Shown here: positions 1 through 64,000 of the stretch, piece by piece
Position numbering within the stretch: the first letter of the stretch is position 1
How the letters are laid out: every line of letters starts with the position of its first letter
Origin: Bolinopsis microptera
Lineage: Eukaryota; Ctenophora; Tentaculata; Lobata; Bolinopsidae
DNA length: 64,000 bases
Reading direction: 5' to 3'
NCBI RefSeq assembly: GCF_026151205.1
Contig: NC_087079.1
Coordinates: 4,359,230 to 4,423,229 of the forward strand
Notes under the pieces: generated by a model
The model's database searches: none
What the model was told of the DNA's origin: nothing
Seen by the model: the letters and a program-made list of their open reading frames with translations, nothing else
Position numbers and translations under genes: made by a program

Positions 1-102
1 TGCTAAATAAACTAGACAGGTCAAATAATTCCATCATGTCAAAAAGTCGGGCAGCTTTCCTAAAAACAAAATATTGGCGTAGTGCCAAAACAAGGTACAT
101 AC

Positions 103-2710
103 CTGTCGATGAATTTCTCAGAGACGCCGAAGCTATTGGCCATGTAGTTGACAGTGAGAGAACTGTAGGACTCCAGAAGCTGCGCGTAAGATCTGATCCT
201 CATTTCCCTGACGTAGTAGTTTGTATGTGGTGCCAAAATGCTGTCGGACTTCAGGAATCCTTCGATCTCACCTGCGGGAAGTCGTTAGTGTGTCTCTTAC
301 TGTTTCTACCTAAATCTGAGTTTCATATTTGCCTGAACTGTTTGATAGCGTGTGCCTTTCAAAACCTTTAATTTTGGAACTTCCCACGCACTCAATACCA
401 CATATTATAATCTTTTAGTGTTTTTTCGCATAAACTTTAAGAACTGATCCGGGGGTATTGTCTCACGAGGCTTCGTCCGAATAAAATAGTCTAGAAGAAT
501 CTAGCTCCAAATAACTGACATAGGCCCCCCCCCACCCCCCTGCAATTTATGACTTTATGATAAATATGATGCTGAGAATAAGCGGATATGGACTATGTGT
601 TTATCTTCCACATCAAACGAACTCTGGTGTTCTACAATAACAAGGATACGCATTTATTTCTGCGGGTCTGAGCACTGTCAAAAACGTTAAACCGTGCACA
701 CGACATCTTACATGACGCACATTGTAGTTTTAAGGTCAAAGGTGGGATAATTCCATGGTGGGCTTACATCCGCACACCGGGCAACCAGCTTTCTTACGAG
801 ATTTTCTTTCCTACTTGCATAGTATGAGCAACATTTACTTGAGAGAAGAGATGGTTATTATAACACAGGTTTTCAATTTTTAAGTTTAATCATGTGTCAA
901 CCCTCAAATATCAGTTTAAATATTCACTTACCAAGGGCTTCAAAGAAGTCAGCATATTGTGCGTTGTACAGGGAATATATGTAACTCTTGAAGAGGGGCA
1001 AATCGTGTAGAACTTCGTTAATGTCAGCACCCTCGACAACCTAATAACATTTGATAATGAATTGCGTTTTTTATTTTGTCTGCACGTTGATTAAAAGATG
1101 CAACTACTAGAGCTGGGATTGAAGGTGTAAAAGCAGTAAAGATTTTGCGCTTTAACGCGCGCCTATTACTCGTTGCTACTGCTGAAAAAGGTCCTTTGTA
1201 ATACAAAGTTTGATTTGCTGTTCGCGCGTAGCGTCATAAGCTCTTACTTTCCGGTTTAGAAAAAATCGTGGGCACATGCATACAAAGCGAAACATGTCAC
1301 AACTCACATGACATACTATAATTCACACAAGGAAAACCATGTCCTTAGAAATATATTTTTAAACATACCTTCTTGGTCAGATCCTTCCTATCAAGAGCAA
1401 GCATGGACGATATGATGGCATATTTGATGAAAGTTAAATAATCCATAAGTTCGTACGATGTAAACGTAGATACAGTGTCAAGGAAATTGTCAGCAGCTTC
1501 TTGGAAATTTCTAACTGACATAGCATACAATCCTGAGTAAACTTTCAATCGGTTTCTTCTATCCCAATCTCCTCCCAATTCAATCAGCCTGGAATTAAAT
1601 ATGGGGGATGAACAACTTTCAAAATGAGAGATTTTCCACTGTGGAACCTGCCTATTTTCGTGGCATATAAAATAAGCTACCATCTGGAAAATATTTCGCT
1701 TAAAAACTTACTCTTTAGCTTTATCTAAGTTTGTTGTGATAATCTTGTTGTCGTTGAAGAAGAATCCTAGTCTGATGAGATGGAAATGAAGATCCAGCTT
1801 GTGCCCAGTAGTGTTGGTTTTGTCGAGGGTTACCTTCAACATTTTCAGTGATTCTTCTTTACTGCCAATCAGTGTCAGGTATTCGCATTTCTTTACCATA
1901 GCTTCCCTTACCTCACTTTCTCCCTCATTTTTCTCTGCATTCTCGATTGACTCTGTTTAATTATGATCTGATTACTGGCCGATAAATAAGATTACAAAGC
2001 AGTAAACAGTTTAACAATCTTGTGCACTAAAAACATTTTTCAAGATATGTTGATTGTTGATATTTTGTCAAGGAAAATAGAACGGACTACACTCACGATC
2101 AAGTTTTTCAAGTTCCTCCTTGTTCTTAGCCTCCATCTCTTCCAAAACAGAATTGTTCAGGGTCAGCTTGAGATCACTACTCACATCTCGGTACAGCTGG
2201 GTCATGAACCCCGCCTTTATCTTATCAAGCAGCTGTCTTTTTACCTGGTGAGTGGTGCTGTGTTAACATTACATAGTGGTGCTGTGTTAACATTACATAG
2301 TGGTGATGTGTTAACATTACATAGTGGTGCTGTGTTAACATTACATAGTTCTACTCTTAACTTCTTAAGACTATTAATAGAACTAAGTGAAATAAATCCA
2401 GTGATCCAGGAGCTAAATGTTGTTGTGTTTTCAAAATTACAAACTAAATATTATTGTGCAGCGTATCGAATTATTCTTTTGAAAAATAATCGTTACTCAG
2501 CATTGAGGCTAAAAACCAACATATTGTCCATGCATCATCTGTTTTAAAATATAAATAGTAATAAAGTCGACAATTAATCACCTCAGACTGATCAATTTTG
2601 AGCTCCTTTGCGCTATCGGCATCAAGAGCGAGTTCGAATCTCATCTTGGCGATACTGAGATCTGGAATTTTCTCCAGTCCTGCCTCCTCGAGTCCTTCAA
2701 GAGTGGGCAT
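103..2710 (-). CDS. PSMD6: 26S proteasome regulatory lid subunit 6 (PSMD6/Rpn7), C-terminus off window
   Basis: This is a lid subunit of the 19S regulatory particle, which helps position the deubiquitinating module for cytosolic and nuclear protein degradation. Six exons join with conserved phase: 2582-2710, 2097-2244, 1712-1952, 1369-1588, 932-1040 and 103-271. The product shows family hallmarks in order: [20 protein letters not shown] at the N-terminus, [14 protein letters not shown], the strongly conserved [29 protein letters not shown], and [18 protein letters not shown] leading into the PCI region. The start is the ATG at 2710; an ATG at 2767 is in frame, but a TTTAGCAG acceptor just before ATG 2710 suggests a 5' UTR intron. 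The end of the PCI domain and the stop codon lie left of the window. All splice sites are GT-AG and the frame is open, so the gene looks functional. Confidence 0.93.
2251..2346. repeat. 24-bp minisatellite, four copies, in PSMD6 intron 1
   Basis: There are four back-to-back 24-bp units, one with a single change (GATGTG for GCTGTG). They directly abut the acceptor of PSMD6 exon 2. Read on the gene strand, each unit carries ATGTTAAC, so branch-point-like sequence has been multiplied next to the acceptor. Any splicing effect is inference. Confidence 0.9.
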
Positions 2711-3094
2711 TTTGTCTGCTAAATAATGAATAGTTAGTACTTTAGGAGAAATATTTATGCTGGACATAATTCCGGGGATTGAAAAAAGGTATGGTCAAAA
2801 TAATAATTTTTCCACAATTTCTGTGTTAAATAGTAAAGCGGTAATTTTAATTCAAATTAAGTCCATGTTTGGCATACAATTATATAAAATCACCACAAGA
2901 AGATGAATAAAAAACCGTCTAATTAAAACGAGGATTTATTTGACGGTACGATAATAAATTAAATAAACTGTGTGGTACCAGAACCATGACCAAATATCAT
3001 CCCCACCATATCTTTAACATTTTAATATCTTTTTGCAACTTCATAACGTTATAATGGTGATGAAACGGAAAAAACATTATCATTAAAAACAATT

Positions 3095-4459
3095 TTACAA
3101 ATTTAAAAGTTCATCAGGAAGTTGAAAATACCACAAAGGTTTATGCTTCTCTTTATGGAATCTATGATAGTTCATACTAGAGTTGGTGGCAAAACCTTTA
3201 CGATCAGCTAACATCATTTCAAAAATCATATCAACAGCTTTTAAAACATTTTCTTCATCGCCTCTCATTATTAGTATTGCTTCCTTTAAACTTGATTTTG
3301 GATTTCCACTCCTTCTTTTATCAAAATTCATTTTCTCTAATGAATGCATCTCCATAATGTCTTTCATTTTTTCGCCATTATTCGCAATAAGGCATGTTCC
3401 CCAATCAAGTGGAACCAGTATTCTTAATTCTCTGCACCTATTCTCTGCCCATTCTTTGTCTCTAAATGCTTCCGGTATCTTTACAATTTCCTGGGTCTTT
3501 CTCACCTTTCTGGCCACTTTCGCAAAATTTTCTTTTCTCCCTTCAATCAGTATGACAGCATCAATGGTTCCAGGAAATTCATTCCCAGGGCTCGATACTT
3601 TAATGTGGCATTTCAACTCTGACATGACATCGTGAACACTTTTTGCACCATGCTCGAAGAATGTTCCAACAGCATAGCCTGGAATAAGAATTTTAGTTCT
3701 GAAGTTAAGAGGCAATTTGGGTTGTTTATTGAACTCTTGGTATGAAAAATTGTCACTCAATGTGTGACGAGTTTTGATATCAAGGCAGTCTAAAACCATT
3801 TCAGATGCTTTTTGAAGATTCTCTTTCGCCCCTTGAAAGGAGACAAATGTTTCATTAAGATCAACATGAGCTTGTTCTAAGTGTGCAAAAGAATGTATAT
3901 TTAAACAGTGTTCTGTCTGTAATTTACTGACATTTGCTCCACCAGGACCAATTAGTTTACCACATATGCTAAAGGGCAACACAAATCTGATACCATTCAA
4001 ATTACGTCTTAACATTTTATATTTATCAGTATTTTTTCTATCAGGAAGTCCTTCTTCCGCCAGTAAATTCTCTGAAGGTAATTCCACATTCCTCAACAGT
4101 TCATTTATCTCCCCCACAGCTCCTATAACATTGCTTTTAGATCCTTCCACCATTAAAACTCTATCTCTAGTCCCAGGAAAATGATCATTAAATCGTGACA
4201 TCTTGATTTTTGTTTTTGACTTGAACGCAATTTTTTTGATGTTCTTTCCATTTGGTCCAATAAGATTCTGCACAGCTTTATAGTAACTTGGAATTAGTAT
4301 CTTAAGTCTCGATTTATTACCATCGTGGGGTATATCAGGTAAAGTAGTGAGACAGCGTGCATGTTGAAATAGTTGCGGGTTTAGTTGCGGGTTTAGTAGC
4401 GGGTTAAGCTGCCGGAGGATAGGAGTTCTAGCGCTGGTTAGGTTTGAAACACTCCACAT
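3095..4459 (-). CDS. Intronless four-KH-domain RNA-binding protein, Nova-like
   Basis: The protein has 454 residues with four KH-type repeats at about residues 50-112, 155-225, 250-315 and 340-410. Repeat 1 has LKILIPSYYKAVQNLIGPNG and repeat 2 KLIGPGG, both good GXXG loops. Repeat 3 has FEHGAK and repeat 4 IANNGEK, so the RNA-contact loop is degenerate there. FPGTRDRV and FPGTIDAV match the FPGT(x)xRV signature of Nova/PCBP-type KH proteins, so single-stranded RNA binding is likely. The start is the ATG at 4459: the codon frame upstream hits TAG, and a CTTACAG acceptor lies just before it, suggesting a 5' UTR intron. The coding body has no introns, unlike neighbouring genes, which is compatible with retroposition. 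The first 40 residues (WSVSNLTSARTPILRQL, later RCLTTLP) are basic-hydroxylated and could be a mitochondrial presequence. They include an NPxL repeat encoded by a 12-bp tandem repeat at 4370-4410. Confidence 0.8.
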   Translation of the reverse strand: MWSVSNLTSARTPILRQLNPLLNPQLNPQLFQHARCLTTLPDIPHDGNKSRLKILIPSYYKAVQNLIGPNGKNIKKIAFKSKTKIKMSRFNDHFPGTRDRVLMVEGSKSNVIGAVGEINELLRNVELPSENLLAEEGLPDRKNTDKYKMLRRNLNGIRFVLPFSICGKLIGPGGANVSKLQTEHCLNIHSFAHLEQAHVDLNETFVSFQGAKENLQKASEMVLDCLDIKTRHTLSDNFSYQEFNKQPKLPLNFRTKILIPGYAVGTFFEHGAKSVHDVMSELKCHIKVSSPGNEFPGTIDAVILIEGRKENFAKVARKVRKTQEIVKIPEAFRDKEWAENRCRELRILVPLDWGTCLIANNGEKMKDIMEMHSLEKMNFDKRRSGNPKSSLKEAILIMRGDEENVLKAVDMIFEMMLADRKGFATNSSMNYHRFHKEKHKPLWYFQLPDELLNL

Positions 4460-4549
4460 CAAACTCTACCTGTAAGAGATAGGATTTATCAATGTACATT
4501 TGATTTATTATATTTATAGATAAATTTAATAAACTATTGAATAGCTATT

Positions 4550-5062
4550 TTGGATGAAGTTTGGATGAAGAGCAAGATTTCAGTCCGAAGAAAGATCAAA
4601 ATCTACGAGGCACAAGTAGTCTCTATTCTACTCTACAACTGCAACTCCTGGGCTGCACCACTAGCTTCGTTGAATGAACTTGATATTGCTCATCGCAAAC
4701 ACCTCCGAAGAATCCTCAACATCAGATGGCCTACTGGGGTTATTTCTAATGAGGCACTCTATGCTCGTTGTTATGTCACTCCCTTGTCTGTGAGAGTCTC
4801 TAAGTTTCGATGGAGAATGTTAGGACATATCTTAAGAGGACAGGAAGACTCACCAGCATACAACTCTATGTTATTTGCTATAAATTCTGATATTTTTATG
4901 GAAGGGAGACGGGGTAGACCATGTTTAAACTTATTAGATGTTATTAGAAAAGACTTGACTAGTAGAAATCTTGATATTAGACTTAAGAATTTGACTGATT
5001 TCGAAGACCTTAGATTTTTAGCTTTAGATAGGGAGGAGTGGAAGAAGTTAGAAGATGGTTGA
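4550..5062 (+). pseudogene. C-terminal fragment of a non-LTR retrotransposon ORF2
   Basis: An open stretch of 170 codons matches the tail following the reverse transcriptase of APE-type LINEs: LYNCNSWAAP, LRRILNIRWPTGVISNEALY, FRWRMLGHILRG and GRRGRPCLNLLD. There is no endonuclease or RT catalytic block, so it is a 5'-truncated copy lying just upstream of the KH gene. It is presumed inactive. Confidence 0.8.
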
Positions 5063-6105
5063 TGTTTTTGTTTTCTTTTTTATGCGTTTTGATATCTATA
5101 AGGTGCCTAGGATGCTCTTTTAAAGAGATATTTCGTACTTTGAAAGATTTACTACAAATACTACAATTGAATAGCTTCTATTTACTGAGCCCCTGAAAAT
5201 TTCACCATTGATCCGAACACAAACATTTTTGGAGGTAGAAAATACTGACTCATCAACTTTTGAATTAAGTTATTAGATGGATAACGTTGGGAAATGTCCA
5301 AAATTTTATCGGGATCGAGTAAAGTTCAAGTATCATGACTTTTTTGATCTAATCAAAATTTTTAAAACGGCACGAATATTAGAATATATTCGGTAAGACT
5401 GTGTAACTTTATTGCAGAAGAATGCAAATTAGATTAATGTGGCTCATTAATTTTGGATCTCAGCTCCCTTGAATATGTAAGAATTCAGGAAATTAGTTTT
5501 GCACAATGTTTCTCGTATCTATTGAAATTAGAAAATTATTTACATGTGCAAGATATAATACAGCAGATCGCAGCTGCCTCGCATTTTCTATTGATAATAA
5601 TAATTACCTTCCACACTAATTCGAGAAAAGGATGGAAATGGCGAATTGGTGATGAAACCCTAACAGTTAACGTCGGATGCAAAACTGCATCATTTGAACA
5701 AGTTTTCAAAAATCGTAAAAATCATAATAGGAAAGGAACTTTTGATGTGTTATACTCTAGTTTTAATTGGGAGACATATATAAATCCTTTAATTTTCCCT
5801 CAAAGATTAGTTACGAAGGAAAATATTTACAGATACTATCGCAACTCTCATTCAACCACTAACACTTCTCACCAATAATTTAAGCTTTTAACTACCGAAT
5901 AGAAGATCACTCTTCAGGCACTAATCTAAAGTAGTGTTTAATAATAAATAGAGCCCAACTCCTTCAGTGAATCAGCCCGGTTCAAAATATCACATTAATT
6001 GAGCTTCAAATCAGCCAACAACTTATCGGAAAACTTTAGCTAAATCAACATATATATCATCAATGTTCATTTTCAATATATTATTGAAAAATAAATAATA
6101 TATTC
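5063..6105. other. AT-rich spacer with one unassigned 141-codon open frame
   Basis: No gene is recognised here. A plus-strand open frame at 5453-5878 starts at TTG, has no in-frame ATG near its start, and shows a hydrophobic stretch (FLLIIIITFH) but no family motif. It may be chance in AT-rich DNA or a degraded element. The rest holds no clear feature. Confidence 0.3.
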
Positions 6106-9100
6106 TTATTGGATCCAGAAATAGTCCCTGTCTGCAGTAGGATCGTAGGTATGGGGGTCGTGATCAGGGAACATTTCTCGGTTGTTGACGTATATTTTAT
6201 GTTCCTTCTGATCGGGGAACAAATCTACGAGAATTCCACTAGCTATCCGCTCCTCTGCTAGTTTCACAACCTCGTCTCCGCCCCTGCAAAGTTATTTTTA
6301 GACAGGAAGCCGCCTACCCAGAATATAGAATTTTAATCATGGCAATAATTTTAAAACAGTTGCAGTTTGTGATGCGCTGATAAGAGGAGGCAGAAACGTG
6401 GTATTTGATATAAATATACATTATATATACAGTATTTGATACAGTATTTGATATAAATATATATTATAACTTACACTAATTTTCGTTGAGATTTAAAGAG
6501 TCCATAGCACAAGGCCAGGAGAATTCCAATACTCATTGCGATGTAGTAGTCTTCAATATCGGTGGCATTTGCCATTCTCTCCCACGCATACTCCTTGTGG
6601 GGACGAGGGCCGTCCTCAAATCCTGTAATAAGGTCACTGTTAGTTTAATCCTGCAATAAGGTCACTGTTAGTCTAATCCTGCAATAAGATCACTGTTAGT
6701 TTAACATGTAACATTTGGGGTAAGTGCAATTCGTTGGATTAGAACAGTAACGTGTTTGTATTACTCGCGACAAAGTAGTTAAGTTTTTAATGTTCACTCT
6801 AGCTTTACTGTTATCCCAATTTTAATTTATATTGAGAAACACATTCTAATTGTTACTTCAAGAATTTCAATCGATACCTAGTAATTCAGATAATTTCAAA
6901 ATAAGTTCGACCCGGAAAACTATTTTCAAGTCACCTAGAATTATTGGGTACCGCGACAATTGACCCCCCGACAATTGACCCCCCGACAATTGACCCCCCG
7001 ACAATTGACCCCCCGACAATTCACCCCTATGTAATTACACAGGGGTCAATTGTCGCGAAATCTAGAGTTTAGTACGACAATTGACCCCCCGACAATTGAC
7101 CCCCCATGTAATTACACTGGGGTCAATTGATCGGGTTAGGGTCAGGGTCCTGGATCAGGATCCTGGGTCAGGGTTAGGGTTAGGTTTAAAGTTAGGGTCC
7201 TGGGTTAGGGTCCTGGGTTAGGGTCCTGGGTCAAAGTAAGGGTAAGGGTTAGGGTCAGGGTTAGGGTCAGGGTCAGGGTCAGGGTCAGGGTCAGGGTCAG
7301 GGTCAGGGTCAGGGTCAGGGTCAGGGTCAGGGTCAGGGTCAGGGTTCTGGATCAGGATCCTGGGTCAGGGTCCTGGGTCAGGGTTAGGTTGAGGTTTTAT
7401 ATTATATTGTCGGGGAGTCAATTGTCGGGGGGTCAATTGTCGGGGGGTCAATTGTTGGGGGGTCAATTGTCGGGGGGTCAATTGTCGGGGGGTCAATTGT
7501 CGCCCACCCAATTATTGTACCACTATAATCTCACATAATATAAGAAATTACCTAGCATGCCCACCTGTTCTAATTACAGTTATTTATAGACATGGGACCC
7601 AGAGAGACAAGTCATTCATTGGAAGGAACATTAATCCTGATGAATTACTCAGCTATAATGAGATACTGATGATAAACTGATAATTATATTTTTACGAGAT
7701 GGCTAAGAGAACACTTTTAATTGGTTCTCGGGTCATGGTAAAGATATGAAATTTGCCTCTGTCTGAATCTCAGCCAGCCATTTCTGGATAATCACAATTT
7801 TTTCACCAAACTAGATAGAATGTAACAACTTAAGTGGGGGTCTTCATGGAAAGTTTCTCAAAATTGACTTTTTAGTTGTTTCTGATAGACTAGAGGGGAG
7901 TGATATCTATCAGATGCTTTTAATCCGCTAGAAAAATTATCTAGCCGAAATTATCGCCGGGAAAAGGTCAGGGCTTGTGTGTAATTGTATTGCGCGAGCG
8001 ATTTTTGATCGCGTGCCCTGAAAATCGAGTCTAAAAATCTATCTTCTCCTACATTTTTTGAGCAATCACCCTCAAACTTTTAGGATATATGTTCTAAGGA
8101 TCATTTAGAAGAGATTCTTCATTCTCCAGGCAAAATTTTGAGATAGGCATTTAAACATTTTTATGATTCGATTTTTAAAATCTTGGACCTCGAAAAATCG
8201 TCAAAAAACCAGGTTCCAATCATTAAAAGTACATAAAAAACGCTACAATAGTACAATGACGGTTTATTCGAAAAATGAACATCATCGAAATTGCAAGATA
8301 TTATTTGATTTGATGTATTCCTCGAATAAGTGGTAATAGCAAGCCATTATATCGTAGAGAATTATTTCAACGGGGCACTCAGGGACTGAGAAATAAGCCC
8401 CAACGTTTGTGTTTTGACTGCAGCATGGACAACTTTGGTAGCTGTCTTTTGTTTTCAAGATTTCTGCTCCGACATTTAAAAACTACGGCTCCTTTGTGAG
8501 GTGTGTTTCTTTTCTAGGCAAGCTGAAAATCCAGCGATTGTGTTAATTCAGCGGCGGGGATGCAGGCTCTATGTAAATTGTAAAGCAGCTCTGTTCGGCA
8601 TGCTTACCTTTTGATTTTAATCCTTACCTGGATATTTAACACTTTTTAACACTTCTTCTCGTTTCTAACGCTTATTGTTTACTTAACCTTCCCGGATAGA
8701 GTATGATTTAAATGACGAAAGGATGATTTCTCAACTTCTGGTTTCCTCAATCTTGGCAAGAATTGTCATTAGCACGGATCCTGGTACATATTTAAAAAAC
8801 TTACCCTTTTTTCCCTCAAGAATCATTTCTAAACCGGAGCAAGGATAGTTAGTTCTTTGAAAGAGCACACCTATACGATTCATTGCAACAAATCTCAGTA
8901 AGGTTATTAAAGTTTAGCATTATTTAAAATGTATCATTCTATTTTTCCAGAACTCACTTAACCATATTTTCAGCTGTGTCACAAATTGAGCCGATATCAG
9001 TGTCTCAAAGCAGCACATTTGAAACATCCACTGCAAGTCTGGCTATTGACGGTGTAAAATCAACAAGTTCAATCACTATTTGTTCCTATGACACTGATCA

Positions 9101-12100
9101 TTGGTACAAAATGAACTTTGATGATGTCTACTGCTTCTCTGAGGTCGTTATCATGCAGTTGGAAAATAACTACATAAAACAACTTCGTATGCAGGATGCA
9201 CATGTGTTTGTAGTCAACTCTAAAACAGGAACCGAAAGTCTCTGTGGCGTACTAGAGATAAGCAAAAGAAAGACAGTGGAAAGTCAGACGTACACTATAC
9301 CATGTGCTCAGAAGTGTGGAGACGAAGTGATGCTGAAAGTGAGACATGACGAGGAAGGATATCAAAAAGAAGGGTGTATTCAAATGAGAGAGATCAAAGT
9401 CAAGGCATCCCCATCCAGCGATGACAGCGAAGACAGTGAAGACAGAAAATATCCCAATTTTGAGATGCAAGGTAAAAATAAAACTTAAAATAGTTATTGA
9501 GTCTTTTTACAGCCCATATTTTATATAAATTATTCAAAAAATTTGATATCTGTTACGCAAGATCGGTAAATGTTTTATATAATTTGTTGTAGCCCAAATT
9601 TGACTAAACAGTATCGTCTCTTTCCGTTTTCGGATTTGTATCTCGCATCAGCAACTTATCTGAACTACTTGGTTGAGGTGAACATTCAAAAAATATTCAC
9701 TCAGGTAAGGAAATATTCTACTTGCTAAACGGCGAGGGAGCACAAGCAAAGAATGGATTCGGTTTATTGTTCGTTCAGGTTGGCAAATATTCGGGACCTG
9801 TCTTATTTGATGTTATTGAAGGAGTCAATCAAGACTGTCTGGTGAACTTCATTTGCCAAACGATGGGGTACAATTTTGCATACAGTTTTTTCGAGTATCA
9901 AAAACCATTTCATGACACGACTGATCATCGTTTTATATTAGAAGACGTTTCCTGTTCTGTGGATCATAATGACACTGCTTACTCCTCGTACCGAATCAGA
10001 TTAAATCCAACAACCCCACTTATCCTTGATCAGCGTTACAATCAGTTGTTTTGCGGTCCGTTTGAGGGTGCCTGTACAATCGTGGAGAGAAATAAATTCC
10101 TTAAAAGAGTTTGCATGGAAGATTTAGGCTCCACAGTATTTCAATGCCCCTATTCTGAAACGATCTACATATCGAAGCCTTTCGAAGCCTATAGCTATGT
10201 AAATGAGTTAGCAACATTCAGCTCAATCTGTAACAACGACCCTAAGTTCTATCAATATTGTGGCATCAAAACTTCGCACACGTTAACAATAAACGCTGCT
10301 GCACTTTGTGACGAATATGTCTGTGAAATTGATAATAATTTCTCGATTTTTGGGGGCGGCACTCCTGCCATAACAGCTTCACCGGACATGATCTGTTATA
10401 TAATATCAGATAATATAATTGTCAATGAATATAATTCTATGTATTCACAAGGCTCATGTGCTAATCTCAATCTACCAGAAAACTTCTGTGCTGCTAAAAC
10501 CGAAACTGAGAGTATAGTTCAGTTAAGAAGCGGCCTAAAAGTTAGCAAAACTGCGGTATGTAATGGACGGTGTGATGGGCACTACATGTGCGAGGACGAA
10601 GCTTTCTGTGGCGGTTATCTGTACGGTATGTACTGCCTTGGCTGGGAACAAGTAATCAAATATATCAAACCGAGTGAAGTGTGCAATGGGTATCCCTCTT
10701 ATCTTTGCAAAAACGATGATGATGAACTGAACTGTCCAAACCTTGACACTTTGCCCAGACTAAAGAAATGTTCAAAGAACTCTAAAATACAAACTCACAT
10801 AAGACCAACATTTTTGCTTGTTCCCATTTTGAATAATACGAGGTGCAGTGCTCCGTTGGCAGTTAGCATGATCACAAATACACTATATATTGATCCAATT
10901 TGTGCTAACTTCCTGGATCAAACCAACTGTACGGATACAAGCCGTTCGAGAGTGATCTGCGATATCGGAGGTCATCGGTCAACCGTATCTAAATTTGTTG
11001 TGTGCCATGGCGAGCAAAGAGTTCCGACACTATGCGACAACGGAATAGACCAGGTTTGTGAAAATGTATCTCTCACTTGTGAGGTACATAAACACCGACT
11101 GTGTGATGGCATTAAGGATTGTCCTGATGGGGCTGACGAGAAACTGGTTATCTGTTTCTCCATGTCGGAGAAGGTATGTTACAGAGCCTATAAGCACGAG
11201 CAGGCACTGGAAATACCCTTGAAATGGGTGAGAGATGGGGTGGAGGACTGTTTAGACGGAATTGATGAGGAGGATGGGTGGCAAACTTGTGGCATTGGTG
11301 CGACTAAACGATATGTAGTTTCAGTCGATGAACTGTGCAAGGAGGTTTTTCTTTGTAAGCATAGCCAGGTAGCTTTCGTAGAGTTCAAAGATCTCTGTGA
11401 CGGGATTGATACCTGTGGCAACGAAAGGAGAATGTGTGAGATATCGCATATGATCAGTCAAACATTTGACAATGCCATGACTGTAAACAAATCAGCTGGA
11501 ACAGTGAAAATGTTACTGTATTGTTTGCCTGGTCTTGAGAGTCTGCAGGAACTAGCAAACCAATGTGTTAGCAGTGAAGTCAACCTTTTGGGGCTTGACG
11601 TCTTCGGAGTCAAAACCTTTCCGTCAGTTGTCCGCCCTAATAAAACTATTAACTGTGACTATACTTTCGGAGAAATTTACCTAATACTGAGTTGCGCAGG
11701 GTTTTGTGAAGATTCGATTTGCCCTTTAAAAAACAAGATACAGTACGATTCTTGCCCTCAGCAATATTCCAAAAGAATATACACAGTAGCTGACAATAAT
11801 TTTCTTTCATTTGTAATCAAATCAGGAAAGAAATACAAAAATGACTTTTTCCGTTGTGACAATAACGTTTGCTTGAACTATGATAAAGTTTGCAATGTGG
11901 TAGATGATTGTGGAGATGGTTCTGACGAACAACACTGTACCAATGTGTTTTTATGTGAATCAAAAGAGCAGGTGATCCCAATTACTGAAAAGTGCGATGG
12001 AGAGATTGACTGTCTAGACTTCTCGGACGAATGTAACTCTGACTGTGGCAGAGAAATCATACAGAGCCCATTTCTTAAGATTGTTTGTTGGTGTATGTCT

Positions 12101-13811
12101 GTGGCAGCAATTACTCTGAACATGATTTCGGTTTACCTAACTTCGACAGACTTTAATAAAGAAATGTCAAAGGCGGCTCTTAACAATAAGATGCTGATAC
12201 TTCTCATTAATGTGGGAGATCTGTTGATTGGAGTGTATTTATTTCATATTGCGGTTATGGACACGATAATCTATGGGAGTAGCTACTGCTTTGAACAACT
12301 GAATTGGCTATCAAGTGTTCATTGTACCTTAATTGGTGTTATCAGCACAATTGGTTACGAAATGTCCCTATTATCCATGACAACTCTTGGCATAACAAGG
12401 CTGAAGGAAATACAAAATGGGGCACGGATCAGTAGTGAAGTCTCAAGGTCTGCTATTCGGAACATTTGTTTAATTACAATGGTTATCGTTCTGATGTCTA
12501 TTGCTATAGCTGTAGTCCCTTTGATGCCTAAATTTGAAGACTTCTTTGTCAATGGTATGACCTATGACCCTTCAGTAAAACTTTTTATCGGATCTCCTGG
12601 AAAAGAAATCCATCTTGATCTCCTGCAAGAGTATTATGGAAAAATAAAGGAGAAAAATCTTAAATGGAGGATAATTAATGATCTAGTTGATGGTATGTTT
12701 TCCAAATATTATGGAGTAAATGTGCTTGGTAGAAAGAGACTGAGATTCTACGGTAATGAAGGGGTTTGTCTTTTCAAATTCTTTGTTAAAGCAGACGATC
12801 CCCAACGAATTTATGCATGGGTTGTCATATCAATGAACATGATTTGCTTTGCAATAATCTCCGTATGTTACATCTTCATCAATATCGGGGCCAAAACCAC
12901 TTCCAAAGTGCTTACTCAGAAGAAAACAGGACATAAGATCAGGAAAAGGAACAGAAGATTACAGCGAAAGATATCCCTAATCATCGGGACAGACTTCCTC
13001 TGCTGGCTACCGGTCACCATAGCTTCTAGCCTACATTCTGGGGCCATTATAGACGCAACTAGCTACTATGCTCTGATCTCTATAGTCTTCCTTCCAATCA
13101 ACTCTGTCATCAACCCTGTACTTTATAACGATTTCTTTGCAGTGCTTCTGGGAAGATTTTACGAAAAAGTTGTAAGAATTTGTTCGAAAGAGAACCGAAA
13201 CACCATTAATACCGATGATGGCAATCATGAAGTTAAAATGATAGAGATGAAAGTTATAAAAACTTCGGTACAGAATCGTCGGAAATTTTCATCAGAAACA
13301 TCACAACAATGCGACTCACAAATAACATGTTCCTGTCTGGATGTTACACTAGATTAAAACTACATTTTTAAGTTGATTATTTTGCATAAAACGTCAACCT
13401 CATAAATATTTATGAGGTTATTTTGTATGTTTAATATGAGAATAATATGATCTGCGAAAAATATTTAATTTGTTTGCAATTATTTTTGATTTGTTTGATT
13501 GATTAATGTTTGTACATGATATCACTTATATTAAATTCTTCTCCAAAATTATTTCCGTTCAATCTTTTCTATTAACAATATATTATTTAATTGGTAATTC
13601 AAAAAACTCATTGAATCTTTTGAGTAGCTGGCAATAATAAATTATAATTATAAATAATTAAAACATTAATTAATTAATCACTCTTACCAGAGGGCCTATC
13701 CCAGAGGTAGAGATTGTAGTCACTAAGCTCGCTGTATTCCCCGCCTCCCCCTGATGCTGCTGTTGATGTTTGGATGCATCGTTTCTGGGGAGTAACTTCA
13801 TGAGACCTCAT
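6106..13811 (-). CDS. Small single-pass membrane protein, candidate complex I subunit NDUFB11-like (three exons)
   Basis: Three exons (13688-13811, 6475-6622, 6106-6283) join in phase 1 and phase 2 to give about 149 residues ending in a TAA. Exon 1 encodes the start and SDYNLYLWDRPSG. Exon 2 encodes FEDGPRPHKEYAW, then one membrane segment (DIEDYYIAMSIGILLALCYG). Exon 3 encodes the acidic tail KLAEERIASGILVDLFPDQ and ends RDYFWIQ. Length, the P-x-G-[FY]-[DE]-x-x-P element before the helix, a single TM segment and an AER(I/L)-rich tail resemble NDUFB11 (ESSS) of mitochondrial complex I. This identity is inference; the exon structure is firmer. The 7-kb first intron contains a complete GPCR gene on the other strand and a satellite-bearing repeat. 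Alternative: an unrelated small mitochondrial or ER membrane protein. Confidence 0.5.
6620..6703. repeat. 28-bp tandem triplication spanning a 3' splice site
   Basis: Three adjacent 28-bp units each contain, on the minus strand, TTATT(A/G)CAGGAT. The first copy is the acceptor used for exon 2 of the NDUFB11-like gene; the other two are potential duplicate acceptors upstream of it. Confidence 0.9.
6941..7520. repeat. Composite CAATTGAC-box element with internal TCAGGG/TTAGGG satellite
   Basis: The left arm is a run of 15-bp units GACAATTGACCCCCC. A linker carries GTAATTAC palindromes. The core is mixed GGGTTA/GGGTCA hexamers with GGGTCCTG variants, including about 16 uninterrupted GGGTCA copies near 7255-7345. 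The right arm is the same 15-bp unit inverted. The outer ends (AATTATTGGGT..CGACAATTGAC) are imperfect inverted repeats. It lies inside intron 1 of the NDUFB11-like gene. Related pieces occur at 54.6 kb and 60.7 kb. Confidence 0.85.
7521..8722. other. Non-coding intronic stretch upstream of the GPCR gene
   Basis: No open frame with recognisable protein similarity. It presumably contains the promoter region of the GPCR gene and is part of the large intron of the opposite-strand gene. Confidence 0.4.
8723..13357 (+). CDS. Chimeric class A-like GPCR with F5/8-type, SRCR-like and LDLa ectodomains
   Basis: Two exons are firm: 8974-9471 and 9705-13357, joined in phase 1 across a 233-bp intron. A possible signal-peptide exon at 8723-8783 (MISQLLVSSILARIVIS) fits phase but has a weak donor (GTACAT). 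The first firm exon encodes a galactose-binding F5/8-like domain (STASLAIDGV, HWYKMNFDD) ending in an acidic linker. Exon 2 begins with an SRCR-like segment (CQTMGY, ILEDVSCS). LDL-receptor class A modules follow, clearest at 11.09-11.14 kb (CDGIKDCPDGADE), 11.85-11.94 kb (CGDGSDEQHC) and 11.95-12.04 kb (CDGEIDCLDFSDEC). Seven membrane helices span about 12.06-13.14 kb: NVGDLLIGVYLFHIAV in TM2, ITRLKE where DRY is expected, NPVLY at TM7. The cytoplasmic tail is about 70 residues. TM2 and TM7 resemble relaxin/LGR and GRL101 receptors, but no leucine-rich repeats are seen. The ligand is unknown. Confidence 0.82.
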
Positions 13812-14864
13812 ATTAAACGTTATGGGTTGTTATGGGTTGTTATGGGTTGAACTAATCAAAGCACAATGTATAATAACACAATATGCTTTAAATTGTAAAT
13901 TTTGTATGCTTGGAAAATAGGCTAATTCTCTAGCTCGAACAAAGATTTGAGTTCGTTACCTGACTAAGAATACGATTTGATCGAGAAACAATCCTTCCCA
14001 AATTGCGTACAAGAAGTGACATTTCCTGACAAATGTTTGGTTTTTAAATGAGTGAACATTATGCAGTTCTTTCGAATGAATCTTTATGTGAACGGGGGTA
14101 TTTTAAGATATCATAATTTCGTAACTAACATGGGTACGAATTCTTTCGGTAAATTCTTAAAACAGACTTGAAATATAATAAACAAAGATAGTAATTACAA
14201 CAAGAACAAATTGAAAAGATTACAAAATATGATATAATGTATAGCACAAAACAAAACAAATATGGAACTGAAGAATTGAACACAATAATCATTGTAAAAG
14301 TTATTCAATTGCATTAAATAACTTACTTCATATATAAGATAATATCACTGAGAAAACATAATGTAGTGTATCGCATGAAATAGAAACACTACACTACACG
14401 GTCTACGAAAATATTTCGGAAGGCAAAGATGGATCTAAAATCTAAACCTAATTCGGAATTCGCAACTCAATGAATTCTTTACAGCACTCAAAACTCAAAA
14501 TAAAAAGTATGAAAAATAAACAATAAACAATCCCCATCCTAAAATCTGTTAATGGCAATAAAGGCTAATATTTAAATGTTTTACATAAATTCTAAGTGAT
14601 TAATGTAGTAGTTGTAGGCAGGTAATGATATTCAGGAGCCATACACCATCGTTTAAAATGTTTGGTTATACCGTCGCCAAGCAACTCGCTGGTTATACCG
14701 TCGCCAAGCAACTCACTCTCGTCCCAGACTGGATGATCTGTTCTTTGCTAATTGAATGAAAGGTTCTAAAAAGTCAGTCTAAAAGCAAAACTTTCAAAGG
14801 TTCCAGAACGTTGCAAACTGTCAACTTAGACAGTCGCAAATTAGTTTATATTTATTTAGTTAAT
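13812..14864. other. Intergenic stretch between NDUFB11-like exon 1 and TMX3 3' end
   Basis: AT-rich, no recognisable coding. It should hold the promoter of the NDUFB11-like gene and the 3' UTR of the TMX3-like gene. A TGTTATGGGT triplication lies at about 13822-13849, just upstream of the NDUFB11-like start, and a 28-bp tandem duplication (GGTTATACCGTCGCCAAGCA core) at about 14665-14721. Confidence 0.5.
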
Positions 14865-17800
14865 TTATTCTTCCTTTTTAAGTTCTTCGTCTTTCTCCTC
14901 AGCTTGTTCTTCACTTTCAGCTTCTTCTTCCCCGTCATGTCCTCTAACTTCTTTATTTTCCTCCTCATATTCTTCTTCTTTCTTCGCATCGCTAAAGAAC
15001 AAGAGCGGTAAGATAAATTCCTGAACCAACCGAAAAATCGTCATTTAAGATGCTTAAGGTATCTAAAGATTTAAAAACAATTACCCTAATTAAATTTCGA
15101 GTAATCATTTAGAAACTGATAGTATTAGTAACAAGTGCTTTAGAAAATGATAACTATTAGTAACAAGTGCTTCTAGAGCCTAAAAAAGGCTTCACCAACC
15201 TTTGGTCCGCCCAGAGGAGATCCATGTGACTCTCACTTGACCTGACTTGGCGAATAGGATCATCTTTACTCCTCTGTTCATCGCAGCAGCACAGCAGTAT
15301 TAAGCCTGCATGGGAAAAATTGCGAGTTTATATTCATTTAAACATTGGTTAAAGTCTGTAGGATTACTGTCATGACCTAAGGGTACCATATATATTACCA
15401 CTACTACTACCACTACTACTACTAGTTACTAACCTATACTACTACTACCACTACTACTATAACTACTACTACCTTATCGGACCTTATTTGGACGGACATT
15501 ACTTGAACGCTGGAGGCCCTAGCGTTCATCTTAATGTCCGTTCAAATAAAGTCCGTTCAATTAATGTCCGTCCAAGTTAAAGTCCGTTGAAATTTTTTCA
15601 AAAATTTTTCCATTTCTTTATTGTGCCGTAAGTTAACGACGGAAAGGTTCTCCTTGGTCTGCCGGAGGCACAGAAAACTCTACTAGTAAATGATGTTTTC
15701 AAGGGTCACTTGGCGGAAAAAAGTCAACGAAATTATGGCACTCAACAACATAGTTCATGAGTTAGTCCCCGCCAACATGACAAACTTGTTCCAGCCTCTA
15801 GATATTACGGTAAATTGTGTTGCCAAGGACATTGTCCGTCTGGTCCGACGTTGTTATAGTTCATATTACTGAGGGGAGGTAATGAAACAGTGCTAGGAAA
15901 GCTCCACGTGATGTTAAGGACCTAAAGTTGTCTAAGATAAAACCACTTCACGCCGAATGGCTTGTAAAAGTTAACAATGAAATGCAGGACCGGGGTAGTT
16001 TGATAAAAAAAGGTTTCCACAAAGCTAGAAAACCCATTTAATGAAGATGATATGTGATATTAGACACTGATCATGTACACATATTTTAACATTTTTACTG
16101 CTTAATGACTGCTTTTCTTACTTACTGTATAAAAATGGATTAAAAAATCACTTGCTGAAATTTTTTTAAAACGTCAAAAAATTGAAAAAAATTCGGATTT
16201 TTGATGGTTTTGAATGCCTTCGAGCGTTCATATTAATGTCCGTTCACAATTATGTCCGTTCATGTAATGTCCGTCCAAATAAGGTCCGATAAGGTAGTTA
16301 CTAACCTATGGGTACCATTACTACTACTACTACCACTACTACTACTAGTTACTAACCTATACTACTACTACTACAACTACTACTACTACTACTATAACTA
16401 CTACTAGTTACTAACCTATGGGTACCATTACTACTACTACTATAACTACTACTAGTTACTAACCTATACTACTACTACCACTACTACCACTGCTACTACT
16501 AGTTACTAACCTATACTACTACTACCACTACTACCACTGCTACTACTAGTTACTAACCTATACTACTACTACCACTACTACCACTAGTTAGTAGTTACTA
16601 ACCTATACTACTACTACCACTACTACTACTAGTTACTAACCTATGGGTACCATTATCACTATTCCCATTATAAACGGATGATCGTAGAAGAGGGGGAGAA
16701 CGTTTGAAGCTATCCTGTACCACACCTGAAATTAGAAGAACATTAGTTTAATTATAATTAATTAGTTTAATTTAGAGTTTGTTAAAAGAATAGGATCGTC
16801 AAATTAGATCTTTAATCGGTATTTTTATCCAGTGTTTATAAACACTAAACAGCTTGATATCATAATAACTAGTGATTTTCTACACGAAGTACATTAATTG
16901 AATCTAAGATTTTAAAACTTGTATTCCCCTATAATAAATCTTCACCTTTTTAGTGCCAGCCAAGAAACCAGTTCCTCCATAAAGCTGGGTTCTAGTATTA
17001 GTAAACTCCTCAACACTCTCCTTTATTGGTTTGTGTGGGTCACTTGAATAGGAGTAGATCTCGGTGCCTGGCTCGTATACTATGATACTTCCTACCTGGG
17101 ATAGTGTAATGTTGAGGGTATTTCCAGATCAGTTGAAATTAATGGCAATGATACATGATGGGTATTATTCTACTTGATGATCTTTATTTATAAGACTTTG
17201 TCTCGGACTGCATCATTGACAGATCAGCTTTTAATACAAGAAACAATTCCAGATACCAAATATAATATGCATTTAAAAGTACCTCTGCGAAGGCACTTAT
17301 GAGGTTCTCAATAAACTCTGCTTTGCTGACTTGAACAAAGTAGAAATTTCCAGGAACAGAGCCCCGCTCTGATGCTAACTGTTTCATTTCTGATATCCTA
17401 CCTTCGTCATCACCGTAATAAAATGCTGAGGAATTAAATTTTAGCTATTTTACTCCATAAGTTTAAATTTGAGAATGAAGTAATTAAACGGGTTATACAT
17501 AGGTTTAGTTTAAAATCGTGGCTATTAAAAATGGAACCAACCTATTTTATACTTCAAAAAGAGTAGAGGGTGAATCACAGGGTATGATCCAACTTGGAAT
17601 GCTGAAAACCTTTCTGACTTGATCCAATCTACTAACTGCAAACAATCATCCAGTGAATCCGTATACTCAAATACCTGTAAGGATTATTGCGTGAAAAATA
17701 AGTCAAAATACAATTTATTATTTTATTAAATATTATTTAAATAACATATTATAATATTTATTATTGGTGATGGATATTTATACCATAAACTGAACTTGTT

Positions 17801-19400
17801 GGATCTGCAAAAATACAATTATTCAAATGTTCCATTGTTCGAACTAAATATTTAAATAATATACATGTATAATGGGCAGTATCCAAGCGTAATGAAGCGG
17901 TCATATTGCATATTATAGTGTATAACTGTTCACGAACACCTGTTCGTGAACAGGGGTCGGGCTATCTGGATACTGCCGTATAATGTATTATATAATACTT
18001 CACATACTTTTTCATCCTTAAGAACTATGACTCCAGAACTCTTTGAAATGCTGAGATCAACCCTCTTTTCAGTATTTTCATTAATATACTGAACTTTAGA
18101 TTCCTTGTCTACTTTTACAACAGCATCGTTAGTTACCTGACAAATAATTTGTTGCTTACATTAAATTTCGAGGGCAATAAAGTGATTTGAGACCTTGATT
18201 TTAAGAAATTTAATGAATAAGGTTATTACGTTGAACAACTAAATTAAGAAACTATGAGATCAAGCAAAGCAACCTCAAAACATTCTTAGTTACTAATTAC
18301 TTAATTAAATTAAGGGTTAACATTCTTAATAACTAATTAAATTAGGGGTTAACATTCTTAATTAGGGATTAATTAATCACTAAATACAACAAATTAACCT
18401 CTGCAATAATTGTTTCATGGACAGTCTGGGGGGCAACCAAAGTGAGGCATTTCCTAGTGTCATCAGTTGTACCCACAGATAGAAACACAACATCGTCTGA
18501 TCTCTGTAGATCCCTCAACTTTCCCAGGCTACCGACCCTGGGAAGCAGAGGTCTCGATCCTTTTATTGCAAAATCGTGTAATGCTTCCTGGAATGATGAT
18601 TATATTCATAGTTCATTAATAATAATAATAATAAATTGAAATTTAATAACACCGCTTTTAAGATAAAACTTATACTCAGCAGTGATTGAACTAGTCATCC
18701 CAGAAAATATCATGAATACTGAAATAAAAGATAACTTATATTATGCTTGAAAATATATACTAAGTAAGTATTGGATTTAAAATCAGGTCTGAATTTAAAT
18801 ATCTTGGGACTTGGATCTGTGTTTGAATTAAAGAACAAACTAAATTACAAACCGCTGTTCGATCTCCAACGAAATCAAGAGCTCTGTCTTTTCCTATCAA
18901 TCTGATGGTAGGAAAGCCCCTAACATTATATGTTTCAGCTGCACTTCTATACAATGTAGCATCTATTCTTGCCACAGTTACAGGATGTCGTGATAATTTG
19001 TTACCCAACTCATACCTAGGGAAGTGCTACTTTATCATAGAGCTCAACTAACTAGTTAAGTGCTATACTACAAGCAGCTGAGAGAATGAACTATGAACAC
19101 ATGAACTCACTAGATTATTTTGATGAGATACCTTTTACGAAACGAGATTAATTTTGTAATCAATATTAAACTTTAACATAATCAACACAAACACAGTACT
19201 AGTGTACTAACACAGTACTAGTGTACTAACCAAATTGGATGAAGAGATTTACAGTGTCCACACCAAGGAGCATAAAACATGACCAAGTGTGGTTCCTCCA
19301 ACTGGGACTGGTCACCAAACTCAGGTCCCAACTCCAAGATATTACTGGAGGCTAAACCAATTCCCATCCATAATATTATCACTTGGACTGGGTTGCTCAT
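14865..19400 (-). CDS. TMX3: TMX3-type ER transmembrane thioredoxin/disulfide isomerase (ten exons)
   Basis: Ten exons join in phase: 19231-19400, 18853-19015, 18399-18587, 18008-18136, 17542-17674, 17283-17425, 16946-17095, 16641-16725, 15200-15305 and 14865-14991. The protein starts with a signal peptide ([15 protein letters not shown]), then a thioredoxin domain with [16 protein letters not shown] and the cis-proline region [11 protein letters not shown]. Two non-catalytic thioredoxin-fold domains follow (the [18 protein letters not shown] part resembles human TMX3). A TM helix is split across exons 8-9 ([19 protein letters not shown]). The cytosolic tail is very acidic and ends KKEE, a dilysine KKxx ER-retrieval signal like human TMX3. 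Role: thiol-disulfide exchange on secretory proteins in the ER. Intron 8 is swollen by a splice-donor-containing minisatellite and a pogo-like insertion; intron 4 carries a small MITE. Nothing disrupts the frame. Confidence 0.93.
15380..16665. repeat. ACT-rich minisatellite carrying repeated splice-donor sequence (TMX3 intron 8)
   Basis: The array is (ACT)n punctuated by GTTACTAACCTAT at about 15424, 16297, 16348, 16407, 16454, 16502, 16549, 16593 and 16632. On the gene strand this is ATAG|GTTAGTAAC, the donor of TMX3 exon 8. Several units also carry GGGTACCAT, the last exon bases. The array is interrupted by the pogo-like element. Confidence 0.88.
15472..16294. mobile_element. Deleted pogo/Tigger-like DNA transposon with TA target duplication
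   Basis: Terminal inverted repeats of about 37 bp begin CCTTATCGGACCTTATTTGG and differ at about one position. TA is duplicated at both edges (15470-71 and 16295-96). Subterminal AATGTCCGT(T/C)CAA motifs repeat near both ends. Inside, 15690-15872 on the plus strand encodes [20 protein letters not shown], the characteristic QPLD segment of the DDE_1 transposase. Further on, after a stop, comes [18 protein letters not shown]. The catalytic core is mostly gone, so it is non-autonomous. It inserted into the ACT-rich array of TMX3 intron 8. Confidence 0.88.
17864..17992. mobile_element. Short MITE-like inverted-repeat element in TMX3 intron 4
   Basis: The ends are inverted copies around GGCAGTATCCA (GGGCAGTATCC at about 17874 and GGATACTGCC at about 17975). 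The middle holds a 12-bp perfect hairpin, CTGTTCACGAAC-ACCT-GTTCGTGAACAG. There is no coding capacity. It lies between exons 4 and 5 of TMX3, with TATAATGTA-like flanks. Confidence 0.7.
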
Positions 19401-20552
19401 ATCTGTTTATTGAATAAAGTGATAATGTTTTGAAACAATAATTGTTTTTTCTCAATTAATTGGAGCCTGCTGAGAAAGTTTCGTAAGGCAGTAATGTAAC
19501 ATGATGGTTTTTGTGATGAAACTTATAAATCAAATAAACGAATTCTTTTATTTATAACACGCTTCAACACAACACATACAAGTAATAAAAGACAGATTGT
19601 ATCTTTATAATAAAAATTGCATCTTTATGAAGAAAAAAAACTATCTAAATTACATGATAAAAATTCGGCAGTTCAGTTTGACAATTAATGTCAATGATAA
19701 ATCAATGTTAAATATTCTTATAATTACTATAGTTTGGTCATTCATGCACATTGACCTGCCATTCATAGTAGAAGGCTGAAAATCTTTGTTGGGCCTCCTC
19801 TATAGAACGACAAAAATTCCGAGCCAAAAATTACTGGGAAAATCACCCTTTTGGCCATGCCCATATATGTCATATGAACCTATAATATAATCTCAGCATC
19901 TTACTATATTAGTACTAGAAGTTTGTGGATGAATGTTTTTCATTGCAGTTTATATTATTATTATTCGCAAAATTGGGTCTACGTGTGACCAAATCAGTTT
20001 TTTGCCAGTAACTCAAAAATTGGGCATTTTTTGGCATATATATATAATGTCTCTTCATAAGTTCAAGTATATAAATATGGCCAATGAGGATAATCTAAGC
20101 CTATCCAAAAAGTCTCTACGATGTGCAGAAGCGTAGATACATTTTTTTCGATCTACAGACCTTGAAGAGTCCCTAAAAAAATTGCCAGCCTTCTACTTTG
20201 ACAACAACAACTACAATAATAACACAATACAAAACCAAATGCCAATTATTTGACTATTTAACTTTTTTAACTATTACAAAAGTTAAATAGTCTTATAATT
20301 ACTACAGTAAAATGTTGTACAACAAGACTTAAAAATAGTCTAAAAAATGCCCACACATAGTATGATTTGTTTTCAAATAAAAATTTTTCTGCTATACTCA
20401 GTAATATAAGAACACTCAAAAATTAAAACAGGTTGAAATGTTATAATAACGATCTAAAAAGTTGAACTAAAGTTAGTTTGAACACCTCGTTAGTTGTTGC
20501 TCCTGGGCCCTGGCTATACAATGGCTAGGAACTTTAGCTGGAAACAAAATCG
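19401..20552. other. Non-coding spacer between TMX3 and the TSP1/sushi gene
   Basis: AT-rich sequence without convincing open frames; it should include the TMX3 promoter and the 3' UTR of the TSP1/sushi gene. Short frames at 19597 and 19933 show no family motif. Confidence 0.4.
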
Positions 20553-21597
20553 TCAAGCAGTAAAAGATAATACAAAAATCTTCAAAATCCAAACCAGAAC
20601 AATTGCACTATAATAGGCATAACCATTGCTAAAACCTGAATTACAAACATCAGGACACTCTTGTATTTTTTCAGCAGCACCACCGCAAGTTCTCTCCTCA
20701 ACCTCTAGGTTACAAGTTCTATTTAGTAGCACAGAGCAATCTGAGTAGTTTCCTTTCAGGTCACCTTCCTCCACGGTCATGTGTTTACATTGGTGGTAGT
20801 TCCAGTTAGACCACCCAGTCCAGTACGGCACTGATAATTATTGATTAAAGGTTGTTGTTCTAGATAATTTACAGTGCAATTTGAACAAGCTGCTTATATT
20901 CAGATACCTGATCCTGATAGACAAAAGAGAAGAATCTCAAATATTCAACTTACTTCTAACGCAAGTAGGCTCATCTAGGTCCTCTGGGATTGTTAAAGTT
21001 CCGTTTTCACAAGTGTAGGAGCTGCTGCCCATCAGGTAGTAATTATTGTCCTTGCAACTAAGAGTAAGGTCCATCTCGTTCTCAATGGGTAGGTCAGGAT
21101 CTATCAATATATGTCCTATGCTCAATATTGGAATCAGTGTTGTACAGTCGGCTGAAAAAAAAAAGTGGTTTGATTGGTCAGTGTTCCCCATTTAATGAGC
21201 ATCTCCTCAATTTATAAAATATCATTTATATGAGGATTTTTAAGCTAAAGTATGATAGGTTCACATATCCGAAAAGACCAAAGATAAATCAAGCAGCATT
21301 GTTCTGTATCTTTAGTAACTTATGAAGATTCTTTCAGGGAATAAGAAAATTATGAAATAATGATAATATAAATTACAGAATCTAGTGATATAACAAGATA
21401 ATTGCCCACTGCACCAGAAGTGCAATCCTTGGTACAACTTTCGGTCCGTTTAGAGTCTCCAGAGCAGGAACTTCCTCCACAGGAAGGAGAAGGATTAGTG
21501 CAAGTTCGGGAGCTAGACCAAGTGCCTGTGGCTGAATTTGCTTCTTCACAGATACATGTGCTCCATTGACCCCAATCTGCCCAGTTTCCATCCACAG
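20553..21597 (-). CDS. TSP1-sushi-TSP1 cell-surface protein, 3' exons
   Basis: Three exons join in phase 1: 21415-21597, 20954-21151 and 20553-20830. The first encodes a thrombospondin type 1 repeat (WADWGQWSTC, paired CGGSSCSG and CTKDC). The second encodes a sushi/CCP-like module (ADCTTLIP ... LSCKDNNYYLMG ... YTCENG ... EPTCV). The third encodes a second TSP1 repeat (YWTGWSNW, CGGAAEKIQECPDVC) and ends in a hydrophobic tail (YYSAIVLVWILKIFVLSF) with almost no cytoplasmic residues. That fits a GPI-attachment signal or a terminal membrane anchor. The first exon begins at a splice acceptor, so signal peptide and earlier exons lie upstream, beyond the LINE and possibly far to the right. Likely a surface adhesion or recognition protein; the partner is unknown. 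Confidence 0.8.
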
Positions 21598-21978
21598 CTG
21601 GTGTACCTGAGTTTGATTGCTATATAAACATTTCCTGTAACTCATATTATATTCCTCTTTCTACTCTTGCTGAGTTATGGCTACTTTGTATAGCACAAGA
21701 CGATTTCAATTTTCCCAATCTTGAAGGATATAATGCAAATTTATCCCTCACCCTTTTACTCACAAACGAAGATTTGTCTCTTCACAGTTCATTGTTTAAA
21801 AATTTGGTCACACACTGCATGCACATATTAGTACTGTGGTAGTATGCCTGACACCTCACACGAATGAAATCACATAAATCCATGTTTTCACAAAGTCAGA
21901 AATAACACATGAAATAGGACTTAAAACATAATTTAATCATCAAGAGGATTAGAGAGCAAACTTAAATAAATTTAATTT

Positions 21979-22025
21979 ATCATCCTTGATGATTGTATTT
22001 ATCAATACAATCATCAAGGATGATT
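21979..22025. repeat. Inverted repeat at the 5' end of a truncated LINE
   Basis: CATCCTTGATGATTGTATT and its reverse complement face each other across TATC. The right half is the start of the LINE fragment, so the first bases of the insert are present once in each orientation. Confidence 0.85.
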
Positions 22026-22735
22026 GTATTGAGCTGTCGGTTGAGGGTGAACCCGTCGAGCAGGTTAGCAACTTTGTCTACCTGGGTGCAACTATTAGTG
22101 GGGATGGGACAATCAACAGAGACCTGGATGTCCGTATCCAGAAGGCTAATGGCACCTTTCATCAGCTCTGGAACATTTGGAATAGCAGAACTATAAAGAC
22201 TCTAACCAAGATCAGGATCTATAGGGCTGCTGTCCTCACCATCTTGTTGTATGGAGCTGAAGTCTGGAACACCACCAAAAAGCAGATGAAACGGGGTTTC
22301 GAGGTTTTCCATCAAACCTCCTTGAGAAGGATCCTTAGGATTAAATGGTTCTTTCATGTAACCAACGACGAAGTTCTTAGGAGGGCTGGCATCAAGTCAG
22401 TTGAGACTTTCATCAGTGCTGCCAGGCTACGTTGGTATGGACATGTAGTTAGAATGCCAGACTCTAGACTACCGAGGATTCTGTTGAACTGGAAGCCAAA
22501 CTATGGAAAGAGGTCAAGGGGCAGACCCCGTAAGAACTGGAAGTCCTGCGTACTCGAAGATGCTGCTAAGTTTACAGGTGTTGAAAACATCGACAACGAC
22601 ACAACAGAAGCTTTGGCTACCAACCGAGTACAGTGGAGACATATGTTACGCCGCCAACGCGATGTGTGTGATGCAGGCCACTCCAACGACTAGGAGGAGA
22701 GACCTTACCATGTAACATGTATGTATGTATGTAAT
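21986..22735 (+). mobile_element. 5'-truncated LINE, C-terminal ORF2 part
   Basis: The open frame to 22693 (about 235 codons) corresponds to the post-RT region of an APE-type LINE: FVYLGATISGDG, ILLYGAEVWNTT, LRRILRIKWFFHVTNDEVLR, RLRWYGHVVRMP and RSRGRPRKNW. RT and endonuclease are missing. The 3' end runs into an (ATGT)n microsatellite near 22720-22731, a common tail for such elements. The frame is still open, suggesting a fairly recent insertion. Confidence 0.85.
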
Positions 22736-22779
22736 AGTTGATAGTTAATACTAATAGTACTATGTTTACAGTATGCACT

Positions 22780-23002
22780 GAAGGGGTATACATATCCTAG
22801 GAAGTTTTTTGAACTTTTAACAGGTACCCCTCCTCACTTAACCCTCAATTAAGTTTCCTATCATTCAGCTGAGTCGACCGAGGAGATCGCATAGATCCAA
22901 TGGATCCTTATTTACTCCCTAGACTAAGTGACACTTGGATTCGAACCCTGAACCTTCTGCGCAGAAGGTGGATGCTCTAACCACTAGGCCACCTAGCATC
23001 CT
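22780..23002 (-). mobile_element. tRNA-derived SINE-like element
   Basis: Reading the minus strand from 23002 gives GGATGCTAGGTGGCCTAGTG, which contains an A-box, then about 30 bases later GGTTCGAATCC, a perfect B-box, at about 22938-22948. The acceptor and T stems do not pair as in a true tRNA and the sequence continues into a non-tRNA body, so this is an RNA polymerase III-type SINE head rather than a tRNA gene. No second copy is in the window. Confidence 0.65.
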
Positions 23003-24314
23003 TAGAACAATTTTCTCTCCGAGGAGACAGAGGGGTGAGAAAGAACTTTGTAGATTTAGAGAGTCTCGATTTGATTTGGAGCCACAAGGTCAAGGGTGAA
23101 TTTGAAATGTTTCTGCTAATATTTTAGTTAGGGAATATATTGCATTTTTAAAGGTTTCATTTTATGTAGGGTCATTGAGATATTATGTGTATATTGTTTG
23201 AAATATATTGTCAAACACTGTACCACGAAATTAAAAGATGATAAGTTGAGATATAATAATATGAATAATTATGTTTAATAACTGTAAGGACTGTTGTCAC
23301 ATGAAGGAGGCTAAGGCCAAGGTGTCGTTCACTTATCACTTTATGGACAATTTCAGTGATAACGTAATATGTGAACGACCAGAATCTGCGGAAAAGTCAC
23401 AGACAATTTTCTCTGATGTGAACATAATTTTAGATGGACATTGAGACAACTGATAACACTGAGAACCTGCCCAACGATAGATAAATACTGCTAGATTGGA
23501 CTCTTCTGAAATTCCTGATATTCATGTTTTCAATAATGATCCAACTCAGCTCTGCAACCTATGTAACCTTCAAACTTCAAACAATATATACATTCAATTA
23601 AATCAAGTGATGCATACGGCAGAGCACAATACATAGTAACGGAAATGGTCCATCATTACCAATATTTTTGAACTTGAAACAAACAAAATATACACAAAAT
23701 TATATACACAAAATTTTGAAAAACATATTAATTTACTCCATCATAGGGGCAGGGATGAGGTTGTATGAAACTTCTGATAGAGGGGTCTTATGATTGCTGT
23801 CCATCTTCTTTCCTCTGTACCCACGTAAAGCGATAAGTGTTTTTCTTAGCATTGCAAATCTTATCAACCTGGCTAGTTCTAACGCTATAAACCGGTTGAG
23901 CTGACTCCATGTGTGAAAACGTAATCTAATTTGGAGTTATTGTTGTTCAGCCCTAATACTTTAATATGGGGAATATATGACAAATAAAACTGGAAAAAAA
24001 ATGGCCACCAAGTTCCAGCAGATAATTGTAATCCGATGTTTCTATATACGCATGTTAATATAATATTCAATATAATGATATACCTGAACGCAAAATCAAG
24101 CTAACAATCAGTTTCAAGCACACATAATAATGATCTAGAAGTTATGGCATCCCTTATATTCGCATACCAGCACGCACAATCTAGTCTTAGCTGCGTTATA
24201 TACTCTCACAATTTGGAACAAGTTGCTTGGCTCATAGTTCTGTGCTGTTTGCTGTACAATTTGATTTGTAAATTATTATGAACCTAATCGAGAAAAAAAC
24301 AAAGCTTTTAGTAT
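23003..24314. other. Non-coding stretch with one mini inverted-repeat element
   Basis: No coding signal. A 58-bp element at 23323-23380 begins GTCGTTCACTTATCAC and ends GTGATAACGTAATATGTGAA; its GTCGTTCAC termini match a motif recurring in the window. Confidence 0.5.
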
Positions 24315-24507
24315 TGTCGGCCTGTGTTCCGAGGCAATGATACTCCACTGGGTATAGTAAAAGAGTGTTCAAAGGATTAACACAAGCACATGTAGTTAAC
24401 AATATATCCTGAGAGATAACAAAGTTAAGGTAACAGTATATAAGCCAAAGGTCCTATAATATAAACTAAAGGTGTAATATATAGGACTGGAAATATATAG
24501 CCTGACA
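24315..24507 (-). repeat. 3' LTR of the Ty3/Gypsy element
   Basis: 193 bp, with TGTC...GACA terminal inverted dinucleotides (TGTCGGCC at the left edge, CCTGACA at the right edge on the plus strand). It matches the other LTR base for base over the shared 187 bp. Confidence 0.92.
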
Positions 24508-24836
24508 TTACTCTCCCCTTTAAAAAAAATCTACCTCCCTTCAAAGTGAATGCATAAAAACTTTATAAGATCCTATAAGTGCTCAATATTTATATGAAAT
24601 AGATATAATAAAGTCTCCCAGGATTAAATTCTCAAATAAATTAAAAAATACAAATAACCCATGCGCATGGGAATTCAATAGTCAAAATAACTTATTTATA
24701 AAAATTGACTTAAAATTAGCAAATTCGTAGAAAAATATAAATTTCAATGATAAATCTGTTTTATCTTTCCATTCAATAATAAAATTGTATCCTTTCAATA
24801 ACATATTCAAGTTTATAAATTTATAAATTGTGTGAC

Positions 24837-27800
24837 CTATAACTGGTCGATTAGTCTATTTGGGGGCCTGACTACCCTCCCTGATCTGGTGGTTGTAGTT
24901 GTTGAGGGTTCTGTAGGTGGGGATGATGGTGCCAGCTGTGGAGCTGATGGGGCAAATACTGCACTCGTTGGCATGTTGAAAACATTGTTCGCAAATTGTT
25001 GCCGATCTATCAGTGGTAAGTTACGCTGAGGGAGGCTGTTATCAACATAAACTTTTCCTGCTGGTGCCTGAGGGTTTTGTACCGGAACTGAGCTACCCAT
25101 AACCATAGAGGCATCCTGCTTCGTGCCTGCAGGCTGAATCTGGTCGTGATGAACTACCTTGGATTTGCCGGAAACGAAGTTTACAATTCCCCAGCAGTTT
25201 TTTCCAATCTTCTTGGAGATCTGGAAAATTTCATCCCATATTGGATTCATCTTGGGATATTCACCATGGTTTCTTTTTAGAAGAACCCAGTCCCCGACCT
25301 GGTATTCGTTGACGTTAGTAGTCTTGTTAGCCTGTTTCTGATAGCTTAGTCGAGACTCCTGCTTGTTGAGAGGGATGTTTTGCCTAACCAACCGTGTGTC
25401 TTGAGCTTCTTTTTGATTAACACCCAACCTATTGTCGATTGGCAAGTTTGCTGACACTCCGTAAGCAGCCTCGAAAGGAGAGAATTTCGAAGATTTGTTT
25501 TGAGTGTTATTAAACATCAATATAGCTTCTGGCAGGAGCTCATCCCATTAAGTAATAGGGATGCCTCTAGATAGACACATAGATCGCAAAATTGTTTTGA
25601 GGGACCCAATAGCTCTTTCTGCACTGCCATTACCAGCTGGATGATATGTAGAAGATCGGAGCTTTTTGATTGCAAATTCTTCACACAGTTGTCTAACTTT
25701 GGTGCCATCGACATTACTTCCCTGATCTGATTGCAGTAATTTAGGAAGCCCATAGTAGCTGAACCATCTGCACCATAATGCGTCCACGACTGTCTCAGCC
25801 CGTGCATTAGGTAAAGCTATTGCTGTCATCAGCTTAGTAAATATATCTGTCACCAAAAGAAAGCTTCCGTTGCCTCTCCTGGACACAGGCATGGATGCTA
25901 GATCCATAGAAATCATCTCGAAGATCTTCTCAACCTCTCTATGATCCTGCACTGGTGCTTTAGGCTTAGGTCCATGTTTGCACTGTGTACATGTTCTACA
26001 GTTAGAAACAAAGGACTCCACTTGTTTTCTCATACCCCTCCAATAGAACCTTTCAGATAGCATCAGGCAGGTATTATCGATTCCTGGGTGGCCTTGTCCG
26101 TGGTATTCTTGGATGATCTTTGGGGCAATCCCCTGAGGTACAATGACTCGGGAGCCTTTGCATAGTAGGTTATTAGAGACTTTCAGGTTCAAGAATTTCC
26201 TGAATAAGCCTTTATCCACGATCTTGTCCTGACGGAGTGATTCTATTGCTTCAGCAATATCTTTGTCTCTCATCTGAGCCTCTCGGAGCAGATTCTCCCC
26301 TAACACAAACACTGAAGGGTCTTCTGATGGGGCATCACTCCCCATTATTCTGCTCAAGTAATCTGCTTCCTGGTTGTCCGCTCCCTTCAAGTACTTGATG
26401 CAGTAATCAAGATTCTCTAACTCTAATATCCAACGGCCGATTTTCCCTCTGGGATCTTTCTGTCTATGAATGTTCCTCAGTGGCTCATGATCCGAATAGA
26501 ACGTGATCTTTTCATAGCAAAAAGCTTTCCACTTTCTGCTAGCACTTATGATACCATAAAGTTCTCGCTCTGTAGCAGACCAGTTCTTTGTATTCTTCTG
26601 GTTAAGGGTCTCGGAGTGATAACCAATGGGTTTGAACGAACCATCCCCATCATACTGCCCAAGCACACTCCCCACTGCAATCTTAGAAGCATCTGTTCTT
26701 ATCACAAATGGCTTAGACCAATCTGGTATGAACAGCGAAAGAGCAGCATGAAAGGTGGTCTTTAACTTGTTAAATGCAGCTTGTTCTTGACTTGTCCAAA
26801 CAAATGGGACCTTTGACGATGTTAGGCGATTCAACGGGGAACATATCACAGAGTACCCATCAATAAATCTGCGATTGTAATTGGCTAAGCCCAAGAAGCT
26901 TTGTAACTCTTTCCTTGTAGTGGGAGCCGGGAATTCTTTAATCTTAGCCATGTTTTTGGTTCCTGGTTTCAGGGTTTTCCCATCTATCCTGAATCCTAAA
27001 AATTGGATCTCTTGGTACGCAAACTCACACTTGTCCCTTCTCAGTGACATGTTGTTGCTCTCCAGCACTTGCAGCAGGATCTCAAGGGTATTGATATGTT
27101 CTTCCATGGATGTGGAGCACACAATCAGGTTGTCAACATACGCATCTAGGCCGGTTGCACCCTTTTCCTTGCACTCCTCTACAATCTTGTCCATACACCT
27201 CTGAAACGTTGCCTGTGCATTCTTCAATCCAAACGGCATTCTCTTAAACTGATACTTTCCCCGGGGTATACTTAATGCTGTTTTGTTACGATGACTATCA
27301 GAGATTGGCACTGTCCAGTAGCCACTTGCCAAATCCAGCTGAGAAAAGAGGGTACACCCAAAGGCCTCATCTACCAGCTCCTCAACAGTGGGCAAAGGGT
27401 AAGTATCCTGCACCGTGTTACGATTAACCATTCTGAAATCGACAACAAATCGTTTTGAATTGTCATCCTTCGAGACCAGTAGGGGATTACTGTTGAAAGG
27501 TGAGGAAGATGGTTCTATGATATCATGTTCTATCATTTCTGTGACCTGTGTGTCAATCTCCTTTGACCATTTTGCTGGAATTCTCCTTATTTTGCTCCTA
27601 ATTGGGCGGTCATTGATACTCTTTATTTCGTGTGTGGTAGCAGAACTGCACCTGGGTGCTCTTGGATTTTTAGCAAACACCTCTGGGAAACTTTCCAAAA
27701 TACTGCAGAGTTTCTCTCTTGCCCCAGATGGCAAGTTCGGGTTAATGTCATGTCCTCCCTTGTCAGCATTTAGAAAGAATATCCATTTCTCTCCCAAACG

Positions 27801-28136
27801 AACCTTTGAATTCTTCCAATCAAACTCAGTGCTGGAAAATTGACTTAAGAAATCTCTACCCAAGATAACCATTTCTTGGTTGGTACTAAGGTTGGTTTCG
27901 TGCAGCCATACCCTGTAGTTCTGGCTTTTGTCAGAGGAGAATCTTATGTTGTATTGTGTCTTCGGACCAATCAACTGTCTGCCCCCAATCCCCTGCACGG
28001 AAGTACTGCTCCCATTTTCAATCAGCACTTTATTAGTAGAAATGATAGAGATTTCTGCCCCACTATCTACAAGAAACTGTCTAGGATGCCAGCTCTCACC
28101 TAACTCAATCTGTCCTTCAACTTTGCTGTCATATAG
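24837..28136 (-). pseudogene. pol: Pol: protease-RT-RNase H-integrase, with an internal stop
   Basis: The frame is continuous with gag after its TGA. The protease active site FLVDSGAEISII is at about 28050-28085. RT follows (FSQLDLASGYWTVP; the metal-binding box reads AYVDNLIV instead of YxDD at about 27130). Ty3-type RNase H comes next (IRTDASKIAVGSVLGQ). Integrase has an HHCC zinc site (H-x3-H ... CRTCTQC) and a DDE core (SMDLASM, QSDQGSN, NGSAERAIG). A TAA at 25548-25550 interrupts integrase in the original frame; beyond it WDELLPEAILMFNNT and the C-terminal GPY-like region continue to 24837. Two lesions make this copy non-autonomous. Confidence 0.92.
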
Positions 28137-28742
28137 TCATCTTTTGTCATGGTTGTTCCGCTTTGGAGGGAACTTCTTATTCCTAGAGGTTCTCTTGGAG
28201 GGGCAACTCTCCTCATCGTGTCCTTTTCCACCACAACAGCTACAGACTCTTTGATAACATGTTGCTTTAAGGTGACCTGTCTTCTTACAGATATCACATA
28301 TTGGTCTGTCTTTTTTTTCAAACTTACGATCTGACTGGACAGCATACATTTCAGTATCCTCCTCATCTGTCACTTCTAACCGTGAACGAAGCTGATCCAC
28401 CTCCTTCAGTAACTCCCGAGCCCATTGAGGTACCTGCTCTTCTTGCTCTACCGGGAACGCAAATGTTTCACTAGTCGAAGCCTCTGAACTTGCTGAATTC
28501 TTTTGAAGCTTTTCCATACAGTCTTTGAAAAAGCTGGCTACACCGGCTGCATCTAGTTCGCTTTTGATTTTATCTTTCTTACACTCAAACAGCTTCTTCC
28601 CCCCGGGTACGTTTGTCAGAAACCGCATGATGAAGACATCAGATGGGATCTTAGCACGCCTGGCTAACTCGTCCAGTTGGAAGAAATAAGACCGTATCCC
28701 ATCCATCGAAGTATTAACCGGCAGCAAGTTGAAAAATGTCAT
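28137..28742 (-). CDS. gag: Gag with two CCHC zinc knuckles
   Basis: The segment has 201 codons and ends in TGA. It carries two nucleocapsid-type knuckles, CDICKKTGHLKATC and CSCCGGKGHDEESC, near the C-terminus, followed by a basic tail (KKFPPKRNNHDKR). The N-terminal region is alpha-helical in character. The stop is TGA followed by CTA, and the pol frame continues in the same register, so Pol could be made by readthrough rather than frameshift. Confidence 0.85.
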   Translation of the reverse strand: MTFFNLLPVNTSMDGIRSYFFQLDELARRAKIPSDVFIMRFLTNVPGGKKLFECKKDKIKSELDAAGVASFFKDCMEKLQKNSASSEASTSETFAFPVEQEEQVPQWARELLKEVDQLRSRLEVTDEEDTEMYAVQSDRKFEKKDRPICDICKKTGHLKATCYQRVCSCCGGKGHDEESCPSKRTSRNKKFPPKRNNHDKR

Positions 28743-29011
28743 GCTTTCGGTGAACTGACATGGTGCAGTGGGCCATCAATGAGATCTTCAAGGAACTTAA
28801 AAGCTGTTTTCACATCTTCCTCTTCTGATGCGGTGAATGCGAGCTGCTTCTCTCCCTCAGTCCGGTGAATATAAACTGGTAAACATGCAAGCTGCTGTTC
28901 AGGTTTAAGGGTTGCTGTAGCCGCTAAGAAAACCTTCTGAAACTGTGCGATTTTCTGGCCTTTAGCCAGATGAGGAATTTCAATTGCTGTAATCGTTCTT
29001 TGAGGATATAA
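28743..29011 (-). pseudogene. N-terminal gag fragment, out of frame
   Basis: An open frame runs straight from the LTR edge (KGQKIAQFQKVFLAATATLK, then FLEDLIDGPLHHVSS) and stops at TGA exactly where the next gag segment begins in another frame (GCATGACATT). There is no ATG. It is probably the N-terminal half of Gag, with a 1-base indel and a lost 5' end. Confidence 0.6.
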
Positions 29012-29198
29012 TGTCGGCCTGTGTTCCGAGGCAATGATACTCCACTGGGTATAGTAAAAGAGTGTTCAAAGGATTAACACAAGCACATGTAGTTAACAAT
29101 ATATCCTGAGAGATAACAAAGTTAAGGTAACAGTATATAAGCCAAAGGTCCTATAATATAAACTAAAGGTGTAATATATAGGACTGGAAATATATAGC
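29012..29198 (-). repeat. 5' LTR of the Ty3/Gypsy element, outer end clipped
   Basis: Identical to the other LTR through TATATAGC, then diverges where CTGACA is expected, so about 6 bp of the terminus are missing or replaced by flanking AT-rich sequence. Confidence 0.9.
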
Positions 29199-30888
29199 AT
29201 GAGTAAGTAAAATACAATTTTAAGTAAAATACAATTTTTATTTTCCACAGAAGAATCAATACATATTGAATTATAAATATCCGATAATTCCATTAATAAT
29301 CATTAAAAGTTGCTTTGTCATTTGTAAAATCAAAAACGAAAAGCCGTACGCTGAACGCGTGCGGCAATTTTTCTGCAGCTGCCTGGCTTGTAGCCGCTAA
29401 CATCAAAGCCGCCGCGCGCGCCCAGTGCTGGGGTGCATTCTCATTGACAATTAAACTTGGTCAAAGATATTTATATACAATTCCTAAATTAAATCAATAA
29501 TCATGTTAATATGAGTATTCAACACTACTCGACAACAAATATTTGCCGGCCCATCGACGATTCAGTCGCCGAAACAAAAATCAAATGTTTGCTTTTTCGT
29601 TTCGGGAACTGTTTGAACTTAGTACTATATCCGACTAATCACTAATCATACTTTATAATGGTTAAAAAACATTAAAGTAAAAAGATTTTCCTCGATGGGC
29701 CGGCATTCGCAACCGCGAAACGTTTTGAGTACGACAAACGATGACACCACCGCCAGCCCTTAATTGATAAATCCATGGGTGACGGGATAAAGTCTCCATG
29801 TTAAAACGAATCTCATTGTTATACAATCTCGAGGAAACATATGCATGTTGTCAGCTATTAGCAATAGCTGATTACGTAATATGTGAACGACCCCTAACAT
29901 GACATGAAGATAATACTGATAACATTTATTTTAGATAACGACTTACTATACCCCGTTTAAGGCTGTGAGTCAACTACCATACTGTATTGTGATATAATTT
30001 CAGCCGAAGACTGCTGATATCTTCGACACATGTGTACAAAATCAGTCAAATTGCCTGGATTACTAATTTAGGTAAACTATAGGTAAAAATATAATATTAA
30101 TCATAAGCTAAAATGTACTAATCTTTGTATTCTAAATGGGGAAAAAGAAGAAACATTGTCAGTCAGTCGAGAAAATTGTCAGTCAGGCTATATGGCAGCT
30201 TTGTAGATGTTGTAAGCTAGTAGTGGTCCCAGGCTTGCGACTGGAATTGCGGTGTTAAATCGATTTAATGGTATACCAACGATCCACCTCCCACTTGTTG
30301 TTTGGTACTTAGCATTAATAGTGTTACTAAGTTACTAAGTTAATAATATCAAAGTCACTAATATACTTGGGTATTGGCGAGAAAATATTATATTAGTTCC
30401 AATTAGCACATAATTCTGTAGCTAAAGCGGTTAAGTTATAAAATATAAGCACGTCTTGAATCGAATTTCGTATATCTAATCAGTGCTGGTGAGTATTTTG
30501 CACAAATTTCTTAAAAACCTTTACATAATTATTTCTTATTCCTGTCACCTTTGACATTGTAGCGCGATGCGTTACTGTGCCGCGCGCCGCGCACTCAATT
30601 ATGCTTCTCGCAACGACATCGGCAAAATGCACTACTGTGCCTCGCCGAGCTGCGATAAATTGACATCGTCAATTAATAGCTTTGACATTAAATTATAATG
30701 TTTTGAACTAAAAATAAACCTGCAAAACGACTTTCAATGAGCCTTTATGCCTGTAAAACAGTAAAGGGATATAATTGTAGTTTTATAACTTACCAAAACG
30801 TGCGCTGAGTTGGACTCGTCGACGGTCTTGAGAAAAATATTTTACGAGTATCACCCGTTGAAGGGTATAAACGTATGAAAGATATAAT
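29199..30888. other. Non-coding repeat-derived stretch
   Basis: No gene is seen. Features: inverted GCCGGCCCATCGA at about 29548 and its complement near 29692, enclosing about 145 bp; and one copy of the motif CTGATTACGTAATATGTGAA (29868-29894). Confidence 0.4.
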
Positions 30889-30986
30889 TGTCATACGTTG
30901 TATGACCCGCCGCGCACGAAGTGCGCGGCTCCCCTGTATCGTCAGGACGATAGTAAAACGACCGTGGGGGTCGCAACGTGATACAA
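30889..30986 (+). repeat. Multi-hairpin structured repeat, copy 1
   Basis: Successive perfect stems are visible: GTCATAC-GTT-GTATGAC, then GCCGCGCAC-GAA-GTGCGCGGC (30909-30929), then ATCGTC-AG-GACGAT. TGTATC and GATACA bracket the 3' half as a possible closing stem. A second copy at 32339 preserves the layout with a different third stem. Confidence 0.75.
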
Positions 30987-32338
30987 AGATATAAGGGCAA
31001 CGGTCAGCACTGTAATCAACTTGAAAATAACAGTAAAGAAGCGAATAATATGCGCATACCGCTCGATTTCTATCGTCGATTTGATTTTCATGCGCGTGAC
31101 AAGTGTGCAGCGTAAAAATCATAATCCTCATGCAATGAACGCTGCATGTAGTGTAGTAGAGGCTCTTACGGGCATTGTCTGCTCGATACGTTAGGGACCC
31201 CAGATACACCTTACTAGACGTATTTTTGACCGTAGAATCGATTGAAAGTGGTTTCAAGATGATTGGACTGATTGTTCTGGGGTAAAATCGCAAAAAACCG
31301 ATTTTTGGGCCAAAAATAGGCCAAAAAACCATGTTTTTTGATATTTTGAGCAAGTTAATTTTGTTGGCATGTCGGCAAAACTTGCATAAAGATAGCTAAA
31401 AGACAGCCGCACAAGATTGTATAAAAATAAAACAAATCCCTCTATTTGTTCTGAGGTAAAAATCCAAAAAAGTGGTAAAAATTTTGACTTTTTTGCTTGA
31501 AGTTTGAATAATTTTTTGCAGTTGTATTAAATCAACCCAAAAATAGTCACATCGTGTTTGCCTAAATTTTTCCTTTCCGAGAAGTACCCACTTCATATAC
31601 TTTATCGAAGTTTGAATATTGTCACTCCGCAAGCGTTTTTGCCAAATTTTCGACGCGCACTACGCGCAAAAGCATTTAGTTGTTATCAATTGGCACCCGC
31701 GCGTTCATCATAAATTTCAAACAGCTATAACTCAGCGAGATTATGTCCGTTCTAGCTCATATTTTCACACTAAATAGAAAATAATGTGATCTTATTGCTG
31801 ACAAAATATGAATATAATTACTCTATTTGCCTTAGAGTAATTTAATAGACTGTCAAAGTTTAAAACGCGCATTGGTATAGCACGTGACTAATAAGTCCAA
31901 ATTTATACTTCTTAACATATTATCGATCCTTAGACATCATACTATTGTGTCCAATTAGCGGTTAGGTCTCTAAACTCGTAGCAGAAAACACGTCTTTTTG
32001 CCCGTAAGAGCCTCTACTAGTGTAATGAACTAACAGTGCTACACCGTGGATACAAATTATTTACATATTTACTAAAACATTGCATTGGCATACAATTTTT
32101 TATTATCGGAGTGTGGAAAAAATGCAAATGTTGTGCTCGCGCGTGGCGCTTACTGTACATTGACTATATATACATTTATTTATATATATGATATATATAA
32201 GTACGATAGTACGTGTTACAAACAGCAAAAGGGTGCCGCAGGCGTAATATGCTGCAAGTTCCGCGCAAACAACAAAAGTGAAAAGTTGAAAGTGTGCGCC
32301 ACAAACGTATAGTCAATAGTATGCTTTGTCATGTCATG

Positions 32339-32450
32339 GTCATACGTTATATGACCCGCCGCGCACGAGTGCGCGGCTCCCCCTGTATCGTAGAAACTCT
32401 ACAGGTCGTTTCACTAGTGGAACAACGATGGGGGTCAAAACGTGATACAA
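32339..32450 (+). repeat. Multi-hairpin structured repeat, copy 2
   Basis: Same order as copy 1: GTCATA..TATGAC, GCCGCGCAC-GA-GTGCGCGGC (32358-32377), a locally different hairpin GTAGA-AAC-TCTAC, then GGGGGTCA and CGTGATACAA. The stem-loops are kept while the bases of the third stem are not. Confidence 0.75.
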
Positions 32451-34225
32451 TGTCAATAGTAAGCTGCAAAGTGCAAGTGCTGCTACTGGCTATAACGTAA
32501 GTCGCAGTACGCAAGTGCCGCAAACATGCGTCGTAAGACTAAGTGCTGCAAAGGCAAAACGCCAAACCACAAACTTGTGCTGCAAGTGCTGCAAACGTGT
32601 GCTGCAGTGCTGTAAACGTATGCTGCAGTGCCGCCAGCCGCAAACGTGTGCTGCATGCAGTGCCGCGCAATAAGACATAAAAGGTTTTTCACATATTACG
32701 TAATCAATATTTTAGCAATTTCATGCAAACCCCCCCCCCCACCTCGGCTGATTACGTAATATGTGAACGACCCCTAATTGCTAACTTGACAAGGTCGTCT
32801 CGGTTTCGGGCGATAAGAAACCATGAAACTTAAATAAATTTAATGAACTGAACTACAAACTACTAAAATAAGTTACTTACATGATTTTCTACTCGATCTA
32901 CTCCTGCAATCAGAAGATCCAATAAGAATACCCAGAAAGTGGCTTTTACTAATTCGCTAGCCCAAAAATTATGGCACGTGACTTTGGTTTTTATAGTTTT
33001 GCAGCCGAACAAAACGGTTTTACATAAACCCTAATCCCAACCATAACCCTAACCATAAACCCAAAGCTATCCATAACCCTAACCACAACCCCAACCCTAA
33101 CCTGAGCCCTAAACTAGGTAGTGCGCCATCGACAGTGAGCCGCGCGTGCCGACTGTAGGATGGTTTTTTAGCGCTAATTTCGGCCAGCACAATTTTCTTC
33201 AAACAAACAAATATTAAGTATCCTTCCCGACCTCCGATTGCCACAAAAATTGGTAAGCTTACTCATAGACTTGCAAGGAAAGTGTCCGAAAAGTTTAAAG
33301 CATATCCAACCATCAGACATTATGTTGCAGCTAAAAGCAGTGTATTTTGCCCCATTTTGATCACTATATCAACTCCGATATCCACCAAATTTTTCGGACA
33401 GTTGTGAAAGCCCTATTGAAAGGTCGTCGCCAATTTTCAGAATGATCTCATTCAAGGAACTGAAGATATATCTAAATAATACGACAAAAATCAACGAATT
33501 TGGTCAAATTTGGTCAAATTACGCGACTTTTACAGCTAATTTTGCTCCAAAAGCCGCGCACCATCAAATATGGCACCTAGGCGAAACTCACTGATCTTTC
33601 CAAAAAGGTATGACAAATTTGGTATTGTGAAAATTCTCACAGTCTCTAGAAAACAATGGTACAAAAATTTTTTAAATCCAAGCAAGCTTATTTTTATGGT
33701 GCACCCCCTACCTAAACAATCAATGTCATGTTTTACTTGTTACTAATACTAGCGTGTCAGGTGACCAAAACAGTTTTTTGCCCATAACTTTCCAGGGAAG
33801 CATTTTTACCCTACGTCATTGGGGGTGATTCGGAATCAGCGTCCAAAAATACATTGAACAAGATTACATTCATACTTTTAGGGCCTTTTCACAAGAATGA
33901 AGATGAAGAATTTTCTTAAAATTTGGGCGAGCGATTTAGTTGGAGCGCCAGAAAGCATATAATTATAGCACCAACTATGAACTTAATCCTACTATTCATT
34001 CTTAATAAAATATATTGTCAATCACTGTACCACAAAATTAAAATATAATAAGTTGACATATAAGGTAACCGTAAAATTAGAAGGGTACATAGTAACGAGG
34101 GTGGAAACGCTGTATTGTGTAACTCTGGATAAAATGGATCAAGATTTATTTTAATCAGCATACCATAAGTATGGTTACGATCAAACGTTTTTCATGACGT
34201 AACATCAAAAAGTATATATAGAATT
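32451..34225. other. Non-coding stretch with GCTGCA-rich repeat and telomere-like block
   Basis: 32500-32665 is an imperfect tandem of GTGCTGCAAAC-like units. 32748-32774 is another copy of the recurring ATTACGTAATATGTG motif, next to a C-run. 33025-33115 is a degenerate CCCTAA-type block. No coding signal. Confidence 0.5.
33025..33115. repeat. Degenerate interstitial CCCTAA telomere-like block
   Basis: Many ACCCTAAC and CCCAAC hexamer variants occur in a row on the plus strand. They are too diverged for an active chromosome end and are internal to the window. Confidence 0.6.
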
Positions 34226-34401
34226 ATGTTTTTAAATCAGGAACAACACATGCAGAAAGTTCATTGTTATCACAGTGCTGGCAAGCACGACCGGTGTCTT
34301 TATTGGGGGTATACTATGTACCCCCTTTACTATTGTACCACTTTAATATTATACCCCCTTTACTATTATACCCCCTTTGGTACACGTTACAAGCCTCTTT
34401 T

Positions 34402-34453
34402 GTGCACGCGAAGCGTGCACTCCGGCCGAAGGCGGCGGCCGAAGGCCGCCGCC
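34402..34453. repeat. Two GC-rich perfect hairpins with GAA triloops
   Basis: GTGCACGC-GAA-GCGTGCAC at 34402-34420 contains GCGAAGC, the sequence known to form an exceptionally stable DNA minihairpin. GGCGGCGGCC-GAA-GGCCGCCGCC occupies 34431-34453. They sit in AT-rich surroundings. Confidence 0.85.
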
Positions 34454-34567
34454 TCCGGCAGGAGTTTTCCAGTCAATTGTAACCTGTATTTAAGTGTCCA
34501 TAGATTCAAAAGTATAAAAGATACAGCCATTTCCGACCACAGGTCTTGCAAATAATTGTTTACACTT

Positions 34568-35351
34568 TAGTTTACATTGTATAAACAAATTATTTGACGT
34601 CATAAACACCCCTTGATGACGTCATCAAGTTAATCGTTTTTAAAACTTGATTTTTGACAAAGTAATAACTTTTAAAATTAATTTTACACCATTAAGGAGT
34701 AATTTAATTCAGAATCTGAGGAAGTTTTTACCTTAGATAATTGTTCAAGCATTCTGAAAATCTACCGGAAAGTTTTTCTAGCTTGCTCCTTCATAAAGAT
34801 ATTCGTCATTGAAGTTTGTGCTTTTTTGAAGAATTATTTTATAAAAACGTCAATTTTGCGATTTAGTATTCTCTGGTGTTGGGCCATGCCTTGGGTTGTG
34901 GAGCTCAGTTCTGCTTCCTATAGGTATAAATTGTGCATTAGGCTAGTTTTAAAGTTGAAAATCTAAAAGTTGCACACGTGGGGACACACCCAAATTGATA
35001 GAAAATTGCTAAAATCACTGAAAATTGCTGTTTTCGTCATTTTCTGTCAACTTTAGAGTGCCGTTGTGATTACAGTTCTTCTTGAAATACTTTGAAACTT
35101 TGCATGCTTATCAAACTATATATAAAACAATAACATGCAAAAATTTACGGCGATTCAATATTGGATGCGCACGCAACGTCCGCTCAAAGTTTGCACATGC
35201 GAAAGGTGAGAATTTTGCTCATTCGTGATTTCCAACAAATTCTGCTTTGCCACGACAGTTTAATGTCATTATATATGAATTTAATGCCAACTTGAATGAG
35301 TATTAAGTGGCATATTCAGTCAGTGATCGACCGATATGCTTCCCTAAACAC
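34568..35351. repeat. ~0.8-kb direct duplication, copy 1
   Basis: From TTTAGTTTACATTGTATAAA to CGATATGCTTCCCTAAACA this matches 36389-37153 with mostly small deletions in copy 2. There is no coding capacity. It contains the 18-bp palindrome CTTGATGACGTCATCAAG at 34612-34629. Confidence 0.9.
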
Positions 35352-35478
35352 AAGGAAATGTTTTTAAAGGAAAAATTTCGAAATCGTTGAAACTTCCTCC
35401 TTATTAATGAAGATATCAGTTTATATTTCGACTTTATAAAGTACCCTGACATTATAATCAAAAAGAGATGATATTTTA

Positions 35479-36182
35479 CCAAAACCCATAATCATGGGTA
35501 GAGTGGACCGCTGCCAGTGTCTCTCTTTCCCAAACAAAAGATTCAATAAACTTCAGCTAATTCAATAACTAATAACTACCACCCTTACCCCGAAATACTA
35601 GGTATCGACCCGAACGCAACCCAGAGAGATTTTTACAGCATCTGATTGATGTAATCAATCGAAACTTATTTATACAATTCGTAAGCCGTGAATGAATGGG
35701 AAAAGCGAGCGACCGATTTCATTCTCGGTATCATTTTGCATTTGAGAACGGTCAAACAAATTAATATCATTTCCTTTTGTTTGGGAAAGAGAGACACTGG
35801 CAGCGGTCCACTCTACCCATGATTATGGGTTTTGGTCAAATGTATGTATATTAGGTACATCAATCAGATGCTGTAAAAATCTCTTTGGGTTGCGTTCGGG
35901 TCGATACCTAGTATTTCGGGGTAAGGGTGGTAGTTATTACTTATTGAATTAGCCGAAGTTTATTGAATCTTTATTGCCGAGTACAGCTGCCTTTGGGTAG
36001 TTCTTTTTAATCTATTACAATTGTAAATGAATGGGAAAAGCGAGCGACCGATTTCATTCTCGGTATCATTTTGCATTTGAGAACGGTCAAAAAAATTTAA
36101 ATTTATCATTTCCTTTTGTTTGGGAAAGAGAGACACTGGCAGCGGTCCACTCTACCCATGATTATGGGTTTTGGTCAAATTA
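35479..36182. repeat. Nested inverted-repeat blocks between the duplicated segments
   Basis: Block 1 (ACCCATAATCATGGGTAGAG at about 35484) recurs inverted at about 35789-35838 and again at about 36112-36180. Block 2 (CGAAATACTAGGTATCGACC at about 35591) recurs inverted at about 35900-35925. The two inverted blocks keep the same order rather than mirror order, so this is not one simple palindrome. A leader beginning GAATGGGAAAAGCGAGCGAC precedes both inverted copies of block 1. Confidence 0.85.
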
Positions 36183-36388
36183 TCAGATACAAGATAGCAA
36201 ATTGATAATGCATGGACACTGACAGGCCTGAATTTTAATACTATCGATATTTGAAAAAAAGAGGGTGAATCTTGGCACGTGCAAAATGAATAACAGATTG
36301 AAAGTCAGTCACTTTATTTACGTTAGGTTGTCACTACAAACAAAAGTATAACACATACGCCAGTTTACACAGTTGCAAAAAATTTTTA

Positions 36389-37153
36389 ATTTAGTTTACA
36401 TTGTATAAACATATTTGACGTCAGTAAAACCCCTTGATGACGTCATCAAGTTAACCGTATTTAAAACTTGATTTTGACAAAGTTAATAAGTTTAAATAAT
36501 TTTACCATTAAGAGTAATTTAATTAGAATTGAGGAAGTTTTCTCTAGATAATTGTTCAGCATTTGAAAATTACCGGAAGTTTTCTAGCTGCTCCTTCATA
36601 AAGATATTCGTCATTGAAGTTTGTGCTTTTTTGAAGAATTATTTTATAAAAACGTCAATTTTGCGATTTAGTATTCTCTGGTGTTGGGCCATGCCTTGGG
36701 TTGTGGAGCTCAGTTCTGCTTCCTATAGGTATAAATTGTGCATTAGGCTAGTTTTAAAGTTGAAAATCTAAAAGTTGCACACGTGGGGACACGCCCAAAT
36801 TGATAGAAAATTGCTTAAATCACTGAAAATTGCTGTTTTCGTCATTTTCTGTCAACTTTAGAGTGCCGTTGTGATTACAGTTCTTCTTGAAATACTTGAA
36901 ACTTTGCATGCTTATCAAACTATATATAAAACAATAACATGCAAAATTTACGGCGATTCAATATTGGATGCGCACGGAACGTCCGCTCAAAGTTTGCACA
37001 TGCGAAAGGTGAGAATTTTGCTCATTCGTGATTTCCAACAAATTTTGCTTTGCCACGACAGTTTAATGTCATTATATATGAATTTAATGCCAACTTGAAT
37101 GAGTATTAAGTGGCATATTCAGTCAGTGATCGACCGATATGCTTCCCTAAACA
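36389..37153. repeat. ~0.8-kb direct duplication, copy 2
   Basis: Second copy of 34568-35351, with multiple short deletions near its left end and near-identity from GCTCCTTCATAAAGATATTC onward. The palindrome CTTGATGACGTCATCAAG is intact at 36433-36450. Confidence 0.9.
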
Positions 37154-38329
37154 AACTTTGTGATCCGAGTCAGAGGGCCTGAGTTGATTAAGTTGGCACA
37201 TTATGTGCAGAGCAAAAAATTTAACAATATAGTGGTTACCTGGGGATCGGACCTCAGGCTATTATATTTATGTTCATAATCATAGAATAGAGCTATTAGG
37301 CGGAATGACAGGCTGAGCGGGGTCACGAAATCCTCTCCGAACCTCCACGTGGTGTGGTCTGGTTGGCACTAACGGGTGGTGTGCTCTCTTGTTGAGTACA
37401 AAGGTTGGGCCTTGCCAACTCAAAGTTCCCATAGGAACCAGGAAGTCAACACTAACAGCTACCAAGCACCAGGAAATTTCTCTTTCAGATATCAGGTTAC
37501 AAGATAGTACACACACAAATGACGATACATTAGACACAGATACCTAGCTCTAAGAGCTACTAAATCACCAGGAAATTCTCTTTCAGCTTTCAGGTCCCAT
37601 CGAAGTCACCCACCACAGAGCTAGGGATTCCAATTCGCTCATCCTGACTACAAGGACACACTGATAGTGAGTAGTCCTGGCACTTCTCCCTCCAGTAACC
37701 ACTTTTCAGGTCTTTTCAGTTAAGACAGCTAATGCGTAAGGGCTGACACACGCTAGACACAGGCTCGTGATAAGACAGAATTAGGGATTTAAACTCTGAC
37801 TACGAGGACACACTGATAGCGAAAATTCCTGGCACTTCTTCCAGGGGACCGGGTTAGCTTTGCCACACTCTTCATTGAAGTGTGACTGGACGCTCTACAA
37901 TCATCTAGTAGCAGCAGAGTTTGACTGACACCCTTACTGGTTCTATTCAGTTTCTACAGCGGAAGATCTCAACACTCGAAAACAGTTCATCTCGGACATC
38001 CTGCAGAGCTGCTCTTTCACAGCCTGCCCCATTACACGGGGAACCCTTAGATCTACAGTACCCTGGTGGCGAGCATAGCTCACTAAAGCATAGTGGACCT
38101 CTTTAGTTCTGAGACGCAAAGCTAACCGGATCAGGAATAAACATCAATGCAATGCTTAGGGGATGCAAATAGAACCTACAATGTTATCGAATGCATTACT
38201 CAATCTTTTGATTCATTTTTTAGCTCGTCGTTACATGGTAACAATTCAGGACTGACATTCCTCCTTCAGGTTAATTGAGGAAATCGTACCCGCTATTTGC
38301 GTTATACATGGCAAGTATCTGGACTTATG
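37154..38329. other. GC-richer non-coding block with internal repeats
   Basis: Base composition is visibly higher in G+C than the flanks. CACCAGGAAATT(T)CTCTTTCAG occurs at about 37467 and 37567, and GACACACTGATAG-TCCTGGCACTTCT blocks occur at about 37655 and 37807. Given the LINE relic that follows, this may be its degraded upstream part, but no RT motif could be confirmed. Confidence 0.35.
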
Positions 38330-38900
38330 ATAACTTAGGATCTCCATCAATCATAAATTCCTCTCAGATTCCCAGGCTGCATTTAAAGCGCTTAACAGCA
38401 CCAGTTTTAACTCCAGGTTCGTTCTGAACATCTCAGACCAACTCACTAGGTATTCACATCGAGTAGGACTTCGTTCCAGGACATTAAGGAGTATACGGTA
38501 AAGAAATAGCGGAAGAATTCGCAAGGGACGATCAATCCAACAACATCCCCATAGGACCAGAACCCTTCCTCCCAAATAGGCCACACTCAGTGACAAAGGA
38601 ACATTCCACTTGTGATGTTCCTCCACAAATTAAATACAGGAACTTTTATTTTTCTGGAACTCACATCAGATGGCTAACATGGTCGCTTTCAGAATAGGTC
38701 ACAGCCCACTAGTTTATTTTCAGAACGTGGCAAACAACGTCAACTTCAGTCTTCAAGACGCAAGATTGCGAACACTTTTCAGGAGAAGCAGCAACATCCC
38801 AGCACCTCCTCTGCAAGTGCATCCAGATCATGACGTTCAGAATGAGGATAATTGGTAAACTCTACCTTAACAACAGTAAACTACATCATATCTTCAAATT
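38330..38900 (+). pseudogene. Degenerate RNase H-bearing LINE ORF2 fragment
   Basis: Pieces in different frames match the RNase H domain and zinc tail of I/Jockey/R1-group LINEs: SDSQAAFKALNSTSFNSR at about 38365, VPGH-stop-GVYG with EIAEEFARDD at about 38478-38535, IGPEPFLP at about 38547-38570, and a tail EAATSQHLLCKC at about 38787-38822. Frameshifts and stops separate the parts, so it is an old relic. Confidence 0.6.
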
Positions 38901-39330
38901 TGTGGAACAGTCGACAAGACTGGATAGGGAAAACCCTTTTGGGTAACCTCCTTGGATTCTTCACCAGGAACTTTCGCTAAATCCCATACGAGGAACTCAA
39001 CATAGGCCCATCTCCGCATAGAGACATATCTCCCAGGCTTTGACCTTGCTCGGAAGTCCCTTGTCTACCCGCAGAAGTACTACAACGGAAGTGGGTTTGC
39101 TCTGAGACAGGTAGTGACAGCTTCAAGACTCCAGGGGTCTGTTGCATTGATATTTATTAATTTATGATTTCGTATATACTTTGGGAGTCCTGGCGTGCAG
39201 CTAGCAGGAGTTGCATTCTGTGGGCACGGTGAGAAGGCCTCCATCTTAACGTAAGAGGCCAGAAACCGTTGACCAGAACAGAGAGAGAGAGAGAGACAGG
39301 CTGAGCGCCGCCCAGTAATATCCCCCTCAG

Positions 39331-39357
39331 CTGATTACGTAATATGTGAACGACCCC
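39331..39357. repeat. Copy of the recurring ATTACGTAATATGTGAACGA motif
   Basis: 27 bp identical to 29868-29894 and 32748-32774. It resembles one terminus of a short inverted-repeat transposon family; the inverted GTCGTTCAC form occurs at 23324 and, diverged, near 41083. Confidence 0.7.
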
Positions 39358-39569
39358 ATTGAGAAAACATTGAAACTTTTCTTGTCCGGTAGTACAACTA
39401 CAAGTTTCACTATATTTTTAGTCACCTTTCCAACATTTAAGGGGGCATACACCAAAACAGTGGTTTGTGCCGTCCAGACCAAATGACCTCATAGGCAGTT
39501 CAGTGACCTTCTTAGCGCACCGTTTCCACACCAAAAAAATTATTTTGAGAATACCCATTTTTGTAATCG

Positions 39570-40645
39570 AGCATTTCCTGGTTAGAGTGGAATTTTCGGA
39601 AAATCACAATTTGTTTCGTGGAGAGGCTATAAGTTAATCATTTCTTGCGGTATCGGGTTGAAATTTTGCTCGCCGTCTATTCACATCTATTTCAAGGTGT
39701 GTGTAAAATCTTGATATCGTATCTAAAATTAAAAAGGCTGGTGTGTTATAAATTTTTAAAGTTAAAAAAAGTCAAAAAGTTGAAATTGTCCTTTTCAGAC
39801 TTACTTTAACCAAAAAGTCAGTCAGGGAAGATCGGATTGATTTGATGGTTGACATGAACTTGTTCTCTGAATTCTGGCGCAGTTTTTGATGCTCTCTAAA
39901 ATGTTTTTCCTCATTTGTCTTCAGATCTATTGGACTTCAAAGCCAAACAACAAATTTAGGCACATTTTTCGTTTTTCATATTTACTGATTTTTCTAAAAT
40001 TTTGATAGGAATGTGCTAGTGACTTTTTGAAGGGCGCAAAATAACCGCAACTATGAGTTATGAACAACAAAACACCCTAAAATGCTTCCCTTTGAAGTTA
40101 TGGGAGAAAATGCGATTTTTTGGCTTTGCAGATAAAAAATCACATTTTCTCCAATAACTTCAAAGGGAAGCATTTTAGGGTGTTTTGTTGTTCATAACTC
40201 ATATATAAATGTGCTAGTTGCGGTTATTTTTCTCCCTTCAAAAAGTCACTAGCACATTCCTATCAAAATTTTAGAAATTTGTTGTTTGGCTTTGAGGTCC
40301 AATAAATCTGAAGATAAATGAGTAAAAACATTTTTGAGGGCATCAAAAACTGCGCCAGAATTCAAAGAACAATTTGATGTCAACCATCAAATCAATCCAA
40401 TCTTCCCTGACTGACTTTTTGTTAAAATAAGCCTGAAAAGGACAATTTTAGCTTTTTGACTTTAAAAATTTATAACACACCAGGCTTTTTAGATACGATA
40501 TCAAGATTTTACACACACCTTGAAATAGATGTGAATAAACGGCGAGCAAAATTTCAACCCGATACCGCAAGAAATGATACTTGTAGCGTCTCGACCAAAA
40601 AATTATTTTTTCCGAAAATTGCACTCTTAACCAGGAAATGCTTGT
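39570..40645. repeat. Long foldback: ~0.5-kb inverted repeat arms around a short loop
   Basis: The left arm runs from GCATTTCCTGGTTAGAGTG to about 40113 and the right arm from about 40126 to CTCTTAACCAGGAAATGC, converging on GGCTTTGCAGAT. Identity is high, with small indels (an ~34-bp block in the left arm near 39955-39990 is absent from the right). No coding. A transcript across it would form a very long hairpin. Confidence 0.92.
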
Positions 40646-40845
40646 TGAAAGTGATGCCAGAGAAATTTTAAGAAATAAATTTACCAGTTGATATTGAATA
40701 TAGATTTTTGATTTACTAAATAATAAAGCCCACATGATCAAGAAATTTAAAATAATAAAAATAACTTTAAGCTTTATATTTTAAAAGTTTTTACCCGAAA
40801 ACAAAAATGCTAGTACGGTTTTTTTCTAAATAGTGTGCTTCTTTT

Positions 40846-43800
40846 TTAATCCTCGTACGTCATGTTGTTGATGGACTTATCCAGGTGCATTCTGACGTAG
40901 TACAAGTCTTTTTTTAGACTGTAGGCTTCTCGGACCTTTGCTTTTAGAACTTCTTTTACATTGTATGAGACTCCACAAGCTTTGACTCCTTTCAGTGCTG
41001 CGTTACCACCAAACATTTCCACTCTCACTGTTGTGCCACAGTCCATAGATAGAGGTACCTGGACAATTCAATAAGAAGTCGTTCACAAATTATGTAATAA
41101 ATTTTTGGCTATATCCAGTCGGTTCATATGTTTTATAACATAATCAGAGTAAAATTGAGTGAAATTTGAATTAAAAATTGTCGAGTTGGTATTATTCTTG
41201 AGGGCAGTAATGAAATTTTTGATTACATAAACAACAACCGTGATCATTTGGAAACTCCCAACATTTTCACTGCGAGTACTTTACAATTAAATAAAGCATT
41301 CAGAGTGGATGTAAGTTTGATTATTGAGTTCTATATTATAACCATCTCAATCAAATTGTCAAATTTCGTGCTTAACTTACCTTTTTAAAAGGATCCTCCC
41401 CCAATTTTTGAGCTTCTTGGCCACTCCCCACTTTGTATGTGACTTTAACATTTTCTGGTTTCGCACCATCAACCCAAAAGAATTCTATGTCATCTAGAGC
41501 GCAAATTCTCTTGAGATTAATCTCAAACCAGCTAGTCTCACTGTTTCCGTTCCATAAGGTAGAGTTATTACCATCCACTAGAGTAACAGGATCTGAACTA
41601 CCAGGATTTGCTTTTACCGGCTTACCCTTCGACACGTCACCAGGAAAATCGTGGCAAACTCCCATGACAATAAAGCGCCAGATGGCATAGGGATGCTTTT
41701 CTCTTCCTGCCCCTTTTTTAAGTTCAAATTTTATTTTGGTAGTCTTCATGTCCCATCCATCAAGATATGTCCACATGTTGTACCATCCCACGAGTCTATG
41801 ATCGTTGTGTGTTCTCACCAGAACGTAGTTACCATCTTCGCCCAGAGCAAATACATCATACACAACTGCCATGCTCCACCCAATCCAATGAATCTTAATC
41901 TCCTTTATTGTAGAAGGCTTCCCAAAATCTATTTCAAAATCAGCAATTTGTGTATCACAGGAAGCGGCGCCCCTTTGTTCTAATAGGCTTTTCATACCAT
42001 CAGCCCCAAAGCACTGTGATGTTGCATTTTTTTCCTTGGCAATGTCCGAAACCTGTGCTTCTTCTTCCCGCTGTTTCAAAACGGTTGGTAACAGTGCATT
42101 TTGTACTGTTTGTTTCTGCAGATTCGGTTCGTTTATTGCACCTTCCAGATCAAGCCACACAGCGAAGTTGTATGGGCATTCTGTTGTAGCATCCTCCAAT
42201 ATTTCAAATCGATCTTCAGGATTTGCCAGCCGACCGATGATTCTCATTTTTTCAGACAGTCTGTAACCCTCCAGATTCTTTTGAGCTTCATTCATCACAC
42301 GAATGAAATACGCTTCGCTCCTCCAGGTGTTTTGTTGACCTATCGTTGTTCCCCATCCAGAGTTGTCGTTTCCTAGATGCCAGTTGCCATCTCTATACCA
42401 TACATAAGCACAGTGACGAGGCTGCCCTACAGGTGTGGCTGGTACTCCATATGCGTGGCACATCCCTGCAGACATTGTTGATATTGACCCACAGACGCCT
42501 CCAATATCATGCCATGCTTTCAGACATATTGGAATATAGTAATAGTATTCGAGAAGGCCGATAAAAATTCCGTCATCGTTGTTCAATTTGTAGTTTATCA
42601 TTTTGAAGTTTGTATCACCTATTTTGTTTGGGTTATCATATCCCTCTGGAGTGTTTTCTCGTGCCCAAATATGCTCTTCCTCTCTTGATCGTGAGGCAAC
42701 TACAAAACGGAGATGCCAAGCAGTTCCTTCATAGAATGGAGAGTACAAAATACCTTCTTGACTCCATCTCATGTAGGTATGGTACCTTGCCATCCAATCA
42801 ATTTTGAGTCGTTTAAAGCCGAATCCACCCACTGGTGTTGAAAAGACGACGGCAGTGGCAACAGCGAGTCTGAGTCTCAGGGCTTCCTCTTTGATGGCAG
42901 GATCTTCTTGGACCAGGTCTCTTAGTATTTCCAGAGCCTGTTGATATTTGTTGCCTCCTATATCTCCTGAGGTCATAAACATTTCTAACACTTCTCTGTT
43001 TGTTAGAATCCAGTCAACTTTCTCGTCACCAAACTGTAAAACACCGCCTTTTTCAAGGATTTGTTTCTTTAGCCACCATTGGAAGACGTCGAGTGATCCC
43101 TGCGTTGAGTTAGCATATGATTTGACTTCAAGAAGGTTTTTTCCAACTACATTCTTCATAATAACCTCTTTTAGTCCTTCAATGCTTGATTGAAATGCTT
43201 TAAGTTCCTTATATTGTTCTGAAAATGTTATCCTTTGTTAAAAATGGTGATCTTTTGTAAGCTATAATAAATGGCTGCACAAATTTTCCTAAGGATAGAA
43301 CAATATTTTATTTCACTTACCAGCTTTTTCCGTTCGTGGTAAAATACATTTGTTCCATTTGGAGCCACTGTTATCACCCAAGAGTATGATGTATTTCGCT
43401 GTAGAAATCGGTGCTCGATATGGGAAGATTTGTGAGAGACTCACTCCATTGACAAATATTTTGTAAAATCCGTCCATCATAACTATTCTCATGACAAAAT
43501 ACTCGTCTGGTTGCAATGTCTTTGGTAGTCCAAATTTCACCTCCGACTGCCATCCACCAAATTTTGAATTCATGACTGAAATTTCATGAACATTTACTTT
43601 CAAATGATATTTTAGACATGGATTTTAAAATCAATGGATTGGAATGTGAACATTTAACAGGAACTTTAAACAACTGATTAATAAGACAGTTATGTTTTTA
43701 CGGTTTGCCAACTTGATCTGACTCACTTATTTGCTGTGAGCTTATTCTAAGGTTGATGTGAATTAGAATGTTGTCACTTCCATCCAAGATGCTTAAGCTA

Positions 43801-44579
43801 CAATATCCGGTTCTAGAATTATAGGTACCATGGACATCAATAAAATCTCCCGGTTCCAAGTCCTTGCTTAAGCTGTACTTGGCATTTTTTACAGGATTTT
43901 CTACTATACCGTCATCTGTAAAGATAAAATTATAATTGCGAACGATTCAAAGTAGAAGCTTTCGATAAGCATTTAGGATTGCATCCTCCAATCTCCTATA
44001 TAAGGTTATATAGTTTATTGGTTACTTTCAATCTTTGGGTTCAAAGAGTTCTTATTACCATTTCTAGATTGACTTTCTCCAACTTGATAGACATCGTTAG
44101 CCCAACCACCGCCCTTGCCATCCTTGCACCAACAAATTGTGCCATATTTTTGGTAAGTCTGGCCAGCATCTTCTGCAGTAAAGCATTGTTCGCCACTTTG
44201 AACGGCAAAGACCTTGAAATTGTTATCTATGGCAAATTTTTCACATTTTTCAATTGATCCTATGAATCTCATACCGCCACTGATTGCTCGATTTCGAGCG
44301 TCCCTCCAGCAACCCAGACTTATACGTGCACCATCTGAAGAAAGTTAAGAGCATTAATTATCTAGCTGTACTTTAAAATTTAATATTTATGGTGTGCACC
44401 TGATTCTTGCGAAAGTTTTCATTACTTTGACAAAAAGATAACTTATTCTTATCTTGTGCAACCATGTTTATTGTTGAACTTGGGGCAAAAGTCGGTTTAT
44501 ATACGTTTAGTCTTATACCACCACCTTGTTTCATATTTGAGACTTGTTGTTCTGCAGATGAAATACTGTACCTACTCAT
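40846..44579 (-). CDS. WSC-like/galectin/transglutaminase-like/F5-8-type multidomain protein
   Basis: Five exons join in phase: 44059-44334, 43727-43915, 43321-43575, 41381-43218 and 40846-41058. A possible first exon at 44526-44579 (MSRYSISSAEQQ) fits phase but is unproven. The first firm exon encodes a WSC-like Cys module (LGCWRDARNRAI ... FAVQSGEQCFT ... YGTICWCKDGKGGGWANDVY). Exons 2-3 encode a galectin domain (LEPGDFIDVHGTY, LIHINLRI, FGGWQSEVKFG, IFVNGV). The large exon encodes a transglutaminase-like core with a candidate triad: Cys in GGVCGSIS, His in QPRHCAYVWY, Asp in HLGNDNSGW. Two galactose-binding F5/8-like segments follow (EIDFGKPSTIKEIKIHWIGW; LVDGNNSTLWNGN). No signal peptide is evident. 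Probable glycan-directed crosslinking or peptidase-like activity; substrate unknown. Confidence 0.78.
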
Positions 44580-45089
44580 TGAAGGATTATGTCGCCAAAA
44601 TTTGAAAATAAGAATATTTCAGAGCACGCACATTCAATATTAAATCACCTATGTTGTTTATTTCGAACATGCTGGAGGCCCTATTTTTTTCAGATTACTG
44701 TAAATAATTGATTGTTGCATCTGATCTGAAAATATGAGATGATACGGATTTGAAATAACGAGGTTATCAAGCATTTTGATTTTGTTTATCTTGTTAGCAA
44801 AATTGATTGATCGATTATGCGACTCGATACGGCGTAGGGGTCACCTAAACTACTAATCTACTCATTCGACAGAACCTCTAGAATACCACTTAAGAACAGA
44901 CACAAGAATGATAACCTTCCCTTCGTTATCCTACACATCGGTAAACCAAGAGACCTCAGCATCACCCCACTGAGGTTCAACCCAGCTGTCGAGGTCACTG
45001 AAGTATGTGATGTCAGCCTCGGTAACTACAGTTTAATCACTGTGTTCCCCGAGGCGAGTCAAAATCTACACTTGTTCTTTTCCCCCGAG

Positions 45090-47843
45090 ATGAACTCCCT
45101 CAGTCGCAAGGACGAGCAAGTCCTGATAGTGCCCTTCATCGAAAAGAATGTCGACATGCAGACCTCAGCCGAATTACCGATTCAGATCATGCAGCACAGC
45201 AACCCAGCTGCACCAGCCTCAATCGAGGATATTGCTACAACGAAAGTAGAAATCTCACTAGCGAAGGTTGAATCCCTGGGGATAGAGGAGGACTACCTTG
45301 CTACGAAGGAAGTCACCACTGCCGAGCCTAGCACCACCAAGCTCAAGTCACCGCTATCTGAATCGCCAGATATGAAGCCGTTGGATGTGCAACTCGACCA
45401 ACCGGTGATTCCGCTACACGAGATAGACAATACTGCTGCCGAATCACTGCCCCTAAGAATATCAAGCTGCAGTCAGAAAAGCGAAGATACGCAGAAACAG
45501 ACAACTAAAGCAACCCCGGACGACACCAGCCACAATGAGTCCTTCGCCGATGAAGAAGTGGACCACACTGATCCCAGTCTCGACAAGGGCTCCTCAATCA
45601 CTCTGAAATACATCACCCTTGATCTCCTGAAGAGAGCAGCCAATTCTAACAAGAAGTCTTCACTGTCCACTTTGATGACATCTCTCGGACTCAAGGGTAG
45701 CAACAATGTCTCTCTCAACAAAAAGAAACTCTGTGACCTACTCGAAACTTGTGAGTCTACAGGAAGCAAGAACACGGTGAAATTACTCACTCATCTCATC
45801 AATAAACTCGAAGAAACAGTGATCAGAATGGAACTCCTTGCCAATTATCTTCCCTTGAGCCTTTCAGCCCAAGAAAGAAAAAAGGCTCTGATCTCGTTTT
45901 GTAGTAATCAGTGTAGTGGCAACAGTAACGCGATTAAACTAGTTTTCGAAAATCCAGGTGAGGATGATCAGAGTAATTCAACCCGCAACATCTTACAGTT
46001 GCACAACACACCGTCTCTCCGTGACCAACCGAGCCCACACGATTCGGGCGACTACGTAACCCCTGATGGACCTCTGTCTGGTAACACTGATACCAAATTT
46101 CAATTTGGTACTCCCAAGGATCAATCTTGCACTAGAAGTGCGAAGAAGAAAAAAAAGGGAAAGTCGCACAGAAAGAAAAAGGAAAAAAAGGGTAGCAACA
46201 ACACCTCCCCTCGCGTCCCCCTTGGTCCTCATCAGAATTCTTTAGTCGCACCTGATACCGGGAGCCTATTATCCGCTAACGGGCCAACCACTGAAATTAA
46301 CGACGACATGGAAACTGCGGGCGATATGCCCCTCAAGGGTCACCTAATAAGTACCGAATGCAGTCAATGCTCTGAGTTAAAGGCGGCGGTGACAGTGCTA
46401 CAAGACAGTATTATTACGCTTAAAGAAGAGATACTGCAACAAAAGGCAATCTCTGACCTGATCATCTCGTCACCTACTGCCTCAGACAAAAAGCTGGAAG
46501 TCTTAGTCGCGAAAAAGCTCAGTCCGATTGAAGACAAAGTGAACCAACTAAGAGCTGACCTCAACCTACTTAGAGAGGCAGTAGATGAACAGAATAATAC
46601 TCTGAACCTAGTGGCCAACACGAGGACTCAGTCCTCTCCAGACTTAAGAGCTGAGCTTGCTAACTGCTTCAACAAGTTGGAAGCAACGAATATCGCTAAT
46701 AGAAGGCAGTTCGAAACACTTGAGCTAGGCCAAGACAATCTGAAGAAAGCAGTCAAGAGTGTGGCAAACACTGCTAAGAACCAGTCACAAGCCACAGCTG
46801 AAGAGCTAAAGGGTGAGCTCAATCTAGCCTTTCAGTCATTTGAAACTGTAAGTTCCTCAAATAGGACCCGAATCGAGGCACTTGAAGTAAACCATGAGAG
46901 TCTGACGCAGGCCCTCACCAGTTCACCACAGCCTCCGGCGAACCACAAGCCCGCCCGGCGTGACACGCCGGCCTCTGTCGATGATACGAACAAGGAAAGC
47001 GAACAGGGTATCCTGTGGTCCAAGATCGTTGAGAATGGAGGCTCCGAGACGTTCACTACATCGAACAAGAAGAACAGCAAAAACCACAAAGAGAATGTAC
47101 CTGTACCAGCAACCAGACAGGACAACCGCAGTGAGTCAAAACATTCAGAGACCACCGCATCCGAGGCACAACCTAATCAACCGAGTCGTGAAGCCAAGGA
47201 GAGTAGAAACAAATCTTCCAGGCGAATAAGGGAAAGTTACAGACAGCACACTGTTCTTCTGATCCACGATAGTAACTTTGATCACTTCAACCCTAAACTG
47301 TTCAATAGTCAATTCAATGTACACTGCCTCAAGTTTGACAGCTATGAGGATACGACTAAAAAAACAAAGCTATTGAACAGCACCATCAAACGACTCAAGC
47401 CCGAATGCATATATGTTCACACGGGGATAAATGACCTTCTCAAAAAGAAATCTGGTCTCGTGAGTATCGTTGAGGAGTTCTCCGAGCACCTGATGAACAC
47501 AACCAAAGCCCAAATATGCTTCTCAGGACTGATTCCATCGAGCAACGATAAAGCCCTCAATGAGAGAATCAGCATCGTCAACAAAGATGTTGAAGACTAT
47601 GTGAGCTGGCTCCACAAACACAAGCCGGTTGCAAAAGATAGGATCTTTACCTTCCAAAATGACAGCATCGGTGACCAAAACTTTTACACAAGTAACGAAG
47701 GGTTCAAGCTGAGAGAACGAGGTAAAAAAATGCTGTGGGTGCGCCTCCGTGAAGGAATGAGGAAAACAATGCGCTTACCTCGAGTAAGCTACCAACCAAA
47801 GGACAGATCCAGACGCAGCACGAACAGGTTTAGAGATGAATAG
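45090..47843 (+). CDS. LINE-A ORF1, coiled coil plus divergent SGNH-like C-terminal domain
   Basis: About 917 codons from the first ATG (MNSLSRKDEQ); the open frame extends upstream to 44838. The N-terminal half is acidic/serine-rich. A strongly basic patch (KKKKKGKSHRKKKEKKG) lies near 46145-46190 and a heptad-rich coiled coil at about 46370-46920. The C-terminal ~190 residues resemble the SGNH esterase domain of CR1-type ORF1 proteins: VLLIHDSNFDHF for block I and YVHTGINDLL for the GxND block. Where a catalytic D-x-x-H is expected the sequence reads YTSNEGFKLRERG, so esterase activity is doubtful. Presumed RNA chaperone / RNP component. The stop codon lies within ATGAATAG shared with the ORF2 start. 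Confidence 0.8.
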   Translation: MNSLSRKDEQVLIVPFIEKNVDMQTSAELPIQIMQHSNPAAPASIEDIATTKVEISLAKVESLGIEEDYLATKEVTTAEPSTTKLKSPLSESPDMKPLDVQLDQPVIPLHEIDNTAAESLPLRISSCSQKSEDTQKQTTKATPDDTSHNESFADEEVDHTDPSLDKGSSITLKYITLDLLKRAANSNKKSSLSTLMTSLGLKGSNNVSLNKKKLCDLLETCESTGSKNTVKLLTHLINKLEETVIRMELLANYLPLSLSAQERKKALISFCSNQCSGNSNAIKLVFENPGEDDQSNSTRNILQLHNTPSLRDQPSPHDSGDYVTPDGPLSGNTDTKFQFGTPKDQSCTRSAKKKKKGKSHRKKKEKKGSNNTSPRVPLGPHQNSLVAPDTGSLLSANGPTTEINDDMETAGDMPLKGHLISTECSQCSELKAAVTVLQDSIITLKEEILQQKAISDLIISSPTASDKKLEVLVAKKLSPIEDKVNQLRADLNLLREAVDEQNNTLNLVANTRTQSSPDLRAELANCFNKLEATNIANRRQFETLELGQDNLKKAVKSVANTAKNQSQATAEELKGELNLAFQSFETVSSSNRTRIEALEVNHESLTQALTSSPQPPANHKPARRDTPASVDDTNKESEQGILWSKIVENGGSETFTTSNKKNSKNHKENVPVPATRQDNRSESKHSETTASEAQPNQPSREAKESRNKSSRRIRESYRQHTVLLIHDSNFDHFNPKLFNSQFNVHCLKFDSYEDTTKKTKLLNSTIKRLKPECIYVHTGINDLLKKKSGLVSIVEEFSEHLMNTTKAQICFSGLIPSSNDKALNERISIVNKDVEDYVSWLHKHKPVAKDRIFTFQNDSIGDQNFYTSNEGFKLRERGKKMLWVRLREGMRKTMRLPRVSYQPKDRSRRSTNRFRDE

Positions 47844-50800
47844 CCCCCCTAAGATGAGACACTCACTCAAACTCATGAGCTGGAACATCAACCACCAGCG
47901 TGACAAATTTGAGGGTGTCAAATTCGAAATTGACGAGGTCCAGAAGCTCATAGCTGGCCACGATATCGTCTGCCTACAAGAAACTAAAGGACAGGTTTCT
48001 ATGCGGGAATTCAAATGCTTCAACGCCAACAGATCGGATAGCAACTCAGGTGGCGTGTGCACAGCGATCCGGAAGCACTTGGCTGCAGGAGTAGTCAGAG
48101 TTCATTTTTCCAAATGCGACGACATACTCATCATAAAGCTTAAAGCCAAATACTTCAACCTTGACAAAGATCTGAATCTTATCAATGTGTACGACTCGCC
48201 AGCTCATGGCTCATACAAGAAACGAATGCGTTCCAAAATGGAACAATATACAACCACTTGTGAGCACTTAGAAGAGTGTCTATCAAATATCCCCGACTCC
48301 GAAGATGCTGCCATACTTGGTGACATGAACGCGCGGACCGGCACATTGAACGACTTCCTTATACCATGCGAGTCTAGGGACCTTCAAGTTGAACTCGATC
48401 CTCCCCAGCATTCTATATCTCCTACTGAGGTAGCCTCTAGAAACAACCAAGATCGGATTCTCAACTCCAACGGCAAACCCTTCATTGAGCTACTCCAGAC
48501 AACTGGAATGATAATCCTAAACGGAAGGACAATTGGGGACATATTTGGCAGTCCAACTTGCATTCAAAGAAATGGAGTAAGTACGGTCGACTACATTTGC
48601 GTGTCCCACAGCCTCCTTCATCGGGCAAGGTTCTTCAAAGTTGGTGACCTCACCCCTTATTCTGACCACAGACCAATATCCACCACTTTAACCACTAACA
48701 TAAGGAACATTGTGATGGCTGGCGACATCTCGAACGAAATGGAGCTCAAATTCGCATCGATCCCGAAGCCATTCAAGTGGACCAAAGATGCCTGCTCTGG
48801 ACTTGGTACCACAGAAAAATTCAAGTCAGCCCAGAACACCGCTCAATTCAAAGAAAAAGTTGATTCTCTTCTTCAAACTGATATTTCCTCCCCTGACGAC
48901 ATTCGCAGTTTCAATGAAATTGTGATTGCCACCTTTACTAACCTGGCAAGTCAAGTTACCACCCAGAAAAGTGGAAAGCCCAGTACTAACAAAAACAAAT
49001 GGTTTGATTGGAGTTGTAGGCATGCTAAACGATTAGTCTGTAGAGACGAAAGAGCCAAGAATAACACCCACATCGATCCTATGCTCGTGGAATCCAACCG
49101 AGCAAGATTTTACCTCCGTAAGAAAGAATACAGGGCACAAACACGAGCTAGAAAGGGAGCTTACCTTTACAAACTTAACGAGAAAATCAACCTCAGCAAC
49201 AACATCAACTGGGCTGCTTTAAAAGACCTCTCGTCCGCTTGCAAGGACCCCGATACATTCGACATATATGACCTGATCGCATTTCACAAGTTCTTCAACG
49301 ACCTATACAATCAGAAGTGCAAGGACCCCTCGCACGGTGGACTACAAACGAACACTTCGACCAACGAAGCTGGTGAACAGGGAACCGAGTACCACCTCGA
49401 GCCATCAGTCGAACTTGAAAAACTTAACACAGAGTTTACTATCCAAGAACTGGAGAAAGTCACCAATAAGCTCCAGAATAACAAAAGCGTTTCATGTGAT
49501 CTTATCTCCAACGAGATGCTCAAGAGCTCCAAACTCGGTCTCCAAAAAGTCCTTCTGAAACTATTCAATGGTTGCCTAACGCAAGGAATCTACCCCTGGA
49601 ACTGCTCAATAACTACCCCCCTACACAAAAAGGGGGACAAGCAGAACCCCGATAACTATAGAGCAATCACAGTCGGAAGTTGCCTTGGAAAACTCTTTGC
49701 ATCCCTCCTCCTTGATAGGCTGATCGAATTCCGTAAAGTCGTCTGTCCCGACTTCCCTCACCAACTCGGATTCAGAGCTGGTGCCCAGTGCTCTGACCAT
49801 ATCCTGACCCTTACAACGATCATCGAGAAGTATACAAAGAAGATGAAGAAGAAAATATTCGCTTGCTTCGTGGACTATCGTAAGGCGTTCGACACAGTCT
49901 GCAGGGAGGCTCTCATGTACAAACTCAGTAGACTTGGTATCGGAGGAAGCTTCTTCTCTTGCCTCCAGAACATGTACAGCAACTCAGTTACCCGTATCAA
50001 ACTGAGCAAGAAGCTGTCGGACACCATCGATGTCACCATTGGTACCGAACAGGGACATCCAATGTCGCCGGAGCTCTTCAAGGTATACATTTATGACCTC
50101 TCCATTAGACTAGCAGCTCTTGAGGACTTGTCAATTCCAGAACTGAACGGCTTCCCGGTCAGCCATCTTCTGTGGGCAGACGACCTGATACTTTTGGCAC
50201 TCGACGCCAAAAGCCTGCAGAAACAACTTGATTGCCTGCACGAATTTGCAAGTGAATGGGAACTGTCAATTAACATCGACAAAACCAAAATCATGGTATT
50301 CAACTCGAGCTCTCGTTTGCTGAAGTGCTCCTACGGGTTCAAACTAGGGAACCTGGACATCTCATCGGCCAAATCTTACTGCTATCTAGGCATTCAATTC
50401 AGTCTCAACGGTTCATTTAAAGGTGCCATGAACGAACTGAGGAAAAAAGCACTAAGAGCATTTTTCTCGATCAGACGCATGGTCGACACTCGAGCATTAA
50501 CAACAAAAACCATGCTCAAGCTTATAGACAGCCTCGTTAAACCAGTCGCTACGTACGCCTGTCAAATATGGCTACCGTGTACAAAAATGGCAAAGGAGAT
50601 GGCTTGCGCTGATGGTTCAAGACAGAACCTTGCTAGAGCTGCAACAAAGGACGCACTTGAGACAACACACCTGAAAATGCTGAAATGGGTGCTCGGCTTA
50701 CACAAGAAAGCTAACAACAACTTCTGTTACGGAGATACGGGCAGGTTACCATGGGCCCTGTCGGTACTACCACAATGCCTGAGATACTTCGACAGATTGT

Positions 50801-51510
50801 CTCAGACATCACCCGACGTGAGCAGCGTCAACTTTCTTGTACATCAGACATTCCAAGAGCAGAAGAATCTAAACCTCTCTTGGTATAAGACCTGGAACTC
50901 GATCGCTCAGTCTGAATCCAAAGCGGCCAAATTCGCTCGATCCGACCAACACAGAGCAGAAGGAACGACCTCAACTGCACATGGAAATTTGGTTGATCAC
51001 TTTGTAAAAGATTGGAGAACAGATTTAGCATCCCAAAAGAAAATGCAATTTTACTGCACTATCAAACAGGTATTCGGAGAGGAGCAGTATCTCAATCTAA
51101 AGAATAGTCAATGTCGCATGCACATAGCAAAAATCCGCTCCAGTAGCCATGACCTTCTTATTGAGAGAGGGAGATACACAAAAGAAACTGGAACGTGGAC
51201 GAGAGCCTGCAGATTCTGCTGCAACAAGGATAACGTTCAAGGCTTAGAATATCTCCCCTTTTTCGAAGGAACAATCATTGAAAATGAAGAACACTGCCTC
51301 ACTGAATGTCCAATGTACCACTCAGCGAGACTCTCACTGTCGGAAAACCTTAAGAGTCTTTTGCTGCTCAAGGAATACGGAGCTATCATGAATTCTGCCC
51401 ATGTGCAAGAACTGGGCAAATTCCTTTGCAACTGTCACCGCATCAGGAACCCGAAAAAGACGCCAATACTGCCTGTCACCCCATCAGGACTACCAACTCA
51501 ACAGACATAA
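47836..51510 (+). CDS. LINE-A ORF2: AP endonuclease and reverse transcriptase
   Basis: 1224 residues with no interruptions. An APE-type endonuclease occupies about 1-290 (LMSWNINHQRD, VCLQETKG, AILGDMNARTG, YSDHRPIST). RT follows at about 560-850 (CFVDYRKAFDTV, GTEQGHPMSPELF, LLWADDLILLALD, the last being a WADD box). A thumb/C-terminal region comes next (KPVATYACQIWLP) and a zinc-type tail (CRFCCNKD ... EEHCLTECPMYHS near 1124-1160). It nicks target DNA and copies its RNA by target-primed reverse transcription. The start ATG overlaps the ORF1 stop by 8 bases. All catalytic positions recognisable by eye are present, so it may be active. Confidence 0.93.
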   Translation: MNSPPKMRHSLKLMSWNINHQRDKFEGVKFEIDEVQKLIAGHDIVCLQETKGQVSMREFKCFNANRSDSNSGGVCTAIRKHLAAGVVRVHFSKCDDILIIKLKAKYFNLDKDLNLINVYDSPAHGSYKKRMRSKMEQYTTTCEHLEECLSNIPDSEDAAILGDMNARTGTLNDFLIPCESRDLQVELDPPQHSISPTEVASRNNQDRILNSNGKPFIELLQTTGMIILNGRTIGDIFGSPTCIQRNGVSTVDYICVSHSLLHRARFFKVGDLTPYSDHRPISTTLTTNIRNIVMAGDISNEMELKFASIPKPFKWTKDACSGLGTTEKFKSAQNTAQFKEKVDSLLQTDISSPDDIRSFNEIVIATFTNLASQVTTQKSGKPSTNKNKWFDWSCRHAKRLVCRDERAKNNTHIDPMLVESNRARFYLRKKEYRAQTRARKGAYLYKLNEKINLSNNINWAALKDLSSACKDPDTFDIYDLIAFHKFFNDLYNQKCKDPSHGGLQTNTSTNEAGEQGTEYHLEPSVELEKLNTEFTIQELEKVTNKLQNNKSVSCDLISNEMLKSSKLGLQKVLLKLFNGCLTQGIYPWNCSITTPLHKKGDKQNPDNYRAITVGSCLGKLFASLLLDRLIEFRKVVCPDFPHQLGFRAGAQCSDHILTLTTIIEKYTKKMKKKIFACFVDYRKAFDTVCREALMYKLSRLGIGGSFFSCLQNMYSNSVTRIKLSKKLSDTIDVTIGTEQGHPMSPELFKVYIYDLSIRLAALEDLSIPELNGFPVSHLLWADDLILLALDAKSLQKQLDCLHEFASEWELSINIDKTKIMVFNSSSRLLKCSYGFKLGNLDISSAKSYCYLGIQFSLNGSFKGAMNELRKKALRAFFSIRRMVDTRALTTKTMLKLIDSLVKPVATYACQIWLPCTKMAKEMACADGSRQNLARAATKDALETTHLKMLKWVLGLHKKANNNFCYGDTGRLPWALSVLPQCLRYFDRLSQTSPDVSSVNFLVHQTFQEQKNLNLSWYKTWNSIAQSESKAAKFARSDQHRAEGTTSTAHGNLVDHFVKDWRTDLASQKKMQFYCTIKQVFGEEQYLNLKNSQCRMHIAKIRSSSHDLLIERGRYTKETGTWTRACRFCCNKDNVQGLEYLPFFEGTIIENEEHCLTECPMYHSARLSLSENLKSLLLLKEYGAIMNSAHVQELGKFLCNCHRIRNPKKTPILPVTPSGLPTQQT

Positions 51511-52178
51511 TACAGATCAACCATCATTATGCAGATTTCACGATCTGTTGTACGAGCATGGAACACTAGTGATTACTGTTTCCAGTACGTTGTGACTGTG
51601 AGTGGGAGGACTGTTTGAGTATGAATGTGTCTTTTGTGGACTTGAATACTAATATCGCAGTTTAGTGACCATTGAAGTTGCCTTTTACTACTTCCTCTTA
51701 TGTTAAATTATTATTTCAGCAATTATTTCTATTTCGGTTGTTTGTACGGGAGTTAAATTTTAAGTAATTTTGTTTTAAATTTTCATGATTCTTGAATCTC
51801 GAATTTTACTTACTCTAGATATGTTACTCATTCATGTATAGTCGAGACGATGGTGTTAGTGCCATCTCCGACAACTTTACGTTTAATTCCGTTTAATTCC
51901 GTTTAATTCCGTTTAATTCCTAATCACGTGATCAGCTAAGCCAATCACCTGATCACACGGTATGATTTAACTTGTTATGCTTTTAATATTTCGGTCATTT
52001 CAGAAGCTAGAAATATCATTTTTGCAAGGCAGGTGTAATTCGAATGACTAAACACAACTTCAAAATATGGAATAAATGCGAGACTAAACCTTCATTCGGG
52101 AAAAAATGGACATAGATATTTTTTGATTTGATAAACTCCTTGTCCATTTTTAATGGACTAGCCCGGCGCGCGCTACTT

Positions 52179-52480
52179 CGAAGCACTTGCCTCGGGCAAG
52201 TGCAGGGTCAGGGTCAGGGTCAGGGTCAGGGTCAGGGTCAGGGTCAGGGTCAGGGTCAGGGTCAGGGTCAGGGTCAGGGTCAGGGTCAGGGTCAGGGTCA
52301 GGGTCAGGGTCAGGGTCAGGGTCAGGGTCAGGGTCAGGGTCAGGGTCAGGGTCAGGGTCAGGGTCAGGGTCAGGGTCAGGGTCAGGGTCAGGGTCAGGGT
52401 CAGGGTCAGGGCCACCCACTTAAAGAAGCACCTAGCAACTAGATGCGGTGCTTCTCTTAAAATGCCCTTTTTGTTGAGGT
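52179..52480. repeat. (GGGTCA)~34 satellite bracketed by hairpins
   Basis: Pure GGGTCA hexamers at about 52205-52411. Immediately left is the perfect hairpin GCACTTGCC-TCG-GGCAAGTGC; shortly to the right GAAGCACC and GGTGCTTC form another stem. It differs from the other GGGTCA loci in lacking CAATTGAC arms. Confidence 0.93.
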
Positions 52481-52547
52481 TTACTAAGTTCGTAAGATCA
52501 ACTTGCATCCCTCTCTCCGGACGAATTAAAGGATATCAAGATCGTAG

Positions 52548-53359
52548 GATCTATCGTCTCTACAAGTAAGTATCGACAACTCTCCTATAGAACGCAAAAC
52601 GGAGGCCAGGTTTTTAGGAGTTATCGTCGGCGACAAACTAAAATGGGCCAGCCACATCCAAGCCGTCAAAACAAAAATGTCACGGTTTATAGGTATTATG
52701 TTCAAAATAAAACGCAAATTACCAATCAAAGCACGCTTACAGATCTTCCAAAGTTTTGTACAATCTCACTTAAATTTCTGTTCACTAGTTTGGGGAGCTT
52801 TGCTGCAAAATCCCATATTGAATCACTGTTCACTAAACAAAAGCAGGGAATACGAGCAGTTATGCCGGGCTACGTGAATTACTATTACAAGGACGGTAAG
52901 CTTCCGGATCATACTAAAACTACGTTTAAAGAGTACGAAATATTATCTGTACACGGGGTCATCATAAAAAATGCTCTGACTCTGATGCACAAGATAACTT
53001 ATATGCCTGGCCTTCTGCCGTCGTCGATAAAAGACTTATTTCCTCCCGATATACCAAAGTATGGCACGTCTTATGACGACAATATCGACTGGCTAACAAC
53101 GTACTCTCAACCAGATCTACGCGCTAGTGTTCTGTATAAAGGTCCTATATTAGCTATTACCGAGCACAACATTAGTCGCATAACTTGCCCATCTAGCATT
53201 TTCTCAATAAGCATATATAAGAAATCAGCGAAGCGTGTAATGATAGAACTACAAAGCTCAGGAAACGATGAAGAATGGCCACCTTTTCTGTTACATAATT
53301 TACCCGGGCTACGTAAATCGACAAGATCAGGCACACAACAAATCAACTACCGAGAATAA
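52548..53359 (+). pseudogene. Frameshifted LINE ORF2 C-terminal fragment
   Basis: Frame 1 (to 52877) reads ARFLGVIVGDKLKWASHIQA and IFQSFVQSHLNFCSLVWG, the post-RT thumb of CR1/Jockey-type LINEs. A frameshift near 52830-52870 moves to a second frame continuing to 53359 (KQGIRAVMPGY, RSGTQQINYRE), the usual C-terminus. RT and endonuclease are absent. It abuts the GGGTCA satellite. Confidence 0.8.
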
Positions 53360-54266
53360 ACTAAGGAATAAATAAAACCAGACGGTTAGCACACTAGTCA
53401 CTATCAACCATATGCCACTTTTTTCACTGCCCATTCACTGTCATATTGATAGCATCATATAGATAGCGCTAGCAGGTGCTGATAAGACATGGGCTCAGTT
53501 ATTCTTTTTTGTTTTAACCTCAATCAAGAGCACTATACTGATACAGAGTACTATACCATCGACTCTGCACTGCCCACTAATCAGTAATCTGACACAAGTA
53601 GCTTATAAAACAGTGCGTGTGATCATCTGTCGTATCAAATCAAATTATTTGTCACTATGTTAATAAATCATGATATACAAGTTTTAATTTTTAAAGTTTC
53701 TGTTTTTGTTTTTAATGAATAGACGTAATCAACATTTTCAATTTTCATATTCACGCATATTAAATAAAATTATATTGTTATGTATTATATTATTTTGTAA
53801 ACATTGGCCGGGTACCAAAAACCGGTCCCCAAACAACAACAAACAGGGAGAGTTAACAATGGTTGACTCAGCAGAGCAGGAATTGGCTGTGTTGTAGCCA
53901 GGGTCAACACGGGGTGATCAAACGCGAGTGAGTTCGTGTCAACAACAATCGGGCTCAGGTAGAGCAAGAATGAACTATAGTGGATTTGGGCCTGATATAA
54001 GGACGGTCAGCAAGGGCTGAAAGTGTTATGTAAGTGTAGTTTAAGGGTAAGACTCCGTCAGAGACGGTCAACGAGGGTTGACCGTGATAAGTAAGGGCAG
54101 AGTAAAAACATGCGTTTTATAGTATATTGAGGGCGATAAAAGTCAGAGTAATTAGGAAGTTTATTTTGTAGTAATTGGATTGTTAGTCATTTTGGTTCTT
54201 ACACTTTTTTACCATAGTTATTCATCTCGTTTTCATTGTCGAATACCTTGATTAATTACTGATAAA
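53360..54266. other. Non-coding spacer
   Basis: No gene recognised. Two GA(C)GGTCA-(A/G)C-(A/G)AGGG(C/T)TGA-like segments near 54002 and 54062 repeat each other. Short frames here show no family motif. Confidence 0.35.
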
Positions 54267-54490
54267 CTACGAACCTGTAAACTTGTGACCACTGCTCACA
54301 CAGTTTTCACCGGGGCACGACGTGGCCTGGTCTCCCGCGCAACACAAACTGTCTCTCTGAATCACACTGCCGTCACATTGGGTACCCTGAGCCTCGTTGA
54401 ACTTCTCCATGTTGGATTTACAACAGTACTGTCCGTTGTAGTAGACGTTGGGATAATCAGTAGGACAATAATTTACAACTTCCTCTTCCT
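54267..54490 (-). CDS. Terminal exon of a cysteine-rich extracellular protein
   Basis: After a good acceptor (TTATATTTCAG) the exon reads VNYCPTDYPNVYYNGQYCC, then CDGSVIQRDSLCC, then SCPGENCVSSGHKF, ending GS-stop (TAG at 54267-54269). The spacing (YCP-x-YPN-x3-NG-x-YCC, CDG, CC, CPG-x-NC) is a small secreted Cys module of the kind seen in marine invertebrate surface or lectin-associated proteins. No upstream exon could be recognised before LINE-B begins, so the gene is partial, or interrupted by that insertion. Confidence 0.6.
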
Positions 54491-54586
54491 CTGAAATATA
54501 AGCCTTATTATTATAATATTAATAATATAAATATTGTATAATAAAAAAATTAGGAAATCAAAATATTCTATTATATATACTACTGG

Positions 54587-54770
54587 ACAATTGACCCCCG
54601 ACAATTGACCCCCGACAATTGACCCCCGACAATTGACCCCCGACAATTAACCCCCCGACAATTAACCCCTATTATGTAACTGGCGTCAATTGTCTCGAAA
54701 TCTAGGGTTTAGTACGACAATTGACCCCCCGACAAATGACTCCCCGACAATTGACCCCCCGACAATTAAA
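54587..54770. repeat. CAATTGAC-box element, partial
   Basis: Runs of GACAATTGACCCCC units on both sides of a linker (CGAAATCTAGGGTTTAGTAC) that is nearly identical to the linker in the 7-kb element. There is no GGGTCA core and no inverted right arm. Confidence 0.85.
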
Positions 54771-54989
54771 ATAAATAAATAAAATAAATAAAGTCAATTT
54801 TTACAGCACAGCAATATATATCTAAATATCAGATCCTCTGTAATCATAATGTATAAAAAAAGGAGCTTTTCTCTGTGCTGAAGGATGAATCAAGGCAGAT
54901 CATGGTTCTGTTAGCAGGCCACCCTAGTTATGGACAATACATATATATAAAATAATTAAATTATAATTTTAAAATTGTGTCAAGATTGA

Positions 54990-55125
54990 ACTAAAACATA
55001 ACTCAGGGTAAAATAGACGTATTCCCTTCGTCAAATTAACTATTTACAATACTAAACTTAAACGAACTCCGGGTAAAATAAACGTAATCCCTTTGTCAAA
55101 CTTGCTATTTACAATAAGTTAATAA
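54990..55125. repeat. ~65-bp tandem duplication downstream of LINE-B ORF2
   Basis: Two imperfect copies share GGGTAAAATA(G/A)ACGTA, TCCCTT(C/T)GTCAAA and CTATTTACAATA. It probably lies in or just beyond the 3' UTR of LINE-B. Confidence 0.7.
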
Positions 55126-55383
55126 ATTAATACGGTTGAAAATTATTTCATATTCAATAACAATGTAGCATCAATATAATTGATACAAATGAGGAGCATA
55201 CAGTGAGAATTGCACATAACAGGAGGACTGGAGGTATGGAGCAATAATGATTGACAGTGCACCTTTCCACTGATGTTCCTAATTTCCTGTAATAGCTTAA
55301 TAGGCATGGAAATACTTTGATTGCAGGGGATAGATTGGATTCACTTATGTACTGAGATAACTTAACCGAAATAACATAACTGC

Positions 55384-58314
55384 TTAGATACATTGGCTAG
55401 TGTTGGGTGGGATCATGAATTTATCGTAAGAGTTATCCCCTTGGTAATTCTCATCAGTTAGCAACATATTCATAAGAGTTTCTTTGTATAACTTAGAAAA
55501 TTTCTTAACGTCGTCACACTCTCTAAGGGACTTTGGTAATATGTTCCAGGCCTTAGTTCCTAGATAGTTAAACTCCTTGTGAGATCTTGATTTAGGAGTA
55601 TAAAGATTGCAGTTTTCTGCCTCACGTGATCCACCAGAAATATACGAGAATTTCCCGATAAAATGCTTTGGACATGTTTCATTGATTATACGGTACATAT
55701 ATGAGCTAAGATGAACCTGTCGTCTCAAATGGAGAGGAAGCCATCCCATATTTTTGTATACATTAACCGACCTCTCTCTGATGTTTACATCTAGGGCTAT
55801 TTTAGCAACCTTTTTGTACATGATATCTAACTCTCCTAGTCGTTTTTTATATGTTCTTGACCAGATGGTGTCTAAGTAGTCAAAATGTGGCAACATAAGT
55901 GCATTAGCAAACATCTTCCTGAACTTAAGAGGGAGAAGTTTTTTTGATCTATACATAGCACCAATTCTTTTGGATATCTTTTTCTTAATGTTATCAATAT
56001 GTTCATTAAATGTCAATCTGCTGTCAACTATAAGTCCAAGGTACTTATGGGATTTAGTTTCACAGATTACCAAAGTAAGGTCATCACAAATTTCAACAAG
56101 GATGGCATCAAGGTTAGGCTTAGAGTCAAGGATCATTAGTTTTGTTTTTTCATTATTCAGGGATAGTTTATTAGCCTGAAGCCATCTGATAACTAATTTC
56201 AACTCTTGTTTGATGTTACCATAGTTTCCTCTAGATATATTGTCAAAATATAATGCACCGTCATCAGCAAATAGATAAGGTTTAGAAAATAGGCATGCAT
56301 TAGGCAGGTCATTGATAAAAATGCTGAATAGAATTGGTCCTAATATACTTCCTTGAGGCACTCCAGAGTTCAATGAATGTAAACTGCTTATCCTACTCCC
56401 AACTCTAGTTTGCTGTAATCTATCTGTGAGGAAGCTCCTAAACCAGCTCAATGCAGTATCTTTTATTCCATAATGCTTCAGCTTTTGAATGAGAATATCA
56501 TGGTTAACAGTATCAAATGCCTTTCTGATGTCCAGGAAGATAATTGCAGGATGCTTGGCACTGTTCTTAGCAGTAAATATACGATCAAACAGATCTAACA
56601 TGAGATAAGTTGTAGAGTGATCTTTACGGAAACCATATTGATGCTCTGAAAGTATTCCCTTTTCATCAAGATATTGAGTCAGTTGGGAGTTCACACAAAA
56701 TTCGATGCACTTTCCAAGAATCGGTAAAATTGAGATTGGTCGATAATTACTAGGATTCTCAGTATCACCATCCTTATGGATTGGGGTGACTTTTGCAACC
56801 TTGCAGCTGTTTGGCATGATGCCACTGGATAAACTCAAATTTACAAGATGTGTTAATGGAGCAATAAATGCAGGTAAAATTTGTCTAAACACTCTCAATG
56901 GTATATGATCATTAGTGGATTTGCTACAAGGGATACTTGCCACATAGTCTAAGATATTGGACTCAGTTATTTCAGTAAAGCTATTCAAGCTGGTCTCGTT
57001 GTCAATCTGCTCATTTTGTAGATAAGATAGAAATTCATTTTCATTTTCCAGCTGCACTTCTGCTTGGATCTTTGGACCTATTTCAGCAAAATATTTATTG
57101 GTGGTTTCAGCATCAAGATTGTTATTGATATTGTTAGCTTTAACAGGCAGATTTGATGCTGTCTTTATCGTTTTCCATACACCCTTAAGATCATTCATGG
57201 CACACTTGGCTTTCAGTTCTGTTGCTAAGTTAGTCTTCCTATTAATTCTAGACAAATAGGTTGAATAGTTTCTCTGCCGTTTATATGCCATCCATAATGA
57301 GTCACATTTATTACAGTGTATAGGACCATTTGGATGTATACGTCTGTTCTTGTTGTGTGTTAAAAATTTACGGTAAAGTTTCCCTTTCAATTTCTTACTT
57401 TCTAAAAATTCTGGAGATGGCTTATGGATGTAATCACTATGGCACTTAATTTGTTTAATTGGACAGAAGTGATCATAGTAGTGATCAATATGTTCGTTTA
57501 AACCATCAACTGCATCATTCAGACTAGTTGAATCTATTATTGGTCTATAATCACAGGTTTCCAAAAATTCTTTAAGAGCAGTAACATTCATTTTGCTGTG
57601 ATCTCTTATTAGTAACTTCTTGAATTTTGAGGCCTTATGCACATTGAAATCGACAATGAACTTTACGACCTGATGATCTCCTATACAATCATCAAGGACT
57701 TTGCAGTCAAGAAACTTGGAGTAAGTGTTTGTTATGACAACATCGATTGTGGTCTTTGTGATTCTGTTTCCTAGTTTAGCAATGCGGGTAATATCCTGAA
57801 CTACCTGTACCATTCCAAACATTTTCATTGTAATGTCTAATTTCTTATAGTTCATACTGCTGATGTTGTTTTGGTCTACATTTACATCACCCAGCCAAAT
57901 AACATTCTTACTTCCTATACTCATCATGCAGTCTGTCATATAATCTAAAAATTTGTCAAGAGGACTAAACAACTCAGATCTGTAGAAACAGCAGATGAAA
58001 ATATTGCAATCTGTAAGATGGATCCAAATAGCCTCGATTTGGTCATATTGCAAAACTAAGTTTAGTTGAATCATTTTAAACTTTATGTGCTCACTGATGA
58101 GAATGCCACATCCCCCATGACCATTGTCGTTAGGACGGTCTTTGCGGATAAAAGTAAAATTCTTGGGTAGGTTTAGACTGGCTGAGTCAATATCCGACTT
58201 AAGATTTGTTTCATTCAGGCATAAAACATCTAATTTCTCTTTCCAGATTAGATCTTGGATTTCAAGACATTTTGGCATACCTGTTAGTCCTCCCTGCATG
58301 TTGCAATGTCCCAC
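55384..58314 (-). CDS. LINE-B ORF2: AP endonuclease and reverse transcriptase
   Basis: About 976 residues. The endonuclease occupies about 1-230 (GHCNMQGG, DVLCLNETNL, NVIWLGDVNVD, CIGDHQVVKF). RT follows at about 500-760 (PIHKDGDTENPSNYRPISI, AIIFLDIRKAFDTVNHDI, LNSGVPQGSILGPILF, PYLFADDGALYF). The C-terminal LINE thumb region reads ANALMLPHFDYLDTIWS and FNYLGTKAWNILPKSLRE, as in CR1-type elements. The 5' start is unclear: the frame is open from a TAA near 58410, the first in-frame ATG is the fifth codon after the GTG at 58314 (in CNMQGG), and several plausible residues precede it. Reinitiation or non-AUG start is possible. Enzyme activities are predicted intact. Confidence 0.92.
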   Translation of the reverse strand: MGHCNMQGGLTGMPKCLEIQDLIWKEKLDVLCLNETNLKSDIDSASLNLPKNFTFIRKDRPNDNGHGGCGILISEHIKFKMIQLNLVLQYDQIEAIWIHLTDCNIFICCFYRSELFSPLDKFLDYMTDCMMSIGSKNVIWLGDVNVDQNNISSMNYKKLDITMKMFGMVQVVQDITRIAKLGNRITKTTIDVVITNTYSKFLDCKVLDDCIGDHQVVKFIVDFNVHKASKFKKLLIRDHSKMNVTALKEFLETCDYRPIIDSTSLNDAVDGLNEHIDHYYDHFCPIKQIKCHSDYIHKPSPEFLESKKLKGKLYRKFLTHNKNRRIHPNGPIHCNKCDSLWMAYKRQRNYSTYLSRINRKTNLATELKAKCAMNDLKGVWKTIKTASNLPVKANNINNNLDAETTNKYFAEIGPKIQAEVQLENENEFLSYLQNEQIDNETSLNSFTEITESNILDYVASIPCSKSTNDHIPLRVFRQILPAFIAPLTHLVNLSLSSGIMPNSCKVAKVTPIHKDGDTENPSNYRPISILPILGKCIEFCVNSQLTQYLDEKGILSEHQYGFRKDHSTTYLMLDLFDRIFTAKNSAKHPAIIFLDIRKAFDTVNHDILIQKLKHYGIKDTALSWFRSFLTDRLQQTRVGSRISSLHSLNSGVPQGSILGPILFSIFINDLPNACLFSKPYLFADDGALYFDNISRGNYGNIKQELKLVIRWLQANKLSLNNEKTKLMILDSKPNLDAILVEICDDLTLVICETKSHKYLGLIVDSRLTFNEHIDNIKKKISKRIGAMYRSKKLLPLKFRKMFANALMLPHFDYLDTIWSRTYKKRLGELDIMYKKVAKIALDVNIRERSVNVYKNMGWLPLHLRRQVHLSSYMYRIINETCPKHFIGKFSYISGGSREAENCNLYTPKSRSHKEFNYLGTKAWNILPKSLRECDDVKKFSKLYKETLMNMLLTDENYQGDNSYDKFMIPPNTSQCI

Positions 58315-58569
58315 TGCAAGCTTTTTGGCATGGTATGAAACTGTGATTTTACTAATGCACGGGTTAATGCAAGAACTGCTGTGAGAGCATGAAAATTTTC
58401 CAATTTATGCTGCTATAAACTTGTCAGAATAAGATAAATTGCAGAACTGGCAAATTTGTATGAGATAATAACAAAACTTTCTAAAACTTCAATAAACATG
58501 AGGAACAATGTGTAATTATCCCTTATCTAGAATCTAGATGAAATAAATGTTAACAATCTTTCTGAAAAT

Positions 58570-60444
58570 TCAAACTTGCTTATGGGCCCAATACTTCAGA
58601 AATTTAGCAAGTCGAATAACACCGCTTGTATTGAGGTGACAGTTATCAGATATTTTTGCAGATGGTCTGGCAAAATAAAATTCTTTCCTGAATCCACTTC
58701 TATTATAGTTAAATAAATTATGGGTGCTAATGTAATTAAAACAAGAATCTTTGCTACACATATCCTTAATAACCTCATTCAGCTCTGCCACAACATCATT
58801 GCGGCCTTTTGTACTCCTGGGAAGAATATTGAGAACATTAATTGTTGCATTCGGATACACTGACTTGAGATAATTTAAGAGATTACTAATGTCACCCGCT
58901 GCATCCTTCAGTGACTTTGAGCCAAAATAGACTGTGTTCACATTATTAGTTCCTGTCATAATATAAATAATAGATGGGGATGGAACGGAGTGTAGGTCAG
59001 TTTTTAGTTTATTTAACATTACTTTGGCATCAGCCCCAGGATAAAACAGTTTACTAGCACTAACAGTGGACGATGATAACTTGTCCGCATCAAGAAACCT
59101 GAACATAGAGCTGCTTATGAATAGGACAGACTTTTGTGAAGCTTTGGCTGGCTGTTTGCAAACTGAGAGTGCAGGTGAAGAAGAGTCTGTCAGTTTGTGT
59201 CCTGAATGAGGGATGGGTGGGGGCGGTGAACGCAGACCAAACTCAGTTGACTGAGTGATCCTAGGGGGCTTCATCAGTCTTAGGGTGATGCTGATCCGGG
59301 GTTCATCACACATTTCGTCTGGCAGTATCTCATGTTGAAAGTCAGCCTGAGACAATTTGGACATGATGAAGACATCTCCATGCTGAAGCTGCACAGAGCC
59401 CACAACTTCATTGCTGCCGTTTGATCTAATTTGCAGTGTTCTCGTCGCACCAAGTGAAATGGTTACAATATCAGAGTGTTCTACAATACATGATTCAGAA
59501 TCGCTATGAGCTGGCATGAACTCTGCTCCAGTTTCATATAGATTGACGAGAATACTATTGTGTCTGAAATTGGGTAATATCACATTAATGTAGGAGCTGA
59601 GTTTAGCAAGGTAGGAATCATTGTGTACACTTTTTGGGTCATGTGTTGCACCTGAATACTCATAGGGAAAGTCACCAAAATAAACCGATTTCCTGTTTTT
59701 AAAACCGTGACTGAACTCAAGTTCTTCCATTAATAGATCAAGTGAAAATTTAGAGAATGGACCATCATCTAGTAGGGTAACTGGTTTCACTGGTGATGGG
59801 GAACAAGTTACAGATATATTCATTGGCCCCGGTGTTATAGGATCGTAGACAGGGGCAGGGACCAAGTTTGGATATTTGTCTCTGGGCTTAGGGGTGTTGA
59901 TCCGTGATTCACCAGTAGCAGTAGATACAGGGAGATCAGACACATCATCCTCGTCTGCCATAACCTCGTTAACAACAATCTCACTGATAACAATCTCGTT
60001 TCCAACAACCTCCTGTGGAACAACCTTGTCCACGACATCGTTGTCAACAAACAAACTGTCCGATACAACATCTTCCACAACAATGTCATCTACATCAAAC
60101 GCTTCTACTTGATTGATAACAACGTGTGACTGAGGGGTAATGGTTATGATCTCACATTCAATCTCCTCTGATAAGTTCGGCAGCAAATTTTCACACTTAA
60201 AACTCTGTTCTTGTATTTGAGTTTGATCTGATATGAGACTATCATTGTACTGAGCAATGAGATCACTAGTTCTGATAATTTCATTCAATAAAGACAACTT
60301 TTTTTCTAAAAAGTCAATCTTGATGTCTTTTGACAGACAATTGTTACAGTTCTCTGATTTTTCAGACTGGAATGAAAAGTTCAAATGTTCTAAAGGGCGC
60401 TCACAAAAGTGGAGACTAATGTCTGAGCTCTGATTATTTGACAT
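58570..60444 (-). CDS. LINE-B ORF1: AlkB-like dioxygenase domain plus SGNH esterase domain
   Basis: 624 residues. Residues 1-90 hold a short coiled-coil-like segment (FLEKKLSLLNEI). 95-170 is very acidic/valine-rich and 180-235 proline-rich. About 247-392 matches the AlkB 2-oxoglutarate/Fe(II) dioxygenase pattern: SILVNLYETGAEFMPAHSDS with H313-x-D315, VTISLGATRTLQIR, LQHGDVFIMS, then FQHEILP with H371 and EPRISITLRL with R383 and R389, the residues that bind iron and 2-oxoglutarate in the family. About 436-624 is an SGNH hydrolase: FISSSMFRF, MTGTNNVN and D600-x-x-H603 in DNCHLN, so its catalytic pattern looks intact. Known AlkB proteins remove alkyl or methyl groups from nucleic acids; here protection or demethylation of element RNA is inference. 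Confidence 0.82.
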   Translation of the reverse strand: MSNNQSSDISLHFCERPLEHLNFSFQSEKSENCNNCLSKDIKIDFLEKKLSLLNEIIRTSDLIAQYNDSLISDQTQIQEQSFKCENLLPNLSEEIECEIITITPQSHVVINQVEAFDVDDIVVEDVVSDSLFVDNDVVDKVVPQEVVGNEIVISEIVVNEVMADEDDVSDLPVSTATGESRINTPKPRDKYPNLVPAPVYDPITPGPMNISVTCSPSPVKPVTLLDDGPFSKFSLDLLMEELEFSHGFKNRKSVYFGDFPYEYSGATHDPKSVHNDSYLAKLSSYINVILPNFRHNSILVNLYETGAEFMPAHSDSESCIVEHSDIVTISLGATRTLQIRSNGSNEVVGSVQLQHGDVFIMSKLSQADFQHEILPDEMCDEPRISITLRLMKPPRITQSTEFGLRSPPPPIPHSGHKLTDSSSPALSVCKQPAKASQKSVLFISSSMFRFLDADKLSSSTVSASKLFYPGADAKVMLNKLKTDLHSVPSPSIIYIMTGTNNVNTVYFGSKSLKDAAGDISNLLNYLKSVYPNATINVLNILPRSTKGRNDVVAELNEVIKDMCSKDSCFNYISTHNLFNYNRSGFRKEFYFARPSAKISDNCHLNTSGVIRLAKFLKYWAHKQV

Positions 60445-60679
60445 AGTTATATTATCAAGAGTTCAATGTTCAGAAGCACAATAAACACTGTAAACGCAAT
60501 ACCTTCAGTCCAGATAGTAGTTTTGATGAGAATAGTTTTGATGAGAAGGAGGAGGATGAGTAATCTTCAAGTACACTCACAGCAGTCCTTTGCACGTCAA
60601 AACTTACGCTCGTCTATCATATCTCATACCTCACTCAATAAATGTAATAGATTTGTAGTGTTGTAATTAGTTTAAAACA

Positions 60680-61250
60680 ATTGACCCCAATGTAATTACA
60701 CTGGGGTCAATTGATCGGGTCAGGGTCAGGGTCAGGGTCAGGGTCAGGGTCAGGGTCAGGGTCAGGGTCAGGGTCAGGGTCAGGGTCAGGGTCAGGGTCA
60801 GGGTCAGGGTCAGGGTCAGGGTCAGGGTCAGGGTCAGGGTCAGGGTCAGGGTCAGGGTCAGGGTCAGGGTCAGGGTCAGGGTCAGGGTCAGGGTCAGGGT
60901 CAGGGTCAGGGTCAGGGTCAGGGTCAGGGTCAGGGTCAGGGTCAGGGTCAGGGTCAGGGTCAGGGTCAGGGTCAGGGTCAGGGTCAGGGTCAGGGTCAGG
61001 GTCAGGGTCAGGGTCAGGGTCAGGGTCAGGGTCAGGGTCAGGGTCAGGGTCAGGGTCAGGGTCAGGGTCAGGGTCAGGGTCAGGGTCAGGGTCAGGGTCA
61101 GGGTCAGGGTCAGGGTCAGGGTCAGGGTCAGGGTCAGGGTCAGGGTCAGGGTCAGGGTCAGGGTCAGGGTCAGGGTCAGGGTCAGGGTTATTTGTATTAA
61201 ATTAGATTGTTGTGGGGTCAATTGTCGGGGGTCAATTGTCGGAGGTTTGG
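60680..61250. repeat. (GGGTCA)~79 satellite in a CAATTGAC-box element
   Basis: The left edge (ATGTAATTACACTGGGGTCA then ATTGATCGGG) matches the 7-kb element. About 79 uninterrupted GGGTCA hexamers follow (about 60715-61188). The right edge carries inverted boxes GGGGTCAATTGTCGGGGG. All three frames per strand are open through the array, giving spurious Gly-Ser and Thr-Leu dipeptide frames. Confidence 0.95.
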
Positions 61251-61394
61251 ATGATTTATTTGAAACGAACGGACTTCCATAATAATCTAAATTCAAATTA
61301 AACACATAAATAACACACTTCAATTTCAAAATAGATTCGTGTTGGACATTTTGCAAGACCTCAACATTTATGGACAAGTTCGGTATAATGTTTA

Positions 61395-61590
61395 AAATGA
61401 TCAGGTGCCGTCTAGCTAGGGTAAAATACTGGATCATGTACTGCACTATGTGCCGTCCAGCTATGATCAAATACTGGATCACCTACTGCAGTAGGTACCG
61501 TCTAGCTATCTAACAAAAACTCCATCACGTTATCGACCGCATAACGTACTGTCTAGCTATGGTCTAAGTTTCCGGGTTGTTTTGGATCAC
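61395..61590. repeat. Degenerate 45-50-bp tandem repeat
   Basis: Four units each begin near (G)TGCCGTCTAGCTA or a variant (61405, 61450, 61495, 61546), followed in three of them by ATACTGGATCA-like or similar sequence. Non-coding. Confidence 0.7.
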
Positions 61591-61840
61591 CCTGTGAATC
61601 TGCATTGCCGCCAATGTGCGGACAGAACCATCTATAAAATTGCCGCTGTCAATCCTAGTCCTACTTTCATCTCTTCCTCACTAGTCTTACACGTTGAAAT
61701 CTAATTAACAACATAATCAATTATTTCTACATCTGTCTTAAATTTTAGTAAAATTTCATTGAAAGTAATACACTTGTTAGACTTGAAGACATAATGCACT
61801 GTGCCGGATAGCCATGAGGGTACACGTTTGGAACTTGGGT

Positions 61841-61991
61841 GGGGGGGGGGGGGGTACCGACGGACATTACTGGCAGTATTTTAAAATTTTGCTCAGACTG
61901 CCATTAATTCCCATTAATGCCCATTAATGCATATTAATGCCCATTAATGCACATTAATGTCCGTTGGCACCCCCCCCCCCCCCCCCCCCCC
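61841..61991. mobile_element. Short element bounded by G-run and C-run inverted termini
   Basis: It starts with about 14 G, then TACCGACGGACATTA, and ends TAATGTCCGTTGGCA followed by about 24 C. CTTGGGT occurs directly at both edges (61834-61840 and 61992-61998), a probable 7-bp target duplication. The interior holds CCATTAATG(C/T)-type 12-bp tandem units. Confidence 0.75.
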
Positions 61992-61998
61992 CTTGGGT

Positions 61999-63175
61999 AC
62001 AAGAGAAATTGTGAGAAGGGGGCAACAACTCTTTGCCCGTATTTCATGTCTATTTTCTAAACTTTAGCAAGATTTTAATATAGCGTTGTATTAAATTCAT
62101 TCTTTACAGGTATCTAGATTTGCAGTGTCTGAAGTCCATAAAACCTGATATTGCCCTCAGTCAGACTGCTCTTCAAACTAAGACAAGTTCTAGAAGTTTG
62201 AGATCAACATTGCACTATTGAAGTATGTATAAATTGTATAAATTGTAAATTACATTGTATAAATTAAAGAAGATCTCGTCCTCTGAACTTTTGAATGACT
62301 TAAAAACATTTGAACATTCAATTTTGTTACTGAGAGTGAGATATAGAGGGATTCGAAATTGTCTCTTCAATCTTATTAGTGCTATCAATAATATTCAGAT
62401 TTTGTTGCAGGTTAACTGCAGGCAACGACTGGCAACGGGAAATACAGCTTGATCAGACTTAAGTATGCTTCATGATGAACAACGAAAGTCATCAAACTTC
62501 GTTAAATGTTATAAAGATGTACGATTGGACATTCCCTCTACTTAATGCTACACGCCATATATTATTTTGTAATTGAACTGTGAACACAATCTCAACCCTT
62601 CCAATAACTGAATTATGATAGGATTTGACCTCAACCAGTAAAAATATTACAACTAAACATAACCCAAGGTAGGTACAGTGAGTTCAGAGTTGCATATACA
62701 TAAGATGTTTCAGGGGGCCCGGCTTGTAATATGCAATTTTTCACACCATCTGTGATAGCTGCACTGAAAGTATTTTGGTGTCTTGTATTTGTGCGAGTAA
62801 ACTGTATTCTTATACTGTTTATGTGTCATTATACTGTCATAAATAATATGTTATTTATTTTATTTGGCTTTTGTAATTGAGCGTGGATGATTCCTTAACT
62901 TAACTGTTGTTACAATAACTCATAAGCTGACGACGATTAACACATGTTTATTGAAAGCTTCTACAAGTTAAATCATCGTATCTCTTATATGTTTTTAACC
63001 CAACTCCACTCAACTCATAAGCGCTGATCTTTGCCAAGCGATAATTTCGGCTAGGAAAAATATTTTTCCATGGGACCAAAAGAAGCTAATAGATATTGCT
63101 GCCCTCTATCAGAAACAACAATAAAATGAATTTCGAGAGAATTTCGATGAAGACCCCCCCCCCCCCCCCGGCCTC
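61999..63175. other. Non-coding stretch
   Basis: No recognisable genes. An AT-rich sequence with a C-run at about 63157-63173 that directly precedes the LINE RT fragment. Confidence 0.4.
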
Positions 63176-63178
63176 CTT

Positions 63179-63660
63179 AAGTTTGATTATAAACTTTCAT
63201 TAAATGAAGATTTTGGTATTAAGGACTCTGCATTGAAATGGTTTAGTTCTTACCTCTCAGGCAGGTTTTTCAAGGTTAAGGTAGATGACTCATTATCTGA
63301 CTTCCTGTGTCTGTTGTTTGGGGTACCCCAGGGCTCTCTATTGGGACCTATCCTGTTCATCTTATACATTAAGCTGCTCCAGGAAATAGCTAGAAGGTAT
63401 GGTCTCGATATTCAGCTTTATGCAGATGACTCACAACTTTATATAGCTTTCCACCCGATGAGGCCCATGGAGCTGCAGAATGTCACTAGTAGGATCAATG
63501 ACTGTCTGTCTGAAATCAAAGTATGGATGGTTAATAATTTCATGAAACTGAATGAGAGCAAGACTGAATTGTTAGTCATTGGAAAGCCTTTGGTACTGAA
63601 GAAGTTTGACCTTGAAATAACAATAAAATTTGGTGACACCATTATTTTAGGATGGTGTGT
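63179..63660 (+). pseudogene. CR1-type LINE reverse transcriptase fragment
   Basis: The open frame contains the RT core LKWFSSYLSGRFFKVKV, FGVPQGSLLGPILFILY and LDIQLYADDSQLYIAF (YADD box), then NDCLSEIKVWMVNNFMKLNE and LLVIGKP. The endonuclease side is cut off at a C-run on the left and the C-terminus is cut at about 63650, where another LINE begins. A truncated, internally sampled copy. Confidence 0.85.
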
Positions 63661-63677
63661 GACAGTAACGAGCCTGC

Positions 63678-64000
63678 ATGGCAGTGAAAGCAGCCAGTAA
63701 GTTTATCGCCTCGACAAAGATCGCTGGATACCTTCTTTGTGCAACTTTTTCCATCATTGCTAGTACGACACTCAATTTTGGGACATGGAATGTTTGTGGT
63801 CTCTCCACCACTCACAAGCAACATCTTGTTGCAGAGGACATCGACAGATACGATTTAGATATTTTGGCCTTACAAGAAACCAAAACTCGTGAATTCTTGG
63901 AAACAACACTTCCCGGTCATCATAGACTGTTTCTGTTTGACCAGAAGCAGGGTAGACATGGAGGTCTTGGTTTTGTTGTTAACAAGCGTTTTATGGACAG
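63678..64000 (+). CDS. LINE AP endonuclease domain, runs off the window
   Basis: From the ATG at 63678 the frame is open to the last base: KFIASTKIAGYLLCATFSII, then the APE endonuclease start LNFGTWNVCGL, DLDILALQETKT and GRHGGLGFVVNKRF. This is the N-terminal part of an ORF2 from an RTE- or related-type element, in a different frame from the RT fragment directly to its left. RT and C-terminus lie beyond the window. Confidence 0.85.
   Translation, partial: MAVKAASKFIASTKIAGYLLCATFSIIASTTLNFGTWNVCGLSTTHKQHLVAEDIDRYDLDILALQETKTREFLETTLPGHHRLFLFDQKQGRHGGLGFVVNKRFMD

Follow-up and report, generated by a model that had tools for sequence, protein, structure and literature searches.

AlkB-type 2-oxoglutarate/Fe(II) dioxygenases of selfish elements were known before from plant RNA viruses and from one plant lineage of LTR retrotransposons. 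In the viruses—plus-strand members of the Alphaflexiviridae, Betaflexiviridae and Closteroviridae—the domain lies inside polyproteins, and demethylation activity of the viral enzymes is cited in the accessible part of a report on orchid elements (PMC9289625). According to the same part of that report, Ty3/Gypsy elements of Phalaenopsis orchids encode an ALKBH5-like AlkB-family enzyme with its catalytic residues kept, in a separate ORF and with no SGNH domain mentioned. Mobile 2OG-Fe(II) dioxygenases of a different kind, TET/JBP, are described on fungal DNA transposons and Helitrons in the available excerpt of PMC12730594. A further relevant system is the type IV ORF1 of CR1/L2-like LINEs, e.g., zebrafish ZfL2-1, in which (as set out in the accessible sections of PMC3905857 and PMC4120745) a C-terminal SGNH domain is preceded by a zipper-like segment and followed by an endonuclease-reverse transcriptase ORF2. 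The ORF1 types given in these sections comprise RRM, PHD, CCHC, zf/lz, coiled coil and esterase, but no AlkB, and the word alkb occurs in neither paper. The zebrafish LINE esterase binds lipids and not oligo-A RNA, and the esterase-type ORF1 proteins of RepBase are described as having no structural RNA-binding domain (PMC3905857, same sections).

Here we describe a LINE of the ctenophore Bolinopsis microptera that has the type IV layout and carries, in addition, an AlkB domain within ORF1. The element thus resembles the plant viruses in being a selfish, RNA-based element with an AlkB domain, of similar fold in a BFVD search, and it resembles the orchid elements in encoding such an enzyme from a retrotransposon. 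It differs from the latter in that the carriers are LINEs and a Helitron, the domain is ALKBH3/2-like, and it is fused to SGNH in ORF1. Among the titles and abstract starts listed in searches of the open-licence PMC literature, none was on AlkB in a LINE or Helitron, and a report elsewhere is possible.

The element and its genomic locus

The window—the whole stretch of 64,000 nucleotides analysed—corresponds to C8:4359230-4423229 of a 264,652,675-base genome in 232 contigs. A first-pass annotation had reported an AlkB–SGNH fusion at 58570..60444; this interval covers ORF1, and comparison of copies revealed a considerably larger element (Table 1). Five other copies of the same family (family A, see below) are 99.0-99.7% identical to it over about 5.9 kb, their ends coinciding to about 13 bases in 5/5, and the LINE was recently active, to judge by these near-identical copies. 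Its assignment as a LINE draws on an ORF2 with endonuclease and reverse transcriptase, a 3' repeat tail and dispersed near-identical copies, the endonuclease match in the window copy (1.8e-4, 21.7 bits) lying below the Pfam cut-off of 24.5 and that of RVT_1 reaching 5.6e-37. The ORF2 frame is open slightly farther upstream, with no ATG ahead of a CNM motif, so that the start given in Table 1 is a candidate; ORF1 begins with ATG and stays open for 624 codons. Membership of the CR1/L2 clade (Jockey superfamily) is suggested by the esterase-type ORF1 alone. Near the start of the 5' leader we noted AACACTAC, which by eye also occurs in families B and D. The copy sits between inverted CGACAATTGACCCCC/GGGGTCAATTGTCG minisatellites, and such minisatellites, with GGGTCA hexamer arrays, occupy window positions 6954-7513, 54586-54767 and 60717-61246.

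Table 1. Coordinates of the AlkB-bearing LINE in the window and of the AlkB-bearing Helitron elsewhere in the genome
Feature	Position	Strand	Basis or remark
Whole LINE copy	54769..60679	-	About 5.9 kb; ends set against 5 other family-A copies
5' untranslated leader	60445..60679	-	Junction print-out, by eye
ORF1, 624 aa: N-terminal part, AlkB, linker, SGNH	58570..60444	-	Single open frame and Pfam
C-x-x-C pair, then leucine-rich, short-coiled-coil-like stretch, ORF1 residues 33-66	60247..60348	-	Coiled coil by eye only
AlkB (2OG-Fe(II) dioxygenase) domain, residues 227-394	59263..59766	-	
H313-x-D315, first two expected Fe(II) ligands	59500..59508	-	In 28/28 copies, families A-D
H371, third expected Fe(II) ligand	59332..59334	-	In 28/28 copies
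R383-x5-R389, expected 2-oxoglutarate/substrate arginines	59278..59298	-	In 28/28 copies
SGNH esterase domain, residues 437-624 (S446, G470, N500, D600, H603)	58573..59136	-	Profile, family alignment
ORF2, endonuclease and reverse transcriptase	55384..58314	-	Open frame and Pfam
3' tail of (TTTA)n-type repeats	54767..54792	-	Tail of this type also seen in the 5 other family-A copies
Helitron: SGNH, Pro/Ala-rich repeats, AlkB, Helitron_like_N, PIF1 helicase	L056:3383-7999 and L066:2-4498 (C10:16871000-16883500)		

An AlkB domain and an SGNH esterase in one ORF1

The first-pass annotation had named H313, D315, H371, R383 and R389 as lying in the order and spacing of AlkB enzymes and had proposed a profile search, a structure prediction and a comparison of genomic copies as checks. 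All five residues were found at these positions in the sequence read-out, with the SLGATR and HGDVFIM blocks in between, and the role of R383/R389 is one that we take over from AlkB. The profile search gave PF13532 (2OG-FeII_Oxy_2) over residues 261-389 at E=3.6e-18 and 66.9 bits against a cut-off of 31.2, the domain also being detected in 8/8 rows of the family alignment. Likewise, the predicted structure of the domain has the double-stranded beta-helix fold of AlkB. The domain therefore belongs to the AlkB family by profile, by its H-x-D...H triad with a distal arginine pair and by fold—with demethylase activity as a prediction—and profile, fold and conservation together rule out a chance or motif-only resemblance. 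The alignment with ALKBH2/3 implies that the predicted Fe ligands would cluster.

Among solved AlkB relatives, ALKBH2/3 are the closest to the domain in sequence. In single-sequence searches ALKBH3 (1.1e-15) preceded ALKBH2 (2.9e-7) and E. coli AlkB (5e-4); in profile comparisons the E-values were 2e-20, 5e-16 and 1e-6, respectively, and ALKBH5, at 5e-3, trailed all three and so is not the nearest relative. ALKBH3 and ALKBH2 are also the nearest solved relatives of the predicted structure in fold. Identity to the human enzymes is about 27% for ALKBH3 and 23% for ALKBH2, the domain here being part of a transposon protein.

The SGNH domain that had been proposed to follow AlkB is likewise borne out, with S446, G470, N500, D600 and H603 intact in 28/28 copies. 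With the S, G, N and D-x-x-H residues kept throughout, ORF1 falls into type IV (esterase). The single-sequence match is weak (PF13472, E=4.2e-5, 24.5 bits, below the cut-off of 32.9), and both of the GDSL/SGNH Pfam models that match ORF1 stay below their cut-offs; across the family alignment, SGNH was found in 8/8 rows at E<=0.1. A profile match to the PAF acetylhydrolase-like structure 2hsj was obtained at 4.6e-5, and when the esterase part was searched as a single sequence, a PAF acetylhydrolase subunit matched at 0.0016 and 4c1b, the ORF1 esterase of the zebrafish LINE, at 0.007. Little weight attaches to the single-sequence structure model of this part, which is poor (pLDDT 51.3), its best Foldseek rows being esterases or hydrolases, mostly SGNH/GDSL (E 1e-4). 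In the N-terminal part, C33, C36, L46 and L53 are invariant across the 8 rows of the family alignment.

Four families and an exchangeable ORF1

Searching the genome with ORF1 yielded at least 81 matches, a lower bound given that 71 of 988 candidates were scored. Among the rows listed, 23 (the window included) form family A, at >=98% identity over >=580 residues; 14 form family B, at 41-44%; 13 form family C, at 50-53% over AlkB and 38-40% in the esterase rows; and five form family D, at 36-37%, the remaining listed rows being fragments. We compared 20 stretches (A 5, B 6, C 5, D 4). The order C-x-x-C/zipper-like segment, AlkB, SGNH is common to families A-D in the alignment, and an ORF2-side open frame of >=900 aa lies downstream in 11/20 stretches, with a shorter, broken or no such frame seen in the rest. 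Related copies thus carry AlkB in four families, and a private insertion of the domain is ruled out. In the A-B comparison no part of ORF1 is as well conserved as AlkB (55% identity, against 40% for SGNH and 30% for the N-terminus). AlkB also exceeds SGNH in the A-C and B-C comparisons, whereas pairs with family D show no such advantage (37-39% vs 37-40%).

Families B and C differ in a particular way. Their ORF2s share 98.3% amino-acid identity (dS 0.038), whereas their ORF1s are 46-67% identical depending on the segment, with synonymous divergence above 1.3 where estimable, and DNA identity rises from about 70% to 98% within the ORF1-ORF2 spacer. Taken together, these three features indicate that one ORF1 was swapped as a unit, probably via template switching, and the pair shows ORF1 as a tradable cassette. 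The exchange resembles the reticulate ORF1 evolution described in the accessible part of PMC4120745. In one such pair of stretches (L045 and L047), the ORF2 and 3' end are common (98.2% DNA identity), the AlkB-SGNH ORF1s differ and the breakpoint lies in the spacer.

Purifying selection on both enzymes

The claim that AlkB is under selection had initially been based on a single open frame, which is weak ground, but it is supported by a test on variants among copies. Variants were counted within families from 28 copies (A 13, B 6, C 5, D 4) chosen from stop-free matches, a choice that may favour intact copies and for which the rest of ORF1 serves as internal control. AlkB had 17 nonsynonymous and 22 synonymous variants (pN/pS 0.204, p=1.3e-6) and SGNH had 26 and 32 (pN/pS 0.21, p=1e-8); the rest of ORF1 had 55 and 25 (pN/pS 0.612, p=0.03). 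Both enzymes of ORF1 are under purifying selection. Y303, H313, D315, H371, R383, R389, S446, G470, N500, D600 and H603 never vary in the 28 copies, and position 301 is Asn in families A-C and Thr in D. The signal in AlkB is uneven, being weaker in B and D than in A (nonsynonymous to synonymous 1:6 in A, 12:10 in B, 0:2 in C and 4:4 in D). Leaving out one copy (L046), which has Ser in place of Pro at 260 and intact catalytic residues, changes pN/pS to 0.176 for AlkB and to 0.855 (p=0.35) for the rest of ORF1.

Codon models were run on 8 ORF1 rows (two copies per family A-D) and 9 ORF2 rows, a subset of the copies. For ORF1 they gave omega values of 0.137 for AlkB, 0.088 for SGNH and 0.141 for the N-terminus, synonymous sites being largely saturated in this set; ORF2 had 0.071. 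The value for AlkB is not below that of SGNH and about equals that of the N-terminus. In the pairs for which AlkB dS was estimable, omega of AlkB was 0.12 between B and C (dS 1.8) and 0.15 between A and B (dS 2.5, near saturation).

AlkB in other transposons, host genes and viruses

A genome scan with PF13532 gave at least 151 matches, with 150 of 587 candidates scored; among the matches listed, all but one were stop-free, in open frames of 142 to 3388 aa. Ten places outside families A-C were read as a sample. One (L058) is a relative of family D. Two others (L060, L061) encode a PHD-like finger, below Pfam cut-offs, then AlkB and an esterase region, and a further one (L063) combines AlkB with an esterase region, its PHD-like cysteines, seen by eye, lying at the start of the ORF2-side frame; the ORF2s of these three are 28-41% identical to one another and 23-35% identical to those of families A-D. 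In LINE E (L059), AlkB stands at the front; behind it come weak matches of coiled-coil type and then an esterase-like end. The endonuclease of LINE E shares 42% identity, over 125 residues, with that of the second LINE in the window, an element with no match to AlkB in its ORF1. On its ORF2 side LINE E is disrupted (L067 with L059, C9:7325200-7331800), and at that place the other strand has a reverse-transcriptase-like stretch.

Moreover, one AlkB domain belongs to a Helitron with a frame of 3388 aa (L056/L066, Table 1), which contains GDSL_2 (5e-6, below cut-off), AlkB (2.9e-21), Helitron_like_N (5e-23) and PIF1 (4e-22); the esterase here precedes AlkB, the reverse of the LINE order. In a frame just upstream, a 2A-like SGDVETNPGP motif was seen by eye. 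Another place (L062) resembles the N-terminal part of this Helitron, the part compared, with an AlkB 91% identical. The AlkB domain thus occurs in several transposon families of one genome. Across this sample, the esterase was seen by Pfam, below cut-off, in L056, L058 and L061, and by eye in L059, L060, L062 and L063. The remaining places (L057, L064, L065) are shorter frames resembling host ALKBH genes. In one of them (L064, C2:9635200-9638200), a 505-aa frame with an RG-rich N-terminus contains an AlkB 50% identical to human ALKBH3.

The H, D, H, R and R residues are kept in 11/11 aligned transposon rows, including 7/7 beyond families A-D, and D, L058, F (L060) and H (L063) have Thr or Ser in place of the Asn of N-x-Y. 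The host genes L057 and L064, like many viral rows, have a longer stretch ahead of the first conserved Arg, so that base recognition may differ.

An unrooted tree was built from 11 transposon AlkBs, the three host-like genes, human ALKBH3 and 18 viral, phage or plasmid AlkBs, with ALKBH2 and ALKBH5 outside its sampling. All transposon AlkBs except that of LINE E form one clade with support of 100, on long branches and separate from both human ALKBH3 and the host-like genes. In AU tests, neither a single origin of all transposon AlkBs (p=0.13) nor a LINE-only clade without Helitrons (p=0.23) was rejected. The viral alignment took in 11 of 19 viral loci; L021 and L023 were left out as lacking a stop-free frame across the match, and L012, L018, L022, L024, L025 and L026 as apparent repeats of other loci by contig names or match figures. 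In two IMG/VR contigs (L016, L019), AlkB lies inside viral open frames of more than 1150 aa that fill the fetched stretch. No relative of ORF1 or ORF2 was found in the viral-contig searches. A prokaryote match (L001) was discarded as due to chance; it covers 24 residues, and the frame that holds it lies opposite one of 434 aa that by eye is pectinesterase-like.

Possible function of the AlkB domain

ALKBH2 and ALKBH3 act on m1A and m3C, methylations that block Watson-Crick pairing and stop reverse transcriptases, and Helitron transposition passes through single-stranded DNA. As the first-pass annotation proposed, the AlkB domain could serve repair, demethylation or evasion of defence. Because it is nearer to ALKBH3 and ALKBH2 than to ALKBH5, m1A/m3C-type substrates are favoured over m6A, and this nearness in sequence does not fix the substrate. 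In the mechanism that we prefer, and to which we would give an even chance of being correct, ORF1p would multimerise on the element RNA, its AlkB domain would grip single-stranded nucleic acid and oxidatively strip Watson-Crick-face methyls (m1A, m3C) that would halt reverse transcription, and the esterase would fasten the particle to lipids. In favour of it are the AlkB profile match, ALKBH3 and ALKBH2 as nearest solved relatives, the retained iron-ligand and arginine residues and the low pN/pS of AlkB; against it are the absence of any advantage of AlkB over SGNH in pairs with family D, the codon-model omega of AlkB, the weaker constraint on AlkB in B and D, the Thr or Ser in N-x-Y and the short stretch ahead of the first conserved Arg. 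Helitrons would profit from the same chemistry; both they and LINEs, in which one long RNA is copied, would gain from the clearing of lesions or marks. Since a Helitron carries AlkB too, the need may be one common to elements with single-stranded intermediates, and our observations suggest that AlkB-carrying elements may have to keep their genetic material clean by themselves. Additionally, a nucleic-acid-gripping AlkB would fill a gap, since the esterase-type ORF1 proteins of RepBase are reported without a structural nucleic-acid-binding domain, whereas the ORF1 described here has AlkB, with binding predicted. The domain thereby offers an answer to how proteins of this type could engage RNA.

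Other readings of the domain were weighed against this mechanism. That AlkB is mainly a nucleic-acid-binding module taking the place of an RRM, with catalysis secondary, would accord with the RepBase survey just mentioned (PMC3905857, accessible sections), but the iron-ligand and arginine residues, invariant in 28/28 copies and 11/11 transposon rows, are more than binding needs, and we consider this unlikely. Similarly improbable, in our view, is removal of m6A by AlkB as a way for element RNA to escape the m6A readers of the host, which has been proposed for the orchid Gypsy element: the orchid AlkB demethylates m6A in vitro and m6A effects on mammalian LINE-1 are cited alongside (PMC9289625, accessible part), but that domain groups with ALKBH5, whereas the one described here matches ALKBH3 and ALKBH2 far better, ALKBH5 being distant in the profile comparison, and occurs also in a Helitron, a DNA element. 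The m6A route is thus possible but less likely.

Less probable still is an anti-silencing role, in which AlkB would oxidise methyl marks on donor-site or target-site DNA as TET/JBP might on fungal DNA transposons. ALKBH2/3-type enzymes are not known to act on 5mC, and the domain matches AlkB profiles rather than TET/JBP. The presence of TET/JBP dioxygenases on fungal DNA transposons and some Helitrons (PMC12730594, available excerpt) finds a parallel in the AlkB of our Helitron, but the same excerpt notes no retrotransposon with TET/JBP. Finally, the host-ALKBH-like frames of this genome could have been the source of a neutral passenger; we regard this as very improbable, given a pN/pS of about 0.2 for AlkB against 0.61 for the rest of ORF1 and the retention of the domain across families 36-53% identical to the window ORF1 and in other transposon lineages.

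Returning to the demethylation mechanism, a wider proposal is that an ALKBH2/3-like demethylase, usually paired with SGNH, is a swappable module of several LINE lineages and Helitrons, by which elements would answer methylation pressure with an eraser of their own; this is tentative, and we lean somewhat against it. If true, elements with single-stranded intermediates face strong and sustained base methylation, either from damage or from methylation of transposon nucleic acid as a host defence. Finding AlkB in LINEs, under selection, and in a Helitron of one genome makes the methylation of transposon nucleic acid, by damage or by host defence, a directly testable question.

Other features of the window

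The second LINE of the window (45042-51510, plus strand) has a long ORF1 of 933 aa and an intact ORF2 of 1224 aa. Its ORF1 gave no Pfam match at E<=0.01, AlkB included, has an SGNH-like region by eye and matches the ORF1 of the AlkB LINE with a BLASTP E-value of 0.089. LTR-retrotransposon frames (reverse transcriptase, RNase H, integrase) lie at 24837-28742 on the minus strand, with a frame upstream that by eye is cysteine-rich and zinc-knuckle-like, and a single 1211-aa frame at 9722-13357 on the plus strand contains LDL-receptor A and 7TM domains.
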